Origin: Loxodes magnus
Lineage: Eukaryota; Ciliophora; Karyorelictea; Loxodida; Loxodidae
Assembly (NCBI GenBank): GCA_946699065.1
Contig: CAMPDV010000715.1
Location: forward strand, 62,001-126,000
Length of the DNA: 64,000 nucleotides
Direction of reading: 5' to 3'
Shown here: positions 1 through 64,000 of the stretch, piece by piece
Position numbering within the stretch: the stretch's first letter is position 1
Layout of the letters: the number at the start of each line of letters is the position of its first letter
The notes under the pieces: generated by a model
The model's database searches: none
Told to the model about the DNA's origin: nothing
What the model saw: only the letters and a program-made list of their open reading frames with translations
Program-made: the position numbers and the translations under genes

Positions 1-840
1 TGTCTTATAGATAAAAAAAGTAACCTTTTTTAGTAAAATTATAGAATAATTATTTTAAAATTAACATTTAAATTGTATTACTTTAAAAATTATTCAGATT
101 ATCTTTGTCTTAATTAGAAATTTAGAGTTAGTATTATCGCGCACTAAGCATAAATTTAAAATTATTTAAAATGAAAGATCTAAATTTTTAATAATTAGAT
201 ATTAAATTATTATATTAGGATTTGAATTAATGAATATAAAAATAAATAATTTTCATATCTTCAATTAAAAATTAAATTATTTTCTCAAATTAAAAATTAA
301 ACTTTTTAAGCTTTTATTAGTAGATCAACAAACATTCAAAAGATCTAACTTGAAAGATTTAAATTTTTTTATTATTTAATATATTATTTTCTCTCATCTC
401 TTTGTTAATAATTTATAATTAATTTATTTTATGATGAAAAATAAATTTTTAATCATAATTTGCTATTTAGCAATTCTGAATTCATAAATATACATTAAAA
501 AAATTAAATATTTTCTAATTGTCTTTTTATTAAATTTATAATCCTTACCTATAATAAATATCAAAAATAGTTAAGTCAATAAATTCTTATATTATAAAAG
601 TAAAAATTGTATAAAATAAATCTATATTATAAATATTTTTATTTTAAATTTAGAGAGATGTAATTAAAAAAATTATGTAGAATAAAAATAATTAACATTA
701 TTAAACTATATCTAAATATATTTATTCTTTTTAATATATATCTCCTTAAAAATTTTTCCATCTTTAAAATTTCCTGAAGTGAAAAAAGCAAAAAAGAAAT
801 TTTAAAAATATTTTTTTAAATTACTAACTTCTCTAATACT
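1..840. other. AT-rich region without a recognisable gene
   Basis: No motif-bearing reading frame is seen. The stretch matches 50,656-51,540 and, more distantly, 40,020-40,740. A short conserved patch (near 135-155; GCGCACTAAGCATAAA here, TGTGCACAAAGCATAAAC at 40,158) survives in the old third copy and may be functional. Confidence 0.6.
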
Positions 841-2300
841 TTTTATCTAAAAAATTTTATACTTCTAACGTTTTTATCTTTATAAGAATATTTAAAGCCT
901 TAGCATTAAAATTTTAAAAATTTTTATTCCGTCTGAAAAATCTCTTGTAGTGTAAAACGCTGAGCAAAAAAACAAAATAAAAATTTTTCCATTTTATTTC
1001 GATGTTATAGTTAAAAAATAACTGATAGAGATTATTAAATAACTTTATTAGACATTTTATATTCAAATTGCCAAAATTTTTTCCAAAATTAAAAAAAATT
1101 CTATTCAATGCTTAATTACATTATGGCTCCCCAAATTTTTTAACCCATAACTTTAAAAAATATTTATTTTATACATATTCGATTATTTAAATTAAAAAAT
1201 ATCCGATCTCTTTAAATCAAAAAATTTTTTCTTATTCCGTCCGAAAAAACTCTTGTAGTATAAAACGCTGAGCAAAAAAACAAAAATAAATTTTCACGCT
1301 TTTTGACTGTAAAAACATTCTTTACTTTTTAAATATTTATTTTCAAAATTAATCTTAAAAAATTTTTAAATTCTTGAAACCAAAAATACTTTGTTCTTAA
1401 AAAAAAATTAACTCCAAACTAAAACGAAAACAAATTTTGCATTTTTTTGAAATTAAAAAATCTTAAATTTTTTTGTCTTATTGCAGTTCTAAAAAAAATT
1501 TTAATTTAAAAATTTTTTTTAATCCAATTTTTTATTCCCAATATTAATATAAACTTTTCACTAATTCCGTTTCTCCTTTCAAAATTTATCCATTCTCCTT
1601 CATATCCTTTACTTAAAAAACCTCACTCTTTAATAATTCTATCAACACTCCCATCCCTTATCCCTTTTTACACTTTTTTAGTTCCATTTCAAATTTTTTT
1701 GTCCTAACTTTCACACTTTTGTTCCGACACAACTTTTCCCTATAGTGCAAAACGCTGAGCAAAAAAACAAATATTTTATTTTCGCAATTTTTATAACTCT
1801 TTTAAACCCTTTTCTACTTTTCCAATTACTATTTTAAGAATTGTCTTAAAAAAATTATATGTTCTTAAATTCAAATAATATTCTTAAATTAAAAAAAATA
1901 CTACTTAATTAACAAAAAAATTATTTTCCACTCTCCGAAATTAAAAATTCTAAAACTAATTTTTTTTTATTTGCGACTCAAACTATTTTTTTCATTTAGA
2001 AATTTTGCACTCTCCTCTCTTAAATTAAACAAAAGTATAAACTCTCAACTAATTCCATTTCTCCCTTTTAACTAATCCATTCTTAATCTTATTAAAACTT
2101 AAACTTAAAATACCTCACTCTCTAATAAAATTCTATCAACATTACCATCCCTTTTTACTCTTTTATTAGTTATGCTTCAAATTATTTTATGTCAAAAAAA
2201 ATCACTTTTGTTCCGACAGAAAATTTTTTTTTTAGTACAAAACAATGAGCAATCAAATATTCTATTTTCATTTTTTTCATTATTTTCATTTTTTTCATTA
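841..2300. repeat. Tandem GCTGAGC-box modules (4 copies)
   Basis: A box reading roughly TTCCGtCcGAAAAA, then CTCTTGTAGTATAAAACGCT, then GAGCAAAAAAACAAA occurs near 925-978, 1,233-1,290, 1,720-1,770 and, decayed, 2,210-2,245. The last two lie in a repeated stretch of about 480 bp that also shares CCTCACTCT and ATTCTATCAACA. No gene is evident. The box could be a promoter or processing element, or the relic of a mobile element. Its sequence is clearly better conserved than the AT-rich filler around it. Confidence 0.75.
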
Positions 2301-2315
2301 TTTTCATTATTTTTA
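2245..2315. repeat. TTTTTCATTATTTTCA simple repeat
   Basis: Short tandem repetition of TTTTTCATTATTTTCA-like units directly after the fourth GCTGAGC-box module. It is absent at this place in copy 2 (about 52,140), so it expanded or was lost after the duplication. Confidence 0.8.
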
Positions 2316-2819
2316 AACATTTAAAAACATTAATTTAAATATTAAACTATTACACATCCTTAAATTATTAAACGTAAAATCTTTAAAATAAATAATATGT
2401 AATAAAATTAAAATAATAAAATTATAAAATTATAAATAATATTATAATTAAACTATAAATAATAAAATTTAAATTAATAAATAATTACCTTCCTATTCTT
2501 TATCCACAAAAATTTAACTTTATCTAAAAAACAATTTACTCATTAAAAAAAAATACCTTTAACATTCTAAATACTCTTTTCACTCTTTTCACTCTTTATA
2601 ATATTTATATTCCCTAAATAGTATTTATACTCTAAATACTCTAAATAGTATTTATAACCAACTTTTATTTACTAACCATACACACACTAAATAGTATTTA
2701 TAACCAACTTTATTTAAACTTATAACCAATCTTTCATTTATAAATATATTAACTCATAAACATATTTACATATAAACATATAAATATAAATATTATGTAA
2801 TTAATAAGAATTATTATTA

Positions 2820-3166
2820 AGTATATCAGTTGTTCACTACAACCTTTTGAAATCAGACTCATCCATCACTACAACCATGAAATTCATACAACCTGAATTC
2901 ACATTAACAAACTCACCCCCTTATTTCACAAAACATACACCCTATTACATTATCTTTAAACCATTTGTACCAACTTATATTAATTAAAACTTACCATCTA
3001 TTTAATTAAACCGTAAAAAACAAACTTACATACTAATATTAACTCCAATTATTACATCCTAAAATTAATAACTAATTCTTAAATACCTCTTTCTAATATT
3101 GATTAAAATATATATTACTATCCTTAACTTTATAAACATATGTCAAATTGTATATTACCACCTGAT
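2820..3166 (-). other. Chain of GT...AG segments with 3-nt gaps, non-repetitive part, copy 1
   Basis: Read on the minus strand, this stretch divides into GT...AG segments of about 18-30 nt separated by three bases. Examples are GTAAGTTTTAATTAATATAA-G, then TTG, then GTACAAATGGTTTAAAG; and GTATGTTTTGTGAAATAAG, then GGG, then GTGAGTTTGTTAATG...TTCAG, then GTT. It continues the adjoining tandem array, but its segments are unrelated to each other in sequence, so tandem duplication alone does not explain the spacing. Splicing is an inference; the parse is less clean at a few points, for example 3,040-3,120. Confidence 0.5.
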
Positions 3167-3600
3167 AAATAAATACTTACTAGCTATAAGTTAAGAATAT
3201 TAAAATGCTTACGTCCTATAAGTTAAGAATATTAAAATACCTTACCTAAGTTAAGAATATTAAAATAACTTACCTAAGTTAAGAATATTAAAATAACTTA
3301 CCCACTATAAGTTAAGAATATTAAAATGCCTTACAATCTATAAGTTAAGAATATTAAAATAACTTACCTAAGTTAAGAATATTAAAATAACTTACCATCT
3401 ATAAGTTAAGAATATTAAAATACTTACAAACTATAAGTTAAGAATATTAAAATAACTTACAATCTATAAGTTAAGAATTTTAAAATGCTTACATTCTATA
3501 AGTTAAGAATATTAAAATAACTTACCTAAGTTAAGAATATTAAAATGCTTTACGTCCTATAAGTTAAGAATATTAAAATGCCTTACCTAAGTTAAAAATA
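3166..3600 (-). repeat. Tandem array of 13-14 intron-like units, copy 1
   Basis: On the minus strand each unit starts GTAAG, runs through a T/A-rich middle (TTTTAATATTC), then a TTAAC branch-like motif, and ends TTATAG or TTAG. Units are about 28-31 nt long and vary by one or two bases. Spacers are exactly 3 nt (GAC, AAT, ATT, TTT, ATG, ATT, TGG, GAC, CTA) or exactly 0 nt. Zero-spacer junctions read TTAG|GTAAG. None of the 3-nt spacers is TAA, TAG or TGA. The array lies just downstream of the minus-strand TRIM-like gene. The repeats are certain; that they are spliced introns is inferred from the signals and the fixed spacing. Confidence 0.85.
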
Positions 3601-3690
3601 AAAGTTTAGAAATGTAACGTACGTCCTTTAATTAGATTATGTACCATCTACTTATATTATAAAAAATTAACTCCATCTCATTTATAACTA
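3601..3690 (-). other. Putative junction of TRIM-like exon and intron chain, copy 1
   Basis: On the minus strand, after the ubiquitin-like domain (ending near the GAGATGGA at 3,673-3,680), the sequence parses as GTTAATTTTTTATAATAT...GTAG, then ATG, then GTACATAATCTAATTAAAG, then GAC, then GTACGTTACATTTC...CTTAG, and then the first array unit. Copy 2 gives the same parse with different bases (spacers ATG and GAG). A plain TAA at 3,667-3,669 could instead end the protein, if TAA can terminate here. Confidence 0.4.
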
Positions 3691-5451
3691 TTCTCCATCC
3701 ATTATATCATAAGATTGCATTGTCTAGTCGTAGTCTAACTTATTGCCATTCTTATAGATAGCCAATGACCATCAGTATAAATTTGTTTATTCTTCTATCA
3801 TTTCACATAGCTATTCGATAGTAGTGTCTTGCTTAACCGTAAGCTTCACAGATTTATTATTCGGAGATACTATCGATATTATGGTTTCATATTTCATTAT
3901 CCTTTTTCGTAACTCATTCATCTAACTAGTTAACTATTCTCTTTCCTCCAATAAACTTTATATCTAGTTCTCCAAATTAGATCTCTCCTATTTCAAACTC
4001 TCTACCTACTAACTCAACTCACGATTCTAAAACTTATTATCATTATTAGCCTCAGTATCCACATTCAAATCACTCTCTATCTAACTATTTTACTCACTCA
4101 ATCTATTGATTTAAACCCTTAAATGATCATTGTCCTCTCTCTAAAGATCAAACTCATTCTACAACTCTCTTATCCTTTACTCTTTCTATAAATCTTGCTT
4201 TTCATACTACTACTATTAAGATATATTCCTCTAGTCCTTCTCTTAAACAACCTACAACAAATCACTTATTCGCAATTGATATTAAACACTCTCACTCGAT
4301 AAACTTTTTATTTACTCACTCAAACTCTTAGACTATTCCTCTAACTTATCTTTATAACCCTATAACTCTAAATCCTTTTACTACAAGATAGCATTCTACT
4401 ACTAGATCAAACTCCTTATTTATAATTATTGATCCTCTATTACTTTCTAGTTACGAGATATTTATTCCCTCAAGTCAGTCAACAACATATCCTTATCTCT
4501 TATAACCTAAAGCAACTTTTAGATTTATTCTTCACTTTTCTAATTGACATTCTCCTATGATTTAGCCTACAACTATAACTCCTTTCATAAATGCTATATA
4601 GTTCTCTAAAAAGATTATTTCTATTCTCTAACTCGCAACTCCTATAGTGGCTGAATCTCCTTCATAATTTTCTCAAAGACCTAAACTTCCATATTCTTTA
4701 AACTAAGAATAGCCTTATACTAAGAATATTTTTACTCATCCTTTATTCACTTCTCTTACAACTATACCTCCAATCTCTCTATCTCCACCTTCTTTATCTC
4801 ACATTACTATATAGTAACCTATTACATTAACCCGATACTCTCTAGTCTTTCAAAAAGATTATTTTAACCCATTTCCTACCTACACTATTCACCTTAGTCC
4901 TATACTCTTATCACCAACTCCTCACATGCTTACTCTAAACTTCTCTTGATTTTTTAATAGATCTACATTATCTTTTTCCAATTTAACTTATAATCCTCAG
5001 CCAACTACTTTTATCATTGACCCAAAACAGTAGAATATTGCTTCAACCTCTCCTTTATTACACTCAAAGTCATTTACATACGAACTTACATAATAGGAAC
5101 GATCTCCTCTTATTTACAGTATTGATGATCCTCATGAGAATCCTATTGACATTTTTCACATATTAATGCACTGTCACTCAGACAATACAATGATAAAATC
5201 TCATTATGCTACTAACATATACTCAATTAACTTTATTTGGACTCCTCTTAAAGATGTAAATCTAGTATTTACAATTCTTCAATTGGTCTATCAGTGATAA
5301 TGTTGTGCTTTCTACAGTTGAACATCTATTGGATATTGTAGAAACTCCTCAGGCATCTCTCACAGATGATACATCCACAATCACATCTTCTAGGCTTTTT
5401 AAGCTCTTAGTTGAACTTTTCTTCACAAGCTTCACATTAAGATGCTTGCAT
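3670..5451 (-). CDS. RING / B-box / coiled-coil / ubiquitin-like (TRIM-like) protein, copy 1
   Basis: One uninterrupted frame of 594 codons runs from ATG at 5,451, with TAA/TAG as Gln. Residues 6-49 carry a RING-type cysteine pattern: C6-x2-C9, C23-x-C25 (or C27), C30-x2-C33, C46-x2-H49. Residues 79-109 form a textbook B-box: C-x2-H-x7-C-x7-C-x2-C-x4-H-x2-H. A Gln/Glu-rich coiled coil fills about 120-520, and the last 70 residues look ubiquitin-like (TVKQDTTIEQLCEMIEE, then YKNGNKLDYD, IMDGEQLQMR). TRIM proteins usually act as E3 ubiquitin ligases; a C-terminal ubiquitin-like domain is an uncommon addition. In-frame TGAs at 5,014-5,016, 4,747-4,749 and 4,585-4,587 are conserved in copy 2. The end is uncertain: TAA at 3,667 or splicing into the intron-like chain. 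It is divergent from the ABC gene, with about 140 bp between starts. Confidence 0.85.
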
Positions 5452-5588
5452 TTTATTTTTTGAATAAACTAAAAATTAAAAGAAACTAAATTTATGGCTT
5501 AAGAGATACTTAGATATTAATAGTATTATTTTATTAACTTAATACTTAATAAATAGAAGAATAATTACTATTAAAATTAATATATAAA

Positions 5589-8500
5589 ATGGAAGAATTT
5601 TCCCTCTAAAATATTTGCTATATAAATAATATTTTGTTACATAGCCAAGGGATAAGATAAATTTTAGGAAAATATCGGAAAATTAGTAAGCTTAAATAAA
5701 AATTTAGTAGAATAGCTAGATGATACCTATAATAGACTCTAGTAGATAACTAATTTTAATACGTGTGACAGAATATCAAAGAAAAATAACAAATATTTCC
5801 ATCATTACAGAATCTTAACTTAAGTTATAATCATATCCAAGGCTTCTTGCTTATTAACTACAAATAACTGAGAAAGTTAGTAGTTAGTTTTAACTAAGTT
5901 TAACAAATTTTCTGAAATGCTGATCTCTTAGAGTTAACAGAAAGATGATATTTCCTGAAACTAGTTGAAAAACCTAGAAGGACTGGAGAACTACATTTAG
6001 TGCTTGATACTTGCTATATTGAAATAGAGTCGTAAAAGAAAACGCAAGATAGCATATTAATTTTGGCTTATCCACAAAAATAGACTTGAAATAGAACTTC
6101 TTTAATCGTAAATATTATCCGTACTTAGAATAGAAATTAAAATTTTAAGAATAGATTAAGAGTCACTAACATTGGATAAGTATGAGTAACAAAATGAAAA
6201 GCAAACATTTTTAAAGCAACTAGCAAAAAGAATAAGTGCATGGGGATTTTTTTATAGTAGCATGTAGGATAGAAACATTAGATTGTTCTAATTTTAATGA
6301 ATATATGAAAAATTAGAGATTAAATTAGCATGTTGAATATATTGCTGTTCTCTTAGGTGAGGAAAGTAAAATAACAAGATATTAAAAAGCTCATATGAAG
6401 AAATTCAAGCACCTTTAAAAATGATTATAGTTAACCATTAAAAATGCTATTAATCTTAATGTATAATACCAGGGTTAATTTCTAGAGAAGTGCAAAATTC
6501 TTTTTAATTTCCTACTTATTAGCCAAAATCCATTCTTCAGGTATGAAAATCTGCATCTCACCTCGTACTTATTAGTTATAATAAATTATTATAATCTTTA
6601 TAGCTCCGTATGTGAAATAAATTTATCATTAATCTAGCTGAGAAAGAAAAAAAGAACAAAACTTAAGAATAGCAAGAAATAACAGAACCAAAGTAAGAAA
6701 AAGCGCTCAATAGAGTAAAGGTAATCCATTCGCCATTTCTGAAATATTTAAAAGAATTAAAGATATTCAGATTAGTCTAAATCTTAATCAAGAAAGTAAT
6801 TTAAAGTACTAATAGCCAATAAAGTAGAAGCAGTTTTATTAATCAAGACATTTAAATTGAATAATTTTTTTCATAGCTACTTAAGATGAAAAATAGCAAT
6901 CAAGAGGCAGAATTTTAAACAGGTTATTTTTAAAAAACTTAAAATAGATCTACTGCTTCTTTTATCTTCAGGTGAATATTTAAATCATAGAAAATAAATA
7001 CTTCTGATAAATTTATAGAGTAGATAAATTTAAATATACACAACAGTTTTTCCAATAATGAAAGCTAAACTAAGATACAGTAAATAAGTAAAAATAACTG
7101 AAAATTAGTAAGGTAAAACAACTAGAAGTAAGGCAATTAAACCTTGGTATCCTTGAAGAAATAACTAACTGAATGCCTTTAAAGTTTTTTTGAAATAAAC
7201 GAGTCCAAAAGAAGTTAAACTTAAAAGGATAATAATAGATAGGTAACCAAAATGCTTAAAGCAAGTAGAAACATCTTGAAGATAAATTTTTATCTCCTTT
7301 CAATTTATCCACATTTTCAATCTTTAGACTTTATCAAAGATACTAATTAAAGTAAAGTGATAAACTAAGTTAAAAAGTAAGAATGATCAAGATATGAGCG
7401 ACAGGCAAAACAGTAATCGGAGTAAAAGCAAAAAATAGTAAAAGTAAATTAGACAAAGGATATAAAGCCAGGCTACTCAAAAATTTAAAGAACTTGCAAA
7501 TCCTAGTCAAATTTAGAAAATTATTAAAACTCTAATTTGCAAATATTATAAGTAAGCAGAAAAACTTACTTAAGTTTTAAAAAACCTACTATGATATTAA
7601 AATAAAAAGGAATTAAAGCAACGCCAAATGAATATAAGAGCTTAGGGAATAAATCAGTTTCTCTATTAGCTTGAGAGAAGCATCCTAGAAATCAGGGTTT
7701 CATAGAAAGAAGGCAAGTGTCTTAGATTAAAAATGATAACAAAAAAGAAATAAATAGTAGGATTTGGCTAAAGAATACAAAATCAAATAAGAAAAGCCTA
7801 AATATTAAATTTCTCGTTTATCTATATAAGATAATACTCCAAAAAATAAAGCAATAAGGAATTGACAAAGCACTTTGAAAGAAACTTTAGTATCTAGAAA
7901 AATATTCAAAGCATATTAACTAAACTACAATAGTAAATACTTGATAAAAAGTACTAAAAAAGTTAAAAAAAATTAAAGAAAAAGATTAAAGAGCAGTTTA
8001 CTAAGGAAATGAAATTGAGATAATTTGTCGAAAACAGGAAATAAAAGCGAAAAGAGTAGTCAAGGTCGAAGAGTAATATGTAGGAGAGTTTAAATTAATC
8101 TATTAGTAACTCCAAAATTAGTATTTAAAGATGTTTTAGAACTTTCAGATAGAAATAAAATGATTATTATTATAATCATTTTTTAAAGTTCGAAAAAGTA
8201 AATAAACCAGTTCGTACTGCAAAAAATGAGCAAAGAAGCCTTTAAACTCAGAGATGGTCTTGAATAAAAATTTTAATAGTTAGATTGAAAGGTGAAGTAG
8301 TTTCAATAAGTATGATCAGCTAATAAATTACTCATCAATCTTATAGAACATAATAAAACCTATTTCATGAACCAAAACGTGTTTAGACTAGTAGATAATT
8401 TTCTCATTTTTAAAAGCTTAGAAATGAGTTAACCTAATCTTAATAACTATTTTCTTACCAGCAAAGATTTCAGACATATTCCCCTTCAATTACTTCTTCA

Positions 8501-9772
8501 ATCAAGCTAATAATGTCCTTCGAGAATCTCTCATTTTTTGTATACAAAGCGAAATTCTTCCCTCTTTTATGTTGGGTAAAGGAATAATAAAATTGATGAT
8601 CTCTTAAGCAGCAATTCTGCTAGTACCTGATTTTAAGCAATAGCAAGACAAAATTTAATTTTTAACCTGAATTAACAAAGTTTTGGATGAAATTCTATAT
8701 GTTAAGTACTAAGCTATGAAATTAAGCTTAGCAGGATTATAAAACTTATACCTATAAATTATATAGATTTATTAATAATAAAGCCAGCTGAATTTAGATT
8801 CTCATTGTTGCATATGCTTATCCATTACCTGAATCGATGATTAAGTCAGTTTAACAGATAGCAGAAACTTAAATGATAAATATAGGAAGATGTCATTATT
8901 ATGCTTAAGCTGATATAGAGAAATCAGTTCGTTCAGATAAAGAAACTGAAAATGGTTAAATTAGCTAAGGGAAAATTGAGTATAGAAACGTATAATTGGA
9001 TTATATACCTTAGCTTTCTAATATACTCAATTTAGTTTATTTCATAGTTTAGGCTCATTAGGAAATAGGAATAGCAAGCAGAACTGGATCGGAAAATCAT
9101 CCATTTTCTTATGATTATTTAGAATAGTAGAAGTAGAAAATGGAAAAATTATTATTTACAGAATGAATATATAAGACATATCTTTACATTCACTAAGAAA
9201 TAGTTAAGTGTTATTCCTCAAGACCCCATAATATTTACCGGAAGTTTGAGAATGAATTTAGATCCCTTTGATGATTATGATGATTAAGCAATTATTAGTA
9301 CTTGCATAAATTAATATATTGGAAAAGTTTTAAAGCTAAAATGATAATCTATCAAGTGAAAAAGAGGATAAAAAAGAAAGTGGTAAAGATGTAATGGAAT
9401 GTAAAGTACTCGATAAATAAATACAGGAGTAAGGACAAAACATAAGTGTAGGAGAAAGGCAGCTAACTTGTATAGGATGAGCAATATTAAGGTAATTTAT
9501 TATATTTCAGATGCAGCAAAATATTGGTAATGGATGAAGCAACAGCTTCAATTGATTAGAAAGAAGATTAATTTAAACAGTAACTAATAAAAGATAAATT
9601 CTAAGATCGAGCAGTTCTAACTATAGCGCATAGAATTCATAGAATTCATAAAATTCAAGGATATGATAAAATACTTGTCCTCAAGCAAGGTAGAGTTACC
9701 TTATTTGATACACTTAAAAACGTGATAGGAAATTTAGAAGAGGAAAGTTTGGAAATACAAGGAAGCAAATGA
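5589..9772 (+). pseudogene. ABCC-type ABC transporter, frameshifted, copy 1
   Basis: Homology to ABCC/MRP full transporters is visible in pieces. Near 6,730 there is a TMD1-end motif (PFAISEIFKRIKDIQ). From about 8,460 comes TMD2 (KISDIFPFNYFFNQA), then NBD2: Walker A around 9,070-9,100 (ASRTG, then GKSS in another frame), LFRIVEVENGKI, VIPQDPIIFTGSLRMNLDPF, signature SVGERQ near 9,445, Walker B ILVMDEA near 9,520 and the AHR H-loop. Frameshifts fall within Walker A and just before VIPQDP, and both recur in copy 2, so the damage predates the duplication. A 19-nt intron (9,492-9,510) interrupts the NBD. NBD1 was not recognised. Substrate unknown. TGA codons here fall at Ala and Arg positions of the family, as expected for decay. 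The start at 5,589 and the middle are uncertain. Confidence 0.7.
9492..9510 (+). other. 19-nt intron in the ABC transporter NBD
   Basis: GTAATTTATTATATTTCAG lies between the codons for AILR and CSKILVMDEA. Removing it joins the signature and Walker B segments in one frame. The same 19 bases occur in copy 2 at 59,462-59,480. This sets the size scale for introns in this genome. Confidence 0.75.
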
Positions 9773-9961
9773 ATTTATATATAAAATTAAAATTTATGGT
9801 TATATAAATAAAGAATTTACATTAGACTAAAGAACAGTACTATTATTAATAACTTTTTATTAATTTAATAAAAATCTTTCAACGCTTATAAACGATGATT
9901 ACTCTGTTTAGTATTTTTTTAATTTCAACAAATAATAGATCTTTACAATTAGGTGAATAAA

Positions 9962-10348
9962 ATGATAAAAAAGAAAAACGTAAGGATTTAAATACCTGAT
10001 TTAGAATACATCTCAGTAAAATGAAAGCTTTTATAAAGAAAAGAAAATTTAGTTAATAAACTTAGAAATATATTGCTGCAGCAAGAGAAATAAATTAAAA
10101 TTTAATTGCGCTTTACTTAGAAAAAAATGTAGAAAGAGAAATAAAGCAGCATTTTAAAACTTTAGCAATCTATTTTTCTTAAAGAAAAATGTTATAATTA
10201 TACTAAGTTCTACATTAAAAATAAATCTCATAAAGGAAAATAGATAAACTTTATATCCTATAAAATATTAGATTTTTAAATAGATGGTTATAATGATATT
10301 TTATATTTCTCTCTATTAAAGCAAAATATAAAAGCATAACAAATATGA
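9962..10348 (+). CDS. Small basic protein of unknown function, copy 1
   Basis: A frame of 128 codons runs from ATG (9,962) to TGA (10,346-10,348), rich in Lys, Gln and Leu and probably helical (for example NLVNKLRNILLQQEK). One internal TGA (SVK-W-KLL) would be Trp. The ORF is the same length in copy 2 (59,924-60,310), but that segment is nearly identical overall, so conservation carries little weight. No family was recognised. In a code without fixed stops this could be chance; the support is its composition and the terminal TGA. Confidence 0.35.
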
Positions 10349-11221
10349 ACCTTATAGCTACTAGCTCTATTATAAGAAATAAATAAAAACTTGCTAATTT
10401 TAAATTTAGATGCTAATATTTTTATTTATTTCCAGTTATTTAATTTATAGTTATTTTCTTCTTGCTTCAAGTTCTGTATAATTGATAGTGACTTTAGTAA
10501 TTATTAAATTTAGTAGGATGCAAAATTATAGAAAGAAGACTTAAAGTATTAATAAATAAATACTTAAGTGCTTTAATAATAAATTATCTATATAATTAAG
10601 CTAATATTGCTCAAATCAAATGCTAAACCTTTAATAAGGCACTCAATACATTTATTTACTTTACTGAGGAAAGATAAATCTAACTCCTACTGTCTTCATA
10701 AATCTAACTTTGAACTATGAACTTAAAATTTAGCCAATTAAAAATAAATTATCAATCATACTTTAAAGCAAAAGAAAGGTGTATACTTGCTCTGCTTAAC
10801 TAAGTTATTTCTTAATTAATAAAAATCTTTTAATTTAGACTTTTTAATTTTCTTCTTTAGTAAAAGAAATATAGTATTAATGCTTAAGAAAGCTGCTATT
10901 AAATTATAAAGCATTTCTATATTTAGAAGTTAATATTAAAGCATTGCCAATAAATCTTAAGCTGATAATTAATTTCCCTTAAAATATATCTCTCTTTATA
11001 CAAATTCTAGATAACTTAAGAAATTAATTATTAATTAAATAAAAATTAGTTCTACCAAATAGAAAACTTGAAAGTGATAATATATAAAAAGATTTAATTT
11101 AGATAAATGAAAAACTAAATTACTTTAAATCATAAAGTAATAGTTATCTTAGAAAATATTTAATATGGGCTATTATATTAATATTACTTATAAACACTTC
11201 TTTTCTATTTTTACCTTCAAA
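10349..11221. other. AT-rich stretch, no gene recognised
   Basis: Short AT-rich reading frames only, and no motif seen. It is almost identical to 60,311-61,180 in copy 2, including non-coding-looking positions, which indicates recent duplication or gene conversion rather than selection. Confidence 0.5.
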
Positions 11222-11965
11222 TCAAAAATACAAAAGCAAAATTATTTTAACTTTAAACATTAGAGTTAAAAACAGAAAAGAAATCTAGATATATCTAACT
11301 TATGTTTCATTTTTACTCAAGAACGTTTCTTCAAAGTCATAGTCATGAGATATTTTGCAAATTTAAGTAAAAAGCATGCTATAAATAATTTTACATCTCT
11401 AAGACTTTAAATTCTTTATATTTAAAATTTTAACATAACATAACATAATTTATTAAAGTGACTTCACTTTTATTTGGTTTACCATTAATTAAGTTTAGGA
11501 GTTTTAAGATGTAAATGAATCGTTCAGGTCTTCTTAAAAGCTTGCTTCTTCTATTGCATATCGTGTTGTACAGATTTAACCTTTCTTGATCTTAGGAATT
11601 TTTCTTCAATCTCAATTAGGTCTCAACATCTTCCTCGTCCTTCTTTTTTGAGTATTTACTATGTCCAATAGTAATTAATCTCCACCGAATAATTTTTTCT
11701 TGCAAAATCTTCCTTTTGGAGAACAGTATAATTTTTTCATATTATTTAATATCTTTTAATTATTAGATTCTTGCTTCTTCTGAAAATACCAGCATCTTCT
11801 AAGGATGTGTCCAATCTTTTAACAATAAAAACATCTTGTTTTACAATATTTCGAGTTATGTCCTATTTTTAAGCATTTTTAGCATTTTTAGCATTTTTTA
11901 AAATTGACAATTTTTTTCCAATCCGAAAAAAGAATTTATATTTTGTTCTTCTATTATAGGACCAT
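11222..11965 (-). CDS. Retroelement-type protein with two CCHC zinc knuckles, copy 1
   Basis: The minus-strand frame from ATG at 11,965 to TGA at 11,222-11,224 gives 247 residues without a shift. It contains two classical CCHC knuckles (C-x2-C-x4-H-x4-C): CLKCLK-type CQKCLKIGHNSKYC, then CFYCQKIGHILRRC. They are followed by a Lys/Arg-rich tail (GRFCKKKLFGGD, QKRRTRKMLRP). Such paired knuckles are typical of nucleic-acid-binding gag/ORF1 proteins of retroelements; some cellular RNA-binding proteins share them. No reverse transcriptase lies next to it. Reading frames upstream of the ATG (to about 12,090) also look protein-like in a shifted phase, so the start may lie further upstream. Two TGAs fall in PNWDWRKIP as Trp. 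Confidence 0.65.
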
Positions 11966-14200
11966 TATTAAGATTAGAATTGTATGGTTTATTAATTTCT
12001 ACTATTTTTTGCTCTGTTTTTCCAGTTTTTAATTACCTTGCATCATCAAGGTTTTAATGCTTATTTCCGTTTTTAACCATTAATTTTGTTTTATAATTAT
12101 TGTACAGTAAAAGTTAGAGAATCTAATGGTTAAATAAAGTCTAGAAGTGATAGTTGCATTTTTTTTCCCCGCTTCTAGGGAGTATATTTCGATTAGAGAG
12201 TTTGATGGTTAGATTTGGTGTTAGTTTTTGGTAGATGATTTCTTATAATTTTATATATATAAATTATATATTAGAATATCAAAGTTAGACTGTTATACTT
12301 GTTTGAAAAGTAAAATAAATGAAATAATTTAATCTTCTTTACGAGTTTATTTAGGAATAGCAATAAGATATAGTATTTAAGAATATTAACTAAAATATTA
12401 GTTTTAAGCATAAAAATAAAATTAAAATTAGTATAGCCAAGTATTAGGAAATAAAGCATGATAAATAGGTAAGTTAAATTAATAAATCTATTGCATCAAA
12501 AAGATGATTTGGCAATAAAAGCATTTGTAATTTCTAAGAACTATACACATATTTTAAATTAGTGTTATTGAATATTTGATTTATGCATCTAAAATTGAGT
12601 TAATTTATGGTATAATAGTAATTTAGTTTAAATAATATAATTAGAGCCAAGAAAATGAAAGTTTATAGTGAAATTGCAAGGATAGACTGAATAATATATG
12701 AAAGGCACTTATAATAATAAAATAATTAGTTTAGGTAAATAGTACATAAAGGAAATAATAATTGAATATCATAAGGTAAAGTGTTACAACGAATAGCTAT
12801 TTATAGATTTGTTTTAATATCTATTAGTATATGCTAAATAAAGTTAAAATTATAAAGTATTTACTTATAAATTTAAGAGTTACTAAAATAATAATATCAA
12901 GGTTAAGTCCCTTATGCTATCTAAGCATATAAATAAATATAAAATTCTTTAGTAAACTAGTTTTCATTAATAATTAATTTATCTAATATTAAATAAAAAG
13001 TAGACATACAGTTAGCTGTTTAAGGATTATTAAAACTTAAATTCAAAAAGCTTAAGAGAAATAAATGCTATATTAAATAGAATTAAGAGCATATACAAAA
13101 TTAAAACTATTATACCATATAATAAAAATATTATTTCAGAATTCTCACTATCTAAACATTTTTATATGACCAAGTGCAAAAATATTATTTACAACTTTTA
13201 GATGGTTAAAAGAAATATAATGAGCAATGTGTGTATTAAATAAAATTAAAATAATAACTAAACTAATAATAAAACTTAACTAATTTTAGGGGTAAAATTC
13301 ATTTTATTATAAGTGACTACTCTGGATGAAAATCTATTTAAATAACTATTTATTATTATTTTAAAGTTAAAATTATTATGATCTAGTTAATATAGTATCT
13401 CTATTGAAGGATATAAGCAAGTCTTTAATGGTCATTAATTAACTTAAATTATTATAAAATAAAGATAAATTAAATTAAATTAATTAAATATCCTGGATAT
13501 ATAAGAGCAAGCAGTTATTAACTATAAGAGTAAAATAACTAATTTATTATCATTTAAGAGAAAATCAAGTTTATTAATGTTTCACTTTATTTGCTTATAT
13601 ACTTCTTAAGCTTTACATTTTTCTTTTACTATTATCAAAATTGGAATTTAAGAGAGCCCGCTATTTGAATGCAATGAAATCTATGATTGGAAAAAATAGT
13701 TATCTAAATTAAAAAAATCTAAATATTTAAAAAATTTATAGAAGAGTGAACTAAATTTAGAATTAAGTGCTAAAATAATTTTATTAATACCTTAATCAAT
13801 AAAACTATATTATAGAAGCTAATAAAGCATAGCAAGTAGACTAGATTGTTAATCTAATTTAATAATTAATATAATTTAAATTTAAATCTAGAAACTAAAA
13901 CAAAGATGATTAGTCTTAAAGTTTATATCAGTCTTTTATCTTAACCTTCTAGAGCTATATTAGCAGTTCTAAAATTAGCAAAATTCCTTATGAAGTTGAA
14001 TTTCCTCTTTTAGATAAAGGATAATATTTCCTCTTAATTTTTAAAATTAAATCAACTGGCTTAAGTACCAGTACTTGAGGAAGGGATTTTTTGATAACTG
14101 AAAGTTATGCAATTTTGATGTGAAATTTAAAAATAAAATTATAAAATAACTCTATCCTAGAGATTTAATAGAAGGAGCTAAAGCAGATTAGCCACTAAAT
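11966..14200. other. Mostly non-coding; end of the shared block
   Basis: A minus-strand ORF of 62 codons (12,271-12,459; hydrophobic, MLYFLILGYTNF) has a 60-codon counterpart in copy 2 (62,222-62,404) that differs by a 6-bp deletion. That is compatible with a small membrane protein but also with chance. From about 12,460 to 13,430 the two copies are almost identical. A short (TTAAA)n run lies at 13,462-13,485. Homology with copy 2 is last visible at about 13,520, where copy 2 leaves the window. Nothing was recognised at 13,520-14,200. Confidence 0.4.
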
Positions 14201-14209
14201 TGATATCAT

Positions 14210-14660
14210 ACTAAGCTCCTTCCCAACTTCTACAGCACTGAAAGCACAGCAGCTTATGAATTGGTTTTAATCTTTGACAGATGTTAAAGCACCCTTCAAT
14301 TCCCAATCAAGAGAATCATCAGCATTTTATTCATATTCATATATTCAGTTCTATACCCTGTTTAAGTATCCTTGTATCCTAAGCAAATCTTTCAGAATTC
14401 TTCGTTAGTCAAATCAGTGAAGTGGTTAACAGCGAATCTTATGATCATGTTTCTCTAGTTCTAGATTTTAATCCAGTAATAGTTGTCATGGAAAATATTG
14501 TAGCTTTGCTATATCTCTTAGAAAGAACTATAAGTCTTGTTGGATTTCTTATCGAAGGCTTGGAATTAAATCTATGATTCTTCAGCACTTTCTTGAAACT
14601 AAAATTTTCCCATCGAAGCTCTTCCGTTATTTTTTGCTGCAAACATCACTAAAGCGACTA
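14210..14660 (-). pseudogene. Papain-family cysteine protease fragment (inverted block A)
   Basis: The minus strand matches the 5' part of the protease at 28,190-28,656. It covers the I29 propeptide inhibitor region (near 14,380-14,600; sequence around DNYYWIK) and the beginning of the mature enzyme, then stops abruptly at about 14,210. The catalytic region is absent. Several codons of the I29 motif are mutated relative to the 28-kb copy. It is a truncated relic whose upstream sequence (14,660-14,890) is shared with block B. Confidence 0.8.
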
Positions 14661-14889
14661 AACTGTTTAGGACAGGCAATAATTTACTAATTAGCTAGGT
14701 AGAAGGCATTGAATTTATTAAATTAGGTATTATTAATTGGCTAACTAGTAAAATAAAGTTAAGTTTAATAATCTAAGCATTAAATACACTTATTTATGTC
14801 TAATACTTTACTAGTTTAAGGTTTTAATCCTTTTAGCTTGCTTATTACTTCATTCATTTTTCATTCTTTGTTGATTACAGGGTAAAGGG

Positions 14890-15720
14890 TATAATCTTTT
14901 TAGTTAAAGGGAAAATTATATAGCTTTGTTATGGAAAAGAGTGTTAGATTATTCTAGAATTGATAGTGTAAATAGCAATTAAGAGGTTAGGCTAAGATAT
15001 TTTTCCAGTTCAGGTAATGTGTAAGAAAGAATTTAAATGGGAAAATCCTTCTAATAGTCTGTTGTTGGTATACATCAGCATGACAATAAAGCTACAGTTA
15101 TGAGATATAAGTGAATGCCTTACTCTTTTAATTTAAGCTTTTGATGGAGCAAGAAATGGGTGAATATCAAAAAGCTAAATAAAAACTTATCAATAAACGC
15201 AGTCTAATTGATATAGCTACATCAGCTACTTAATTTCTTAGATTTAGCTAGAAATATTCAAGTTTCTGAACTAAGTTCAAAAGTAAAGCATCAACAAATT
15301 CCTAAGAATGAACAGAAAGTGTTCAAATATTAGAGTATTAAAGAAGAAATGTCTAAGGTATAAAAGCTTAATAATTATAAGTTATGATGAAAGGGAAAAA
15401 AGTCTGAAAACTGGTAGTTCAAGAAAGGAGTTATTTAGTTCATGGATGTAAAATAAAGCAGATCTGTTGAGATTTAGTAATACTGAAGGTATTTTAGAAG
15501 TTTTTGATATTTTACCAAATTAGGACTTGAGATTAAGAGGCTTAGTTGTAGAGTGAAGGAAGATATATTTAGTCTAAGTAAATGAATAAAATAAACCAAA
15601 TGAAGAAGGGTAGAAGTTGCAATAACTAAGCAAAAACTTATTTCAATATCAAGTAAAAATTAATGCTTCAAGAAGTGAAGTAAGCCTTTTTAGACTTGCT
15701 TAAGTTAGACTAAAAATAGA
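14890..15720 (+). CDS. Unknown protein family member A, divergent from the protease relic
   Basis: This plus-strand region is homologous to the minus strand of 27,110-27,960. Translated fragments align between the two: MEQEMGEYQKA with MEQEMSEYQNI, TSATQFLRFSQKYSSFW with TSPAQIPLFNQKYSIFW, and later LEV(F/Y)DI. The Trp in QKYSxFW is a TGA in both (15,267-15,269 here), which supports sense use. Frames shift between fragments, so one or both copies are damaged or contain unrecognised small introns. I do not recognise the family. Confidence 0.45.
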
Positions 15721-16800
15721 GAAGAGTATTAAAGAATGAAGCTCTAACTTACTCTTAGGCTAACAAGTTAGATAGACAATTTACATCTATTAATACTAAT
15801 AAATAATCCTTTATTTTCCAATTTAATGAATAAAAAGCCATATTACTCCTGCATTTTATACTCTAAAGCATAAAAAGAAAGTTAGTCAGTATTATAAATA
15901 AAAGGATTATAGTTAACTATGAAGGGATTAGTGAATTAATAGCTTTAGTTATTAAATAAGTTTGAGATTATATAACTATAACTAAAAGTATAAATAGATA
16001 TGCTTTCTTTATTCATATCTCTATTTAATATTTGAAGCATATTTCAAACTATTTAATCAGATAGTTATTAAAAAACCTATTAAGATTATTATTTTAGCAC
16101 TAAAGACTTTTTATATATGGGCTTTCTTTTAATTTTTAGAAATAAAATAGAAGTTCTTTACTTATAATAAATCTATCTTGTTGTTTAAGAAAAATGGAAA
16201 TATATTTGTGTGCCTCTCAACACTAAGGATTATTTTAATATTAAGGATTATTTTAGGTTTAATTTTACTATCTATTAAATTTATATACTTTATTAGCTTT
16301 TAATTAAGCTTTTATTTAGTGCTTAATCATCTCTTTTACTAATCCATTCTTTTTTAAAGAAATGACGAAGCATATTAAAAAGAATAAGCTGTCTTAATTA
16401 CCAAATGATATTAGCACTTATTAAATTACTTCAATTTACTTTTCTTTTTTATTTTTTCTTAGTTTTACCTTATAGTTCGTAGCTAGTCATATTTTTAAAA
16501 ACAATCACAAAAGTTTATGAATTTATAGCTTAAATTGAGTAAAGATCTATGCTGCTATGAGAAAAATGTGTTTGAAGTTGCAAGATTAAGTTAATTATAA
16601 TTTAAATTAAGCTTTTCTAAATCTTTATTAGTATATTCTGGAAATGTAATAATAGATGCAAAACATGTTTAAGTTACTAACTATCTATTATTTTACTTAG
16701 CTTCTAATTTTAATTCTTTCTGCTTTATTTAAACCTATCTTATTTTTCATATGCTTCAAACTTCAAATTAACTACCAATTATCTATTACTATTACCTTAC
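15721..16800. other. No gene recognised
   Basis: AT-rich sequence after the inverted block. A frame around 15,720-15,960 still looks protein-like (LTYSQANKLDRQF) and may be the continuation of the preceding gene. Beyond about 15,990 nothing was recognised. Confidence 0.35.
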
Positions 16801-16849
16801 ATTCCCATTCATTAGATTTTCTACCTAAACCTTTTAAATCATATTTAGA

Positions 16850-17720
16850 ACCAAATTTCCACAAATCATCATAGATAAATCCCCATCAAGGTAATCAAAT
16901 GCAAGTATAACCTTTTACCATAGTAACATAGATAAGAAATTTAGTTCTTAGTGTGCCTTTATTTAGTTAAAATCCTGACTAAAGACCAACTGTAAATGAG
17001 ATTCTCTGTATAACTTTAGTTAATTCAAGAATTCCTTTCTTCTTATCTTAGAAGGAAATCCTTAAACATATCTTCTCATACTACTTTAATAATCAAACAT
17101 TAATAGATCCATAAGAAATCAATTATTACTCAGAAATCTTAAAAAACCCCCTTTATAATATTAGAGCATATCTTAACACCAAACTTAACCACTCCTTAAG
17201 TTAAAGCTAATGAAAATGCTACAAAAAATGTCATAGTTTTAGAAATTACTAACACAGAATGAGAAAACTTGAATCTTAACAAAGAAACATTTAAAATAAA
17301 CTAATCTAGAATAATAAAAATTAATTAAAGAATAGCTAGGATAATTGCATCAAAGAAGACTTTATTAAAGGAATTTAAATGCGAGATTAGAAACAGAAAG
17401 AAAAGTAAATAGTCAGTAAAAATTAATTATCAAGAGCCAATAATAAATTAAAATAGAAGATAAAATATAAGAATTAGGTTTAAGTCCTACAAAGGAGTAT
17501 AATATAGTAAATATTGCTTAAAATAAAAAGAAATCAAACTAGATTGAATAAGTTAAAGTCTCAAAGTAAATTAATATCCAATATTAAGAATTGGAAGGTT
17601 GAAAAAAAGCTTTTACTCTTATAATTACCAGGAAAAATATGTATAAATTCCTAATGAAAATTATGAATTTTTATAAGGAGAGTAAAAAGAATGAAAAAGG
17701 AAAAACTTTTAAATTAAATA
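16850..17720 (+). pseudogene. NEK-like protein kinase C-terminal remnant
   Basis: One frame reads like the end of a NEK-type Ser/Thr kinase: SVPLFSQNPDQRPTVNEIL, then TLVNSRIPFFLSQKEI, matching the subdomain XI block with its Arg-Pro (RPTVNEIL). A Gln/Lys/Asn-rich extension follows, ending with YVQIPNENYEFLQGEQ near 17,670. The upstream catalytic motifs (VAIK lysine, HRD, DFG) were not found in 16,100-16,850. The kinase is therefore truncated, or its earlier exons are scrambled. The fit to NEK rather than another kinase group is moderate. Confidence 0.5.
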
Positions 17721-20640
17721 TGTGTAAGTGAATGTAATATTTAGTAGGAAACAATTAATAGACAAAGATTCTTGCAAGTAGATCAAAAATTATTTGTAAG
17801 ATTCTATTCAGAATTTATTAAAGTAATGGATAAGCAACTAAAGCATTCAAAGCACTTTCTTTAATAATAGAATTATAGGTTATTTACAAAAGTAAATAAC
17901 ATGAATCCGATCTAGACAATAAAGTATTTAAATGACAGTCTTAATAAGAAAATTAATGTAGCAGCTAGAGGATAGAAGACTAAATGAATTCTTATAAATG
18001 TTGAAAGACTTTTAAGTTTTGAAATTAAAATTAGAAGTGTATCATACCTAGTTAGTTTATTTTTTTGCTATTTTTAATATTTAGTATTTAGTTTAATTTA
18101 ACTCTAGTTGCAACTAATTATCTGCTAAATAGCCTTATGATATTCAAATAAGTTAGGTTTAATTTATTACCCAATAATTGTATGATTATAGATAGTCAGC
18201 TAGGAGTTTATATGTTAGATAGTTAAATAGAAATAAATATCTGAGAAATTATATGTAAGTAAGAAAAGGTAGAAAGCTTATGATTAGGATATGGCTCTTA
18301 TGATCAGAACAATTCTTGTGTTTTTACCTAAATGTAAATTAGCTAATGAATGAGCTTCTACGTTTTAATTAGATATCATTAATGATATTAAAAGGAAAAA
18401 TAAATCTTAAGAACGAGATTAAATATCAACTTTAAGTAACTAATCAGTCTTTTATTTATTGACAGTAAGATATTGAAGATAAAATTACTAAGAAGATAAA
18501 AGGAAGAGTTAGAAATAGAGTGGAAGATGATAAGTATTCACCAATACTTTTAAATCTAGAAATAAAAAGATAAACAAGAGCAAAATATCTGATAATTGCT
18601 ATAAGAGTAGGTAAAGGTATAATTCTGAGATTAATGAATAGTAATAAAATAAGCACGTGAGATAAATAACTTAATTAAGTGCTTACAAAGTAAGAGATTA
18701 GGGATATTTTAGAAATCTGCTACTTAGAAACTAAATAAGTTTCTTACTCTTTTTTGAAGTGATATGGTATAAATCATTACTAATTTAATTAAATATAATA
18801 TAATAGAGCTTTAAAAGGAAGCTAGATAAATATAACAAAATCTAATTTTTAATATGTATTTAATTAAAAATAATAAGTGATATAATCTCTTATAATAGAG
18901 ATATTTTGAATAATTAAAATGAAAATCTAAGAGATTTTACAAATCAAGCATTAAAAATAATCTATTTAAAAATAGGTAAAAAAACTAAATTTAAATAAGA
19001 GTATGTTTATTTAGTAATTTTAATCTGCTATTATTTATATGGAAAGTACATCCATATAGTCGAATAAAATAAAATCAAAAGATAAATGTTTAATTTTAAT
19101 TAAAATTAGAATAAAGAGCTATTAATTTCTTAGTGGCTCACTTAAAAAATGATCAGAAGATAAATTTTCAAAGATGATAGAGTCTTATCATTAATACATT
19201 TAAAGGGATATGAAATTCACTTATATAATAAAAATTTATTCAATTATATAATGCAGAATTTATTGTATAATTAGCGCATTATATATATGTATTCTCAAAA
19301 CTAATCTAACTTCCTTAAATAGCAAAATGATTATATTATAAAAAATGTCAACTTTATATATTTATCTCTTAAAAGTAGCATCAATATACTTTATGTTTCA
19401 TTTTGTTGAATTAATGAGATAGCGGTTGATATTTATATTTTGACTAGAAGAGTTAGTTTTCCTTTTAAAAATGTTCAGCTTTATTAATTTTATAATTTTT
19501 AGAAATATAATATCTATTAGCTGATATCTATGCTTTTAAATATATTGTTATTAGAAATGCTTCATTAGTTTATTAATAAATGAGATAGAACATTTATTTA
19601 TTTAAGGTAAGAGAATATTATAAAATGCTATTAAAATTATTCTATAGCATAAAGCTAGCAAATTAATAAATAAAATCTTAACAAATCATTATAACTCATA
19701 AAATAGTAAACTTTAAAGGTTAAAATACCTTATAATTTGTTCCTATAAAAGATAGTTCAATAACCCTAATATTTAAATACTTCCACTTACATTACTATTT
19801 TCTTTCCTCGCCAAATTTTATTAAATCATCATCTTTATCCACTTAAGCGTTTTATTCATCTCACCTCTTTTAGTAATATTTTCCTTCCACTTAATATTTA
19901 CATCTATAAAATCCTAAATTTACTATTTCTCTTGCTTCTTCTTAACAAGTTCAGATAAGTCAATTTATGCATGATCTAGAAATAGAAGGAAATTAATTTT
20001 TTTATTTTTAGGGAAATGGATAGTCAATATACTATCTATACAAATTTGAGTACTGATGCCTATAAATAAATTTGCTCTAGCTACTATTTAATTTAAAATA
20101 ATTTAAAGTTAAATTAAAAAATAAAGCTAAGCATTTATTTTCTAGCTTATTAAACTTAATTTTTAAATAGCAGATTAGATTTAATATAAATCTTCAGTTT
20201 AAAGTTATGAATATTAATGCTATTTTATCTTTAAAACTCTAACATTATATTTCTTAATTTATGTCTTTTTAAGTTAGTCAATAAATCATTTTATATATTC
20301 TCTTATATATTTTACCTGACCAATTATGATAAAAAATCTAATTCATTATACTTTTTTAACTAGCATATTTTACTAGAACAACAATATCTAAGTAATTCTA
20401 AAGTTTACTACTAATAAAGTGACAGATATATTTATGAGATTAAATGAGTAGCATACTTAATAAATGCTTAATAGCTTTAAATTAATTTCTAGATGGTAAA
20501 ATGTTAATTTAATAAGGGTTAATTAGGCTTAAATTATTTTTACTTGAGCTTGCATATAAAAATTTGTTGGTGGCTTTATTTTATAAATTTATACCTTGCT
20601 TATATTTAATTTTCTATTTAAGTTTTCTTAGAAAATATTT
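17721..20640. other. Mostly AT-rich; scattered protein-like frames
   Basis: A plus-strand frame at about 18,462-18,650 (QDIEDKITKKIKGRVRNRV) and a minus-strand frame at about 19,770-19,970 (DKDDDLIKFGEERK) have protein-like composition but no recognised motif. The rest (18,700-19,760 and 20,000-20,640) shows nothing. Confidence 0.3.
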
Positions 20641-20649
20641 AAATTTTAA

Positions 20650-20985
20650 AATTAGAAGGGGAATTAAAATTGTTTGGTGTATTAGAAGAACTGAATTAAT
20701 AACAGGTCTAATATAGATTAGAGGCCAAGGAAGTTCCAATGAGTTTATTTTCAAAGGTATGAATGAACTTGACTGCATTATCTTGCTTTATACTTAGCCT
20801 TTTTCAGTCTTATCTTGATGGATTAGATACCAGCCGCAATGTAGGATTTTTACAAAAATTTATGAATTGATAAAATATCTTGATTGCTATCATTTAATTC
20901 ATAATTATATTCTTTTAAAATACAAGCAAAACCTTCCTAATTCCAAAAAGAAGTGCTTTAAGGAAATTTCAAGCAAATAATTTCA
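20650..20985 (+). CDS. Possible membrane protein fragment
   Basis: One plus-strand frame reads KLFGVLEELNQQQVQYR, then EAKEVPMSLFSKVWMNLT, a hydrophobic segment (ALSCFILSLFQSYL), DTSRNVGFLQKFMNW and a second hydrophobic stretch (ILIAIIQFIIIFF). Trp is TGA at two places. No family recognised and no clear start or stop. A second frame also looks plausible, so confidence is low. Confidence 0.3.
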
Positions 20986-23900
20986 ACTAGCAAGATAAAA
21001 ATTACTTAAAGTGACTATGAAAGTCTAATTTAAAAGCTAAATTTTCTCTTTTGCATAAATTAAAATATCTGAATCTTAAGTTATATTCGTTGCATCTATA
21101 ACCTAATTAATATATTTATTCCTTTAATTGTACTAGAATATTTTTTTATTATCTTAATTATCTTTAGCTATTTCATATTGATCATTAAGAATACGATAAC
21201 GTTTTCTTACTTCTAATTTTCCAACTTAAATCAGAATCTCTAACAACACTATCTTTAAACGCTATAAATATTAAATAGCTGATTACATATATACCTGTTT
21301 GAGTAAACAGATTACGAACAATAATTTTACACTTTAAGTTAAATAAATTTATATGATTCATGCTTCTTTTAGAATCAGTCAGATTCTCACTGATCATTAT
21401 AAAACTCTATAAGGTATATAAATTTGGGGCTTTTCTTACTTGATTCTTCACTCAAATCGCGCTAATTATAGAAGAATCTTAAGCCTTTTATAGTTTTCTT
21501 CTGTGTCTTAACTAAAAGATATTCCCTTAGTAGATCTTACAAAATAATAACTTAACTAAATTACTCATTCTAAAGTTAATAACTAAAGTTCTATTTCATT
21601 TATTATTATTATATATCTATTAGACTAAAAGCAAACCCATCTTCTCTAATATTTTAAATATGATTTAATAATTTAAATACTGCAACTTGATGTTCTTATA
21701 AACTTAGCCTTTTTATATAAAGCAAAGCTTAATAGCTATATTTATTACCCTTTTTATAATAAAATAAGCAAATGGTAACTTAACCTTTTTATATACTTTA
21801 TAGTAAGTTATTCTTAACCAAAATATGAAAATTAGATTGTAGATATTTTACAAGACTAATAGCTTAGATTCCTGCTGATTATTTTATATTAGTTTAGTTA
21901 CAAGAATCTAGATAATACACATATAGACCCTTTATTATATTTAAACTAGATTAATCCTGCACTTTGTAAATTAACTCTAGAACCTCAATTAATATAGTTT
22001 TAAATAGCAATTTAAAAAGAAATATCAAGGAATATTTTATAATACATTTATTCCTTTTGTCAGATTAGCTAGGAAGTCTTTATTATAAAATATTGTTATA
22101 CATGTCAAGCTTATATTTCTCATTTTTAATATTTTAGTTTTTTTATTTACTCTAATTCCCTTATTATAGCTACACTTTATGATTGCTTAAGATAAGGATT
22201 AAATTATTTATTTAATACCTATTGAAGTAAAATTTGTATCTACTGTTGATAGAAGCTATTTTTAAAGTTAATTTTAGACTTGATATAACTTAAATTTGCT
22301 TCCTTTTAGATTCTTAATTTTAAGCTTCTAATTCTATATAAATGAATCTAATAAACCTTTTCCCTAGTTCTTATATATTACCATTTAATGCTTTTATTAC
22401 TTATGACTTGCTAGTATAAGAGATCCTGATCTTAATAATTTTGATTCTATTCCTTTATCTTTATTTTTCAGTTATAAACTATGATCTACACTTCTAATCA
22501 AAAAAATTTAACTTTCTTAGCAATATTTTTCATATTTCTAGGAATCTTAAATTTAGTTTCAGAGTCTGAGATTTTAAACTAAGTTTCTTGAATTTCTAGA
22601 CTCTAGAGCCACTAAAAAGTTTAACCTTTAAGGTAAGAAAATTAATATTTAGCATATCTATGATTTTACTCTAATTAGCTTGAGTCTTTAAGACCAACAT
22701 CATTATTTTAACATTTATCAGGAATAGACTAAAGGACTGACTCTGATTTACTACTAAAAGCAATTAAAATAAACCTGATAATAGCAGAGTATTAGGTCTA
22801 GTAATTCCTATATTGAAGGTATCGAAAAAGCAGATAAATTATCTGACTGACATAGGAAAATAAAATAATGATATATAGCTAATAATTAAAAAAGATTCTT
22901 TAAACAATGATATTTATATAAGTATCTAGTAGTATAAGCTACTATTATTAGATATCATTAAATTACTATTTTAGTTAGAAATATATACACAAATATCTAA
23001 GTTCTACTATCATCATTTACCTATTTCAAAAAACAACTAATATAAGAAGCAAGATTAACAGCAAATTGCAAGAAGTACCTAAGTAAAACTCAAAAAGATA
23101 TGACAGTTCTGGAAGTATAGCTATTGACAGGGTAAAATAATAGAAACTGGCATGGCAATAATTAATCTTTTAATAAATAGCATAAACTTAAGGATAAGTT
23201 ATACTTATCATTTTAATATAGCTTGATAATGTCTTATCTTATGAAGACTAAATTATTAATTAAATGGATAAATAATTTATCTTGTTAGACTTATCACAAA
23301 CAAAGAAATTTAAAATCTTTTTTAAATTTCTGGAAAAAATAAGTTAAGAACTTATTTTAGTCTCAGTTTGTCAGTGGTATTTTTACATTTCACCAAGTAA
23401 TCTCACATTTCATATGAGATCTTGATATCTATATTGCTAAAAGGATTGCTATGTCGAAGTATTATATTTGAAGTATCTTCTAAGTAAACGTACAATAGAA
23501 ATTAACCTTCACATATAATTAGTGAGATCTTCTTTAGATCCTGCTAGCTAGTCAGTTAATCATAGTTATATTAATATCAATAAATTTAAATAAAATACCA
23601 TAATATACTAAACCTAAGCTAACCATACATGTCTCTATCATAATCTAAACCTGAATATAAAGAAAATGATAGTAACTAGAACTAATATTTAATCTAAAGA
23701 TTTAAGAACAAAGATACTTTATTTTTTATATTAAGCTTAATAAAATATTCTCTTGTAATAAATAGATATCTACTTAGTATATTATCTAGCTAATATTCAT
23801 ACTATTAAGAATAATTATAACCAATCTTGCTAGAAAAATAGCTTTAAAGTATAAAAATCAGGTGAAATACATTTGATGCTTATAAGATATGTAAAAGGGG

Positions 23901-24888
23901 CTTAATTATCATTTATTGAAATTAATTAAAGTTTGCATTTCTACTTAGGAAATTAGCAAAAGAAATATAAGAATAACTTTAGACAAAAAATTTGTATTTA
24001 GTAGAATATGATTCATATTAAGATTTTGCTTATTTTTATATATTTTATAAGATAATTTGGCAATAAGTTATTTACAATAATAGCAAGATAAAAGTTTCTT
24101 GCTAATAGAGAGTATTCAAATCATCATGCTTTTCATAAGCAATACGAGTTATCTTTACCAATATTTTTATGGGTTTACAATGAAGATTTTGATATAATTT
24201 ACTAAAATTACTCTGTTTCAATACTTTTTTTAATTAATTTCTAAAATGCTTGTGTCACTTAAACATATAAATAGCTCAAAATTAATACTTAAAAATAAAA
24301 AATTAATTAAAATCTCTTAATAATCATTTCAAACACTAAGCATTACCAATATCTCTTATTTGGTAATATGCCTCACTTATACTCTATTAATATAATGCTC
24401 AGCTTATTTATCTAAATATTCTTTCCCTTACTCGAAATTTAACTAATATATTTTTTATCCTTACTAGTGTATCAACTTTTCTATTTCTTAGAGCTGCTGG
24501 TCGTTAAAATTTGACTAATTATGATATTTCTTTATCTCTCTCTTAATCATTCTTTTAATACTCATTGAAAGTAAAATATCATTTTTTATATCTGTTGTTT
24601 ATTATTCAGGCTAATGAATTAACTCAAAATACTATTTACCTTCTATATCCTCTTTACAGTAATGCTTAGATACTAGTAATATTTACTTAGCTATTTATAA
24701 GCTAAATGGCATCACTCTCTATCATGAAAGTTACCAGCATACTTTCATATAATGTAAACGTTTAATAATTAAATTACCTTTAATTTATAGTTCATATTTA
24801 GCATATAGCTAGCAAGGAATTATTAATAAGTTATTAATTTAATTAAACCTTCACTAAAATTTAAATTGTAGGTATTTTATAATTAAAA
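20986..24888. other. Large AT-rich interval without a supported gene
   Basis: Both strands show only short protein-like runs. A minus-strand ORF at 21,185-21,397 has natural composition but no motif. Around 23,280-23,480 and 23,870-24,170 a plus-strand reading weakly recalls Ty1/copia polyprotein fragments (MLIRYVKGA), without the catalytic motifs needed to call it. Otherwise nothing seen. Confidence 0.3.
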
Positions 24889-26760
24889 ATGAGGAAGAAA
24901 GATACAGATGAATGTCAACAACGCATATCTATAAGATGAAATTAGGAGAGTTTGGAGTTGGAGGGTAAGAAAAAGAAGCTTTTCTTGGGTAAATAAGGGT
25001 AAACGTGTTCGTTATGGATGAGTTACTAGGAGAAAGACTCCTAGAAAAAGCTTAAAAGCAAAGAGGAATAGAAAAGCTTTGAGGGTACTGATATTTAAAA
25101 CTTCTAGCATTTAAAGATGCTATAAATTTGCGATTATTAAAATACTGCTGACGGAACAGTCTTTACTGAAAGATTTAAAGATTCAGATCAGTCTTTTATA
25201 GGAAATTTGGAGGATCTAAGTCAAAATATGAATAAGCAAAGTTAAATTTAGAGATCCATCAAAAAGGATTCATATTCCACTCTTAACGAAAGAAACAATC
25301 AAAGCTAGTCTAGTTTGAGTAGCTCCCAATAATTTAATTTAAAAAAAGCAAGCCAATAAAGTTTAAGCACTATAATAATAAAAATAAAGAAAATTAGAAG
25401 CAAAAGTTGGTAATATAAGCTAGATAGAAATGGAATAATAAGAAGCATAAGATTGAAACATGTTTATGACTTCATAATGGACTTTTCCTTACACAAAAAA
25501 ACCAAAGAAAAAGAAAAATTTAACAGATTTGAGAAACATACCTAAGAAATAAGTTTTGGCAAAAGATAGTTTTGTCCCCCTAGAATAAAAGAATGAAAGA
25601 ATTAGGCAAGCAAATAGCACTACATCTTTTAAAATTAAAGCTCGTTTTCCTGTCTAAGAGATATAGTTAAGAAGCAACGCTTTTAAGATGCTGAAAGTGA
25701 GTTCAAATGAGAAAGCGAAGTTGGTATGAAAGTATAATTGGAGAGATAAAGGAAAAAATATAATAATAGAGGAGATGAATGGAAAATCAGGGACAAAAAG
25801 AAATATGGAAAAGTTTTATATTTTATTAACGAAAGACAGCAACGAATTTACTACTCCCAATATAAAAATATATGTTCAAAATAGTGAAATTAAAAAGAGA
25901 GGCAAGCTTCCTAAAAGTACAATTTAAAGTAAATGCTGTGATTGCTAAAGATTATAGTGCAAGTAATTTAGTTAAATAGCTCAAGAAACGAAGAAATCAT
26001 TAAGAGCTTTAATACTAAAGCATAAGTTAGATATGGAGATTATTACTCTAACAAAGAAGCTATTCTAGTTGCTTTCGTAATATCCTTAGAACTTTTAAGA
26101 GCTTCAATCAAGAAAATGAATCTATTAAGAGATTTTTAACAGTTTTTCCATTATTAAGTGCTAACATTGAATGAATAACTTTAAAGCATACTTATCAAAG
26201 AACTTAAGTGGAACATTTCCTTGATTTTTTGTTTAACCAACAATAGAAATAACTCCAAGTAATGATGTTAAAGTGAGACTCTGAAAATTGTTAGTTACGG
26301 AAAAGTCTTTATACTAAGAAAAAGTAGTTTAAAGTAATCTGAGTAATCTATCCTGTTTAAGCACCTAAAAAATAAAAAAAAACTTAGATTTGGAAATCAA
26401 GAAGACAAACTGTCTCTTCCAAGAAAATTAAGCAGCATAATCTCTTTAGTAGAGAATACTTTTACCCTTAGAGAAAACCTTTCTGACGAAGTAGCAGATT
26501 TAAATAGCCAATTTTATTTACTATATTATTTTATTGCTAGAGACTGGCTAAAAAGCTTAGAAGAAAAAGAACAATATTAATATAAGATTTTAGCAAAATC
26601 AAGTTTTAGAGAATAATTATAATTCTGCAGAGAGTTAGTAAACTCACAGATTTTGAATAAGATATGCTGCAAGTCTTTAAAAATCTTATAGCATGAAATA
26701 AACAAGTTATTAATACTTTAGTTTAAATTCTAAAACCTTATACACTAACTATAGAGAAAT
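24889..26760 (+). CDS. Unknown protein, probably multi-exon or frameshifted
   Basis: From ATG at 24,889 the plus strand reads in protein-like segments that change frame. They include VFVMDELLGERLLEKAQKQR near 25,000, VFTERFKDSDQSFIGNLEDL near 25,170, and a long clean stretch at about 25,440-25,930 (TFPYTKKPKKKKNLTDLRN, FVPLEQKNERIRQANS, KYNWRDKGKNIIIEEMNG). Then come RTFKSFNQENESIKRFLTV near 26,090 and SLVENTFTLRENLSDEVADL near 26,440 onward. TGA falls at Trp-like sites (EKLWGYWYLK, QEAQDWNMF, KLVWKYNW). GTAAATGCTGTGATTGCTAAAG near 25,931 could be a 22-nt intron. The family is not recognised; the Ser/Gln-rich part near 25,300 is probably disordered. Confidence 0.5.
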
Positions 26761-27109
26761 TAAGTCTATTTTAATTGGTGTAATTCATAATATTCACTTT
26801 TGTAAAGTTATTTAAATAGGTAAATTAATCAAGTAGGAAGTAACATAATGTAGTATCATGTAAAAAATAATTAGAATTTAATTCCAGATAGCCGGGGTTG
26901 ATAGAATTTACCTCTTACTAGTTAGCTTAGATTATCAATCTTTTTGTATAATCCAGACTAGAAGTAGCTCTATTTAACTAAATGGATTTATGGATTAAAT
27001 AAGTATATTAATAAAAATGGCAATTCTTGCTTATTAAAATCTATTGAAGACTTAAAATAACCTAGAATTACACTTAACGATCGTTTAAGGTAAGCTAGGC
27101 TCAATGGTC
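26761..27109. other. No gene recognised
   Basis: AT-rich spacer between the unknown gene and inverted block B. No similarity to the flank of block A at 15,720-16,060 was seen, so the duplication ends about here. Confidence 0.4.
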
Positions 27110-27960
27110 ACTTTTTCTTCAGTCTCTTTCTCTCTTGAAATTTAATTTTTCTTTTATAAAGAAATAAGTCTTTAAATGCTATTACGCTTACTAGTCTTTA
27201 TGATTTGGTGGATTTATCCCCTTTTTTGACTAAACGTGCGTCTGTCTTTACTCTATAGCTAAGATTTTTAAACATAAGCCTATTCTCAGGCCATAAATGG
27301 AAAAATATCATAAACTTCTAAAGCGTCTTCTGTTTCGTAATTCTTAACAGACTTAATTCTTTTAACAATCATAAACTAAGAAGCTTCTTACTTGAGCTAC
27401 CTGTTTTCAAAATTTATTTACTTTTAGCTAAACTCATAATCAGTTCTTTTATTGCTGAGATATTTCTTCTTAAATGCTCTAACATTGGAGCATCTCAGTC
27501 CATTCTAAGGAATTTTTTGATACTTAAGCGTTTTAAATAAGCTCAGAAAATAGAGTATTTTTAGTTAAATAAGGGAATTTAAGCAGGTGATGTAACTATA
27601 TAAACTAGACTCTGAATATAGATATATTTTTACTAAATATTTTGATATTCACTCATTTCTTGCTCCATATAATAACATAAATTTAAAGAGTAAGGTACTC
27701 ACCTACTTTTCATAACTGCAGCTTTAGAAATAGTCATGCTGATATATACAAACAAGATCTATAACCAACAACAGACTATTAGAAGAATTTTCTTATTTAA
27801 ATAGCTTCTTACATATAAAAAGCTGGAAAGCATTTCTAAGCCTAAACTTTTAATTTCTATTAACACTATTCATTTAAGAATAATCTATCACTCTTTTTCA
27901 TATAAAAGCTATATAATTTTACTCTAACTATTAAATAAATAATACTCTTTACCTTGTTCT
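27110..27960 (-). CDS. Unknown protein family member B, divergent from the protease
   Basis: The minus strand is homologous to 14,890-15,720 plus. Readable fragments are YYMEQEMSEYQNIQQKY, QIPLFNQKYSIFWAYLKRL, DAPMLEHLRRNISAIKELI, PENRLMFKNLSYRVKTDAR and VIAFKDLFLYKRKIKF. TGA codons read as Trp at KSRWVPYS, SIFWAYL and RMDWDAP; the SIFW one is shared with copy A. Fragments lie in more than one frame. Function unknown. Confidence 0.45.
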
Positions 27961-28656
27961 CAACTCATAGAAGAATGGAATAGAAGCAAAAACTTATAAA
28001 TGAATGAAGGAAATAAATAGTTAAAAGGATTTAAGTATTAACCATTAAAAAATAGACATCAGTAAGAGAATTTAACACTTAGATTATTAAATTTTAATAC
28101 TTAATTTTACTTTAAAATAGGCTACTCAAGAGAAAAATCTCTAATTTAATAAATTAAAATAACCTCAACTAAAACAATTATTGCATTATTCGCTTTCGTA
28201 TGCAAGGCTTAGTCGATTTGGTGATGTTTGCAACACCAAATAACGGAAGAGCTTTGATGGGAAAATTGAATTTCTATGATAGTGCTGAAGAATCATAGGT
28301 TGAATTCCAAGCCTTCGCAAAGAAATTCAACAAGACTTATAATTCCTTCGAAGAAATGTAGCAAAGATACAATATTTTCCATGACAACTATTACTGGATT
28401 AAAGTCTAGAACTAAAGAAATATTATCAAAAGATTAGCCGTTAACCACTTCGTTGAATTGACTAACGAAGAATTCAGAAAGACTTGCTTTGGATACAAGG
28501 ATACTTAAACAGGGCATAAAACTACATATATGAATATGTATAAAATTTAGCTGATTCTCTTGATTGGGAATTGAAGGGAGCTTTAACATCTGTCAAAGAT
28601 TAAAACCAAGCTGCTGTGCTTTCAATGCTGTTGGAAGTTTGGAAGGAGCTTACTTC
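27110..28656. repeat. Inverted duplicated block B
   Basis: Reverse-complement partner of 14,210-15,720, containing the head of the protease gene, the intergenic region (27,960-28,190) and the unknown divergent gene. Homology stops inside the protease at about 28,656, where block A is truncated. Confidence 0.8.
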
Positions 28657-29211
28657 ATAAAAACTGGACAATTTGTATCCTTCTCTGAATAATAATTAAT
28701 TGACTGCTCTGGTTCATTTGGCAATCAAGAATGCAATGGTGGATGGATGGACTCTGCCTTCCAATATTGGCAATACAATAGTGAAGAAACTGAATCAGAT
28801 TTTCATACACCGGTTAAGATGGATCATACAAATAGATCTCAGCCAAGGATATTATAGCAAACTTTGTAGATGTTCACACTAATGAAGTTGCTTTGAAAAA
28901 TGCAGTAAATTGACATATTGTCTTAGTCGCAGTTGATGCTTCAAGTTGGTCTTACTGCTCTGGTGGCATTTATGATGTATATTGCTCAACTTAACTTGAT
29001 CATAATGTAACACTTATCGGTTATGGAACTGAAAATGGACAGGACTACTGGACAATCAAGAACTCATGGAATACATGATGAGGCGAGAATGGATACATTA
29101 GATGGAAGAAAACCGACTCAAGTTCCTCAGGTGGACAATGCGGAGTTGCAACCTCTGCATCATACCCAATTCTATAATCCAGCCAATTTTATATAAAAAA
29201 TAAATAATGAT
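28190..29211 (+). pseudogene. Papain-family (cathepsin L-like) cysteine protease, catalytic Cys region lost
   Basis: The I29 inhibitor domain is clear (EFQAFAKKFNKTYNSFEEM, RYNIFHDNYYWIK, LAVNHFVELTNEEFRK). The mature enzyme follows: SLDWELKGALTSVKDQNQ, LEGAYFIKTGQFVSFSEQQL, DCSG, ECNGGWMDSAFQYW, the active-site His in LDHNVTLIGYG, the active-site Asn in IKNSWNT, WGENGYIRW and GVATSASYPIL at the C-terminus. The QCGSCWAFSA block with the catalytic Cys is missing: AAV joins directly to an out-of-frame FNAVGSLEGA, and a second shift falls near 28,800. Without the Cys it cannot be an active protease. The end is TAA after PIL (29,175) or, in this code, TGA at 29,209-29,211. TGA TGA replaces the usual xW in NSWNTxWGEN. 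Confidence 0.85.
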
Positions 29212-29700
29212 TTCTTGAATTAAATTATATTAAATATAGTAGATAATCGAACTTAAACATGCTCACTTAATTAAACTACTATAGCTCTTATATTTCCACA
29301 GTTTTAAATATATGTAGTATTAAATTTTATATTATATATTGGAATTATTCTTTGAAATTTGTTTCTCTAATAGTTCTAAACCTTTTTCAAATGTTTATAT
29401 ATTAAATTAGTAAATAATTAAGTTGCTATTCTATTTCTTTATTATTAAGTTTTGAATTAGATTAAACTTTCTTTCTTAATCTCTTGTCTTAGCTATTATT
29501 TAAGATTGAAATGAGTTATAATATCCCTAGATATGATATTATTGAATTATAGCTTTATTACATGATGATTATATGTTGTTATTATTGCTATAAGGGAGTA
29601 TAACTTGAAGATTTGTTTCAACTAAGATTCAAATTTATTTTATATTTTTACTTCTTCCTTTCATTTAATTTTCTATTTACTTATTTTATTTAAATAGGAG
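29212..29700. other. Intergenic, AT-rich
   Basis: Nothing recognised between the protease and the GPS-domain gene. The first protein-like codons of the next gene appear around 29,700. Confidence 0.4.
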
Positions 29701-32225
29701 TCTTAGTTTCATCGACAAGATTTTAGATTGGCTTGACCTCAATACTAGGATTAATTGTTAAAGACTAAGTAGCTGATAAAATTAAAGCTAAATTTCTATC
29801 CTTCTTCAGAGAATAAATTATTATATTTTCTGAATACCTATAAAGGATGCGTTAATCATCTTCAATCTATTTTTTTAAAAGAACTAAAGAATGATGATCT
29901 CTTTTCCAAAACTCTATATTTCTTAGAATTTTATGCATGACTTAGCTATTCAAATAAGTACCAGTGCTCCTAATCTTTCTCCTCTAGATATGAAACAGTT
30001 CTTATGATATCTATCCTAAAAAATAGAGAACCAAGAATAGATAACAATACCAGTTTCAAGCTACTATGAAGTAAGACTAAACGTAACATCTGAAAACCTG
30101 CAGAACTATATAGACAGCATCTACCAATGTCTTAACTAGTAAACAAAGTACCAGATATCCTAAAATTAGATGTCTTAGCTTATGCAGATCATTAAACAGT
30201 TCTACTATATAAAGCTTAACATCGAACAAGAAGTATAAGCTAGTCTAATAACTAGAAGAAGTACCTTTAACTATACAAACGATCATACTTTAACCTATCA
30301 AACTTCTAAAGTCTAAATTTGATAAATCTTGCAAGTAATTCTTCTATCCTATACAAAGGAGAAGGAAATACCTACTTAAGAAATAGAGCTATGAGACTAG
30401 AGTCTTTTCTTTTTTATGATCTAAACTGTTGAAATTCTAAAGGAGAAGTAATGATAGTATTGGAATCTCTCTGCCTAAGTACTAAGCTACTCTAATGATC
30501 TCTAAGGAAGCTTTGTTGTAATCTTTACTATTTGAAGAAACAATCCATGTGAGATGGATGATTTGAGCTATATCAATTATTTAAGTCTTGAAGTATACTA
30601 AATATCTGAAAAGACGTAAGAAGGATTCTATATCAAGAAGGATAGTCTGAAGAAAGTGAACATCTAAGTTGAGTATGTTCTGAACTATACCCAAACTTAG
30701 ACATCTTCAAACGTAGTATGCCAAATGTGAGATATCAACGAATATAAGTGAGATAATGGAACTTCATGCTCTATTGAAAAAGCCCAACTAACTAACTATT
30801 ACAGGTGTAAATGTAGCTAGTCAGGACTTATTAGACTCGCTTCAATTGTATAAGAGGTAGAAGAATAAGAAAATGAGGAGCAAGAGGAACAATAGGAGGA
30901 AGAGAGTGGAGAAGAGCAAGATTAAGAGGAATAAGCTTAGGAAGAAGAAAGTGAAGAAATTAAAATGAAGAAGAATCAAACTTAGACCTTGATTTAGATG
31001 AAAAAAGAAAGCATGAAAATTAATCAAGCTATAAGCATCCAGTTCCTGCTTACTTATAAGTAATCTTATGCTTCATATTTTTTCAACTTAGATGCTTATA
31101 ATTCTGATTGTAGTGTCAAAAGACAAAAGAAAATTTAGATCAAGCTTTAGATTTTAGTTCTATAAATCTACCAAAACTATCCCAATGAGCATCTTATGCT
31201 TCCATAATAAGCCCTTGAGTAAGGGTTCAATCCCAAACTCTAAGAAAAACTTCATTTTTATATATCGACTTTACTATTACCATCTGATGCTTACTGATAA
31301 ATCTTATAACTGCTACTTAATAGACAAGATTAGGGTAATTTAAAGGTTAAGATTTTGGAGTTGCGGTTTTAGTAGGTTTAGGAATGTCTGTATGAAAGTA
31401 GATATGCATAAAGATCCTAATCTAGTGTTAGAAAATCTAGTAAGTCCTTATTTTCATCTACTGCGTTTCATGCTTAATTGCCATTTCTTGCGTTTGCGCT
31501 GCTTTTAACACAGCAGAAACTCTTCCTTGAATACCTTGTCTCTTTATCAGCTACTTTTTCTACTATCTCCTATTTGATCCAATTCTGGTCTTTTTGATTA
31601 TGATATTATGCTCCAATAAGATATTTAGATCTACAAGTGAATAAAGCAAATCCTAAGTGTCATAAACAGTACATCCATCTTAAGATGGTAAGTAGATGAA
31701 TGAGGGTTAGAAGGAGAAAAAGAGTGACATAGCTAACCTGATAAGTAACTTCTAGATCGATGTTATGGTTGAAGATAACACTTCCTACTTGAATAAAGAC
31801 ACACTATAGCAAACATAAATTACTACCCAACGTGATGCTAATGAATCTTATTTGCATCAGAAAATTAAAGGTCAATATTTGGATAGTATTCATATCAATA
31901 ATGGTGGACAGATAAAGGATAAAGCAGATAGAGGGACAGAAGACCATTGAAAAGGAAAACCCGGAGACTAAACAGGAAATTTTAAATCAGTCTGAAGACG
32001 CATAAACCTGTATGCAAAACTAAGAAGAAGTAATCATTCCTTCTTACTCTAGTTCTTCACCTAAAAATCCTCATTCTAAAAAGGAAGTTTAGAACCCTCA
32101 AGATGAAGAAAAAAAAATGATAAATATACTTTAATTTAGATCTATGGATGTAGAAGACTATAATGAAAGAATCAACTTAGACTCATTGAAAAATAGCCAA
32201 TAGTGAAAATGAAATCTATACTTGA
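29700..32225 (+). CDS. Large membrane protein with a GPS (GAIN-type) domain
   Basis: One frame from about 29,930 to 31,687 reads cleanly with TAR as Gln and TGA as Trp (MKQFLWYLSQKIENQEQ; YYEVRLNVTSENLQNYIDS). Around 30,719-30,830 it contains a GPS motif: VCQM-W-DINEYK-W-DNGTSC, then CKCSQSGLIRLASI. Both conserved Trp are TGA (30,728-30,730 and 30,749-30,751). GPS sites are autoproteolysed in adhesion GPCRs and polycystin-1-like proteins. A Glu/Gln-rich acidic tract (about 30,850-30,965) follows, then hydrophobic segments near 31,480-31,610 (LPFLAFALLLTQ; SYLIQFWSFWLWYYAP). Two small introns (31,688-31,710 and 31,904-31,931) restore the frame into EKKSDIANLISNFQIDVM and GQKTIEKENPETKQEIL. The N-terminus is unclear and the C-terminus probably continues past 32,225. 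The ligand or partner is unknown. Confidence 0.7.
31688..31710 (+). other. 23-nt intron in the GPS-domain gene
   Basis: GTAAGTAGATGAATGAGG-GTTAG interrupts the frame exactly between codons. Upstream HLKM and downstream KEKKSDIANLI join after its removal. Canonical GT and AG ends. Confidence 0.6.
31904..31931 (+). other. 28-nt candidate intron in the GPS-domain gene
   Basis: The segment begins GTGGACAG and ends GCAGATAG. Removing it joins IHINN to GQKTIEKENPETK through a GAG codon. It has a GTGG start rather than GTAAG, so it is less certain than the preceding intron. Confidence 0.45.
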
Positions 32226-33560
32226 AATTAAATTATTGATTATCCTTATTTCTATAAGTCTATTTATCTTCAAGCTTTTAAAATTGGTTTAAGTATCTAT
32301 TATCAGTATGTAAGAGCAACCTAAATAACAGGTAGTAAGAGCTAACCTGTTAGCTTAAGTGAATTGAAGTGAATAATTATGGCTTCAGTTTAAACTTTTA
32401 ATAGGCTTGGCCTAAACCATCCTATGAGGAAAGCAGCAAGAATGAGACTTGATATCAGGAACTTTATTTTATGTCATACCGTTTCGTTCCAAATCCAGGT
32501 ATTAAACACCAAACACTATGCACTCACTTTAAAAAAGGCTTATCCGGCTTTGCTAAAAGCTGCTTAAATTGTTATTTTTGTCTTTCTTCTTAGCTAACTT
32601 TTTTCAGGACTAGCAAGACAATAAAGTAGAGTTAGGGGAGATAAGGAAAGGAGAGGGAAATAGATCCCAATAGGACTCTTTGAGCTAAACTCATAATCCT
32701 AGGCTAAAAAACTAGGCAAGAAAATTGTTAAAGAGCTAAAGATAAAGGAATGCAAGATGCTTAGATTTGATGCTTAATGGTATGAAGATTTAGTAAGGAG
32801 ATCAAGGATACTAAGCTAGTAAAAGGAACCAAAAGTAGGAGTTGCATTGGAAAAACTGGAGTAACTCTCATATCAAAATATCGATTTTAATGGAAGAGTA
32901 AGGAAGCTTATACGATCATCTTAAAGGTTTAAGAGAGGTATAAAGAGACTGGGGTAATATCTGGAAAAATATCCCAGGCAGTAGCTTTCATTGCTAGATA
33001 TAAAAGCGAAAATATTATAAAGCTAGAATTTTTACAAGCTACAATACAACAAAGCTTAAAGCTAAGTTCTAGTTTATATTCTAAACATCTTAGGAGTAAA
33101 TAAAAGAAGGATAACTCGAGAGTCTTCTCTTTTAGCCCTTCTCAAACACATCATTCTTATTTAATAGTAAACCAGCTAATGGAGCTATAAGCTAAACCTT
33201 TTAAGGAGTATGAGCATCAGCAAATCTCCAGAATGACTCTATCTTCATCTACTTCTCTTCAGCTAAAGCATAAAACCTCAGCTTTATACTTAAACATTTC
33301 AAACTTCTTCCACCTTAAGCTTAAATATATTAACCTTGATAAAATAAACCCCTAAGGTGAGGTAAAAAAGGACAAAGCACCTCTTAAAGAGAAAGCCAAA
33401 CACCAGCTAAACTCCACATACTTCATATACCATCTAAAAGCTCCTTTAAGGGCATCAAATCATCTAATATCCAGCTTTCAAACCTTAAGACTAGAAAATT
33501 CCCAGATTTATATTGAAATTCAATTGATTTCTGATCTAACAAGCTTAGTTTCTTTAATAA
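32226..33560 (+). CDS. Probable continuation of the GPS protein, or a separate unknown gene
   Basis: All three plus frames give protein-like runs, so the correct one is not settled. A hydrophobic segment near 32,235-32,290 (EIKLLIILISISLFIFKLL) and another near 32,555-32,610 (AAQIVIFVFLLSQLFSG) would fit the membrane portion of the GPS protein. A helical, basic stretch follows (KKLGKKIVKELKIKECKML; LVRRSRILSQQKEPKVGVAL). From about 33,120 a second frame without any TGA (QTHHSYLIVNQLMELQAKPF onward) is equally good. The G+C is higher than in intergenic DNA, which favours coding. Exon boundaries cannot be set from sequence alone. Confidence 0.4.
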
Positions 33561-33600
33561 AGGTACACTATAAATTTGCCTTACTTTTATACCCTTAAAA

Positions 33601-34620
33601 ATGTAAACTAATTAAGCTTAAATTTAAGGATTGTGCTGCTATTGTAGGAGTAAGACTGTATATGAAGCTTAGGTTTTGATATGTAAGCATGGGTATTGTA
33701 AGGACTGTTTCTTGGAGATTTATGTGAAGAGTAGGTAGAGTTAGCAGAAACTCTAGGAGTTGGACTTTTTGTGTCAGGTTTGTGAGTAAAAATCAGAAAT
33801 TACTGACACAGAGTTGATAAGTATACTCCTAGCCAGAGCTAAAATACCATTCTAAGGGAATAGTGAATTTGTATCTACCTAAGGAGCTGAGTATAGATAA
33901 GCACCTATGATCTGCTAGCAATGCTAGAGAAAGGATTAGGAAATTGAATTCGTAGAGACTAAGTTAGACAAGCAGACTTAGGATTACTAGGAGCTTTATA
34001 ACCAGGACTAGTAGTATATGGATTTAATAGAGCAGATGAATGAAAAAAAGAAGAACTAGCAAAACTACTAGCACGAGTAGGAGAAGCTAATAGAGTGATA
34101 TGTAAGTTTAATTTAGCCTTGGTATATAGAAGTAAGACCACTAAAGCTATAAAAATAACTATTAAAGCTTAATGCAAGAATATGCTTAATTCAGGAGCAG
34201 CAAGTCTAATATAAGGAGAAGAACTAAAGATTATAAAAAGAGTTAGATGAAACTGACTAAAAAATTCTGGAGAGCAATTAGATGCTCATAAACTATTAGC
34301 ATGATAGTGCTCTAAAATCCTAAGAGCTTAAATCCTTTATTTAATAACTATAAGCAGAGTTAAATAAAAAGAAAGGGCTGATTATAGAATAAGAGAACTA
34401 AATAAACCAGGTTAAAGAGGATAAAACCAAAGTGTTAATATCTGACTAGCAGTTTTAAGATTTGTAGTAGGAGAGTTAAAGCCTCATTGCTGAGATTTTG
34501 AAACTTAAGAATGAAAAAGAAAAATAATTGAAGCAACTTGAGTGTGTAAATCAAGGCTTGAAATTAAAAGGTCTTAAGTATGCATTCCTAATATTAAAGA
34601 AAATAAGATTGAAAAAATGA
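33601..34620 (+). CDS. RING-finger / coiled-coil protein, intact
   Basis: ATG at 33,601 opens 339 codons with no shift, ending at TGA 34,618-34,620. Residues 12-61 give a C3HC4 RING: C12-x2-C15, C28-x-H30-x2-C33-x2-C36, C58-x2-C61. A further C-x2-C (ICQQCQ) lies near residue 105. The rest is a Gln/Glu/Lys-rich coiled coil (ELDETDQKILESNQMLI; QFQDLQQESQSLIAEILKL). RING proteins of this layout usually act as E3 ubiquitin ligases or their adaptors; the substrate cannot be inferred. One internal TGA (34,096-34,098, codon 166, EKLIE-W-YVSLI) must be sense for the coiled coil to be attached, and TGG also encodes Trp nearby (QPWYIEV). It starts about 40 bp after the preceding frame fades. Confidence 0.85.
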
Positions 34621-35004
34621 GTATTTAAAAGAAAATTGCAGTAATTTGGATTAAAAATAAACGTTATAAGATAAGGAACAACTTATTTCAAGTAATTTTG
34701 AAATGATAAGATAAAGCAGGATCAGAATTTTAATTAGCGAAGCTTTATCTTAAATTTACTTATTTCTTTTGAATTATTGACTGTTATCTTAAAGAGTCAT
34801 AATTGATAAAAAATTTAAGATATGCAGCTTTTTGTTCTTTAATTTTGTGATAAAAAATGAATCAGATATATCCAAAGATAATTAGATTCATAGTTTAATC
34901 AAAATCCTACAAAGCTAACAATTCTAAGGTCAGAAAAATAAAAAGAACGTAATCATCTAAACTAAAAAAGGTCATAGCTTATAGATTTTGACTAATCATT
35001 TAAA
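34621..35004 (+). other. Intergenic, possibly a short upstream exon
   Basis: A frame from ATG near 34,858 (MNQIYPKIIRFIVQSKSYKA) reaches a TGA near 34,999 after about 46 codons. It may be a small ORF or an unspliced 5' exon of the next gene. No motif. Confidence 0.25.
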
Positions 35005-35733
35005 ATGTCAGAAAGTGAGTTTTAGTTCGAAGAGAATAATTAATTCCCGCATGAAAAAGACTGAAAGTTGTTTAGTCTCAGTAGGTTTCTTCTGTACTCT
35101 CTTTGAGTAAAATAAATTAAAAAATTAAATTAAAACAAAACGAGTGTTTAAATTTCCAAGGATCTTGTAGAAAGCTTTGAGGTTAGACAGTTTATAAGTA
35201 AACTATCTTATTTTTTAAGTTCTTTAAAAGGAATGATAACTTTGCTTCTTTAAGATGAAATAGGAGAATAAATAAATATAAAGAAGATAATTATCCTGAC
35301 AGACTCGATTCTATCCTTATCAGCAACTTTTTTTAGCAGTTAAGCAAGTGAAAATAACGTCATGATAATTTATTCTATCCCTTCTAATCTCATGAATGAT
35401 TTAAGAATGAAATTCAAAGATTAAGTAAGATAAAAAGTAAGAAGTAAACAGCTAAATCTCCTTCGCCATAACTAAGATATAAAAATAAAAAATAAGTTCA
35501 GAAAAAATTAAACGAAGAAAAATTTTAAGTAGAAGTGTGAAAGATAGAAAACAACTATAGCTTAAGTAATATGAGAAAGAAGAACAAAAAAGTCACAAGT
35601 CCCATATTCAAACATATCTAGTATATTTTTTATTAATATATCATTATCGTAAAATATACTCACTTAGTAAGATAAGGTTTTGTACTATTTTTAATAAGTC
35701 TAATTAAGTAACTATGAAAATAATAAAGAATGA
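35005..35733 (+). CDS. Unknown intact protein, 242 aa
   Basis: ATG at 35,005 opens 242 codons to TGA at 35,731-35,733 without a shift. The N-terminus is acidic (MSESEFQFEENNQFPHE). A hydrophobic or amphipathic middle follows (KLSYFLSSLKGMITLLL; IIILTDSILSLSATFFSS), then a very basic C-terminal third (MKFKDQVRQKVRSKQLNLL; RKNQTKKNFKQKCERQKT). Internal TGAs read as Trp in EKDWKLF, YSLWVKQ and QVIWERRTK. No family is recognised. It lies in tandem with the RING gene, 384 bp downstream, and directly before the 3' end of the oppositely oriented LINE. Confidence 0.55.
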
Positions 35734-36030
35734 AGTTTATTTATAGATGTTAACCTACTTACTTTTAGTCTAATGTTTTGTAAAGATATATAGCAATTAG
35801 CTGGTATAGCTTTAAGTATTTGAACGATATGAGTACTTTAAAAGTATTAAAGAGATTTGAGTGAATGAAGATAGAGACAAAGTTAAATGATGAATGATAA
35901 TGAGGATAATATGTTAAATAATAAGAGCCAGGATCTATATAACTATGCCAGCAAGAAAAAGATTTGACTGATACAGATAGGATATCAAACATTCTAATCC
36001 ACTTGATCATGATCACATGATGTAATATAG

Positions 36031-38760
36031 CCAATTAAATTAAATTAAATTAAATTAAATAATGTTCGCCTTTCAGCTTAATAAAATAATTTTTATGATA
36101 TCACTCTCATTCTGAAACTCTTAGGTCTCCATTATTGTTTTGATTTGATTTTTTTAGTTTAGTTTCTCTTCTTCTTGTATCTTTGTTCATTCTAAAAATA
36201 ATTATTTAAGTCTTCTTTATTCAAATATTATTAATGGATTTATTTTTTCCTCAATCATTCTTAAAATCAAGTTATTTGTTAATGTTTTTTTTTTATGCTA
36301 GACCATGTTTTTTTATCTTAAGATCAATATCTTCTAGGATTTATTTATTCTTTTTTGTTTCTTAATTTATTAATATTGATTATATTCTATCATTTCTTTT
36401 AAATTTTTCTCTATTTTTTATTAGTTTCATTGTTTATTGTATATTTATTATTTCCTCTTTTCAGATTTATGTTTATGTGTAAGTTTTATAATGTTTCTTG
36501 TATCTGAAGACTGTTTTCTTATATAATTTATCTGTAATACTAGCAATCAAAGACGTGTTCAAATTTTTCTTATTGCTAACAAATGCATAGTATCTACTCT
36601 TAATCAATATGTCTTTTTGAGAGATCAGCTCTAAAAAATATTAATTGCGTTCTTAGTCTATAAATTAATTTTTATTCTTTTATTAATTCTTTGTTTGTTG
36701 TTATATAAGTAATTTTTTAAAATTTAGTCTCATTTTTATATTGTCTATAAATTATTTCGGCTGTTTTCATATTTTATATTCTCTATATTGTTTCCTTGAA
36801 AAATTTTTTTGTATTTTTTTTAGATTTCTTTAGTATAATTATTTATGTTAAGATCTTTTATTTATTCATTGTTTATTTCATAGTATTTTTCAATTTTTTT
36901 AATGCTTTTTTTATATTTTGAGTTCTATTTTTAACTCTGTTTGAAAAGTTATTAGAATTTTGTATCTTATCTACTTTTTTCTTTTTCTTGATAATTTCTG
37001 AATTAATCTTATAACTTTTTGTAGAATTTTAAAAATCTTTATGCTGTTGAATCTTCAAATTTACATCGGTTGAAATCTATATACTATATTTCTTTAAATG
37101 ATACTTGTGGAATTTTCAAGTATTTTCTTAGGATTTATCTTTGTGCTATTTAGATTTTATTTTTTCATTTTGTTATTCCTAATTGAATACTATATGGGAT
37201 TAATTCCGAGTAGTATTCTAATTTTGGCATTATAAATAATCTGAATAAGTTCTTAAAGTTAATTGGCTATGTTTTGTTATAGTTTTTAAAGAATTAGGAT
37301 TAGAATATAAATATTATTAAAATTTCTTGAAGAGGTACTCAATCTGAACCTTTTCTTCATTAAGTTAGTTTATTTGATATCCTAGGTATTAAATTTGTTA
37401 TTTCTATTAAATTTTTTTTCCTAATAGAAAAAGTTCAATATCTTTGTTCGTTGTGTTTCTATTCTTGAGTATTTATATAAATTCGCATTTCTCCGTGTTA
37501 ATATTAAGTCTTATTAATTTAAAAATGTTTTCAGTTTCGTTTAGTAAGATTTACATATTTTTTTGATTATTTGATATTAGTATTAAATCATCTGCTCAAG
37601 CAAGTTTAGCATGATAATTTTTTTGAATTTTATGCCCTAGTTTTTCATATTTTTCTAAATACCTTAATACTATATCATAGTATATTATTGCTAATATTGG
37701 TCCACTTGAGCTGCCTTGTAAGACTCCATTTACTTACCGAATTTTTCTAGTTATTTCTTTATCAAGATAGAAGTTAATTTATACTTTTTAATATGTATCT
37801 TTTATTATATTAATTATATTTTACGAAATGTTTAATCTTTTCATCTGGTCAAATAAAAATCTGCGATTTATTGTGTCGAACATTTTTTCTACATCAATTA
37901 ACGTGATTAATAAGTCTTAATTATAATTTTCTTTTTTCTTTTTATTTTTATAGTTTTCTATGATTTGCTTTAATTATCATATATTATTAGCAGTTTGCAT
38001 CTTTTTTATAAATCCTTTTTAATTTTTATTTAATATATCTTAATATTATATTTCTTAGTATAATTGGTTAGTTACTAATTTATCAAATATTTTTTAAATT
38101 ACGTTTATGAGTGCTATCAGTCTGTAATTTTTTCAATTTTATTTGTTTCCTTTTTTGTGAAGCATTATTACTTTAACTTTGTTCATATTTTTAGGTAGTT
38201 TTTATTGCTTCTAGCAATTTTAGAAAAATTTGCATAGTATTTATCATAGTTCGTGTGATGCGTTTTTTATTAGTTCATTTTATATTGAATCAAATCCTTG
38301 AGCCTTATTGTTAGGTAAAAATCTTATTACATCTCATACTTACTAGTATAGAATATTTTCTCATTTTTTATTTGTTTTTAATCTTTCTTTAATATTAGTT
38401 CCATAGATTTTGTAAATTTCTTTATTAATTTAGTTATTTTAGTTTAGAGAAAGATTTGATTATTTATTAAATACATTTTTCTCCCAATTTTGAATGAAGT
38501 CTTCTTATTACATTTTCGTCAGGTTAATTTTTGTTCCTTTTTTTGGGTTTAAAATATTTTTGGGTTAATTGGGCATTTCTTGATTATTAGCATTTAGGAA
38601 TATTGATTAATAATTAGTATTTTGCTGTTGTTGTTCTTTTTACATTTTGGTGTACTAGTTTTTTTCTTTTAAATATATCTTTTTGAGTTTTAATATGTAA
38701 TCGTTATTTCTATTATATTAATTTATTTCTTACCTTATTTACTGATCTATAGCTACTAAT
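36031..38760 (-). mobile_element. Non-LTR (LINE-type) retrotransposon, probably 5'-truncated
   Basis: The minus strand encodes a reverse transcriptase. The element ends (left side) in an (ATTTA/TTTAA)n microsatellite tail at about 36,031-36,060, as many LINEs do. No long terminal repeats are seen. No endonuclease domain was recognised upstream of the RT, suggesting truncation or a diverged nuclease. The 5' limit (about 38,700-38,900) is a guess from where protein-like sequence fades. Germline-limited non-LTR elements (REP) are known in Tetrahymena; whether this belongs to the same clade needs alignment. Confidence 0.75.
36427..38576 (-). CDS. LINE reverse transcriptase ORF (one frameshift)
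   Basis: From ATG near 38,576 the frame runs QNWEKNVFNKQ, then the RT blocks in order: NKAQGFDSIQNELIK; KVIMLHKKGNKQNWKNYRLI; LITLIDVEKMFDTINRRFL; QVNGVLQGSSSGPILAIIYY; AWADDLILIS (catalytic Asp pair); LRLNINTEKCEF; and YLGYQINQLNEEKV. The C-terminal part (PKLEYYSELIPYSIQLG onward) lies in another frame after a shift around 37,230-37,300, and the first TGA taken as stop is 36,427-36,429. TGA is in frame at Trp-like sites: HELWQIL, KQNWKNYR (38,133-38,135), NNIWQLKQ. It also stands where Tyr or Phe normally precedes ADD (37,596-37,598). The long intact RT core suggests recent activity. Confidence 0.8.
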
Positions 38761-39007
38761 ACTTGACTATTAACTTAACTATCTAGCCAACTATTTTAAC
38801 TCTCTCTATTTAACTCTCTCTATTCTTGAAAACATATTGGTTGAGATTATTTATTAGGTAAAAAATAAGATTTCCTTGGTACTTAAACAATAACGTCTAT
38901 GCTGAAGGGATTTTAGTCTAATAAGCTTAAAATAAAGTAATGGTACTTTGTATCCCCTTTTGCTCTAAAGGTTTAAGTAATTATTCATCTTTCTGTAAAT
39001 TAAAAGT
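38761..39007 (+). other. Protein-like stretch upstream of the 39-kb ORF
   Basis: A plus frame at about 38,875-39,000 (NNNVYAEGILVQQ; MVLCIPFCSKGLSNYSSF) looks coding but is out of phase with the ORF that starts at 39,008. It could be an upstream exon of that ORF. No motif named. Confidence 0.25.
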
Positions 39008-39382
39008 ATGTGTCTTATGGATCAATTAGCAAGATTAGTCTAAACATTTGATGCTCAAATTTTTCTAGAAATAATAAGATGCGCAAGTGAGAGAAATATT
39101 GTGGTTACATGGAAGAAGCATGGGGACTTTGATCTATCGATATCTGGGTTGGAAGACATTTAAGGTAATTAGTTTGATGATGATTTTTAGAAAATGAATG
39201 GTTAGCTTAGATGAGTAGAATTAGCAGAATTAAAGAAAAAGAATAATAAAATATTAAAGTTACTATCTTATTTTATATATCTATTACTATATAATAATTA
39301 TTAAAAAGAATTAATTTTTATATTAATCTTAAGCAATAAAAATATAATTAAAATATCATTTTATTAAAAAAGGGATTTTTGA
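39008..39382 (+). CDS. Unknown small protein, 124 aa
   Basis: ATG at 39,008 gives 124 codons to TGA at 39,380-39,382. The first 80 residues have natural composition (MCLMDQLARLVQTFDAQIFL; ERNIVVTWKKHGDFDL); the last 40 are Leu/Ile-rich and may be a membrane segment or read-through into non-coding DNA. One internal TGA (QLR-W-VEL). Family unknown; possibly a gene fragment. Confidence 0.35.
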
Positions 39383-39479
39383 AAACTTTAATTATCATAA
39401 ATACTTTCTTTATCAAAAGATCTTTGCTAATATTTTTAATCATTTAACTATTAACTTTTAATATTCCAGAAAACTAATT

Positions 39480-39710
39480 CTCTTCCTACTCTTTTTTCTG
39501 CATGTATTTTTAATGGTCATTATATGTAAATTCTGCTAATTGCTGCAAACAGAGAATACATTAAGTAATAAATATAAATTAGAAAATTTTAATATATAAC
39601 CATTACTAAAACCAGATAATCTTCAACATTTACCCTTCAAAATCTTGGATCCAATCAGAGAACTCTCTTAGATTAGAAATATAATCACATTTAAAAATAG
39701 TTGTATCACA
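39480..39710 (+). pseudogene. Relic of the TENTLSN ORF (inverted partner at 50.2 kb)
   Basis: The plus strand encodes LLQTENTLSNKYKLEN, PDNLQ and KILDPIRELS, matching the minus-strand ORF at 50,245-50,439 (LLQTENTLSNEYKFEN, SDNLQ, NLGIHRITL). Most differences within the shared core are synonymous or conservative. No further domain is seen. Confidence 0.5.
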
Positions 39711-40016
39711 ATTTTTTGATGATGGTAATTTTTGTAATTATGCCTTATATCTGATAATTAATAATTGGATCTTTCTGGTGTTCTACTTGTTGAGGTTTGT
39801 TGATTTCTAGTATTGAAAATGTTATTGATTTTAGCATGGTGTATATTTTGATTTATAGACAATAAATATTAAATTAATGATTTTACTAAATCAATTTAAT
39901 TTTTTTACTAATATTATTATTTTTCTTCTAATTTTAGTTCAAAAATCTAAATTTAAAATAAGTACCTTTCATTATGTTAATAGATTTAATCTAGTTCAAA
40001 TTTATAAAAATTAAGG
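39711..40016. other. No gene recognised
   Basis: AT-rich spacer before the third copy of the repeat block. Confidence 0.35.
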
Positions 40017-41705
40017 ATATTTAAAAAATTTAGTTTTATAAATTAAAAAGAGTAATTTATTAGTAACATTATAAAATATAATTATAATTAACAATTGTAT
40101 CATTTAAAAAACTATTATTCAAATTATGTCTTAATTATACATTTTTTAGCTCACATCATTGTGCACAAAGCATAAACTTCAAATTATATCAAACCTTTAT
40201 ATTTTTAAATCATAGATATTCAATTACTATATTCACATTTAGAATTAATCAATATCCAAATTCTAAATTTATCTTCTATTCAAAAATTCCTTAAACAAAT
40301 CAAAAAACTAACCAAGTCTTTATTAGTGGATCAACAGATATTCATAAGTTCTAACTTGAAACATTTTAACTTTTTTGCTAATTAATATGTTTTTTCACTC
40401 ATCTATTTGTTAAATATTTATATTCAATTTATTTAACAAAGAAAAATACATTTTTAGTTATAATTTTAGCAATTCTCAATTCATAAATATACATATCAAA
40501 TCATTAATTGTCTTTTTATTACATTATCTTTACCTATATTAAATATATAACTAAATTCATCAATTCTTATTTAAAAAAAACTAAACATTCTATCAAATCA
40601 CTAATAGGATCAATATTTCAAATCCATTATTCAAATATATATCCAATATTTACTATTAAAACACTAACCTTTTCTTCATCTTTCTAAATTCTTACCAAAA
40701 ACAATAAATTAATCTTATAACTATTTTTAAATATTAAACATCCTCTAATACTTATTATCTAATAATTTTTAAGTCTATCATTATTTTATTTTTATTATCA
40801 TTTTTTTAGCCTAAATAATAAAATTTAAAAAATCCCGTACTATAAATCTTCTTTAGTATGAAATGCTGAACAAAAAGCAAAAGTTATTTTTTTAGTTTAA
40901 AAATAACTAAAAGTGAATATAAAAATCTTTCTTAGACATATTATATTCAGTTTTTTAAAATTTTCTTTTATTTTCACAAAATCTTTAAAATTTCTTTTGA
41001 ATTAAAATGACATTTTGATTTTCAAGTTTTCTAACATATAACATTTAAAAAAAATTTAATTTTTTAACTTGTCAATTTCTTAACTAAAAAATAATTTTTA
41101 TCCACTCTTTAATTTCCAAAAAAATTAAGATCTTTTAATTATATTAAATCTTTTAAAAATTTAAATAAACTAATTCACAAATTCTCCCTAAAACTTTTCG
41201 AATTCTGTAATAAAAAGCATATCAATTAATACTTATTATTGAAAATAAAATTTAACTCTAACATAAAATTAAAATGTTTCGCTTTTTTTTAAATTAAAAA
41301 TCCTTAAAATATTTCTATCTTATTTGCATATAATATATTAAAAAAAAATTTAGTTTTAAATATATGATTTTTCAAAACAAATTTCTAATATATTTCAACT
41401 ATTTTTTCAAAACATTTTTTAAATTTTAACTTCTTCATATATAGACCTAAAATAGCAAAAATAAATCAATTAGAAAACTTTGTGTCATTACTTAAAATTT
41501 TAATTTAGAAAAATTATATAAATACTTAGCACTCTTTACATTTTATTAAATTTTATTATGACTTGCATCTCTTTATCCATTTTTTACTTTATTATTCCAT
41601 TAAATAAAGATCGAACTTGTGCTAATCGATAAGTTAAAAAAACAAAATAAAATTTTCGTAAATGTTTTAAGCAAAATTTAATAAAAAACAAAAAAATATC
41701 ATACC

Positions 41706-42378
41706 AAAATTGACCTAATTAACCAAATTAACTGAATTGAACAAATTAACTAAAGTGACCAAATTAACCGAAATGATCAAATTAACCAAATTGACCAAAT
41801 TAACAGAATTAACCAAATTTTACGAATTAACCAAATTATACGAATTAACCGAATTAACCGAATTAACTAAATTAACCAAATTAACTGAATTGAACAAATT
41901 AACTAAATTAACTAAATTAACCAAATTAACTGAATTGAACAAATTAACTAAATTAACTAAAGTAACCAAATTAACTAAATTATACGAATTAACTGAATTA
42001 ACTAAATTTACCGAATTTACTTAATTAACCGAATCGAGCAAATTAACTAAATTAACCAAATTAACCGAATTAACCAAACCAATCAAATTAACCAAATTAA
42101 CTAAATTAACCGAATAAACCGAAATGACCAAATTAAGCGAATTGAACAAATTAACTAAATTAACTAAAGTAGCCAAATTATACGAATTAACCGAATTAAC
42201 CAAATTAATCAAAATTTACGAAAAAATCGAATTAACTAGATTAATCGAATTGAACAAATTAGCCAAATTAACTAAAGTAGCCAAATTAGCCGAATTAACC
42301 AAAATAAACAAATTAACTGAATTAACCAAATTATACGAATTAACCGAATTAACCAAATTAAACGAATTAACTAAATAA
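41706..42378. repeat. 9-bp satellite, (A/G)AATTAACN, about 70 units
   Basis: The unit AAATTAACC / GAATTAACT repeats in one phase for about 670 bp. The plus strand reads Lys/Glu-Leu-Thr triplets (KLTELTKLT) with interspersed TACGAA (YE) variants; the minus strand reads Leu-Val-Asn triplets. Both strands are open, which is a property of the unit itself. It is probably a minisatellite rather than a gene. Confidence 0.9.
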
Positions 42379-43190
42379 AAAAATGATTTAAAAGCATAAA
42401 ATTTTCAAAAAGCGCTTTTATTTAAATTTAATTGATTCTAAATATAAAACTAATTAAAGATAAAAATAATGTAAATAGCTTTAAAAAATAGTATAATTAA
42501 TTAAAATCATAATTGATTGTATTTTGTCTTTCAATTTTATAAAATAAGTAAACTTAGGCTTTATAAACTGGATATTTTTTCTATTAATAGTATTTAATAG
42601 TTTTAAGGTTTAAATTCTTACTTTTATAGCCATCTTTAGCAATAAAGAATCTACACACTGATATTAGGAATTGGCGCTGTGCTTGAATAAAAATAGAGGA
42701 TTGCGTTTAAGGTGATTTGTTAGGTTTAAAGTATAATAATTGATATATTAAATTTTGGTTAATTAGGTGTATTTAAATGATATTTGGAAAGTTGTATAGT
42801 AGTGAGTTAAAAAAATATAGTTAGAGCATGAGGAAAATAAATGATAATTAAGGTTCTAGGTTGTCTACAATTATAAATGATAAAATTTATCAAGCATCAT
42901 AAGTTAAATTAAATTTTATCAATAAATATATATATTTTATTATATTTGCTATTTTCATTAAATATATAAAACAACATAAATAAACTACAATAAAAACACT
43001 TTCTAATGCTCACAAATAAAGCTAATAATTGTTTATTATATACTTATAACCAACCTTTGAATACTCAAATAATCATTCTATCATTATATCTGATACTAAT
43101 ATAAACGTATAAAAAGAATAATTATTAATATTTTTTAAAGATTTAAATTAATAAGATTCATAATTAAGTATATAGTTAGCCTCCTTATTT
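42379..43190. other. No gene recognised, inside the third copy
   Basis: This AT-rich stretch between the satellite and the resumed homology does not match copies 1 or 2 by eye. No motif was seen. Confidence 0.35.
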
Positions 43191-43229
43191 TATCACTAAA
43201 GTAAATCAACACCACCTTTATTTATATTA

Positions 43230-43735
43230 ATCCACAAACTTACCCCCTTATTTTTTTAGATATTAACTTGCATTCTATTATAATAAAAAATAAATATGTT
43301 ACCACCTAAAATTAAAATAATCATAAACAAATTACAATCTATAAATGGAAGATATTCTATAAACTTTCTTACATCAAAATTAATTAAATTCCAATTACAT
43401 TATATATTGGATTATTCAAATCAAATTACCTCTAATATTGTAAAAAGTACAATCACTTTTACCAACTTTAAACATATGTCAAATTTTAAATTACTCACTT
43501 ATTAGAATTTTAAATATTTACTTTATTGGTCCATACAATATTAAATGTCAACTTACATCCTATGTGTAAAAAATCTTTAATGTCAACTTACTTCCTGTGT
43601 TTTAAGACAATATTTTTAAATAAACCTACCTATATTAAAAATAAACTTTAGAAATGTGTCCTACATCCATTAATAAGATTATTTATTTTAAACTTACCAT
43701 CTACATATTATTATTATTTTTAAAACCATTTCCAT
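43230..43735 (-). other. Diverged chain of GT...AG segments with 3-nt gaps, third copy
   Basis: On the minus strand the region still parses in part: ATG, then GTAAGTTTAAAATAAATAAT...; GAA, then GTAAGTTGACATTAAAGATT...ACATAG; GAT, then GTAAGTTGACATTTAATATT...AATAAAG; and TTG, then GTAAAAGTG. The segments differ in sequence and length from those of copies 1 and 2, yet 3-nt gaps recur. Some junctions have decayed. Confidence 0.45.
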
Positions 43736-44640
43736 TACAGCTATTACCCATCATATTATAAGATCGTCTAGTTTCATTCTAACTCATTATTATTCTTAAC
43801 CATATTCAATCACCATGAGTATAGCTTATTATATCATGCTCTTTAGTTACTCCATAGTACTATCTTATTTAACTGTTAGATTCACTGATTTATAATTCGG
43901 TGATATCGATATTTAGATTCTTTAATTTACGACCTTTGTCGATTAAGATTAGGAAGCTTTCTCCTAAGTATTTTAAATATTTTTGACTTATTGATTTTAC
44001 TAAGATTAGAGAGTTTAAAGAAATATTTATTGCTAGAGTTACTACTAACTTTATTAAACTTATATTTACATACTTTGAAGCTCATTCAACTAACATGTAT
44101 GCTATTTTCTTTCCTGCAATAAACTTTTGATCTATTTGGTAAATTAGATATCTCCTATTATAAATTGATAATTTACTAACTTAACTCCCGATTGTATGAA
44201 AGATGATTATTGTTAAGCTTAGTAAGTAAATAAATTTGGCTTCTACGTATTAATCTAGTTTGTAGATGATTATGGTTTCTGTAAGTGTTATGTTTGTGTT
44301 TTTGATAGTAGTGTTTTTAGTGGTATAAAGATAAATTGCACTTATGGTTTTGTTTAAGAGTCTGTAACTGGTTGTAATGAATATTATGGTTTTGATATAA
44401 ATTTTGGAATTAAATCTCTTAGACTATTCCTTTAACTTATTTTTATAGTTTTATAATTTGAAGTTATTTTGTTACAAGATAGTATTTTACTGCTAGAACA
44501 TTCTTTTACTCTATAATTCTATTACTTTCTAGTTGTGAGATATTTATATTCTTAAGTCATTCAACACCAAATCATCCAAATCATACTCATTAGTAGCTTA
44601 AAGTAATGTTTAAATCTATTCTTTAATAAAAAAGATGGAC
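43736..44640 (-). pseudogene. 3' fragment of the TRIM-like gene, third copy
   Basis: The minus strand matches the ubiquitin-like domain and the end of the coiled coil of the copy-1 gene, for example around 43,750-43,920 and 44,400-44,600. It is broken by unrelated insertions of about 150-200 bp (near 43,925-44,080 and 44,190-44,400) and ends before the RING and B-box. Non-functional. Confidence 0.7.
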
Positions 44641-44981
44641 GAAATATAGAATTAACTAGTTTTTAATGTGACTCTTCTTTAATTAATTTCAAAAAAGCTA
44701 GAAATTCATAGGGAAAGCACAAACAGATGCAATAAACCTCCAAAAGATCTGGAGTTGCTATAAATTAAATAAATAAACCTAATAATTAATTTATTAAGGT
44801 AACTACTTAAAAATTGTAGTCAAAAACCGGAAAACTAATTCATACGCGTTCAATTTAAACTACTTAGAAACTCTCTTCAACGTGGGCATTAATCGTAATT
44901 AAAAAGTAAGACTCTATTCAGGAACTTCAACCACATCCAAAGCATCAATAAAGGTAACGATTAAATCTTTTAAGACTTAAA

Positions 44982-45827
44982 ATGGAAGAAGCATGAAGAA
45001 TTAATAGGCAATATAAAGATACTAAAGTTGATACTGGACAATGAGAAAAAGCATTAAGAATACGCAGTACATGAACAAACTTTAAGCAGTACTATAAATA
45101 TATCAAAAGACTAGAAGAGTATTAGAAAAAGCATGCTGCAATCTAGACTTTTTATTAATTATAAATCTAATCTTCCAACTGTGTGCTTATAAGCCACCTT
45201 ATTGGTGTCTCAAGTAATCTTACATAGTTCTTATTTAAAAACAGTCAGTGGTGTTTTAATGATTAGTTAAAGGAATTAAGCAATTAAATAGAAAAGCTCA
45301 AGGATAAAATTAAAACAAAAGCAGTAAATAAGTCATTTACTTTATGGATATATTAGCACATAGCATAGAAGCAGAATGAGCATCTAAACTAGGCAGCGCT
45401 AGTCTTTCGTTAATAATTCATCCAATTAAACGAAGACAAATGCATGAATTTCTTAGTTTTATAGGTGATGAAATGCTAATAATAAGCATTAAAAAAGGAG
45501 AAGGGCATAGAGTAACCTCTTTAGTTAATGACTAAGAAAATATAAGCAAAAGTACTGGCAAAAACTGGATAGAGCGTATTATGAAAATGAAAGGAAGGTA
45601 TAAAAAGATAAATGGCCTAAAATAGACAAAGGATTAGGAAATGTTTGTAAAAATAAGAAATAATGGTAGAAATTGAATTCTAAAGATATAGTTAAAATGG
45701 TAAATAAAGATATGCTTTGATGGTAGTAAAAAGAAGATAAAAGAGTAATTTTGGAATAATAGTAATGAATAATAGTATTAAATGTAAAATAATGAAATTA
45801 GTGATGAAGCAATATTACTAATGCTGA
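44982..45827 (+). CDS. Unknown Gln/Lys-rich helical protein, 281 aa, intact
   Basis: ATG at 44,982 opens 281 codons without a shift, ending at TGA 45,825-45,827. It reads as a largely helical protein (WEKALRIRSTWTNFKQYYK; RLEEYQKKHAAIQTFYQ; DQLKELSNQIEKLKDKIKTK; AALVFRQQFIQLNEDKCMN). In-frame TGAs sit in MEEAWRIN, TGQWEKAL, RSTWTNFK and VLWKWKEG, a Trp/aromatic pattern that looks natural. Frames upstream (44,700-44,980) are also protein-like, so an earlier exon is possible. No family recognised. It starts about 340 bp after the third repeat copy ends. Confidence 0.55.
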
Positions 45828-47100
45828 TAATAATATTATTTACCTTTAGCTTAAAATTAAACTGGTGACTTAAGAAATGTAATATAATGAATTAGTCTAA
45901 TGAAAAGTGATTTACTTAATAAGATAATATGACTAATAGATAAGAAGCAATAATGAAATGCTAATTAATATAGCAAAATATGAACGAGATATTTAAACTT
46001 TGATAAGTAACTAAGAAATATCAAAAGTATATTGTAAAACTTATATAAATAAAATGTATTAGAAATATAAACTATTATAGAATTATTTTTAGTCACTCAA
46101 ATCTGATATATATCACAAAAAACTACCAAAATAACTAGTTCATTACTTAAACTAACTTCTCCACTTATTACAGTAGCTAAATCATGAAATAATTAGTATA
46201 GTTTAAGAAATGTAATAGCAAAACTATGAGAATTAAGTAAATTCAATAGATGAACTATAATCTAATTAAGAGATTTAAATTGAAGCCAATGCTAATTAAA
46301 GCTAAGCTTAAATGATAGCAGCAAATAATTCATAATGATAAAACTTTAATAAAATTGAAATTTTACTAAACAGATCACTTTCTAAATAAAACTAATAATA
46401 GAATACAACTAATACAACAAATTACCTAATAACTAATAATAACCTTAACTCATACTGTATCATTCTTAATATTCTATAAAACTAAAATAACTTTATAGAT
46501 ACAAAGCTTAAATGCAAATCTTTTCATCTTTAATTACATTAGTAAACATTATCAATTATCAAATTAATATCACTTTTCTAAATTCAATTCTATTCAAATC
46601 ACCAAATTCAAATTATTAAACTATTATTTTCCAATCTAACATACAAAGGGAATTAGTAATTTTAGAAGAAGTAATATGTAAATTCATAAACTTAAACATT
46701 ATATGCAAATATTTAAACTAAAGATAGTATTATCTAAACAGATTATTTAAATCAATAATCAACAGTTCTTCTCTAAAATTTCTCAAACTAATATAATCAA
46801 ACAAGTTAATTTCAACCATTAATACCAACCATTCAATCTATTATAACATAATATAATAACTAATACTCTCAAGATTAACATTATACTATACCATTAATAT
46901 CATTACTTATATTTACAATACCCAAAATATCTTTATATTCCAGATAAAAAACACCACTTTTAGAAATTTAATTCCAATTTCCAAATTATTTATTTAATTA
47001 TCTACTATAACCTGAAAAAACCATTAATCAAACTAAACTTATTTTATTTACGCTATCTATTATTAAAAAAATGCAACATTTCTTGTAAAAAGTCTCTTAG
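45828..47100. other. AT-rich, no gene recognised
   Basis: Low-complexity AT-rich DNA on both strands; no motif or repeat stood out. Confidence 0.4.
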
Positions 47101-47221
47101 GATCCATCCCAATTCATTTACGATTAGCAAAAAAATGCTCTAAGAACTCAAGGCTATGTAATAGGAGAATTTTAAACTTTAAAGAAACGTATAAGAGTTT
47201 GAAGGAAGAATCGCATACCTA

Positions 47222-47488
47222 ATGTCTAACACATCAATACTAAAAAATGAAAATTCCTAACCAGTCAATCTGAGAATTGAACAAATGGAAGTCAAATTCA
47301 ATCAATTAGCAGAATTGACTGAAAGCTTATTTCTAAAAAATACAACAACAAATGATCCCATGGATATGGAACCGAATATCCAACCAGCAAAAATTCCGAT
47401 AGTAATTAATAGAAAGTAATGCTGGTATTGCAGGAAATATGGTCACATTTAAGATATTGCTGAAAATTCTTATAAAATAAAAGTTTGA
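47222..47488 (+). CDS. Gag-like protein remnant with one imperfect zinc knuckle
   Basis: ATG at 47,222 gives 88 codons to TGA at 47,486-47,488. A coiled stretch (LRIEQMEVKFNQLAELTESL) is followed by CWYCRKYGHIQDIA, a CCHC knuckle (C-x2-C-x4-H-x4-C) whose last Cys is Ala. An upstream frame (about 47,100-47,215; RTQGYVIGEFQTLKKRIRV) looks like the continuation toward the N-terminus in another phase. This layout fits a retroelement gag/ORF1 product. No polymerase follows; instead a SINE-like element begins about 80 bp downstream. Confidence 0.55.
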
Positions 47489-47564
47489 AAGCTATAAGTT
47501 ATGAAAATCCATAAATAATTTATACTGCACTCCAGAAGGTTTATTATAGGATATATTTTTATTA

Positions 47565-48075
47565 ATATAGTTTTTCGAAAGTGAGCAACAAGGTCATCTT
47601 CATCAGAGGTTGGGGAAGTTAAGTACCCATAATCGACTTTATGTCTTCCTCTGCTTTGGCTTGGCCTCGAGACATCTGTTATTTTGACCTTCGGCACTGG
47701 CTTATTTAAGTTTGTAATTCTAGAAATAAAAGGAAATTATTTTTGCGAGCTTCATCAGAGGTGAGGAATTTAAGTACCCATAATTGGCACATGTCGTTCT
47801 CTGCTTTGGTGATGCAATGAGACGCAATCCTGCCATGTCCTTGAACCTCCAACAAGTATTAAAGATTACGAGTATTCTTAAATTATATCAGTATTGAACA
47901 TTTTTATCAGTACTGAATAATTATACCAGTATTGAACAAGGTTTATCAGTATCTGATAATTTTATCAGTAACAAACATTCTTGTCGGTATGAAACATTTT
48001 TTAAAGAGCTGCGCACCAACGAGAGTGCTACGCACTCTATAATCAAATTTATTTATTTATTTATATTTATACAGA
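47565..48075 (+). mobile_element. SINE-like non-autonomous element, copy at 47.6 kb
   Basis: The element has three parts. First is a two-part head in which CTTCATCAGAGGT, AAGTACCCATAAT and CTCTGCTTTGG recur in order about 160 bp apart (47,597 and 47,750). Next is a run of about six TATCAGTAnTGAACA-like units (47,885-47,995). Last is a 3' end with the perfect hairpin GAGTGC-TAC-GCACTC (48,021-48,036) followed by a (TTTA)n tail. It is more G+C-rich than its surroundings. The hairpin plus tail resembles 3' ends recognised by LINE reverse transcriptases. I could not place convincing Pol III A/B boxes, so the head's origin is open. Confidence 0.75.
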
Positions 48076-50200
48076 AAAATATGTACATAGGAAATGAACT
48101 CTTGAAGGACATCACATTTGCTCTATAAAGAAAAATATTGAATAAAATTTTAATCGAACTCGGTTGAAGCAAGATACCTTTAAGTAAAAAGGGTGAACGG
48201 AGTACTGCAAAATATGTATCCTAAGAAGAAGAATTAGATGAAGATTTAAAATAGAATAATACTAAAGATAATTTTAAACTTTAAACTTTTCGATTAGTGG
48301 CAAACCAAATAAAGATGTTGTCACGTAAATAAATAATGTTATGTTAAGTTATATTATCAATATATTTGAATTAATGATAGTCTATGTTAATATTTAATAA
48401 AAATCTAAGCTGACTTATTAGGTTAATCTGGTAATGTCTATCTTAGTAAAGTATGTATTTAAATATAATGTTTATATAATTATTTATTAATTTATAAATT
48501 TTAAGATATTTTAGTTGGAATCAATAATTATAAACATTTAAATATTTAACAACATTATTTCAAATTACTATCTAATTTTACTAACTACAGATATCAAAAC
48601 TATACAACATTTTAAATCACTAATTTCATTAACTATATTCAACAACTAATATACCAAAATATCAATCTTCAAATTACCTATTTATTCTTATAATTTAAAT
48701 ACTTCCCACATAAATATACTAAATATATGTGTGCACCAAAATACATACACACATTTTCAATCATCTCTACTTTTTATACATTTCCTTAAATAATTTGTGA
48801 AGAATAGAAATATAAGACACAATCTACTTAAACTAACCATTTTTTTTAAATAAATATCAGAAATTGATTTTCAAATCAATTTATATTAAGATTTTACAGA
48901 AAAAAGAAATTAAATATTTAAAAAAAATCTATTAAAATTAAATAGAGTTAAAGGTATAATTTAAATATAATTTTATAAGCGATGATAATAAACAAAAAGA
49001 CTTAAGAAACAACATGAGAATAGAATCTTGACATTTTTAAACATAAACTTAAATAAAGTGATGTTTCTGAATTAAATCAGAAGCTTCATTTAATAGGAAT
49101 TTTATTAAAGGGAATTAATTATAAATTTTATAGTTTTAGGTATATTAAATTATATTAAAGATTTATCTCTTATTAATCTCACTCGAAACTATATTTACTA
49201 TAATTCTAAGCTTATTTTATTATTTTTTATGATTTATTAAATATATTATCCTTACTTTAAATAAATTTGAAACATTTATTCTTCTTTATATAGAATACTT
49301 ATTTAAGATCTTTTATTTTATTCTTAAAATAATTTATTACTAATTTCTTTAACTATTCGTTAAGTTAAAAAAATATTTCATTTTTGTTCTTCTAAAATTA
49401 CTTAATGAATATCTTAAAAAATTAAAAAATTAATTTTTTATAATACGACAAAATAAAATTTCTAAGAATTAAGAATCAACAAAATAGAAAAATTTGACAT
49501 AAAATGTTAGACTAAGATTTATTTCTTTATTTTATTACCGAATTTTTTACTTTATAATATTATAATAAATTTATAGCTTTTTTATATTCAATTTTATTAA
49601 TTTATTAAAAATGGCTCTTTTATATTTGTTTTCTTATCATTATTTTTATTTCTCTTTTTTAAATTTTTTATTATATATAATTAAAGCTTTTATAAAGATG
49701 TTTTTATTTATAAATTGTTCATTTATTTCTCTTTTTATTATAATATTTTATTTTGATGCTTTTGTTTTACTTTAATATATTATGAGAGCCAATTCTTTAA
49801 TGATTAAGCCTCCAATATTATTTAGTATGTGTTTTAATCAGTTTAAGCAATACAATTTAGTCTTTTTATTTTGTTATATTTAAAGCTACCTCATTCTGTA
49901 GTTTTACCTCAAGCTTTCTTTTTTTGTTCTTAACTAGTATATTTATCTTATAAAATAACTTATTCATATGTGAAATTAAAATATATTATTATTTTTTAAA
50001 GATTAGCTTTAATAATTACATTAATTAATTCTATTTAATAAGAATAATTAATTTTAAGTATACACTTACAAATATAAATATTTCACAGGATTCTAAATTC
50101 AAAAATCTTTTAATTGTTGAAAACGGAGAAAATTTAAAAGGAAGAAGTAAAAGGTGAGAAGTAAATAAGATTTATTAATAAATGATTAATTTAAGGTATA
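48076..50200. other. AT-rich interval, no gene recognised
   Basis: Long T- or A-rich stretches (for example 49,610-49,760); no motif. Copy 2 of the large duplication begins at its right end, after the TENTLSN ORF. Confidence 0.4.
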
Positions 50201-50244
50201 ATAAAAAAATGAAGTAAGTAAAATTTTAAATTGTGATAATATCT

Positions 50245-50439
50245 CTAATCTTGGAGAGTTATCCGGTGTATTCCAAGATTTTGAAGAAAGTTTGTTTGTA
50301 AATTATCTGACTTTATAAGGGTAAGAAGCTTATGATTTTCGAATTTATATTCATTACTCAATGTATTCTCTGTTTGCAAAAGCTGATTGGCAGTAAATCT
50401 GTTATAACTATTTAAAATTTCATTCAGAAAAAGAAACAT
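50245..50439 (-). CDS. Unknown ORF (LLQTENTLSN family), 64 codons or fragment
   Basis: The minus-strand frame contains FTANQLLQTENTLSNEYKFE and SDNLQTNFLQNLGIHRI. The same peptide core is encoded at 39,480-39,710 on the opposite strand, with mostly synonymous changes, which argues that this frame was translated. TAG near 50,245 would be Gln in this code, so the true end is open. Function unknown. Confidence 0.45.
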   Translation of the reverse strand: MFLFLNEILNSYNRFTANQLLQTENTLSNEYKFENHKLLTLIKSDNLQTNFLQNLGIHRITLQD

Positions 50440-51584
50440 GATGAGAACTACTTTTCACAAGCATTAAAAGTTAATACTTCATTGATTAAAAAAATTCACA
50501 AGCATCTTTTGGTAAATAAACCATCTATAATAACTAAAATTTTAAAAACTCTTTTGTTCAAAAATTTAAATTTAAAGCTAAGTAACTTTGATTATGTTAT
50601 GAGATTAAATCTACACAGAATTAGTTCAAACTTAAAAAATCAACGTTATTTAAAATTTTGTCTTATAGATAAAAAAAGTAACCTTTTTTAGTAAAATTAT
50701 AGAATAATTAATTTAAAATTAACATTTAAAATTGTATTACTTTAAAAATTATTCAGATTATCTTTGTCTTAATTATAAATTTTAGAGTTAGTATTATCGC
50801 GCACTAAGCATAAATTAAAAATTATTTAAAATGAAAGCTTTAAATTTTTTAATAATTAGATATTAAATTATTATATTAGGATTTGAATTAATGAATATCA
50901 AAATAAATAATTTTCATATCTTCAATTAAAAAATTAAATTGTTTTCTCAAATTAAAAAAATTAAACCTTTTAAGTTTTTATTAGTAGATCAACAAACATT
51001 CGAAAGATCTAACTTGTAAAATTTAAATTTTTTTACTATTTAATATATTATTTTCTCTCATCTCTTTTTTAATAATTTATAATTAATTTATTTTATGAAG
51101 AAAAATAAATTTTTAATCATAATTTGCTATTTAGCAAATCTGAATTCATAGATATACATGAAAAAAATTAAATATTTTCTAACTGTCTTTTTATTAAATT
51201 TATAATCCTTACCTATAATAAATAACAAAAATAACAAAATAAATAAATTCTTTTATTATAAAAGTAAAAATTGTATAAAATAAATCTATATTATAAATAT
51301 TTTTATTTTAAATTTAGAGAGATATAATAAAAAATGTATGTAGAATAAAATTATTTACATTATTAAAATATATCTAAAAATATTTATTCTTTTTAATATA
51401 TATCTCCTTAAAAATTTTGTCCATCTTTAAAATTTCCTGAAGTGAAAAAAGCAAAAAAGAAATTTTAAAATATTTAAAATATTACTAATTCCTCTAATAC
51501 TTTTTATCTAAAAAATTTTTATTTTTCTAACGATTTTATATTTAAAAAAAAATTTAAGCCTTAGCATTAAAATTTTGAAAATTT

Positions 51585-52140
51585 TTATTCCGACCGAAAA
51601 AACTCTTGTAGTATAAAACGCTGAGCAAAAAAACAAAATAAATTTTCACGCTTTTTAACTGTAAAATCATTTTTATTTTATAAATATTTATTTTAAAAAT
51701 CAATCTTAAAAATTTTTTAATTCTTGAAACCAAAAAAATACTTTGTTCGTAAAAAATTTTAACTCCAAACTAAAACGAAAAAAAATAATTATTTTGAAAT
51801 TAAAAAATCTTAAAATTTTTTTGTCTTATTGCAGTTCTAAAAAGATTTTTTAATTTAAAAATATTTTTTTTAATCCAACTTTTTTTAATCACTTCAATTA
51901 TTTTTTATTCACAAAATTAATATAAACTTTTCACTATTTCCATTTCTCCTTTTAAAATTAATCCATTCTTAATCTTATTAACTTAACTTAAAAACCTCAC
52001 TCTTTAATAATTTAATCACCACTCCCATCCCTTATCCCTTTTTTAGTTCTGTTTCAAATTTTTTTTGTACAAACTTTCACACTTTTGTTCCAACAGAAAA
52101 ATCTCTTATAGTGCAAAACGCTGAGTAAAAAAACAAATAT
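51585..52140. repeat. GCTGAGC-box modules, copy 2 (2 copies)
   Basis: Boxes at about 51,585-51,640 and 52,087-52,135 match those of copy 1. Only two of copy 1's four modules are present, so the number changed after the block duplicated. Confidence 0.75.
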
Positions 52141-52614
52141 TTTATTTTTATTATTTTTATACTATATAAAAAATTATTTTAAATATAAAACTATTAAGCA
52201 TCCCTAAATTATTAAACGCAAAATCTTTAAAATAAATAATATATAATAACTTTAAAATAATCAAATTGTAAAATTAAAATAATTAAACTTTTATTATAAA
52301 ATTTAAATTATAAAAATTTTTTACTCAATAATAATTAGCTTTCTATTCTTTATCCACAAATATTTAACTTTTATTAATTTAAAAAGCAAATTACGCACTA
52401 AAAAAAATACCTTTAAATCTCTTTATACTCTTATCACTCTTATCACTCTAAATACTATTTATACTTTTTATAATCCCTACACTCTAAATAATCTTTATAA
52501 CCAACTTCTATTAACTAAGCATCCACACACTTTTCACACACACTCTCATTACATATTATATTAAAATATTTTCATTTAAACTTATAACCATCTTCCATAT
52601 ATAAACATATAAAC

Positions 52615-52835
52615 TCATAAACATATATATATATACATATATATACAATTATAGACATTTATATACATATATATACATATATATACATTTATATACATAT
52701 ATATACATATATATACATATATACATATATACATATATAAATATATAAATATAAACTCATAAACATGTATATAAACATGTATATACGTATTAACATATAT
52801 AAATATAAACATATATAAACATATAAACATATATA
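52615..52835. repeat. TATATACA/AAACATAT simple repeat
   Basis: About 220 bp of alternating TATATACAT and ATAAACATAT units. It is much longer than the corresponding place in copy 1 (about 2,740-2,800), where only a few units occur. Confidence 0.9.
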
Positions 52836-52869
52836 AATAATTTTTTAATTGATAAGAGTTATTATAAAG

Positions 52870-53220
52870 TATATCAGTTATTCACTCTAACTTTTTGAAA
52901 TCAGACTCCTTCCTTACTACAATAATGAAATTCTTACAACCTGAATTCACATTAACAAACTCACCCCCTTATTTCACAAAACATACACTCTATAACATTA
53001 TCTTTAAACTCATTTGTACCAACTTATATTAATTAAAACTTACCATCTATTTTAATTAAACTGTAAAAAACAACCTTACATACTAATATTTACTCCAATT
53101 ATTACATTCTAATTAAAATATCTAAACTTAAAATACTTTTTCCTAATATTGCTAAAATATATATTACTATCCCAAACTTATAAACATATGTCAAATTGTA
53201 TATTACCATCTGATCAATAA
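52870..53220 (-). other. Chain of GT...AG segments with 3-nt gaps, non-repetitive part, copy 2
   Basis: The minus-strand parse matches copy 1: GTAAATATTTATTGATCAG, ATG, GTAATATACAATTTGACA...ATAAG, TTT; further on TAT, GTAAGGTTGTTTTTTACAG; ATG, GTAAGTTTTAATTAATATAA-G, TTG, GTACAAATGAGTTTAAAG; and GTATGTTTTGTGAAATAAG, GGG, GTGAGTTTGTTAATG...TTCAG, GTT. Substitutions and indels relative to copy 1 mostly leave the GT, the AG and the 3-nt gaps in place. Confidence 0.5.
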
Positions 53221-53570
53221 ATATTTACGTTCTATGCAGTTAAGAAATATTAAAATGCCCTACCATCTATAAGTTAAGAATATTAAAATGCTTACAAACT
53301 ATAAGTTAAGAATATTAAAATACTTACCAACTATAAGTTAAGAATATTAAAATACTTACTAACTATAAGTTAAGAAATATTAAATGCTTACCATCTATAA
53401 GTTAAGAAATATTAAATGCTTACCAACTATAAGTTAAGAATATTAAAATGCTTACAAGCTATAAGTTAAGAATATTAAAATACTTACTAACTATAAGTTA
53501 AGAAATATTAAAATGCTTACCCACTATAAGTTAAGAATATTAAAATGCCTTACCTATTTTAAAAAATAAA
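53221..53570 (-). repeat. Tandem array of 10 intron-like units, copy 2
   Basis: Ten minus-strand units start GTAAG (once GTAGG), contain TTAAC and end TTATAG (once GCATAG). All nine inter-unit spacers are exactly 3 nt: TGG, TTA, CTT, TTG, ATG, TTA, TTG, TTT, ATG. Unit lengths vary between 29 and 31 nt while the gap stays fixed. Unit number and spacers differ from copy 1 (13-14 units), so the array has been rebuilt since the duplication. Confidence 0.85.
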
Positions 53571-53637
53571 AGCTTAGAAATGTAACTTACCTCCTTTAAT
53601 TAGATTATTTACCATCTTTATATATTATAAAAAATTA

Positions 53638-55422
53638 ACTCCATCTCATTTATAACTATTCCCCATACATTATATCATAAGATTGCATTGTCTATTTGTT
53701 CTATAACTCATTGCCATTCTTATAGATAGCCAATGACCAGGAGTATAAATTTGTTTATTTTTATATCATTTTCTTTAGCTATTTGATAGTAGTGTCTTGC
53801 TTAACCACAAGCTTCACAGATTTATTATTCGGTGATACTATCGATATTATGGTTTCATATTTCGTTATCCTTGCTCGTAACTCATTCAACTAGCTCGTTA
53901 ACTATTTCCTTTCCTCCAATAAACTTTATATCTAGCTCTCCAAATTAGATCTCTCCTATTTCAAACTCTCTATCTACTAACCCAACTCACGATTTAATGA
54001 AATATTATTATTATTAGCCTTAGTAACAACATTCAAATCACTCTCTCTTTAACTATTTTACTCACTCAATCTATTGATTTAAACCCTTAAATTATCATTG
54101 TCCTTTCTCTAACTCTCTATCTGCTAACTCTACAACTCTCTTATCCTTTACTCTTTCTATAAATCTTGCTTTTCATACTACTACTATTAAAATATATTCC
54201 TCTAATCCTTCTCTTAAAAAACCTACAACAAATCACTTAATCGCAATTTATATTAAACACCCTCACTCGATAAATTTTTTATTTACTCACTCAAACTCTT
54301 AGAATATTCCTCTAACTTATCTTTATATCCTTATAACTCGAAATTCTTTTACTATAAGATAGCATTCTACTACTAGATCAAACTCTTTTTTTATAATTAT
54401 TGATCCTCTATTACTAATTAGTTAAGAGATATTTATTCCCTTAAGTCAATCAACAACATATCCTTATCTCTTATAACCTAAAGCAACTTTTAAATTTATT
54501 CTTTACTTTCCTTTTTTACACTATCATATGATTTAGCCTAAAACTATAACTCCTTTCATAAATGCTATATAGTTCTCTAAAAAGATTATTTCTATTCTCT
54601 AACTCGCAACTCTTATAGAGGCTGAATCTCCTTTATCATTTTCTCAAAGACCTAAACTTCCATATTCTTTAAACTAAGAATAGCCTTATTCTAAGAATAT
54701 TTTTACTCATCCTTTATTCACTTCTCTTACAACTATATCTCCAATCTCTCTATCTCCACCTTCTTTTTCTCACATTACTATATAGTAGCCTATTACATTG
54801 ACCCGATACTCTTTAGTCTTTCAAAAAGATTATTTTAACCCATTTCCTACCTACACTATTCACCTTAATCCTATACTCTTATCACCACCTCCTCACATGC
54901 TTACTCTAAACTTCTCTTGATTTTATCATAGATTTATACTATATATTTAATATTTATCGCATAATCCTCAGACAACTACTTTTATCATTGACCTAAAACA
55001 GAAGAATATTGCTTTAACCTCTCCTTTATAACACTCAAAGTCATTTACATACGAACTTACATAATAGGAACGATCTCCTCTTATCTACCACATTTATGAT
55101 TCTTATGAGAATCCTATTAACATTTTTTACATATTAATGCACTGTCATTCAGACAATACAATGATAGAATCTCATTATGCTACTAACATATACTCAATTA
55201 ACTTTATTTGGACTCCTCTTAAAGATGTAAATCTATTATTTCCAATTCTTCAATTGGTCTATCAGTGATGATATTGTGATTGTTGCATATGAACTTCTTT
55301 TATATTTTGTAGAAACTCTTCAAACATTTTTCACAGATGATACATCCACAATCACATCTTCTAGGCTTTTTAAGCTCTTAGTTGAACTCTTCTTCACAAG
55401 CTTTGCATTAAGATGCTTGCAT
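53638..55422 (-). CDS. RING / B-box / coiled-coil / ubiquitin-like (TRIM-like) protein, copy 2
   Basis: ATG at 55,422 opens 595 uninterrupted codons, one more than copy 1, although the DNA differs at many places. Retention of the whole frame with indels in multiples of three points to selection. RING (CKACEEEFNQ...CDCGCIICEKCLKSFY...CNNH), B-box and ubiquitin-like end are all kept. In-frame TGAs of the coiled coil match those in copy 1, but the TGA before TGG in the ubiquitin-like domain of copy 1 is TCC (Ser) here. Likely an E3 ligase of the TRIM type. The end is TAA at 53,635 or splicing into the intron-like chain. Confidence 0.85.
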
Positions 55423-55561
55423 TTTATTTTTTTTAATAAACTAAAAACTAAAAGAAACTAATTTTTTTTGCTTAAGAGATACTTAGATATTAAAAGGATT
55501 ATTTTATTAACTTAATACTTAATAAATAGAAGAATAATTACTATTAAAATTAAAATATAAA

Positions 55562-58500
55562 ATGGAAGAATTTTCCCTCTATAATATTACTATATAAATA
55601 ATATTTTGTTACATAGCCAAGGGATACGATAAATTTTAGGAAAATATCTTGAAATTAGTTTGACTTAATAAAAATTTAGCAGGATAGCTAGATGATACTA
55701 ATACTAGACTGTAGTAGATAACTAAATTAATAAGTGTGACAGAATATCAAAGAAAAATAGCAAATGTTTCTAATCATTACAGAATCTTAACTTAAGTTAT
55801 AATCACATCCAAAACTTCTTGTTTAACAACTACAAATAACTAGGAAAGTTATTAGTTAGTTTTAACTAAGTTTAATAAATTTTCTGAAATTCTGAACTCT
55901 TAGAATTGACAGAAAGATGATATTTCCTTTAACTAGTTGAAAAACTAGAAGGAATGGAGAATTACATTTAGTGCTTGATACTTGCTATATTGAAATAGAG
56001 TCATAAAGAAAACGCAAGATAGCATATTAATTTTGTCTTATTCAAAAAAGTAGACTTGAAATAGAACCTCTTTAATCTGAAGTATTATCCATACTTAGAA
56101 TAGAAATTAAAATTTTAAGAGAAGATTAAGAGCCACTAATATTAGAAAAGTATGAGTAGCAGAATAAAAAAAAATTTAAAGCAACTAGCAAAAGGAATAA
56201 GTGTAAAGGGATTAATTTATAGTAGCATGTAAGGATAGAAATATTAGATTGTTCTAATTTTAATGAATATATGAAAAATTAAAGCTTAAGTTAGCATGTT
56301 AGATAAAGTGCAGATCTCTTAAGTGAGGAAAGTAAAATCACAAGATATTAAAAAGCTCGTATGAAGAAATTCAAACACCTTTAAAAATGATTATAGTTAG
56401 CCATTAAAAATGCTATTAATCTTAATGTAAAATACCAGGATTAATTTCCAGAGAAGTGCGGAATTCTTCTTAATTTCCTACTTATTAGCTAAAATTCATT
56501 TCAACTATGAAAATCTGCTTATCACCTCGTATTTATTAAGAATAATAAAAGTATTATAATCTTTATAACTCCGTATGTAGAAAAACTTTATCATTAATCT
56601 AGCTGAGAAACAAAAAGGAATAAACTTAATAATAACAAGAAATAACAGCTCCAAAGTAAGAAGAAGTGCTCAATGGAGTAAAGGTAATCCATTCGACATT
56701 TCTGAAATATTTAAAAGAATTAAAGATATTCAGATTAGTCTAAATCTTAATCAAGAAAGTAGTTTAAAATAATAATAACCAATAAAGTAGAAGCAACTTT
56801 ATTAATCAAGGAATCTAAACCGAATAATTTTTTTTCATAGCTACTTAAGATGAAAAATAGTACTGAAGAGGTAGAATTTTAAACAGATTATTTTTAAAAA
56901 ACTTAAAATAGATCTACTGCTTCTTTTATCTTCAGGTGAATATTTAAATCATAGAAAAGAAATACTTCTGATAAATTTATAGAGCAGATAAATTTAAATA
57001 TACACAACAGTTTTTCCAATAATGAAAACTAAACTAAGATACAGTAAAGGAGTAAAAATAACTGAAAATCAGTAAGGTAAAACAACTAGAAATAAGGCAA
57101 TTAAACCTTGTTACCCTTGAAGAAATAACTAACTGAATGCCTTTAAAGTTTGCTTGAAATAAACGAGTCAAAAGAAATTAAATTTAAAAGGATAATAATA
57201 GATAGGTAACCAAAATGCTTAAAGCAAGTAGAAACATCTTGAAGATAAATTTTAATCTCCTTTCAATTTATCCACATTTCAATCTTTAGACTTTATCAAA
57301 GATACTAATTAAAGTAAAGTGATAAACTAAGTTAAAAAGTAAGAATGATCAAGATATGAGCGACAGCAAAACAGAAATCGGAGTAAAAGCGAAAAATAGT
57401 AAAAGTAAATTAGACAAAGGATATAAAGCCAGGCTACTCAAAAATTTCTAATTAAAAAACTTGCAAATACTAATCAAATTTAGAAAATTATTAAAATTCT
57501 AATTTGCAAAGATTATAAGTAAGCAGAAAAACTTACTTAAGTTTTAAAAAACCTACTATTATATTAAAATAAAAAGGAATTGAAGTAACGCCAAATGAAT
57601 ATAAGAGTTAGAGAATAAATCAGTTTCTCTATTAACTTGAGATAAGTATCCTAGAAATCAGGGCTTCATAGAAAGAAGGCTTGTCTCTTAGATTAAAAAT
57701 GATAACAAAAAAGAATAAATAGTAGGATTTGGCTAAAGAATACAAAATCAAATAAGAAAAGCCTAAATATTAAATTTCTCGTTTATCTATATAAAATAAT
57801 ACCCAAAAAATAAAGCTATTAGGAATTGATAAAGCACTTTGAAAGAAACTTTAGTATCTAGAAAAATATTGAAAGCATATTAACTAAACTACAAAAGTAA
57901 ATACTTGATAAAAAGTACTAAAAAAGTTAAAAAAAATTAAAGAAAAAGATTAAAGAGCAGTTTATTAAGGAAATGAAATTGAGATAATTTGTCGAAAACA
58001 GGAAATAAAAGCGAAAAGAGTAGTCAAGGTCGAAGAGAAATATGTAGGAGAGTTTAAATTAATCTAATTAGTAACTCTAAAATTATTATTTAAAGATGTT
58101 TTAGAACTTTTGAGATAGAAATAAAATGATTATTATTATAATCATTTTTTAAAGTTCGAAAAAGTGAATAAACCAGTTCGTACTGCAAAAAACGAGCAAA
58201 GAAGCCTTTAAACTCAGAGATGGTCTTGAATAAAAATTTTAATAGTTAGATTGAAAGGTGAAGTAATTTCAATAAGTATGATCAGCTAATAAATTACTCA
58301 TCAAACTTATAGAACATAATAAGATCTATTTCATGAACCAAAACGTGTTTAGACTAGAAGATAATTTTCTCAATTTTAAAAGCTTAGAAATGAGTTAATC
58401 TAATCTTAATAACTATTTTCTTACCAGCAAAGATTTCAGACATATTCCCCTTCAATTACTTCTTCAATCAAGCTAATAATGTCTTTCGAGAATCTCTCAT

Positions 58501-59734
58501 TTTTTGTTTACATAGCGAGATTCTTCCCTCTTTTATGTTGGATAAAGGAATAATAAAATCGATGATATCTTAAGCAGAAATTATGCTAGGACCTGATTTT
58601 AAGCAATAGCAAGACAAAATTTAATTTTTAACCTGAATTAACAAAATTTTGGATGAAATTCTATATGTTAAGTATTAAGCTATGAAATTAAGCTTAGCAG
58701 GATTATAAAACTTATACCTATAAATTATATAGATTTATTAATAATAAAGCCAGCTGAATTTAGCTTCTCATTGTTGCATATGCTTATCCATTACCTGAAT
58801 CGATGATTAAGTCAGTTTAACAGATAGCAGAAACAGAAATTTAATGATAAGTATAGAAAGATGTCATTATTATGCTTAAGCTGATATAGAGAAATCAGTT
58901 CGTTCAGATAAAGAAACTGAAAATGGTTAAATTAGCTAAGGGAAAATTGAGTATAGAAACGTATATTGGATTATATACCTTAGCTTTCTAATATACTCAA
59001 TTTAGTTTATTTCATAGTTTAGGCTAATTAGGAAATAGGAATAGCAAGCAGAACTGGATCGGAAAGTCATCCATTTGCTTATGATTATTTAGAATAGTAG
59101 AAGTAGAAAATGGAAAAATTATTATTTACGGAATGAATATATAAGACATATCTTTACATTCACTAAGAAATAGTTAAGTGTTATTCCTCAAGACCCCATA
59201 ATATTTACAGGAAGTTTGAGAATGAATTTAGATTCCTTTGATGATTATGATGATTAAACAATTATTAGTACTTGCATACATTAATATATTGGAAAAGTTT
59301 TAAAGCTAAAATGATAATCTATCAAGTGAAAAAGAGGATAAAAAAGAAAGTGGTAAAGATGTAATGGAATGTAAAGTACTCGATAAATAAATACAGGAGT
59401 AAGGACAAAACATAAGTGTAGGAGAAAGGCAGCTAATTTGTATAGGATGAGCAATATTATGGTAATTTATTATATTTCAGATGCAGCAAAATATTGGTAA
59501 ATGGATGAAGCAACAGCTTCAATTGATTAGAAAGCAGATTAATTTATACAGTAACTAATAAAAGAGAAATTCTAAGATCGAGCAGTTCTAACTATAGCGC
59601 ATAGAATTCATAAAATTCAAGGATATGATAAAATACTTGTCCTCAAGTAAGGTAGAGTTACCTTATTTGATACACTTAAAAACGTGATAGGAAATTTAGA
59701 AGAGGAAAATTTGGAAATACAAGGAAGCAAATGA
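55562..59734 (+). pseudogene. ABCC-type ABC transporter, frameshifted, copy 2
   Basis: Same motifs as copy 1: KISDIFPFNYFFNQA near 58,430, the split Walker A near 59,055, VIPQDPIIFTGSLRMNLD near 59,190, SVGERQ near 59,425 and the AHR H-loop near 59,605. It shares the Walker A and pre-VIPQDP frameshifts and adds its own: an extra A after ILV (GGTAAATGG near 59,498), which breaks Walker B. It lacks the 12-bp duplication GAATTCATA that copy 1 has near 9,640. The 19-nt intron at 59,462-59,480 is intact. Confidence 0.7.
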
Positions 59735-59923
59735 ATTTATATATAAAATTAAAATTTATGCTTATATAAATAAAGAATTTACATTAGACTAAAGAACAGT
59801 ACTATTATTAATAACTTTTTATTAATTTAATAAAAATCTTTCAACGCTTATAAACGATGATTACTCTGTTTAGTATTTTTTTAATTTCAACAAATAATAA
59901 ATCTTTACAATTAGGTGAATAAA

Positions 59924-60310
59924 ATGATAAAAAAGAAAAACGTAAGGATTTAAATACCTGATTTAGAATACATCTCAGTAAAATGAAAGCTTTTATAAAG
60001 AAAAGAAAATTTAGTTAATAAACTTAGAAATATATTGCTGCAGCAAGAGAAATAAATTAAAATTTAATTGCGCTTTACTTAGAAAAAAATGTAGAAAGAG
60101 AAATAAAGCAGCATTTTAAAACTTTAGCAATCTATTTTTCTTAAAGAAAAATGTTATAATTATACTAAGTTCTACATTAAAAATAAATCTCATAAAGGAA
60201 AATAGATAAACTTTATATCCTATAAAATATTAGATTTTTAAATAGATGGTTATAATGATATTTTATATTTCTCTCTATTAAAGCAAAATATAAAAGCATA
60301 ACAAATATGA
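59924..60310 (+). CDS. Small basic protein of unknown function, copy 2
   Basis: Same 128-codon frame as copy 1 (9,962-10,348), ending at TGA 60,308-60,310. Near-identical DNA, so no independent support. Confidence 0.35.
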
Positions 60311-61182
60311 ACCTTATAGCTACTAGCTCTATTATAAGAAATAAATAAAAACTTGCTAATTTTAAATTTAGATGCTAATATTTTTATTTATTTCCAGTTA
60401 TTTAATTTATAGTTATTTTCTTCTTGCTTCAAGTTCTGTATAATTGATAGTGACTTTAGTAATTATTAAATTTAGTAGGATGCAAAATTATAGAAAGAAG
60501 ACTTAAAGTATTAATAAATAAATACTTAAGTGCTTTAATAATAAATTATCTATATAATTAAGCTAATATTGCTCAAATCAAATGCTAAACCTTTAATAAG
60601 GCACTCAATACATTTATTTACTTTACTGAGGAAAGATAAATCTAACTCCTACTGTCTTCATAAATCTAACTTTGAACTATGAACTTAAAATTTAGCCAAT
60701 TAAAAATAAATTATCAATCATACTTTAAAGCAAAAGAAAGGTGTATACTTGCTCTGCTTAACTAAGTTATTTCTTAATTAATAAAAATCTTTTAATTTAG
60801 ACTTTTTAATTTTCTTCTTTAGTAAAAGAAATATAGTATTAATGCTTAAGAAAGCTGCTATTAAATTATAAAGCATTTCTATATTTAGAAGTTAATATTA
60901 AAGCATTGCCAATAAATCTTAAGCTGATAATTAATTTCCCTTAAAATATATCTCTCTTTATACAAATTCTAGATAACTTAAGAAATTAATTATTAATTAA
61001 ATAAAAATTAGTTCTACCAAATAGAAAACTTGAAAGTGATAATATATAAAAAGATTTAATTTAGATAAATGAAAAACTAAATTACTTTAAATCATAAAGT
61101 AATAGTTATCTTAGAAAATATTTAATATGGGCTATTATATTAATATTACTTATAAACACTTCTTTTCTATTTTACCTTCAAA
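60311..61182. other. AT-rich stretch, no gene recognised (copy 2)
   Basis: Nearly identical to 10,349-11,221; nothing recognised in either. Confidence 0.5.
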
Positions 61183-61940
61183 TCAAAAATACAAAAGCAA
61201 AATTATTTTAACTTTAAACATTAGAGTTAAAAACAGAAAAGAAATCTAGATATATCTAACTTATGTTTCATTTTTACTCAAAGAAACGTTTTTTCAAAGT
61301 AATAGTCATGAGATATTTTGCAAATTTAAGTAAAAAGCATGCTATAAATAATTTTACATCCCTAAGACTTTAAATTCTTTATATTTAAAATTTTAACATA
61401 ACATAATTTATTAAAGTGACTTCACTTTTATTTGGTTTGCCAATTAGTTTAGGAGTTTTAAGATGTAAATGAATCGTTCAGGTCTTCTTAAAAGCTTGCT
61501 TCTTCTATTGCATATCGTGTTGTACAGATTTAACCTTTCTTGATCTTAGGAATTTTTCTTCAATCTCAATTAGGTCCCAACATCTTCCTCGTCCTTCTTT
61601 TTTGAGCATTTACTATATCCAATAGTAATTAATCTCCACCGAATAATTTTTTCTTGTAAAGTCTTCCTTCTGGAGAACAGTATTATTTTGTCATATTATT
61701 TCATATTTTTCAATTATTAGATTCTTGCTTCTTCGGAAAATACCAGCATCTTCTAAAGATGTGTCCAACCTTTTAACAATAAAAACATCTTGTTTTGCAA
61801 TATTTCGAGTTATGTCCTATTTTTAAGCATTTTTAGCATTTTTTGAATTTTTTAAAATTGACAATTTTTTTCCGATCTGAAAAAGAATTTAAATTTGTTA
61901 TTCTATTATTATAGGACCATTATTAAGATTAGAATTGTAT
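61183..61940 (-). pseudogene. Retroelement-type CCHC zinc-knuckle protein, copy 2
   Basis: Both CCHC knuckles of copy 1 are kept (CQKCLKIGHNSKYC and CFYCQKIGHILRR-C) with the basic tail. Upstream, the ATG used in copy 1 (here at 61,920) is out of phase with the knuckle frame because of small indels, and one extra knuckle-like CQK repeat is lost. The frame may start further upstream, or this copy is decaying. Divergence here is higher than in the flanking non-coding DNA. Confidence 0.55.
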
Positions 61941-63400
61941 GGTTTATTAATTTCTACTATTTTTTGCTCCGTTTTTCCAGTTTTTAATTACCTTGCACCA
62001 TCAAGGTTTTAATGCTTATTTACCATTAATTTTCGTTTTATAATTATTGTACAGTAAAAGTTAGAGAATCTAATGGTTAAATAAAGTCTAGAAGTGATAG
62101 TTGCATTTTTTTTCCCCGCTTCTAGGGAGTATATTTCGATTAGAGAGTTTTATGGTTAGATTTGGTGTTAGTTTTTGGTAGATGATTTCTTAGGAGTAAT
62201 TTTATATATATAAATGATATATTAGAATATCAAAGTTAGACTGTTATACTTGTTTGAAAAGTAAAATAAATGAAATAATTTAATCTTCTTTACGAATTTA
62301 TTTAGGAATAGCAATAAGATATAGTATTTAAGAATATTAACTAAAATATTAGTTTTAAGCATAAAATGAAAATTAGTATAGCCAAGTATTAGGAAATAAA
62401 GCATGATAAATAGGTAAGTTAAATAAATAAATCTATTGCATCAAAAAGATGATTTGGCAATAAAAGCATTTGTAATTTCTAAGAACTATACACATATTTT
62501 AAATTAGTGTTATTGAATATTTGATTTATGCATCTAAAATTGAGTTAATTTATGGTATAATAGTAATTTAGTTTAAATAATATAATTAGAGCCAAGAAAA
62601 TGAAAGTTTATAGTGAAATTGCAAGGATAGACTGAATAATATATGAAAGGCACTTATAATAATAAAATAATTAGTTTAGGTAAATAGTACATAAAGGAAA
62701 TAATAATTGAATATCATAAGGTAAAGTGTTACAACGAATAGCTATTTATAGATTTGTTTTAATATCTATTAGTATATGCTAAATAAAGTTAAAATTATAA
62801 AGTATTTACTTATAAATTTAAGAGTTACTAAAATAATAATATCAAGGTTAAGTCCCTTATGCTATCTAAGCATATAAATAAATATAAAATTCTTTAGTAA
62901 ACTAGTTTTCATTAATAATTAATTTATCTAATATTAAATAAAAAGTAGACATACAGTTAGCTGTTTAAGGATTATTAAAACTTAAATTCAAAAAGCTTAA
63001 GAGAAATAAATGCTATATTAAATAGAATTAAGAGCATATACAAAATTAAAACTATTATACCATATAATAAAAATATTATTTCAGAATTCTCACTATCTAA
63101 ACATTTTTATATGACCAAGTGCAAAAATATTATTTACAACTTTTAGATGGTTAAAAGAAATATAATGAGCAATGTGTGTATTAAATAAAATTAAAATAAT
63201 AACTAAACTAATAATAAAACTTAACTAATTTTAGGGGTAAAATTCATTTTATTATAAGTGACTACTCTGGATGAAAATCTATTTAAATAACTATTTATTA
63301 TTATTTTAAAGTTAAAATTATTATGATCTAGTTAATATAGTATCTCTATTGAAGGATATAAGCAAGTCTTTAATGGTCATTAATTAACTTAAATTATTAT
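61941..63400. other. Mostly non-coding part of copy 2
   Basis: Matches 12,000-13,455. It holds the 60-codon hydrophobic minus-strand ORF (62,222-62,404) mentioned for copy 1. Nothing else recognised. Confidence 0.4.
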
Positions 63401-63936
63401 ATATTTCTTTAAAACCGCCATAGTTGTTCGAAGGTGAACAACAAGGTCATCTTCATCAGAGGTTGGGGAAGTTAAGTACCCATAATCGACTTTATGTCTT
63501 CCTCTGCTTTGGTTTGGCCTCGAGACATAAGATTCTTAGACCTTCGACGTTGGCTTGACTTGATTTCGTTTATTTTTAATACTGGAACGAAAAAGAAATA
63601 ATATTGCGAGCTTCATCAGAGGTGGGGAATTTAAGTACCCATAATTGACACATGTCGTCCTCTGCTTTGGTGATGCAATGAGACACAATCCTGCCATGTC
63701 CTTGGACCTCCAGCAAGTATTAAAGATTACGAGTATTCTGAAGTTATATCAGTATTGAACATTTTTATCAGTACTGAATAATTATACCAGTATTGAACAA
63801 GGTTTATCAGTATCTGATAATTTTATCAGTAACAAACATTCTTGTCAGTATGAAACATTTCTTTTAAAGAGCTGCGCACCAACGAGAGTGCTATGTGCTC
63901 TATAATCAAATTTATTTATTTATTTATTTTATTTAT
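63401..63936 (+). mobile_element. SINE-like element inserted in copy 2 only
   Basis: Copy 1 reads straight from AATTATTAT into AAAATAAAG (near 13,455), while copy 2 has 536 bp between the same words. The insert has the same head, TATCAGTA repeats, terminal hairpin (GAGTGC-TAT-GTGCTC, one wobble pair) and (TTTA)n tail as the element at 47.6 kb. The empty site in copy 1 shows that it inserted after the duplication, or was lost from copy 1. Target-site duplication is not clear; at most a few bases (TTAT) repeat. Confidence 0.85.
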
Positions 63937-64000
63937 AAAATAAAGATAAATTAAAGAAAATAAATTAAATATCCTGGATATATAAGAGCAAGCAGTTATT

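Follow-up and report, generated by a model that had tools for sequence, protein, structure and literature searches.

Layout of the gene and its predicted exon-intron map

On its minus strand, the 64,000-nucleotide stretch of Loxodes magnus DNA analysed here (the window) carries a gene that can be followed from a B-box zinc finger open frame at 5014-5775 (PF00643, 33.8 bits against a cut-off of 24.1; exon limits approximate) to an exon at 3672-4584 encoding a coiled coil and a ubiquitin-like domain. The latter domain was recognized within 3683-4584 by PF11976 (27.9 bits, cut-off 23.8) and by PF00240 (25.9 bits, cut-off 25.4). The end of this exon (...ATG AGA TGG A) was set by the parse described below, and it stops one base into a codon, that is, in phase 1. 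Frames stay open when TAA and TAG are read as glutamine. The coiled-coil/ubiquitin-like frame is open over approximately 900 nt, and short exons with lengths divisible by three are confined to the region after the ubiquitin-like domain. A protein search with the coiled-coil exon as query yielded no match at E 0.001 among 780 candidates, and a Pfam search with ten other open frames from the window likewise gave no match at E 0.001.

The 3' part of the gene, from 3671 to 2869 (minus strand), is predicted to hold 27 introns of 19-36 nt, comprising 13 near-identical repeats and 14 unique introns, separated by exons that are mostly 3 nt, sometimes 0 nt, once 6 nt and once 9 nt. Three unique introns (24, 19 and 36 nt) come first, at 3587-3671, with the one-codon exons ATG (3647-3645) and GAC (3625-3623) between them. 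The first donor, GTTAA, is the anchor of the parse and was given beforehand rather than found (GTGAG in the distant paralog L056). Sequence and parse together then place 13 repeat introns, each 28-30 nt long, in an array at 3184-3586 whose units have the form GTAA[GA]...CTTAACTTATAG (29 or 30 nt) or GTAA[GA]...CTTAACTTAG (28 nt). The gaps between these units are, in order, GAC, 0, AAT, ATT, TTT, ATG, 0, ATT, TGG, 0, 0 and GAC, such that eight of the 12 measure 3 nt and four measure 0 nt. Another 11 unique introns (19-32 nt) follow at 2869-3183 with the exons CTA, GTG, TTAAGGATA, AAAGAG, GAT, TAT, ATG, TTG, GGT, GGG and GTT, and the last coding exon (2834-2868) is read in phase 1 and closes with a TGA stop at 2836-2834.

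The original prediction had described an array of units with intron-like ends at 3166-3600, with gaps that are always 3 or 0 nt. Such an array is present, with 13 units between 3586 and 3184, and all 12 of its gaps follow the proposed spacing. However, the whole run of 27 predicted introns is longer and passes beyond those coordinates on both sides. Nor is the rule a property of one repeat family, since it reaches unique introns and other unit families.

A paralogous copy with 24 predicted introns lies at 52917-53639 (minus strand), as judged from sequence and parse. Its array, at 53553-53232, contains the triplets TGG TTA CTT TTG ATG TTA TTG TTT ATG, with AAC after a divergent 32-nt unit. A direct segmental duplication of approximately 10 kb joins 3277-13456 and 53238-63401, which are approximately 50 kb apart and 94.7% identical, and despite this identity the array triplets of the two copies are entirely different. 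Between these copies, identity is 91.6% over 1.8 kb upstream and averages 90.6% for the repeat introns, versus 34% for the triplets (all against all). The window also holds an inverted repeat of approximately 1.3 kb (14212-15517 and 27298-28652, 77% identical), and a satellite at 41703-42376 that is built of 9-, 18- and 27-bp units (AAATTAACC), all multiples of nine.

Spacing and length of predicted introns across related loci

Relatives of the ubiquitin-like exon were sought in the genome assembly (705,730,643 bases in 7843 contigs), where the best 150 of 560 candidates were scored; some are identical pairs, perhaps alleles. Starting from a fixed first donor, our parser links successive GT...AG introns with lengths of 15-70 nt, gives exon lengths of 0-12 nt equal cost, and rewards GTAAG-like donors and TAG, CAG or AAG acceptors. 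Shuffled and reversed controls reach approximately one-tenth of the score per kb. Counts refer to those 27 of the collected loci that have GA[GA]ATGGA before GTTAA and at least 900 nt thereafter, loci identical over the first 300 nt being counted once. Loci lacking this anchor, including L010, L011, L017, L018 and L025, stand outside these counts, and the pairs L016/L054 and L041/L047, which look allelic, are included with both members.

Among the 796 exons of the 27 loci, 176 are of 0 nt, 563 of 3 nt, 25 of 6 nt and 25 of 9 nt, and the remaining seven are of 1, 2, 4, 7, 10 or 12 nt, with one or two each. Non-empty exons are divisible by three in 614 of 620 cases, compared with 209 of 587 in shuffled DNA and 2 of 56 in reversed DNA. 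The lengths of the 823 parsed introns are spread over all classes modulo 3 (347, 223 and 253), which bears out the earlier argument that the array is not a protein repeat.

The same spacing is found where introns are unique. Exon lengths are multiples of three in 10 of 10 cases in the window tail, 21 of 21 in L059 and 12 of 12 in L058 (contig C59), and each of these three stretches outscores the best of 60 shuffles. At L059 (C10:95000-96150), a gene whose ubiquitin-like match is weak and does not reach the cut-off leads into introns at nearly every codon. Twenty of its 22 unique introns are 16-21 nt and 19 of the 21 intervening exons consist of one codon, after which comes an array of 24-nt repeat introns. 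The longest array parsed (L009, positions 3737-7279, contig C116) packs 122 introns into 3543 nt with only 144 nt of exon, and 76 of its 121 exons have zero length. At L011, contig C241 ends within a 28-nt zero-gap array, and thus long intron arrays may break assembly.

Genome-wide pattern counts, in which matches inside one array, array copies and alleles are non-independent, reveal the same preference: CTTAACTTATAG N{0,12} GTAAG occurs 1194 times (three times for the pattern read backwards), and 1182 matches have exactly 3 nt before GTAAG (backwards, none). The more general paired-junction pattern ATAG-Nd-GTAAG-N{10,30}-TAG-Nd-GTAAG was run for d = 2, 3, 4 and 6. It gives 30,588 matches at d = 3 (backwards 1661), versus six at d = 2 (backwards one), six at d = 4 (backwards three) and two at d = 6 (backwards two), and several unit families are present among the first 100 matches listed for d = 3. 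The genome search recommended with the original prediction thus led to many further places, and genomic copies with a spacer of free length were not encountered.

According to the available sections of the published L. magnus study, GT-AG introns called from RNA-seq (length at most 40 nt, at least 10 reads) have a mean length of 19.3 bp and a mode of 17 bp, 93% are no longer than 25 bp, and lengths divisible by three are depleted (PMC11441545). One-codon exons and intron arrays were not found in these sections, and the word microexon is absent from the main text of that paper (PMC11441545). Unique introns of L059, mostly 16-21 nt, have lengths as published, those of the window tail are 19-32 nt, and the repeat introns vary from 26 to 33 nt but are mostly 27-30 nt. 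Repeat introns of 28-30 nt therefore exceed 93% of the published introns (PMC11441545). Furthermore, the 347 parsed introns divisible by three run contrary to the published depletion, with the 30-nt and 27-nt repeat forms weighing in. The donor is GTAAG in 525 of the 823 parsed introns, and the acceptor is TAG in 672, AAG in 111 and CAG in 40, these being signals that the parser rewards.

Elsewhere in the window, an ABC-transporter remnant of the ABCC kind (9200-9772, plus strand) has an apparent 19-nt intron, GTAATTTATTATATTTCAG. The remnant also contains an in-frame TGA, at a position where another residue is usual in the family.

Reading frame, conserved tail and variable triplets

Read in phase 1, the tail of the gene is ELYVEWGLM(K/D)ES... 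or a close variant, joined in frame to the upstream exon and closed by TGA in 21 of the 27 loci. Among the exceptions, L001 and L052 end inside the array, and the parse puts L012, L016, L035 and L037 out of frame. In phase 1, tail exchanges between family members either leave the amino acid unchanged or replace it conservatively, as in GAG/GAA and in YVEWGLM versus YLEWGLI. We also considered phase 0, in which each triplet is a codon and the first ATG is the start. In its favour, TGA accounts for only 3 of 322 array triplets (stop and triplet statistics cover 24 of 28 arrays, from the 27 loci and L056, in which all triplets are 3 nt and there are at least four of them), and the tail reads NYMLSGV-stop. 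Phase 0 was rejected, as it offers no join to the upstream frame and the tail exchanges AGT/AAT and GTT/GAC, which are synonymous in phase 1, alter amino acids there. The single-codon exons of the original prediction keep their 3-nt length, but a triplet does not coincide with a codon in the frame that fits. The codon-position make-up of the triplets is ambiguous on phase, because the two yardsticks disagree: lnL values for phases 1, 0 and 2 are -1208, -1264 and -1285 with Prp8, and -1249, -1199 and -1301 with the gene's own coiled-coil exon.

The published account, in the sections available, gives UGA as tryptophan or stop in L. magnus, whose macronuclear (MAC) assembly is 706 Mbp, and describes depletion of coding UGA for approximately 20 codons before the stop (PMC11441545). 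The Prp8 match of the genome has five TGA codons, all of which align to tryptophan of a solved Prp8. If phase 1 is correct, TGA inside arrays must specify tryptophan as well. By our own count, arrays lie approximately 23 codons or more before the stop, and they contain 17 TGA codons in phase 1 versus 15.2 in shuffled data, which gives no sign of selection against TGA. It had been pointed out earlier that no triplet of the window array is a stop. Although none is TGA, this carries no weight given that the fitting phase is 1 and TGA can be read as tryptophan. A search of the genome for an intronless copy of the spliced tail, using the joined string TATATGTTGNNTGGGGTTTGATG, gave no match. The predicted tail peptide would, in tryptic form, be of the ELYVEWGLMDESDFK type.

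Exons are conserved where introns have diverged. The distant paralog L056 has 59% identity in the ubiquitin-like exon and a different repeat unit of 30-36 nt with gaps of mostly 3 nt. Even so, its last seven one-codon exons (AAT TAT ATG TTG AAT GGG GTT) agree with the reference tail (AAT TAT ATG TTG AGT GGG GTT) at 20 of 21 bases, where six exons come from the automatic parse and the seventh was placed by hand before an intron that needs a GC donor. The corresponding intron lengths are 20, 38, 25, 25, 26, 28 and 25 nt versus 23, 33, 21, 30, 19, 24 and 21 nt, and the interiors of these introns are 50-59% alike versus 43-56% for shuffled sequence. On contig C241, a zero-gap array that resembles a plain satellite (L010) ends with TAT ATC TTG AAT GGG GAC plus TTATT, separated by introns (hand-placed). 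The contrast is small among 23 close copies, where tail exon identity is 0.949 versus 0.909 for intron interiors.

Within arrays the pattern is reversed, in that the codons are hypervariable, with near-maximal diversity, and the repeat introns are uniform. When 136 repeat introns, all 29 nt long, are compared, 28 positions have 0-0.26 bits of variation and one has 1.02 bits, whereas the triplet positions of the same set have 1.87, 1.28 and 1.82 bits. TAA, TAG, GTA and AGT are absent from the 322 array triplets (expected 7.6, 13.0, 5.7 and 4.1), as if rival splice sites were barred. However, TAT (12, expected 13.1) and TGA (3, expected 1.4), which are also able to make such sites, are not avoided and speak against this reading. 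Equal neighbouring triplets number 28 of 298 versus 24.8 in shuffled data, which gives no sign of fresh duplication of single units. When 25 arrays were compared (L016, L047 and L056 left out), triplet strings of length 2, 3 and 4 common to different arrays showed no excess beyond chance (104, 10 and 1 versus 102.6, 6.4 and 0.3 shuffled). Strings of these lengths repeated within arrays number 39, 19 and 11 versus 22.7, 5.4 and 1.1, and one array, at L052, contains two copies of a seven-triplet string (TTG-AAC-GAT-GAT-AGA-CAT-TTT type), which amounts to a block duplication. These observations suggest that arrays grow by block duplication and undergo rapid turnover, and both could be driven by selection, by a mutational process or by exchange between copies.

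Interpretation and relation to known systems

Splice signals, a spacing rule that includes unique introns, exons conserved although the introns between them have diverged, an unbroken reading frame, many further occurrences in the genome, and hypervariable codons amid uniform introns are all present in the DNA itself. Given these features, we consider it probable that the 3' part of the gene consists of single-codon exons split by minimal spliceosomal introns, and that the array is a minisatellite of intron-plus-codon units. The original prediction of tandem introns with 3-nt exons gains sequence-based support from the unique introns of like spacing and from the exons kept in the distant paralog, as well as from the genome-wide preference for 3 nt and from the tiny introns that RNA-seq has revealed in L. 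magnus (PMC11441545, sections available). Splicing in RNA and the inclusion of array codons are what we infer from this evidence, as are the order of splicing, the mode of array growth and any diversifying role.

Duplication of one unit would insert another intron that can be removed, together with a single amino acid in frame, and a unit that lost its codon would leave AG|GT, a zero-length exon. Both changes would be frame-neutral, and therefore arrays could expand, contract and diverge with the protein left intact. Splicing probably proceeds from the 5' end by intron definition, in which case the next donor would always meet a normal upstream exon. The codons would be joined in phase 1 between the ubiquitin-like domain and the conserved ending ELYVEWGLM..ES..stop, and the joined stretch should be short and different from copy to copy. 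Joining any donor to any later acceptor would keep the frame, so that skipping would never shift it.

More tentatively, the arrays might constitute a codon-cassette system, in which a hypervariable stretch is encoded one codon per exon and identical introns are put to two uses, always in frame. The introns might provide homology for exchange between codon positions within an array and among gene copies, and might also act as interchangeable splice units, with the result that the stretch could be rearranged in both length and sequence, in the germline and also, where units are skipped, in RNA. B-box/ubiquitin-like proteins would then bear a diversified recognition tail. We offer this only as a possible extension.

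Another reading, which we judge unlikely, accepts the unique one-codon exons as real but has the array cut out in a single large composite intron or a small number of them, with the triplets rarely or never reaching mRNA and the array persisting as a tolerated minisatellite. Array donors and acceptors are all alike, which should make skipping mechanically easy, and both the lack of selection against TGA in arrays and the greater than species-typical length of the repeat introns fit this scenario. However, unread triplets need not keep a length of 3 nt, yet the gap after the 422 repeat introns is 3 nt in 281 cases, 0 nt in 136 and another length in only five. The 3-nt length is held while the triplet letters are near-saturated and intron lengths range from 26 to 33 nt, although passive copying of the gap is conceivable, and exactly 3 nt is kept in other unit families too.

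It is very improbable that the arrays are plain satellite DNA that resembles introns by accident and remains unspliced. They are tandem repeats by all criteria, zero-gap arrays extend for kilobases, and a repeat without an interrupting TGA is open to unspliced reading too. Against this, non-repeated introns follow like spacing, unit borders are constrained (417 of 422 gaps measure 3 or 0 nt), the satellite-like L010 closes with a like one-codon tail, and exons are conserved where introns diverged. Ciliates are well known to excise short DNA elements. That the units are short IES-like elements removed in nuclear development nevertheless seems least credible of all, given that one unit variant does have inverted ends (TAAGTTA...TAACTTA) but borders are constantly GT and AG without a TA repeat, variants with GTAAGCA or GTAAGTAT are without inverted ends, and the units are still present in an assembly that matches the published somatic genome in size, for which the available sections report that classical IESs were not detected (PMC11441545).

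If single-codon exons are indeed spliced from these arrays, they would divide coding sequence into exons more finely than in any other case known to us, with L009 as the extreme, and would represent a novel means of gene construction and variation. A spliceosomal intron could then multiply in tandem, since every copy would be spliced out and contribute one codon, a possibility relevant to intron gain and to how the spliceosome handles neighbours that are 0-3 nt apart. In our judgement, an ordinary aligner is unlikely to place reads across several exons of 3 nt.

Open-licence PMC literature on tiny exons, clustered or ciliate microexons, tandem introns and intron gain did not include this architecture in recognizable form among the matches listed. 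Several systems are related in part, as far as the available portions of the respective reports describe them. Micro-exon genes (MEGs) of schistosomes have long runs of 6-36 bp exons divisible by three and are proposed to vary proteins by splicing (PMC5825161). The L. magnus genes likewise string together many short exons with lengths divisible by three. They differ from MEGs, where most of the coding region is in such exons, in that only the 3' part is divided, exons are mostly 3 nt or even of zero length, and many identical introns of 28-30 nt lie in tandem (PMC5825161). Exons of 1 nt in plant APC11 and VPS55 (PMC8831610) and the 3-bp exon of RPS24 (PMC12686416) indicate that exons of 1-3 nt can be spliced, but these stand alone, or only a few follow one another, and the flanking introns are ordinary. 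Recursive splicing at zero-nucleotide sites divides very long introns at AG|GT with no exon between (PMC13149111). AG is followed directly by GT after 136 of the 422 repeat introns as well, but here the pieces are approximately 26-30 nt (one of 33 nt) and alternate with codons (PMC13149111). Intron gain by tandem duplication, introner-like elements and repeated stwintrons likewise create new introns from copied sequence, and head-to-tail introns one codon apart were not found in the available portions of those reports (PMC4974935, PMC4457414, PMC8469720). Finally, LRR genes of Tetrahymena carry arrays of 90-bp exons in which each exon is a protein repeat (PMC6564038). These too belong to a ciliate family with exon-intron units multiplied in tandem at fixed phase, but in L. 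magnus it is the intron that is repeated, with exons of a single codon (PMC6564038).
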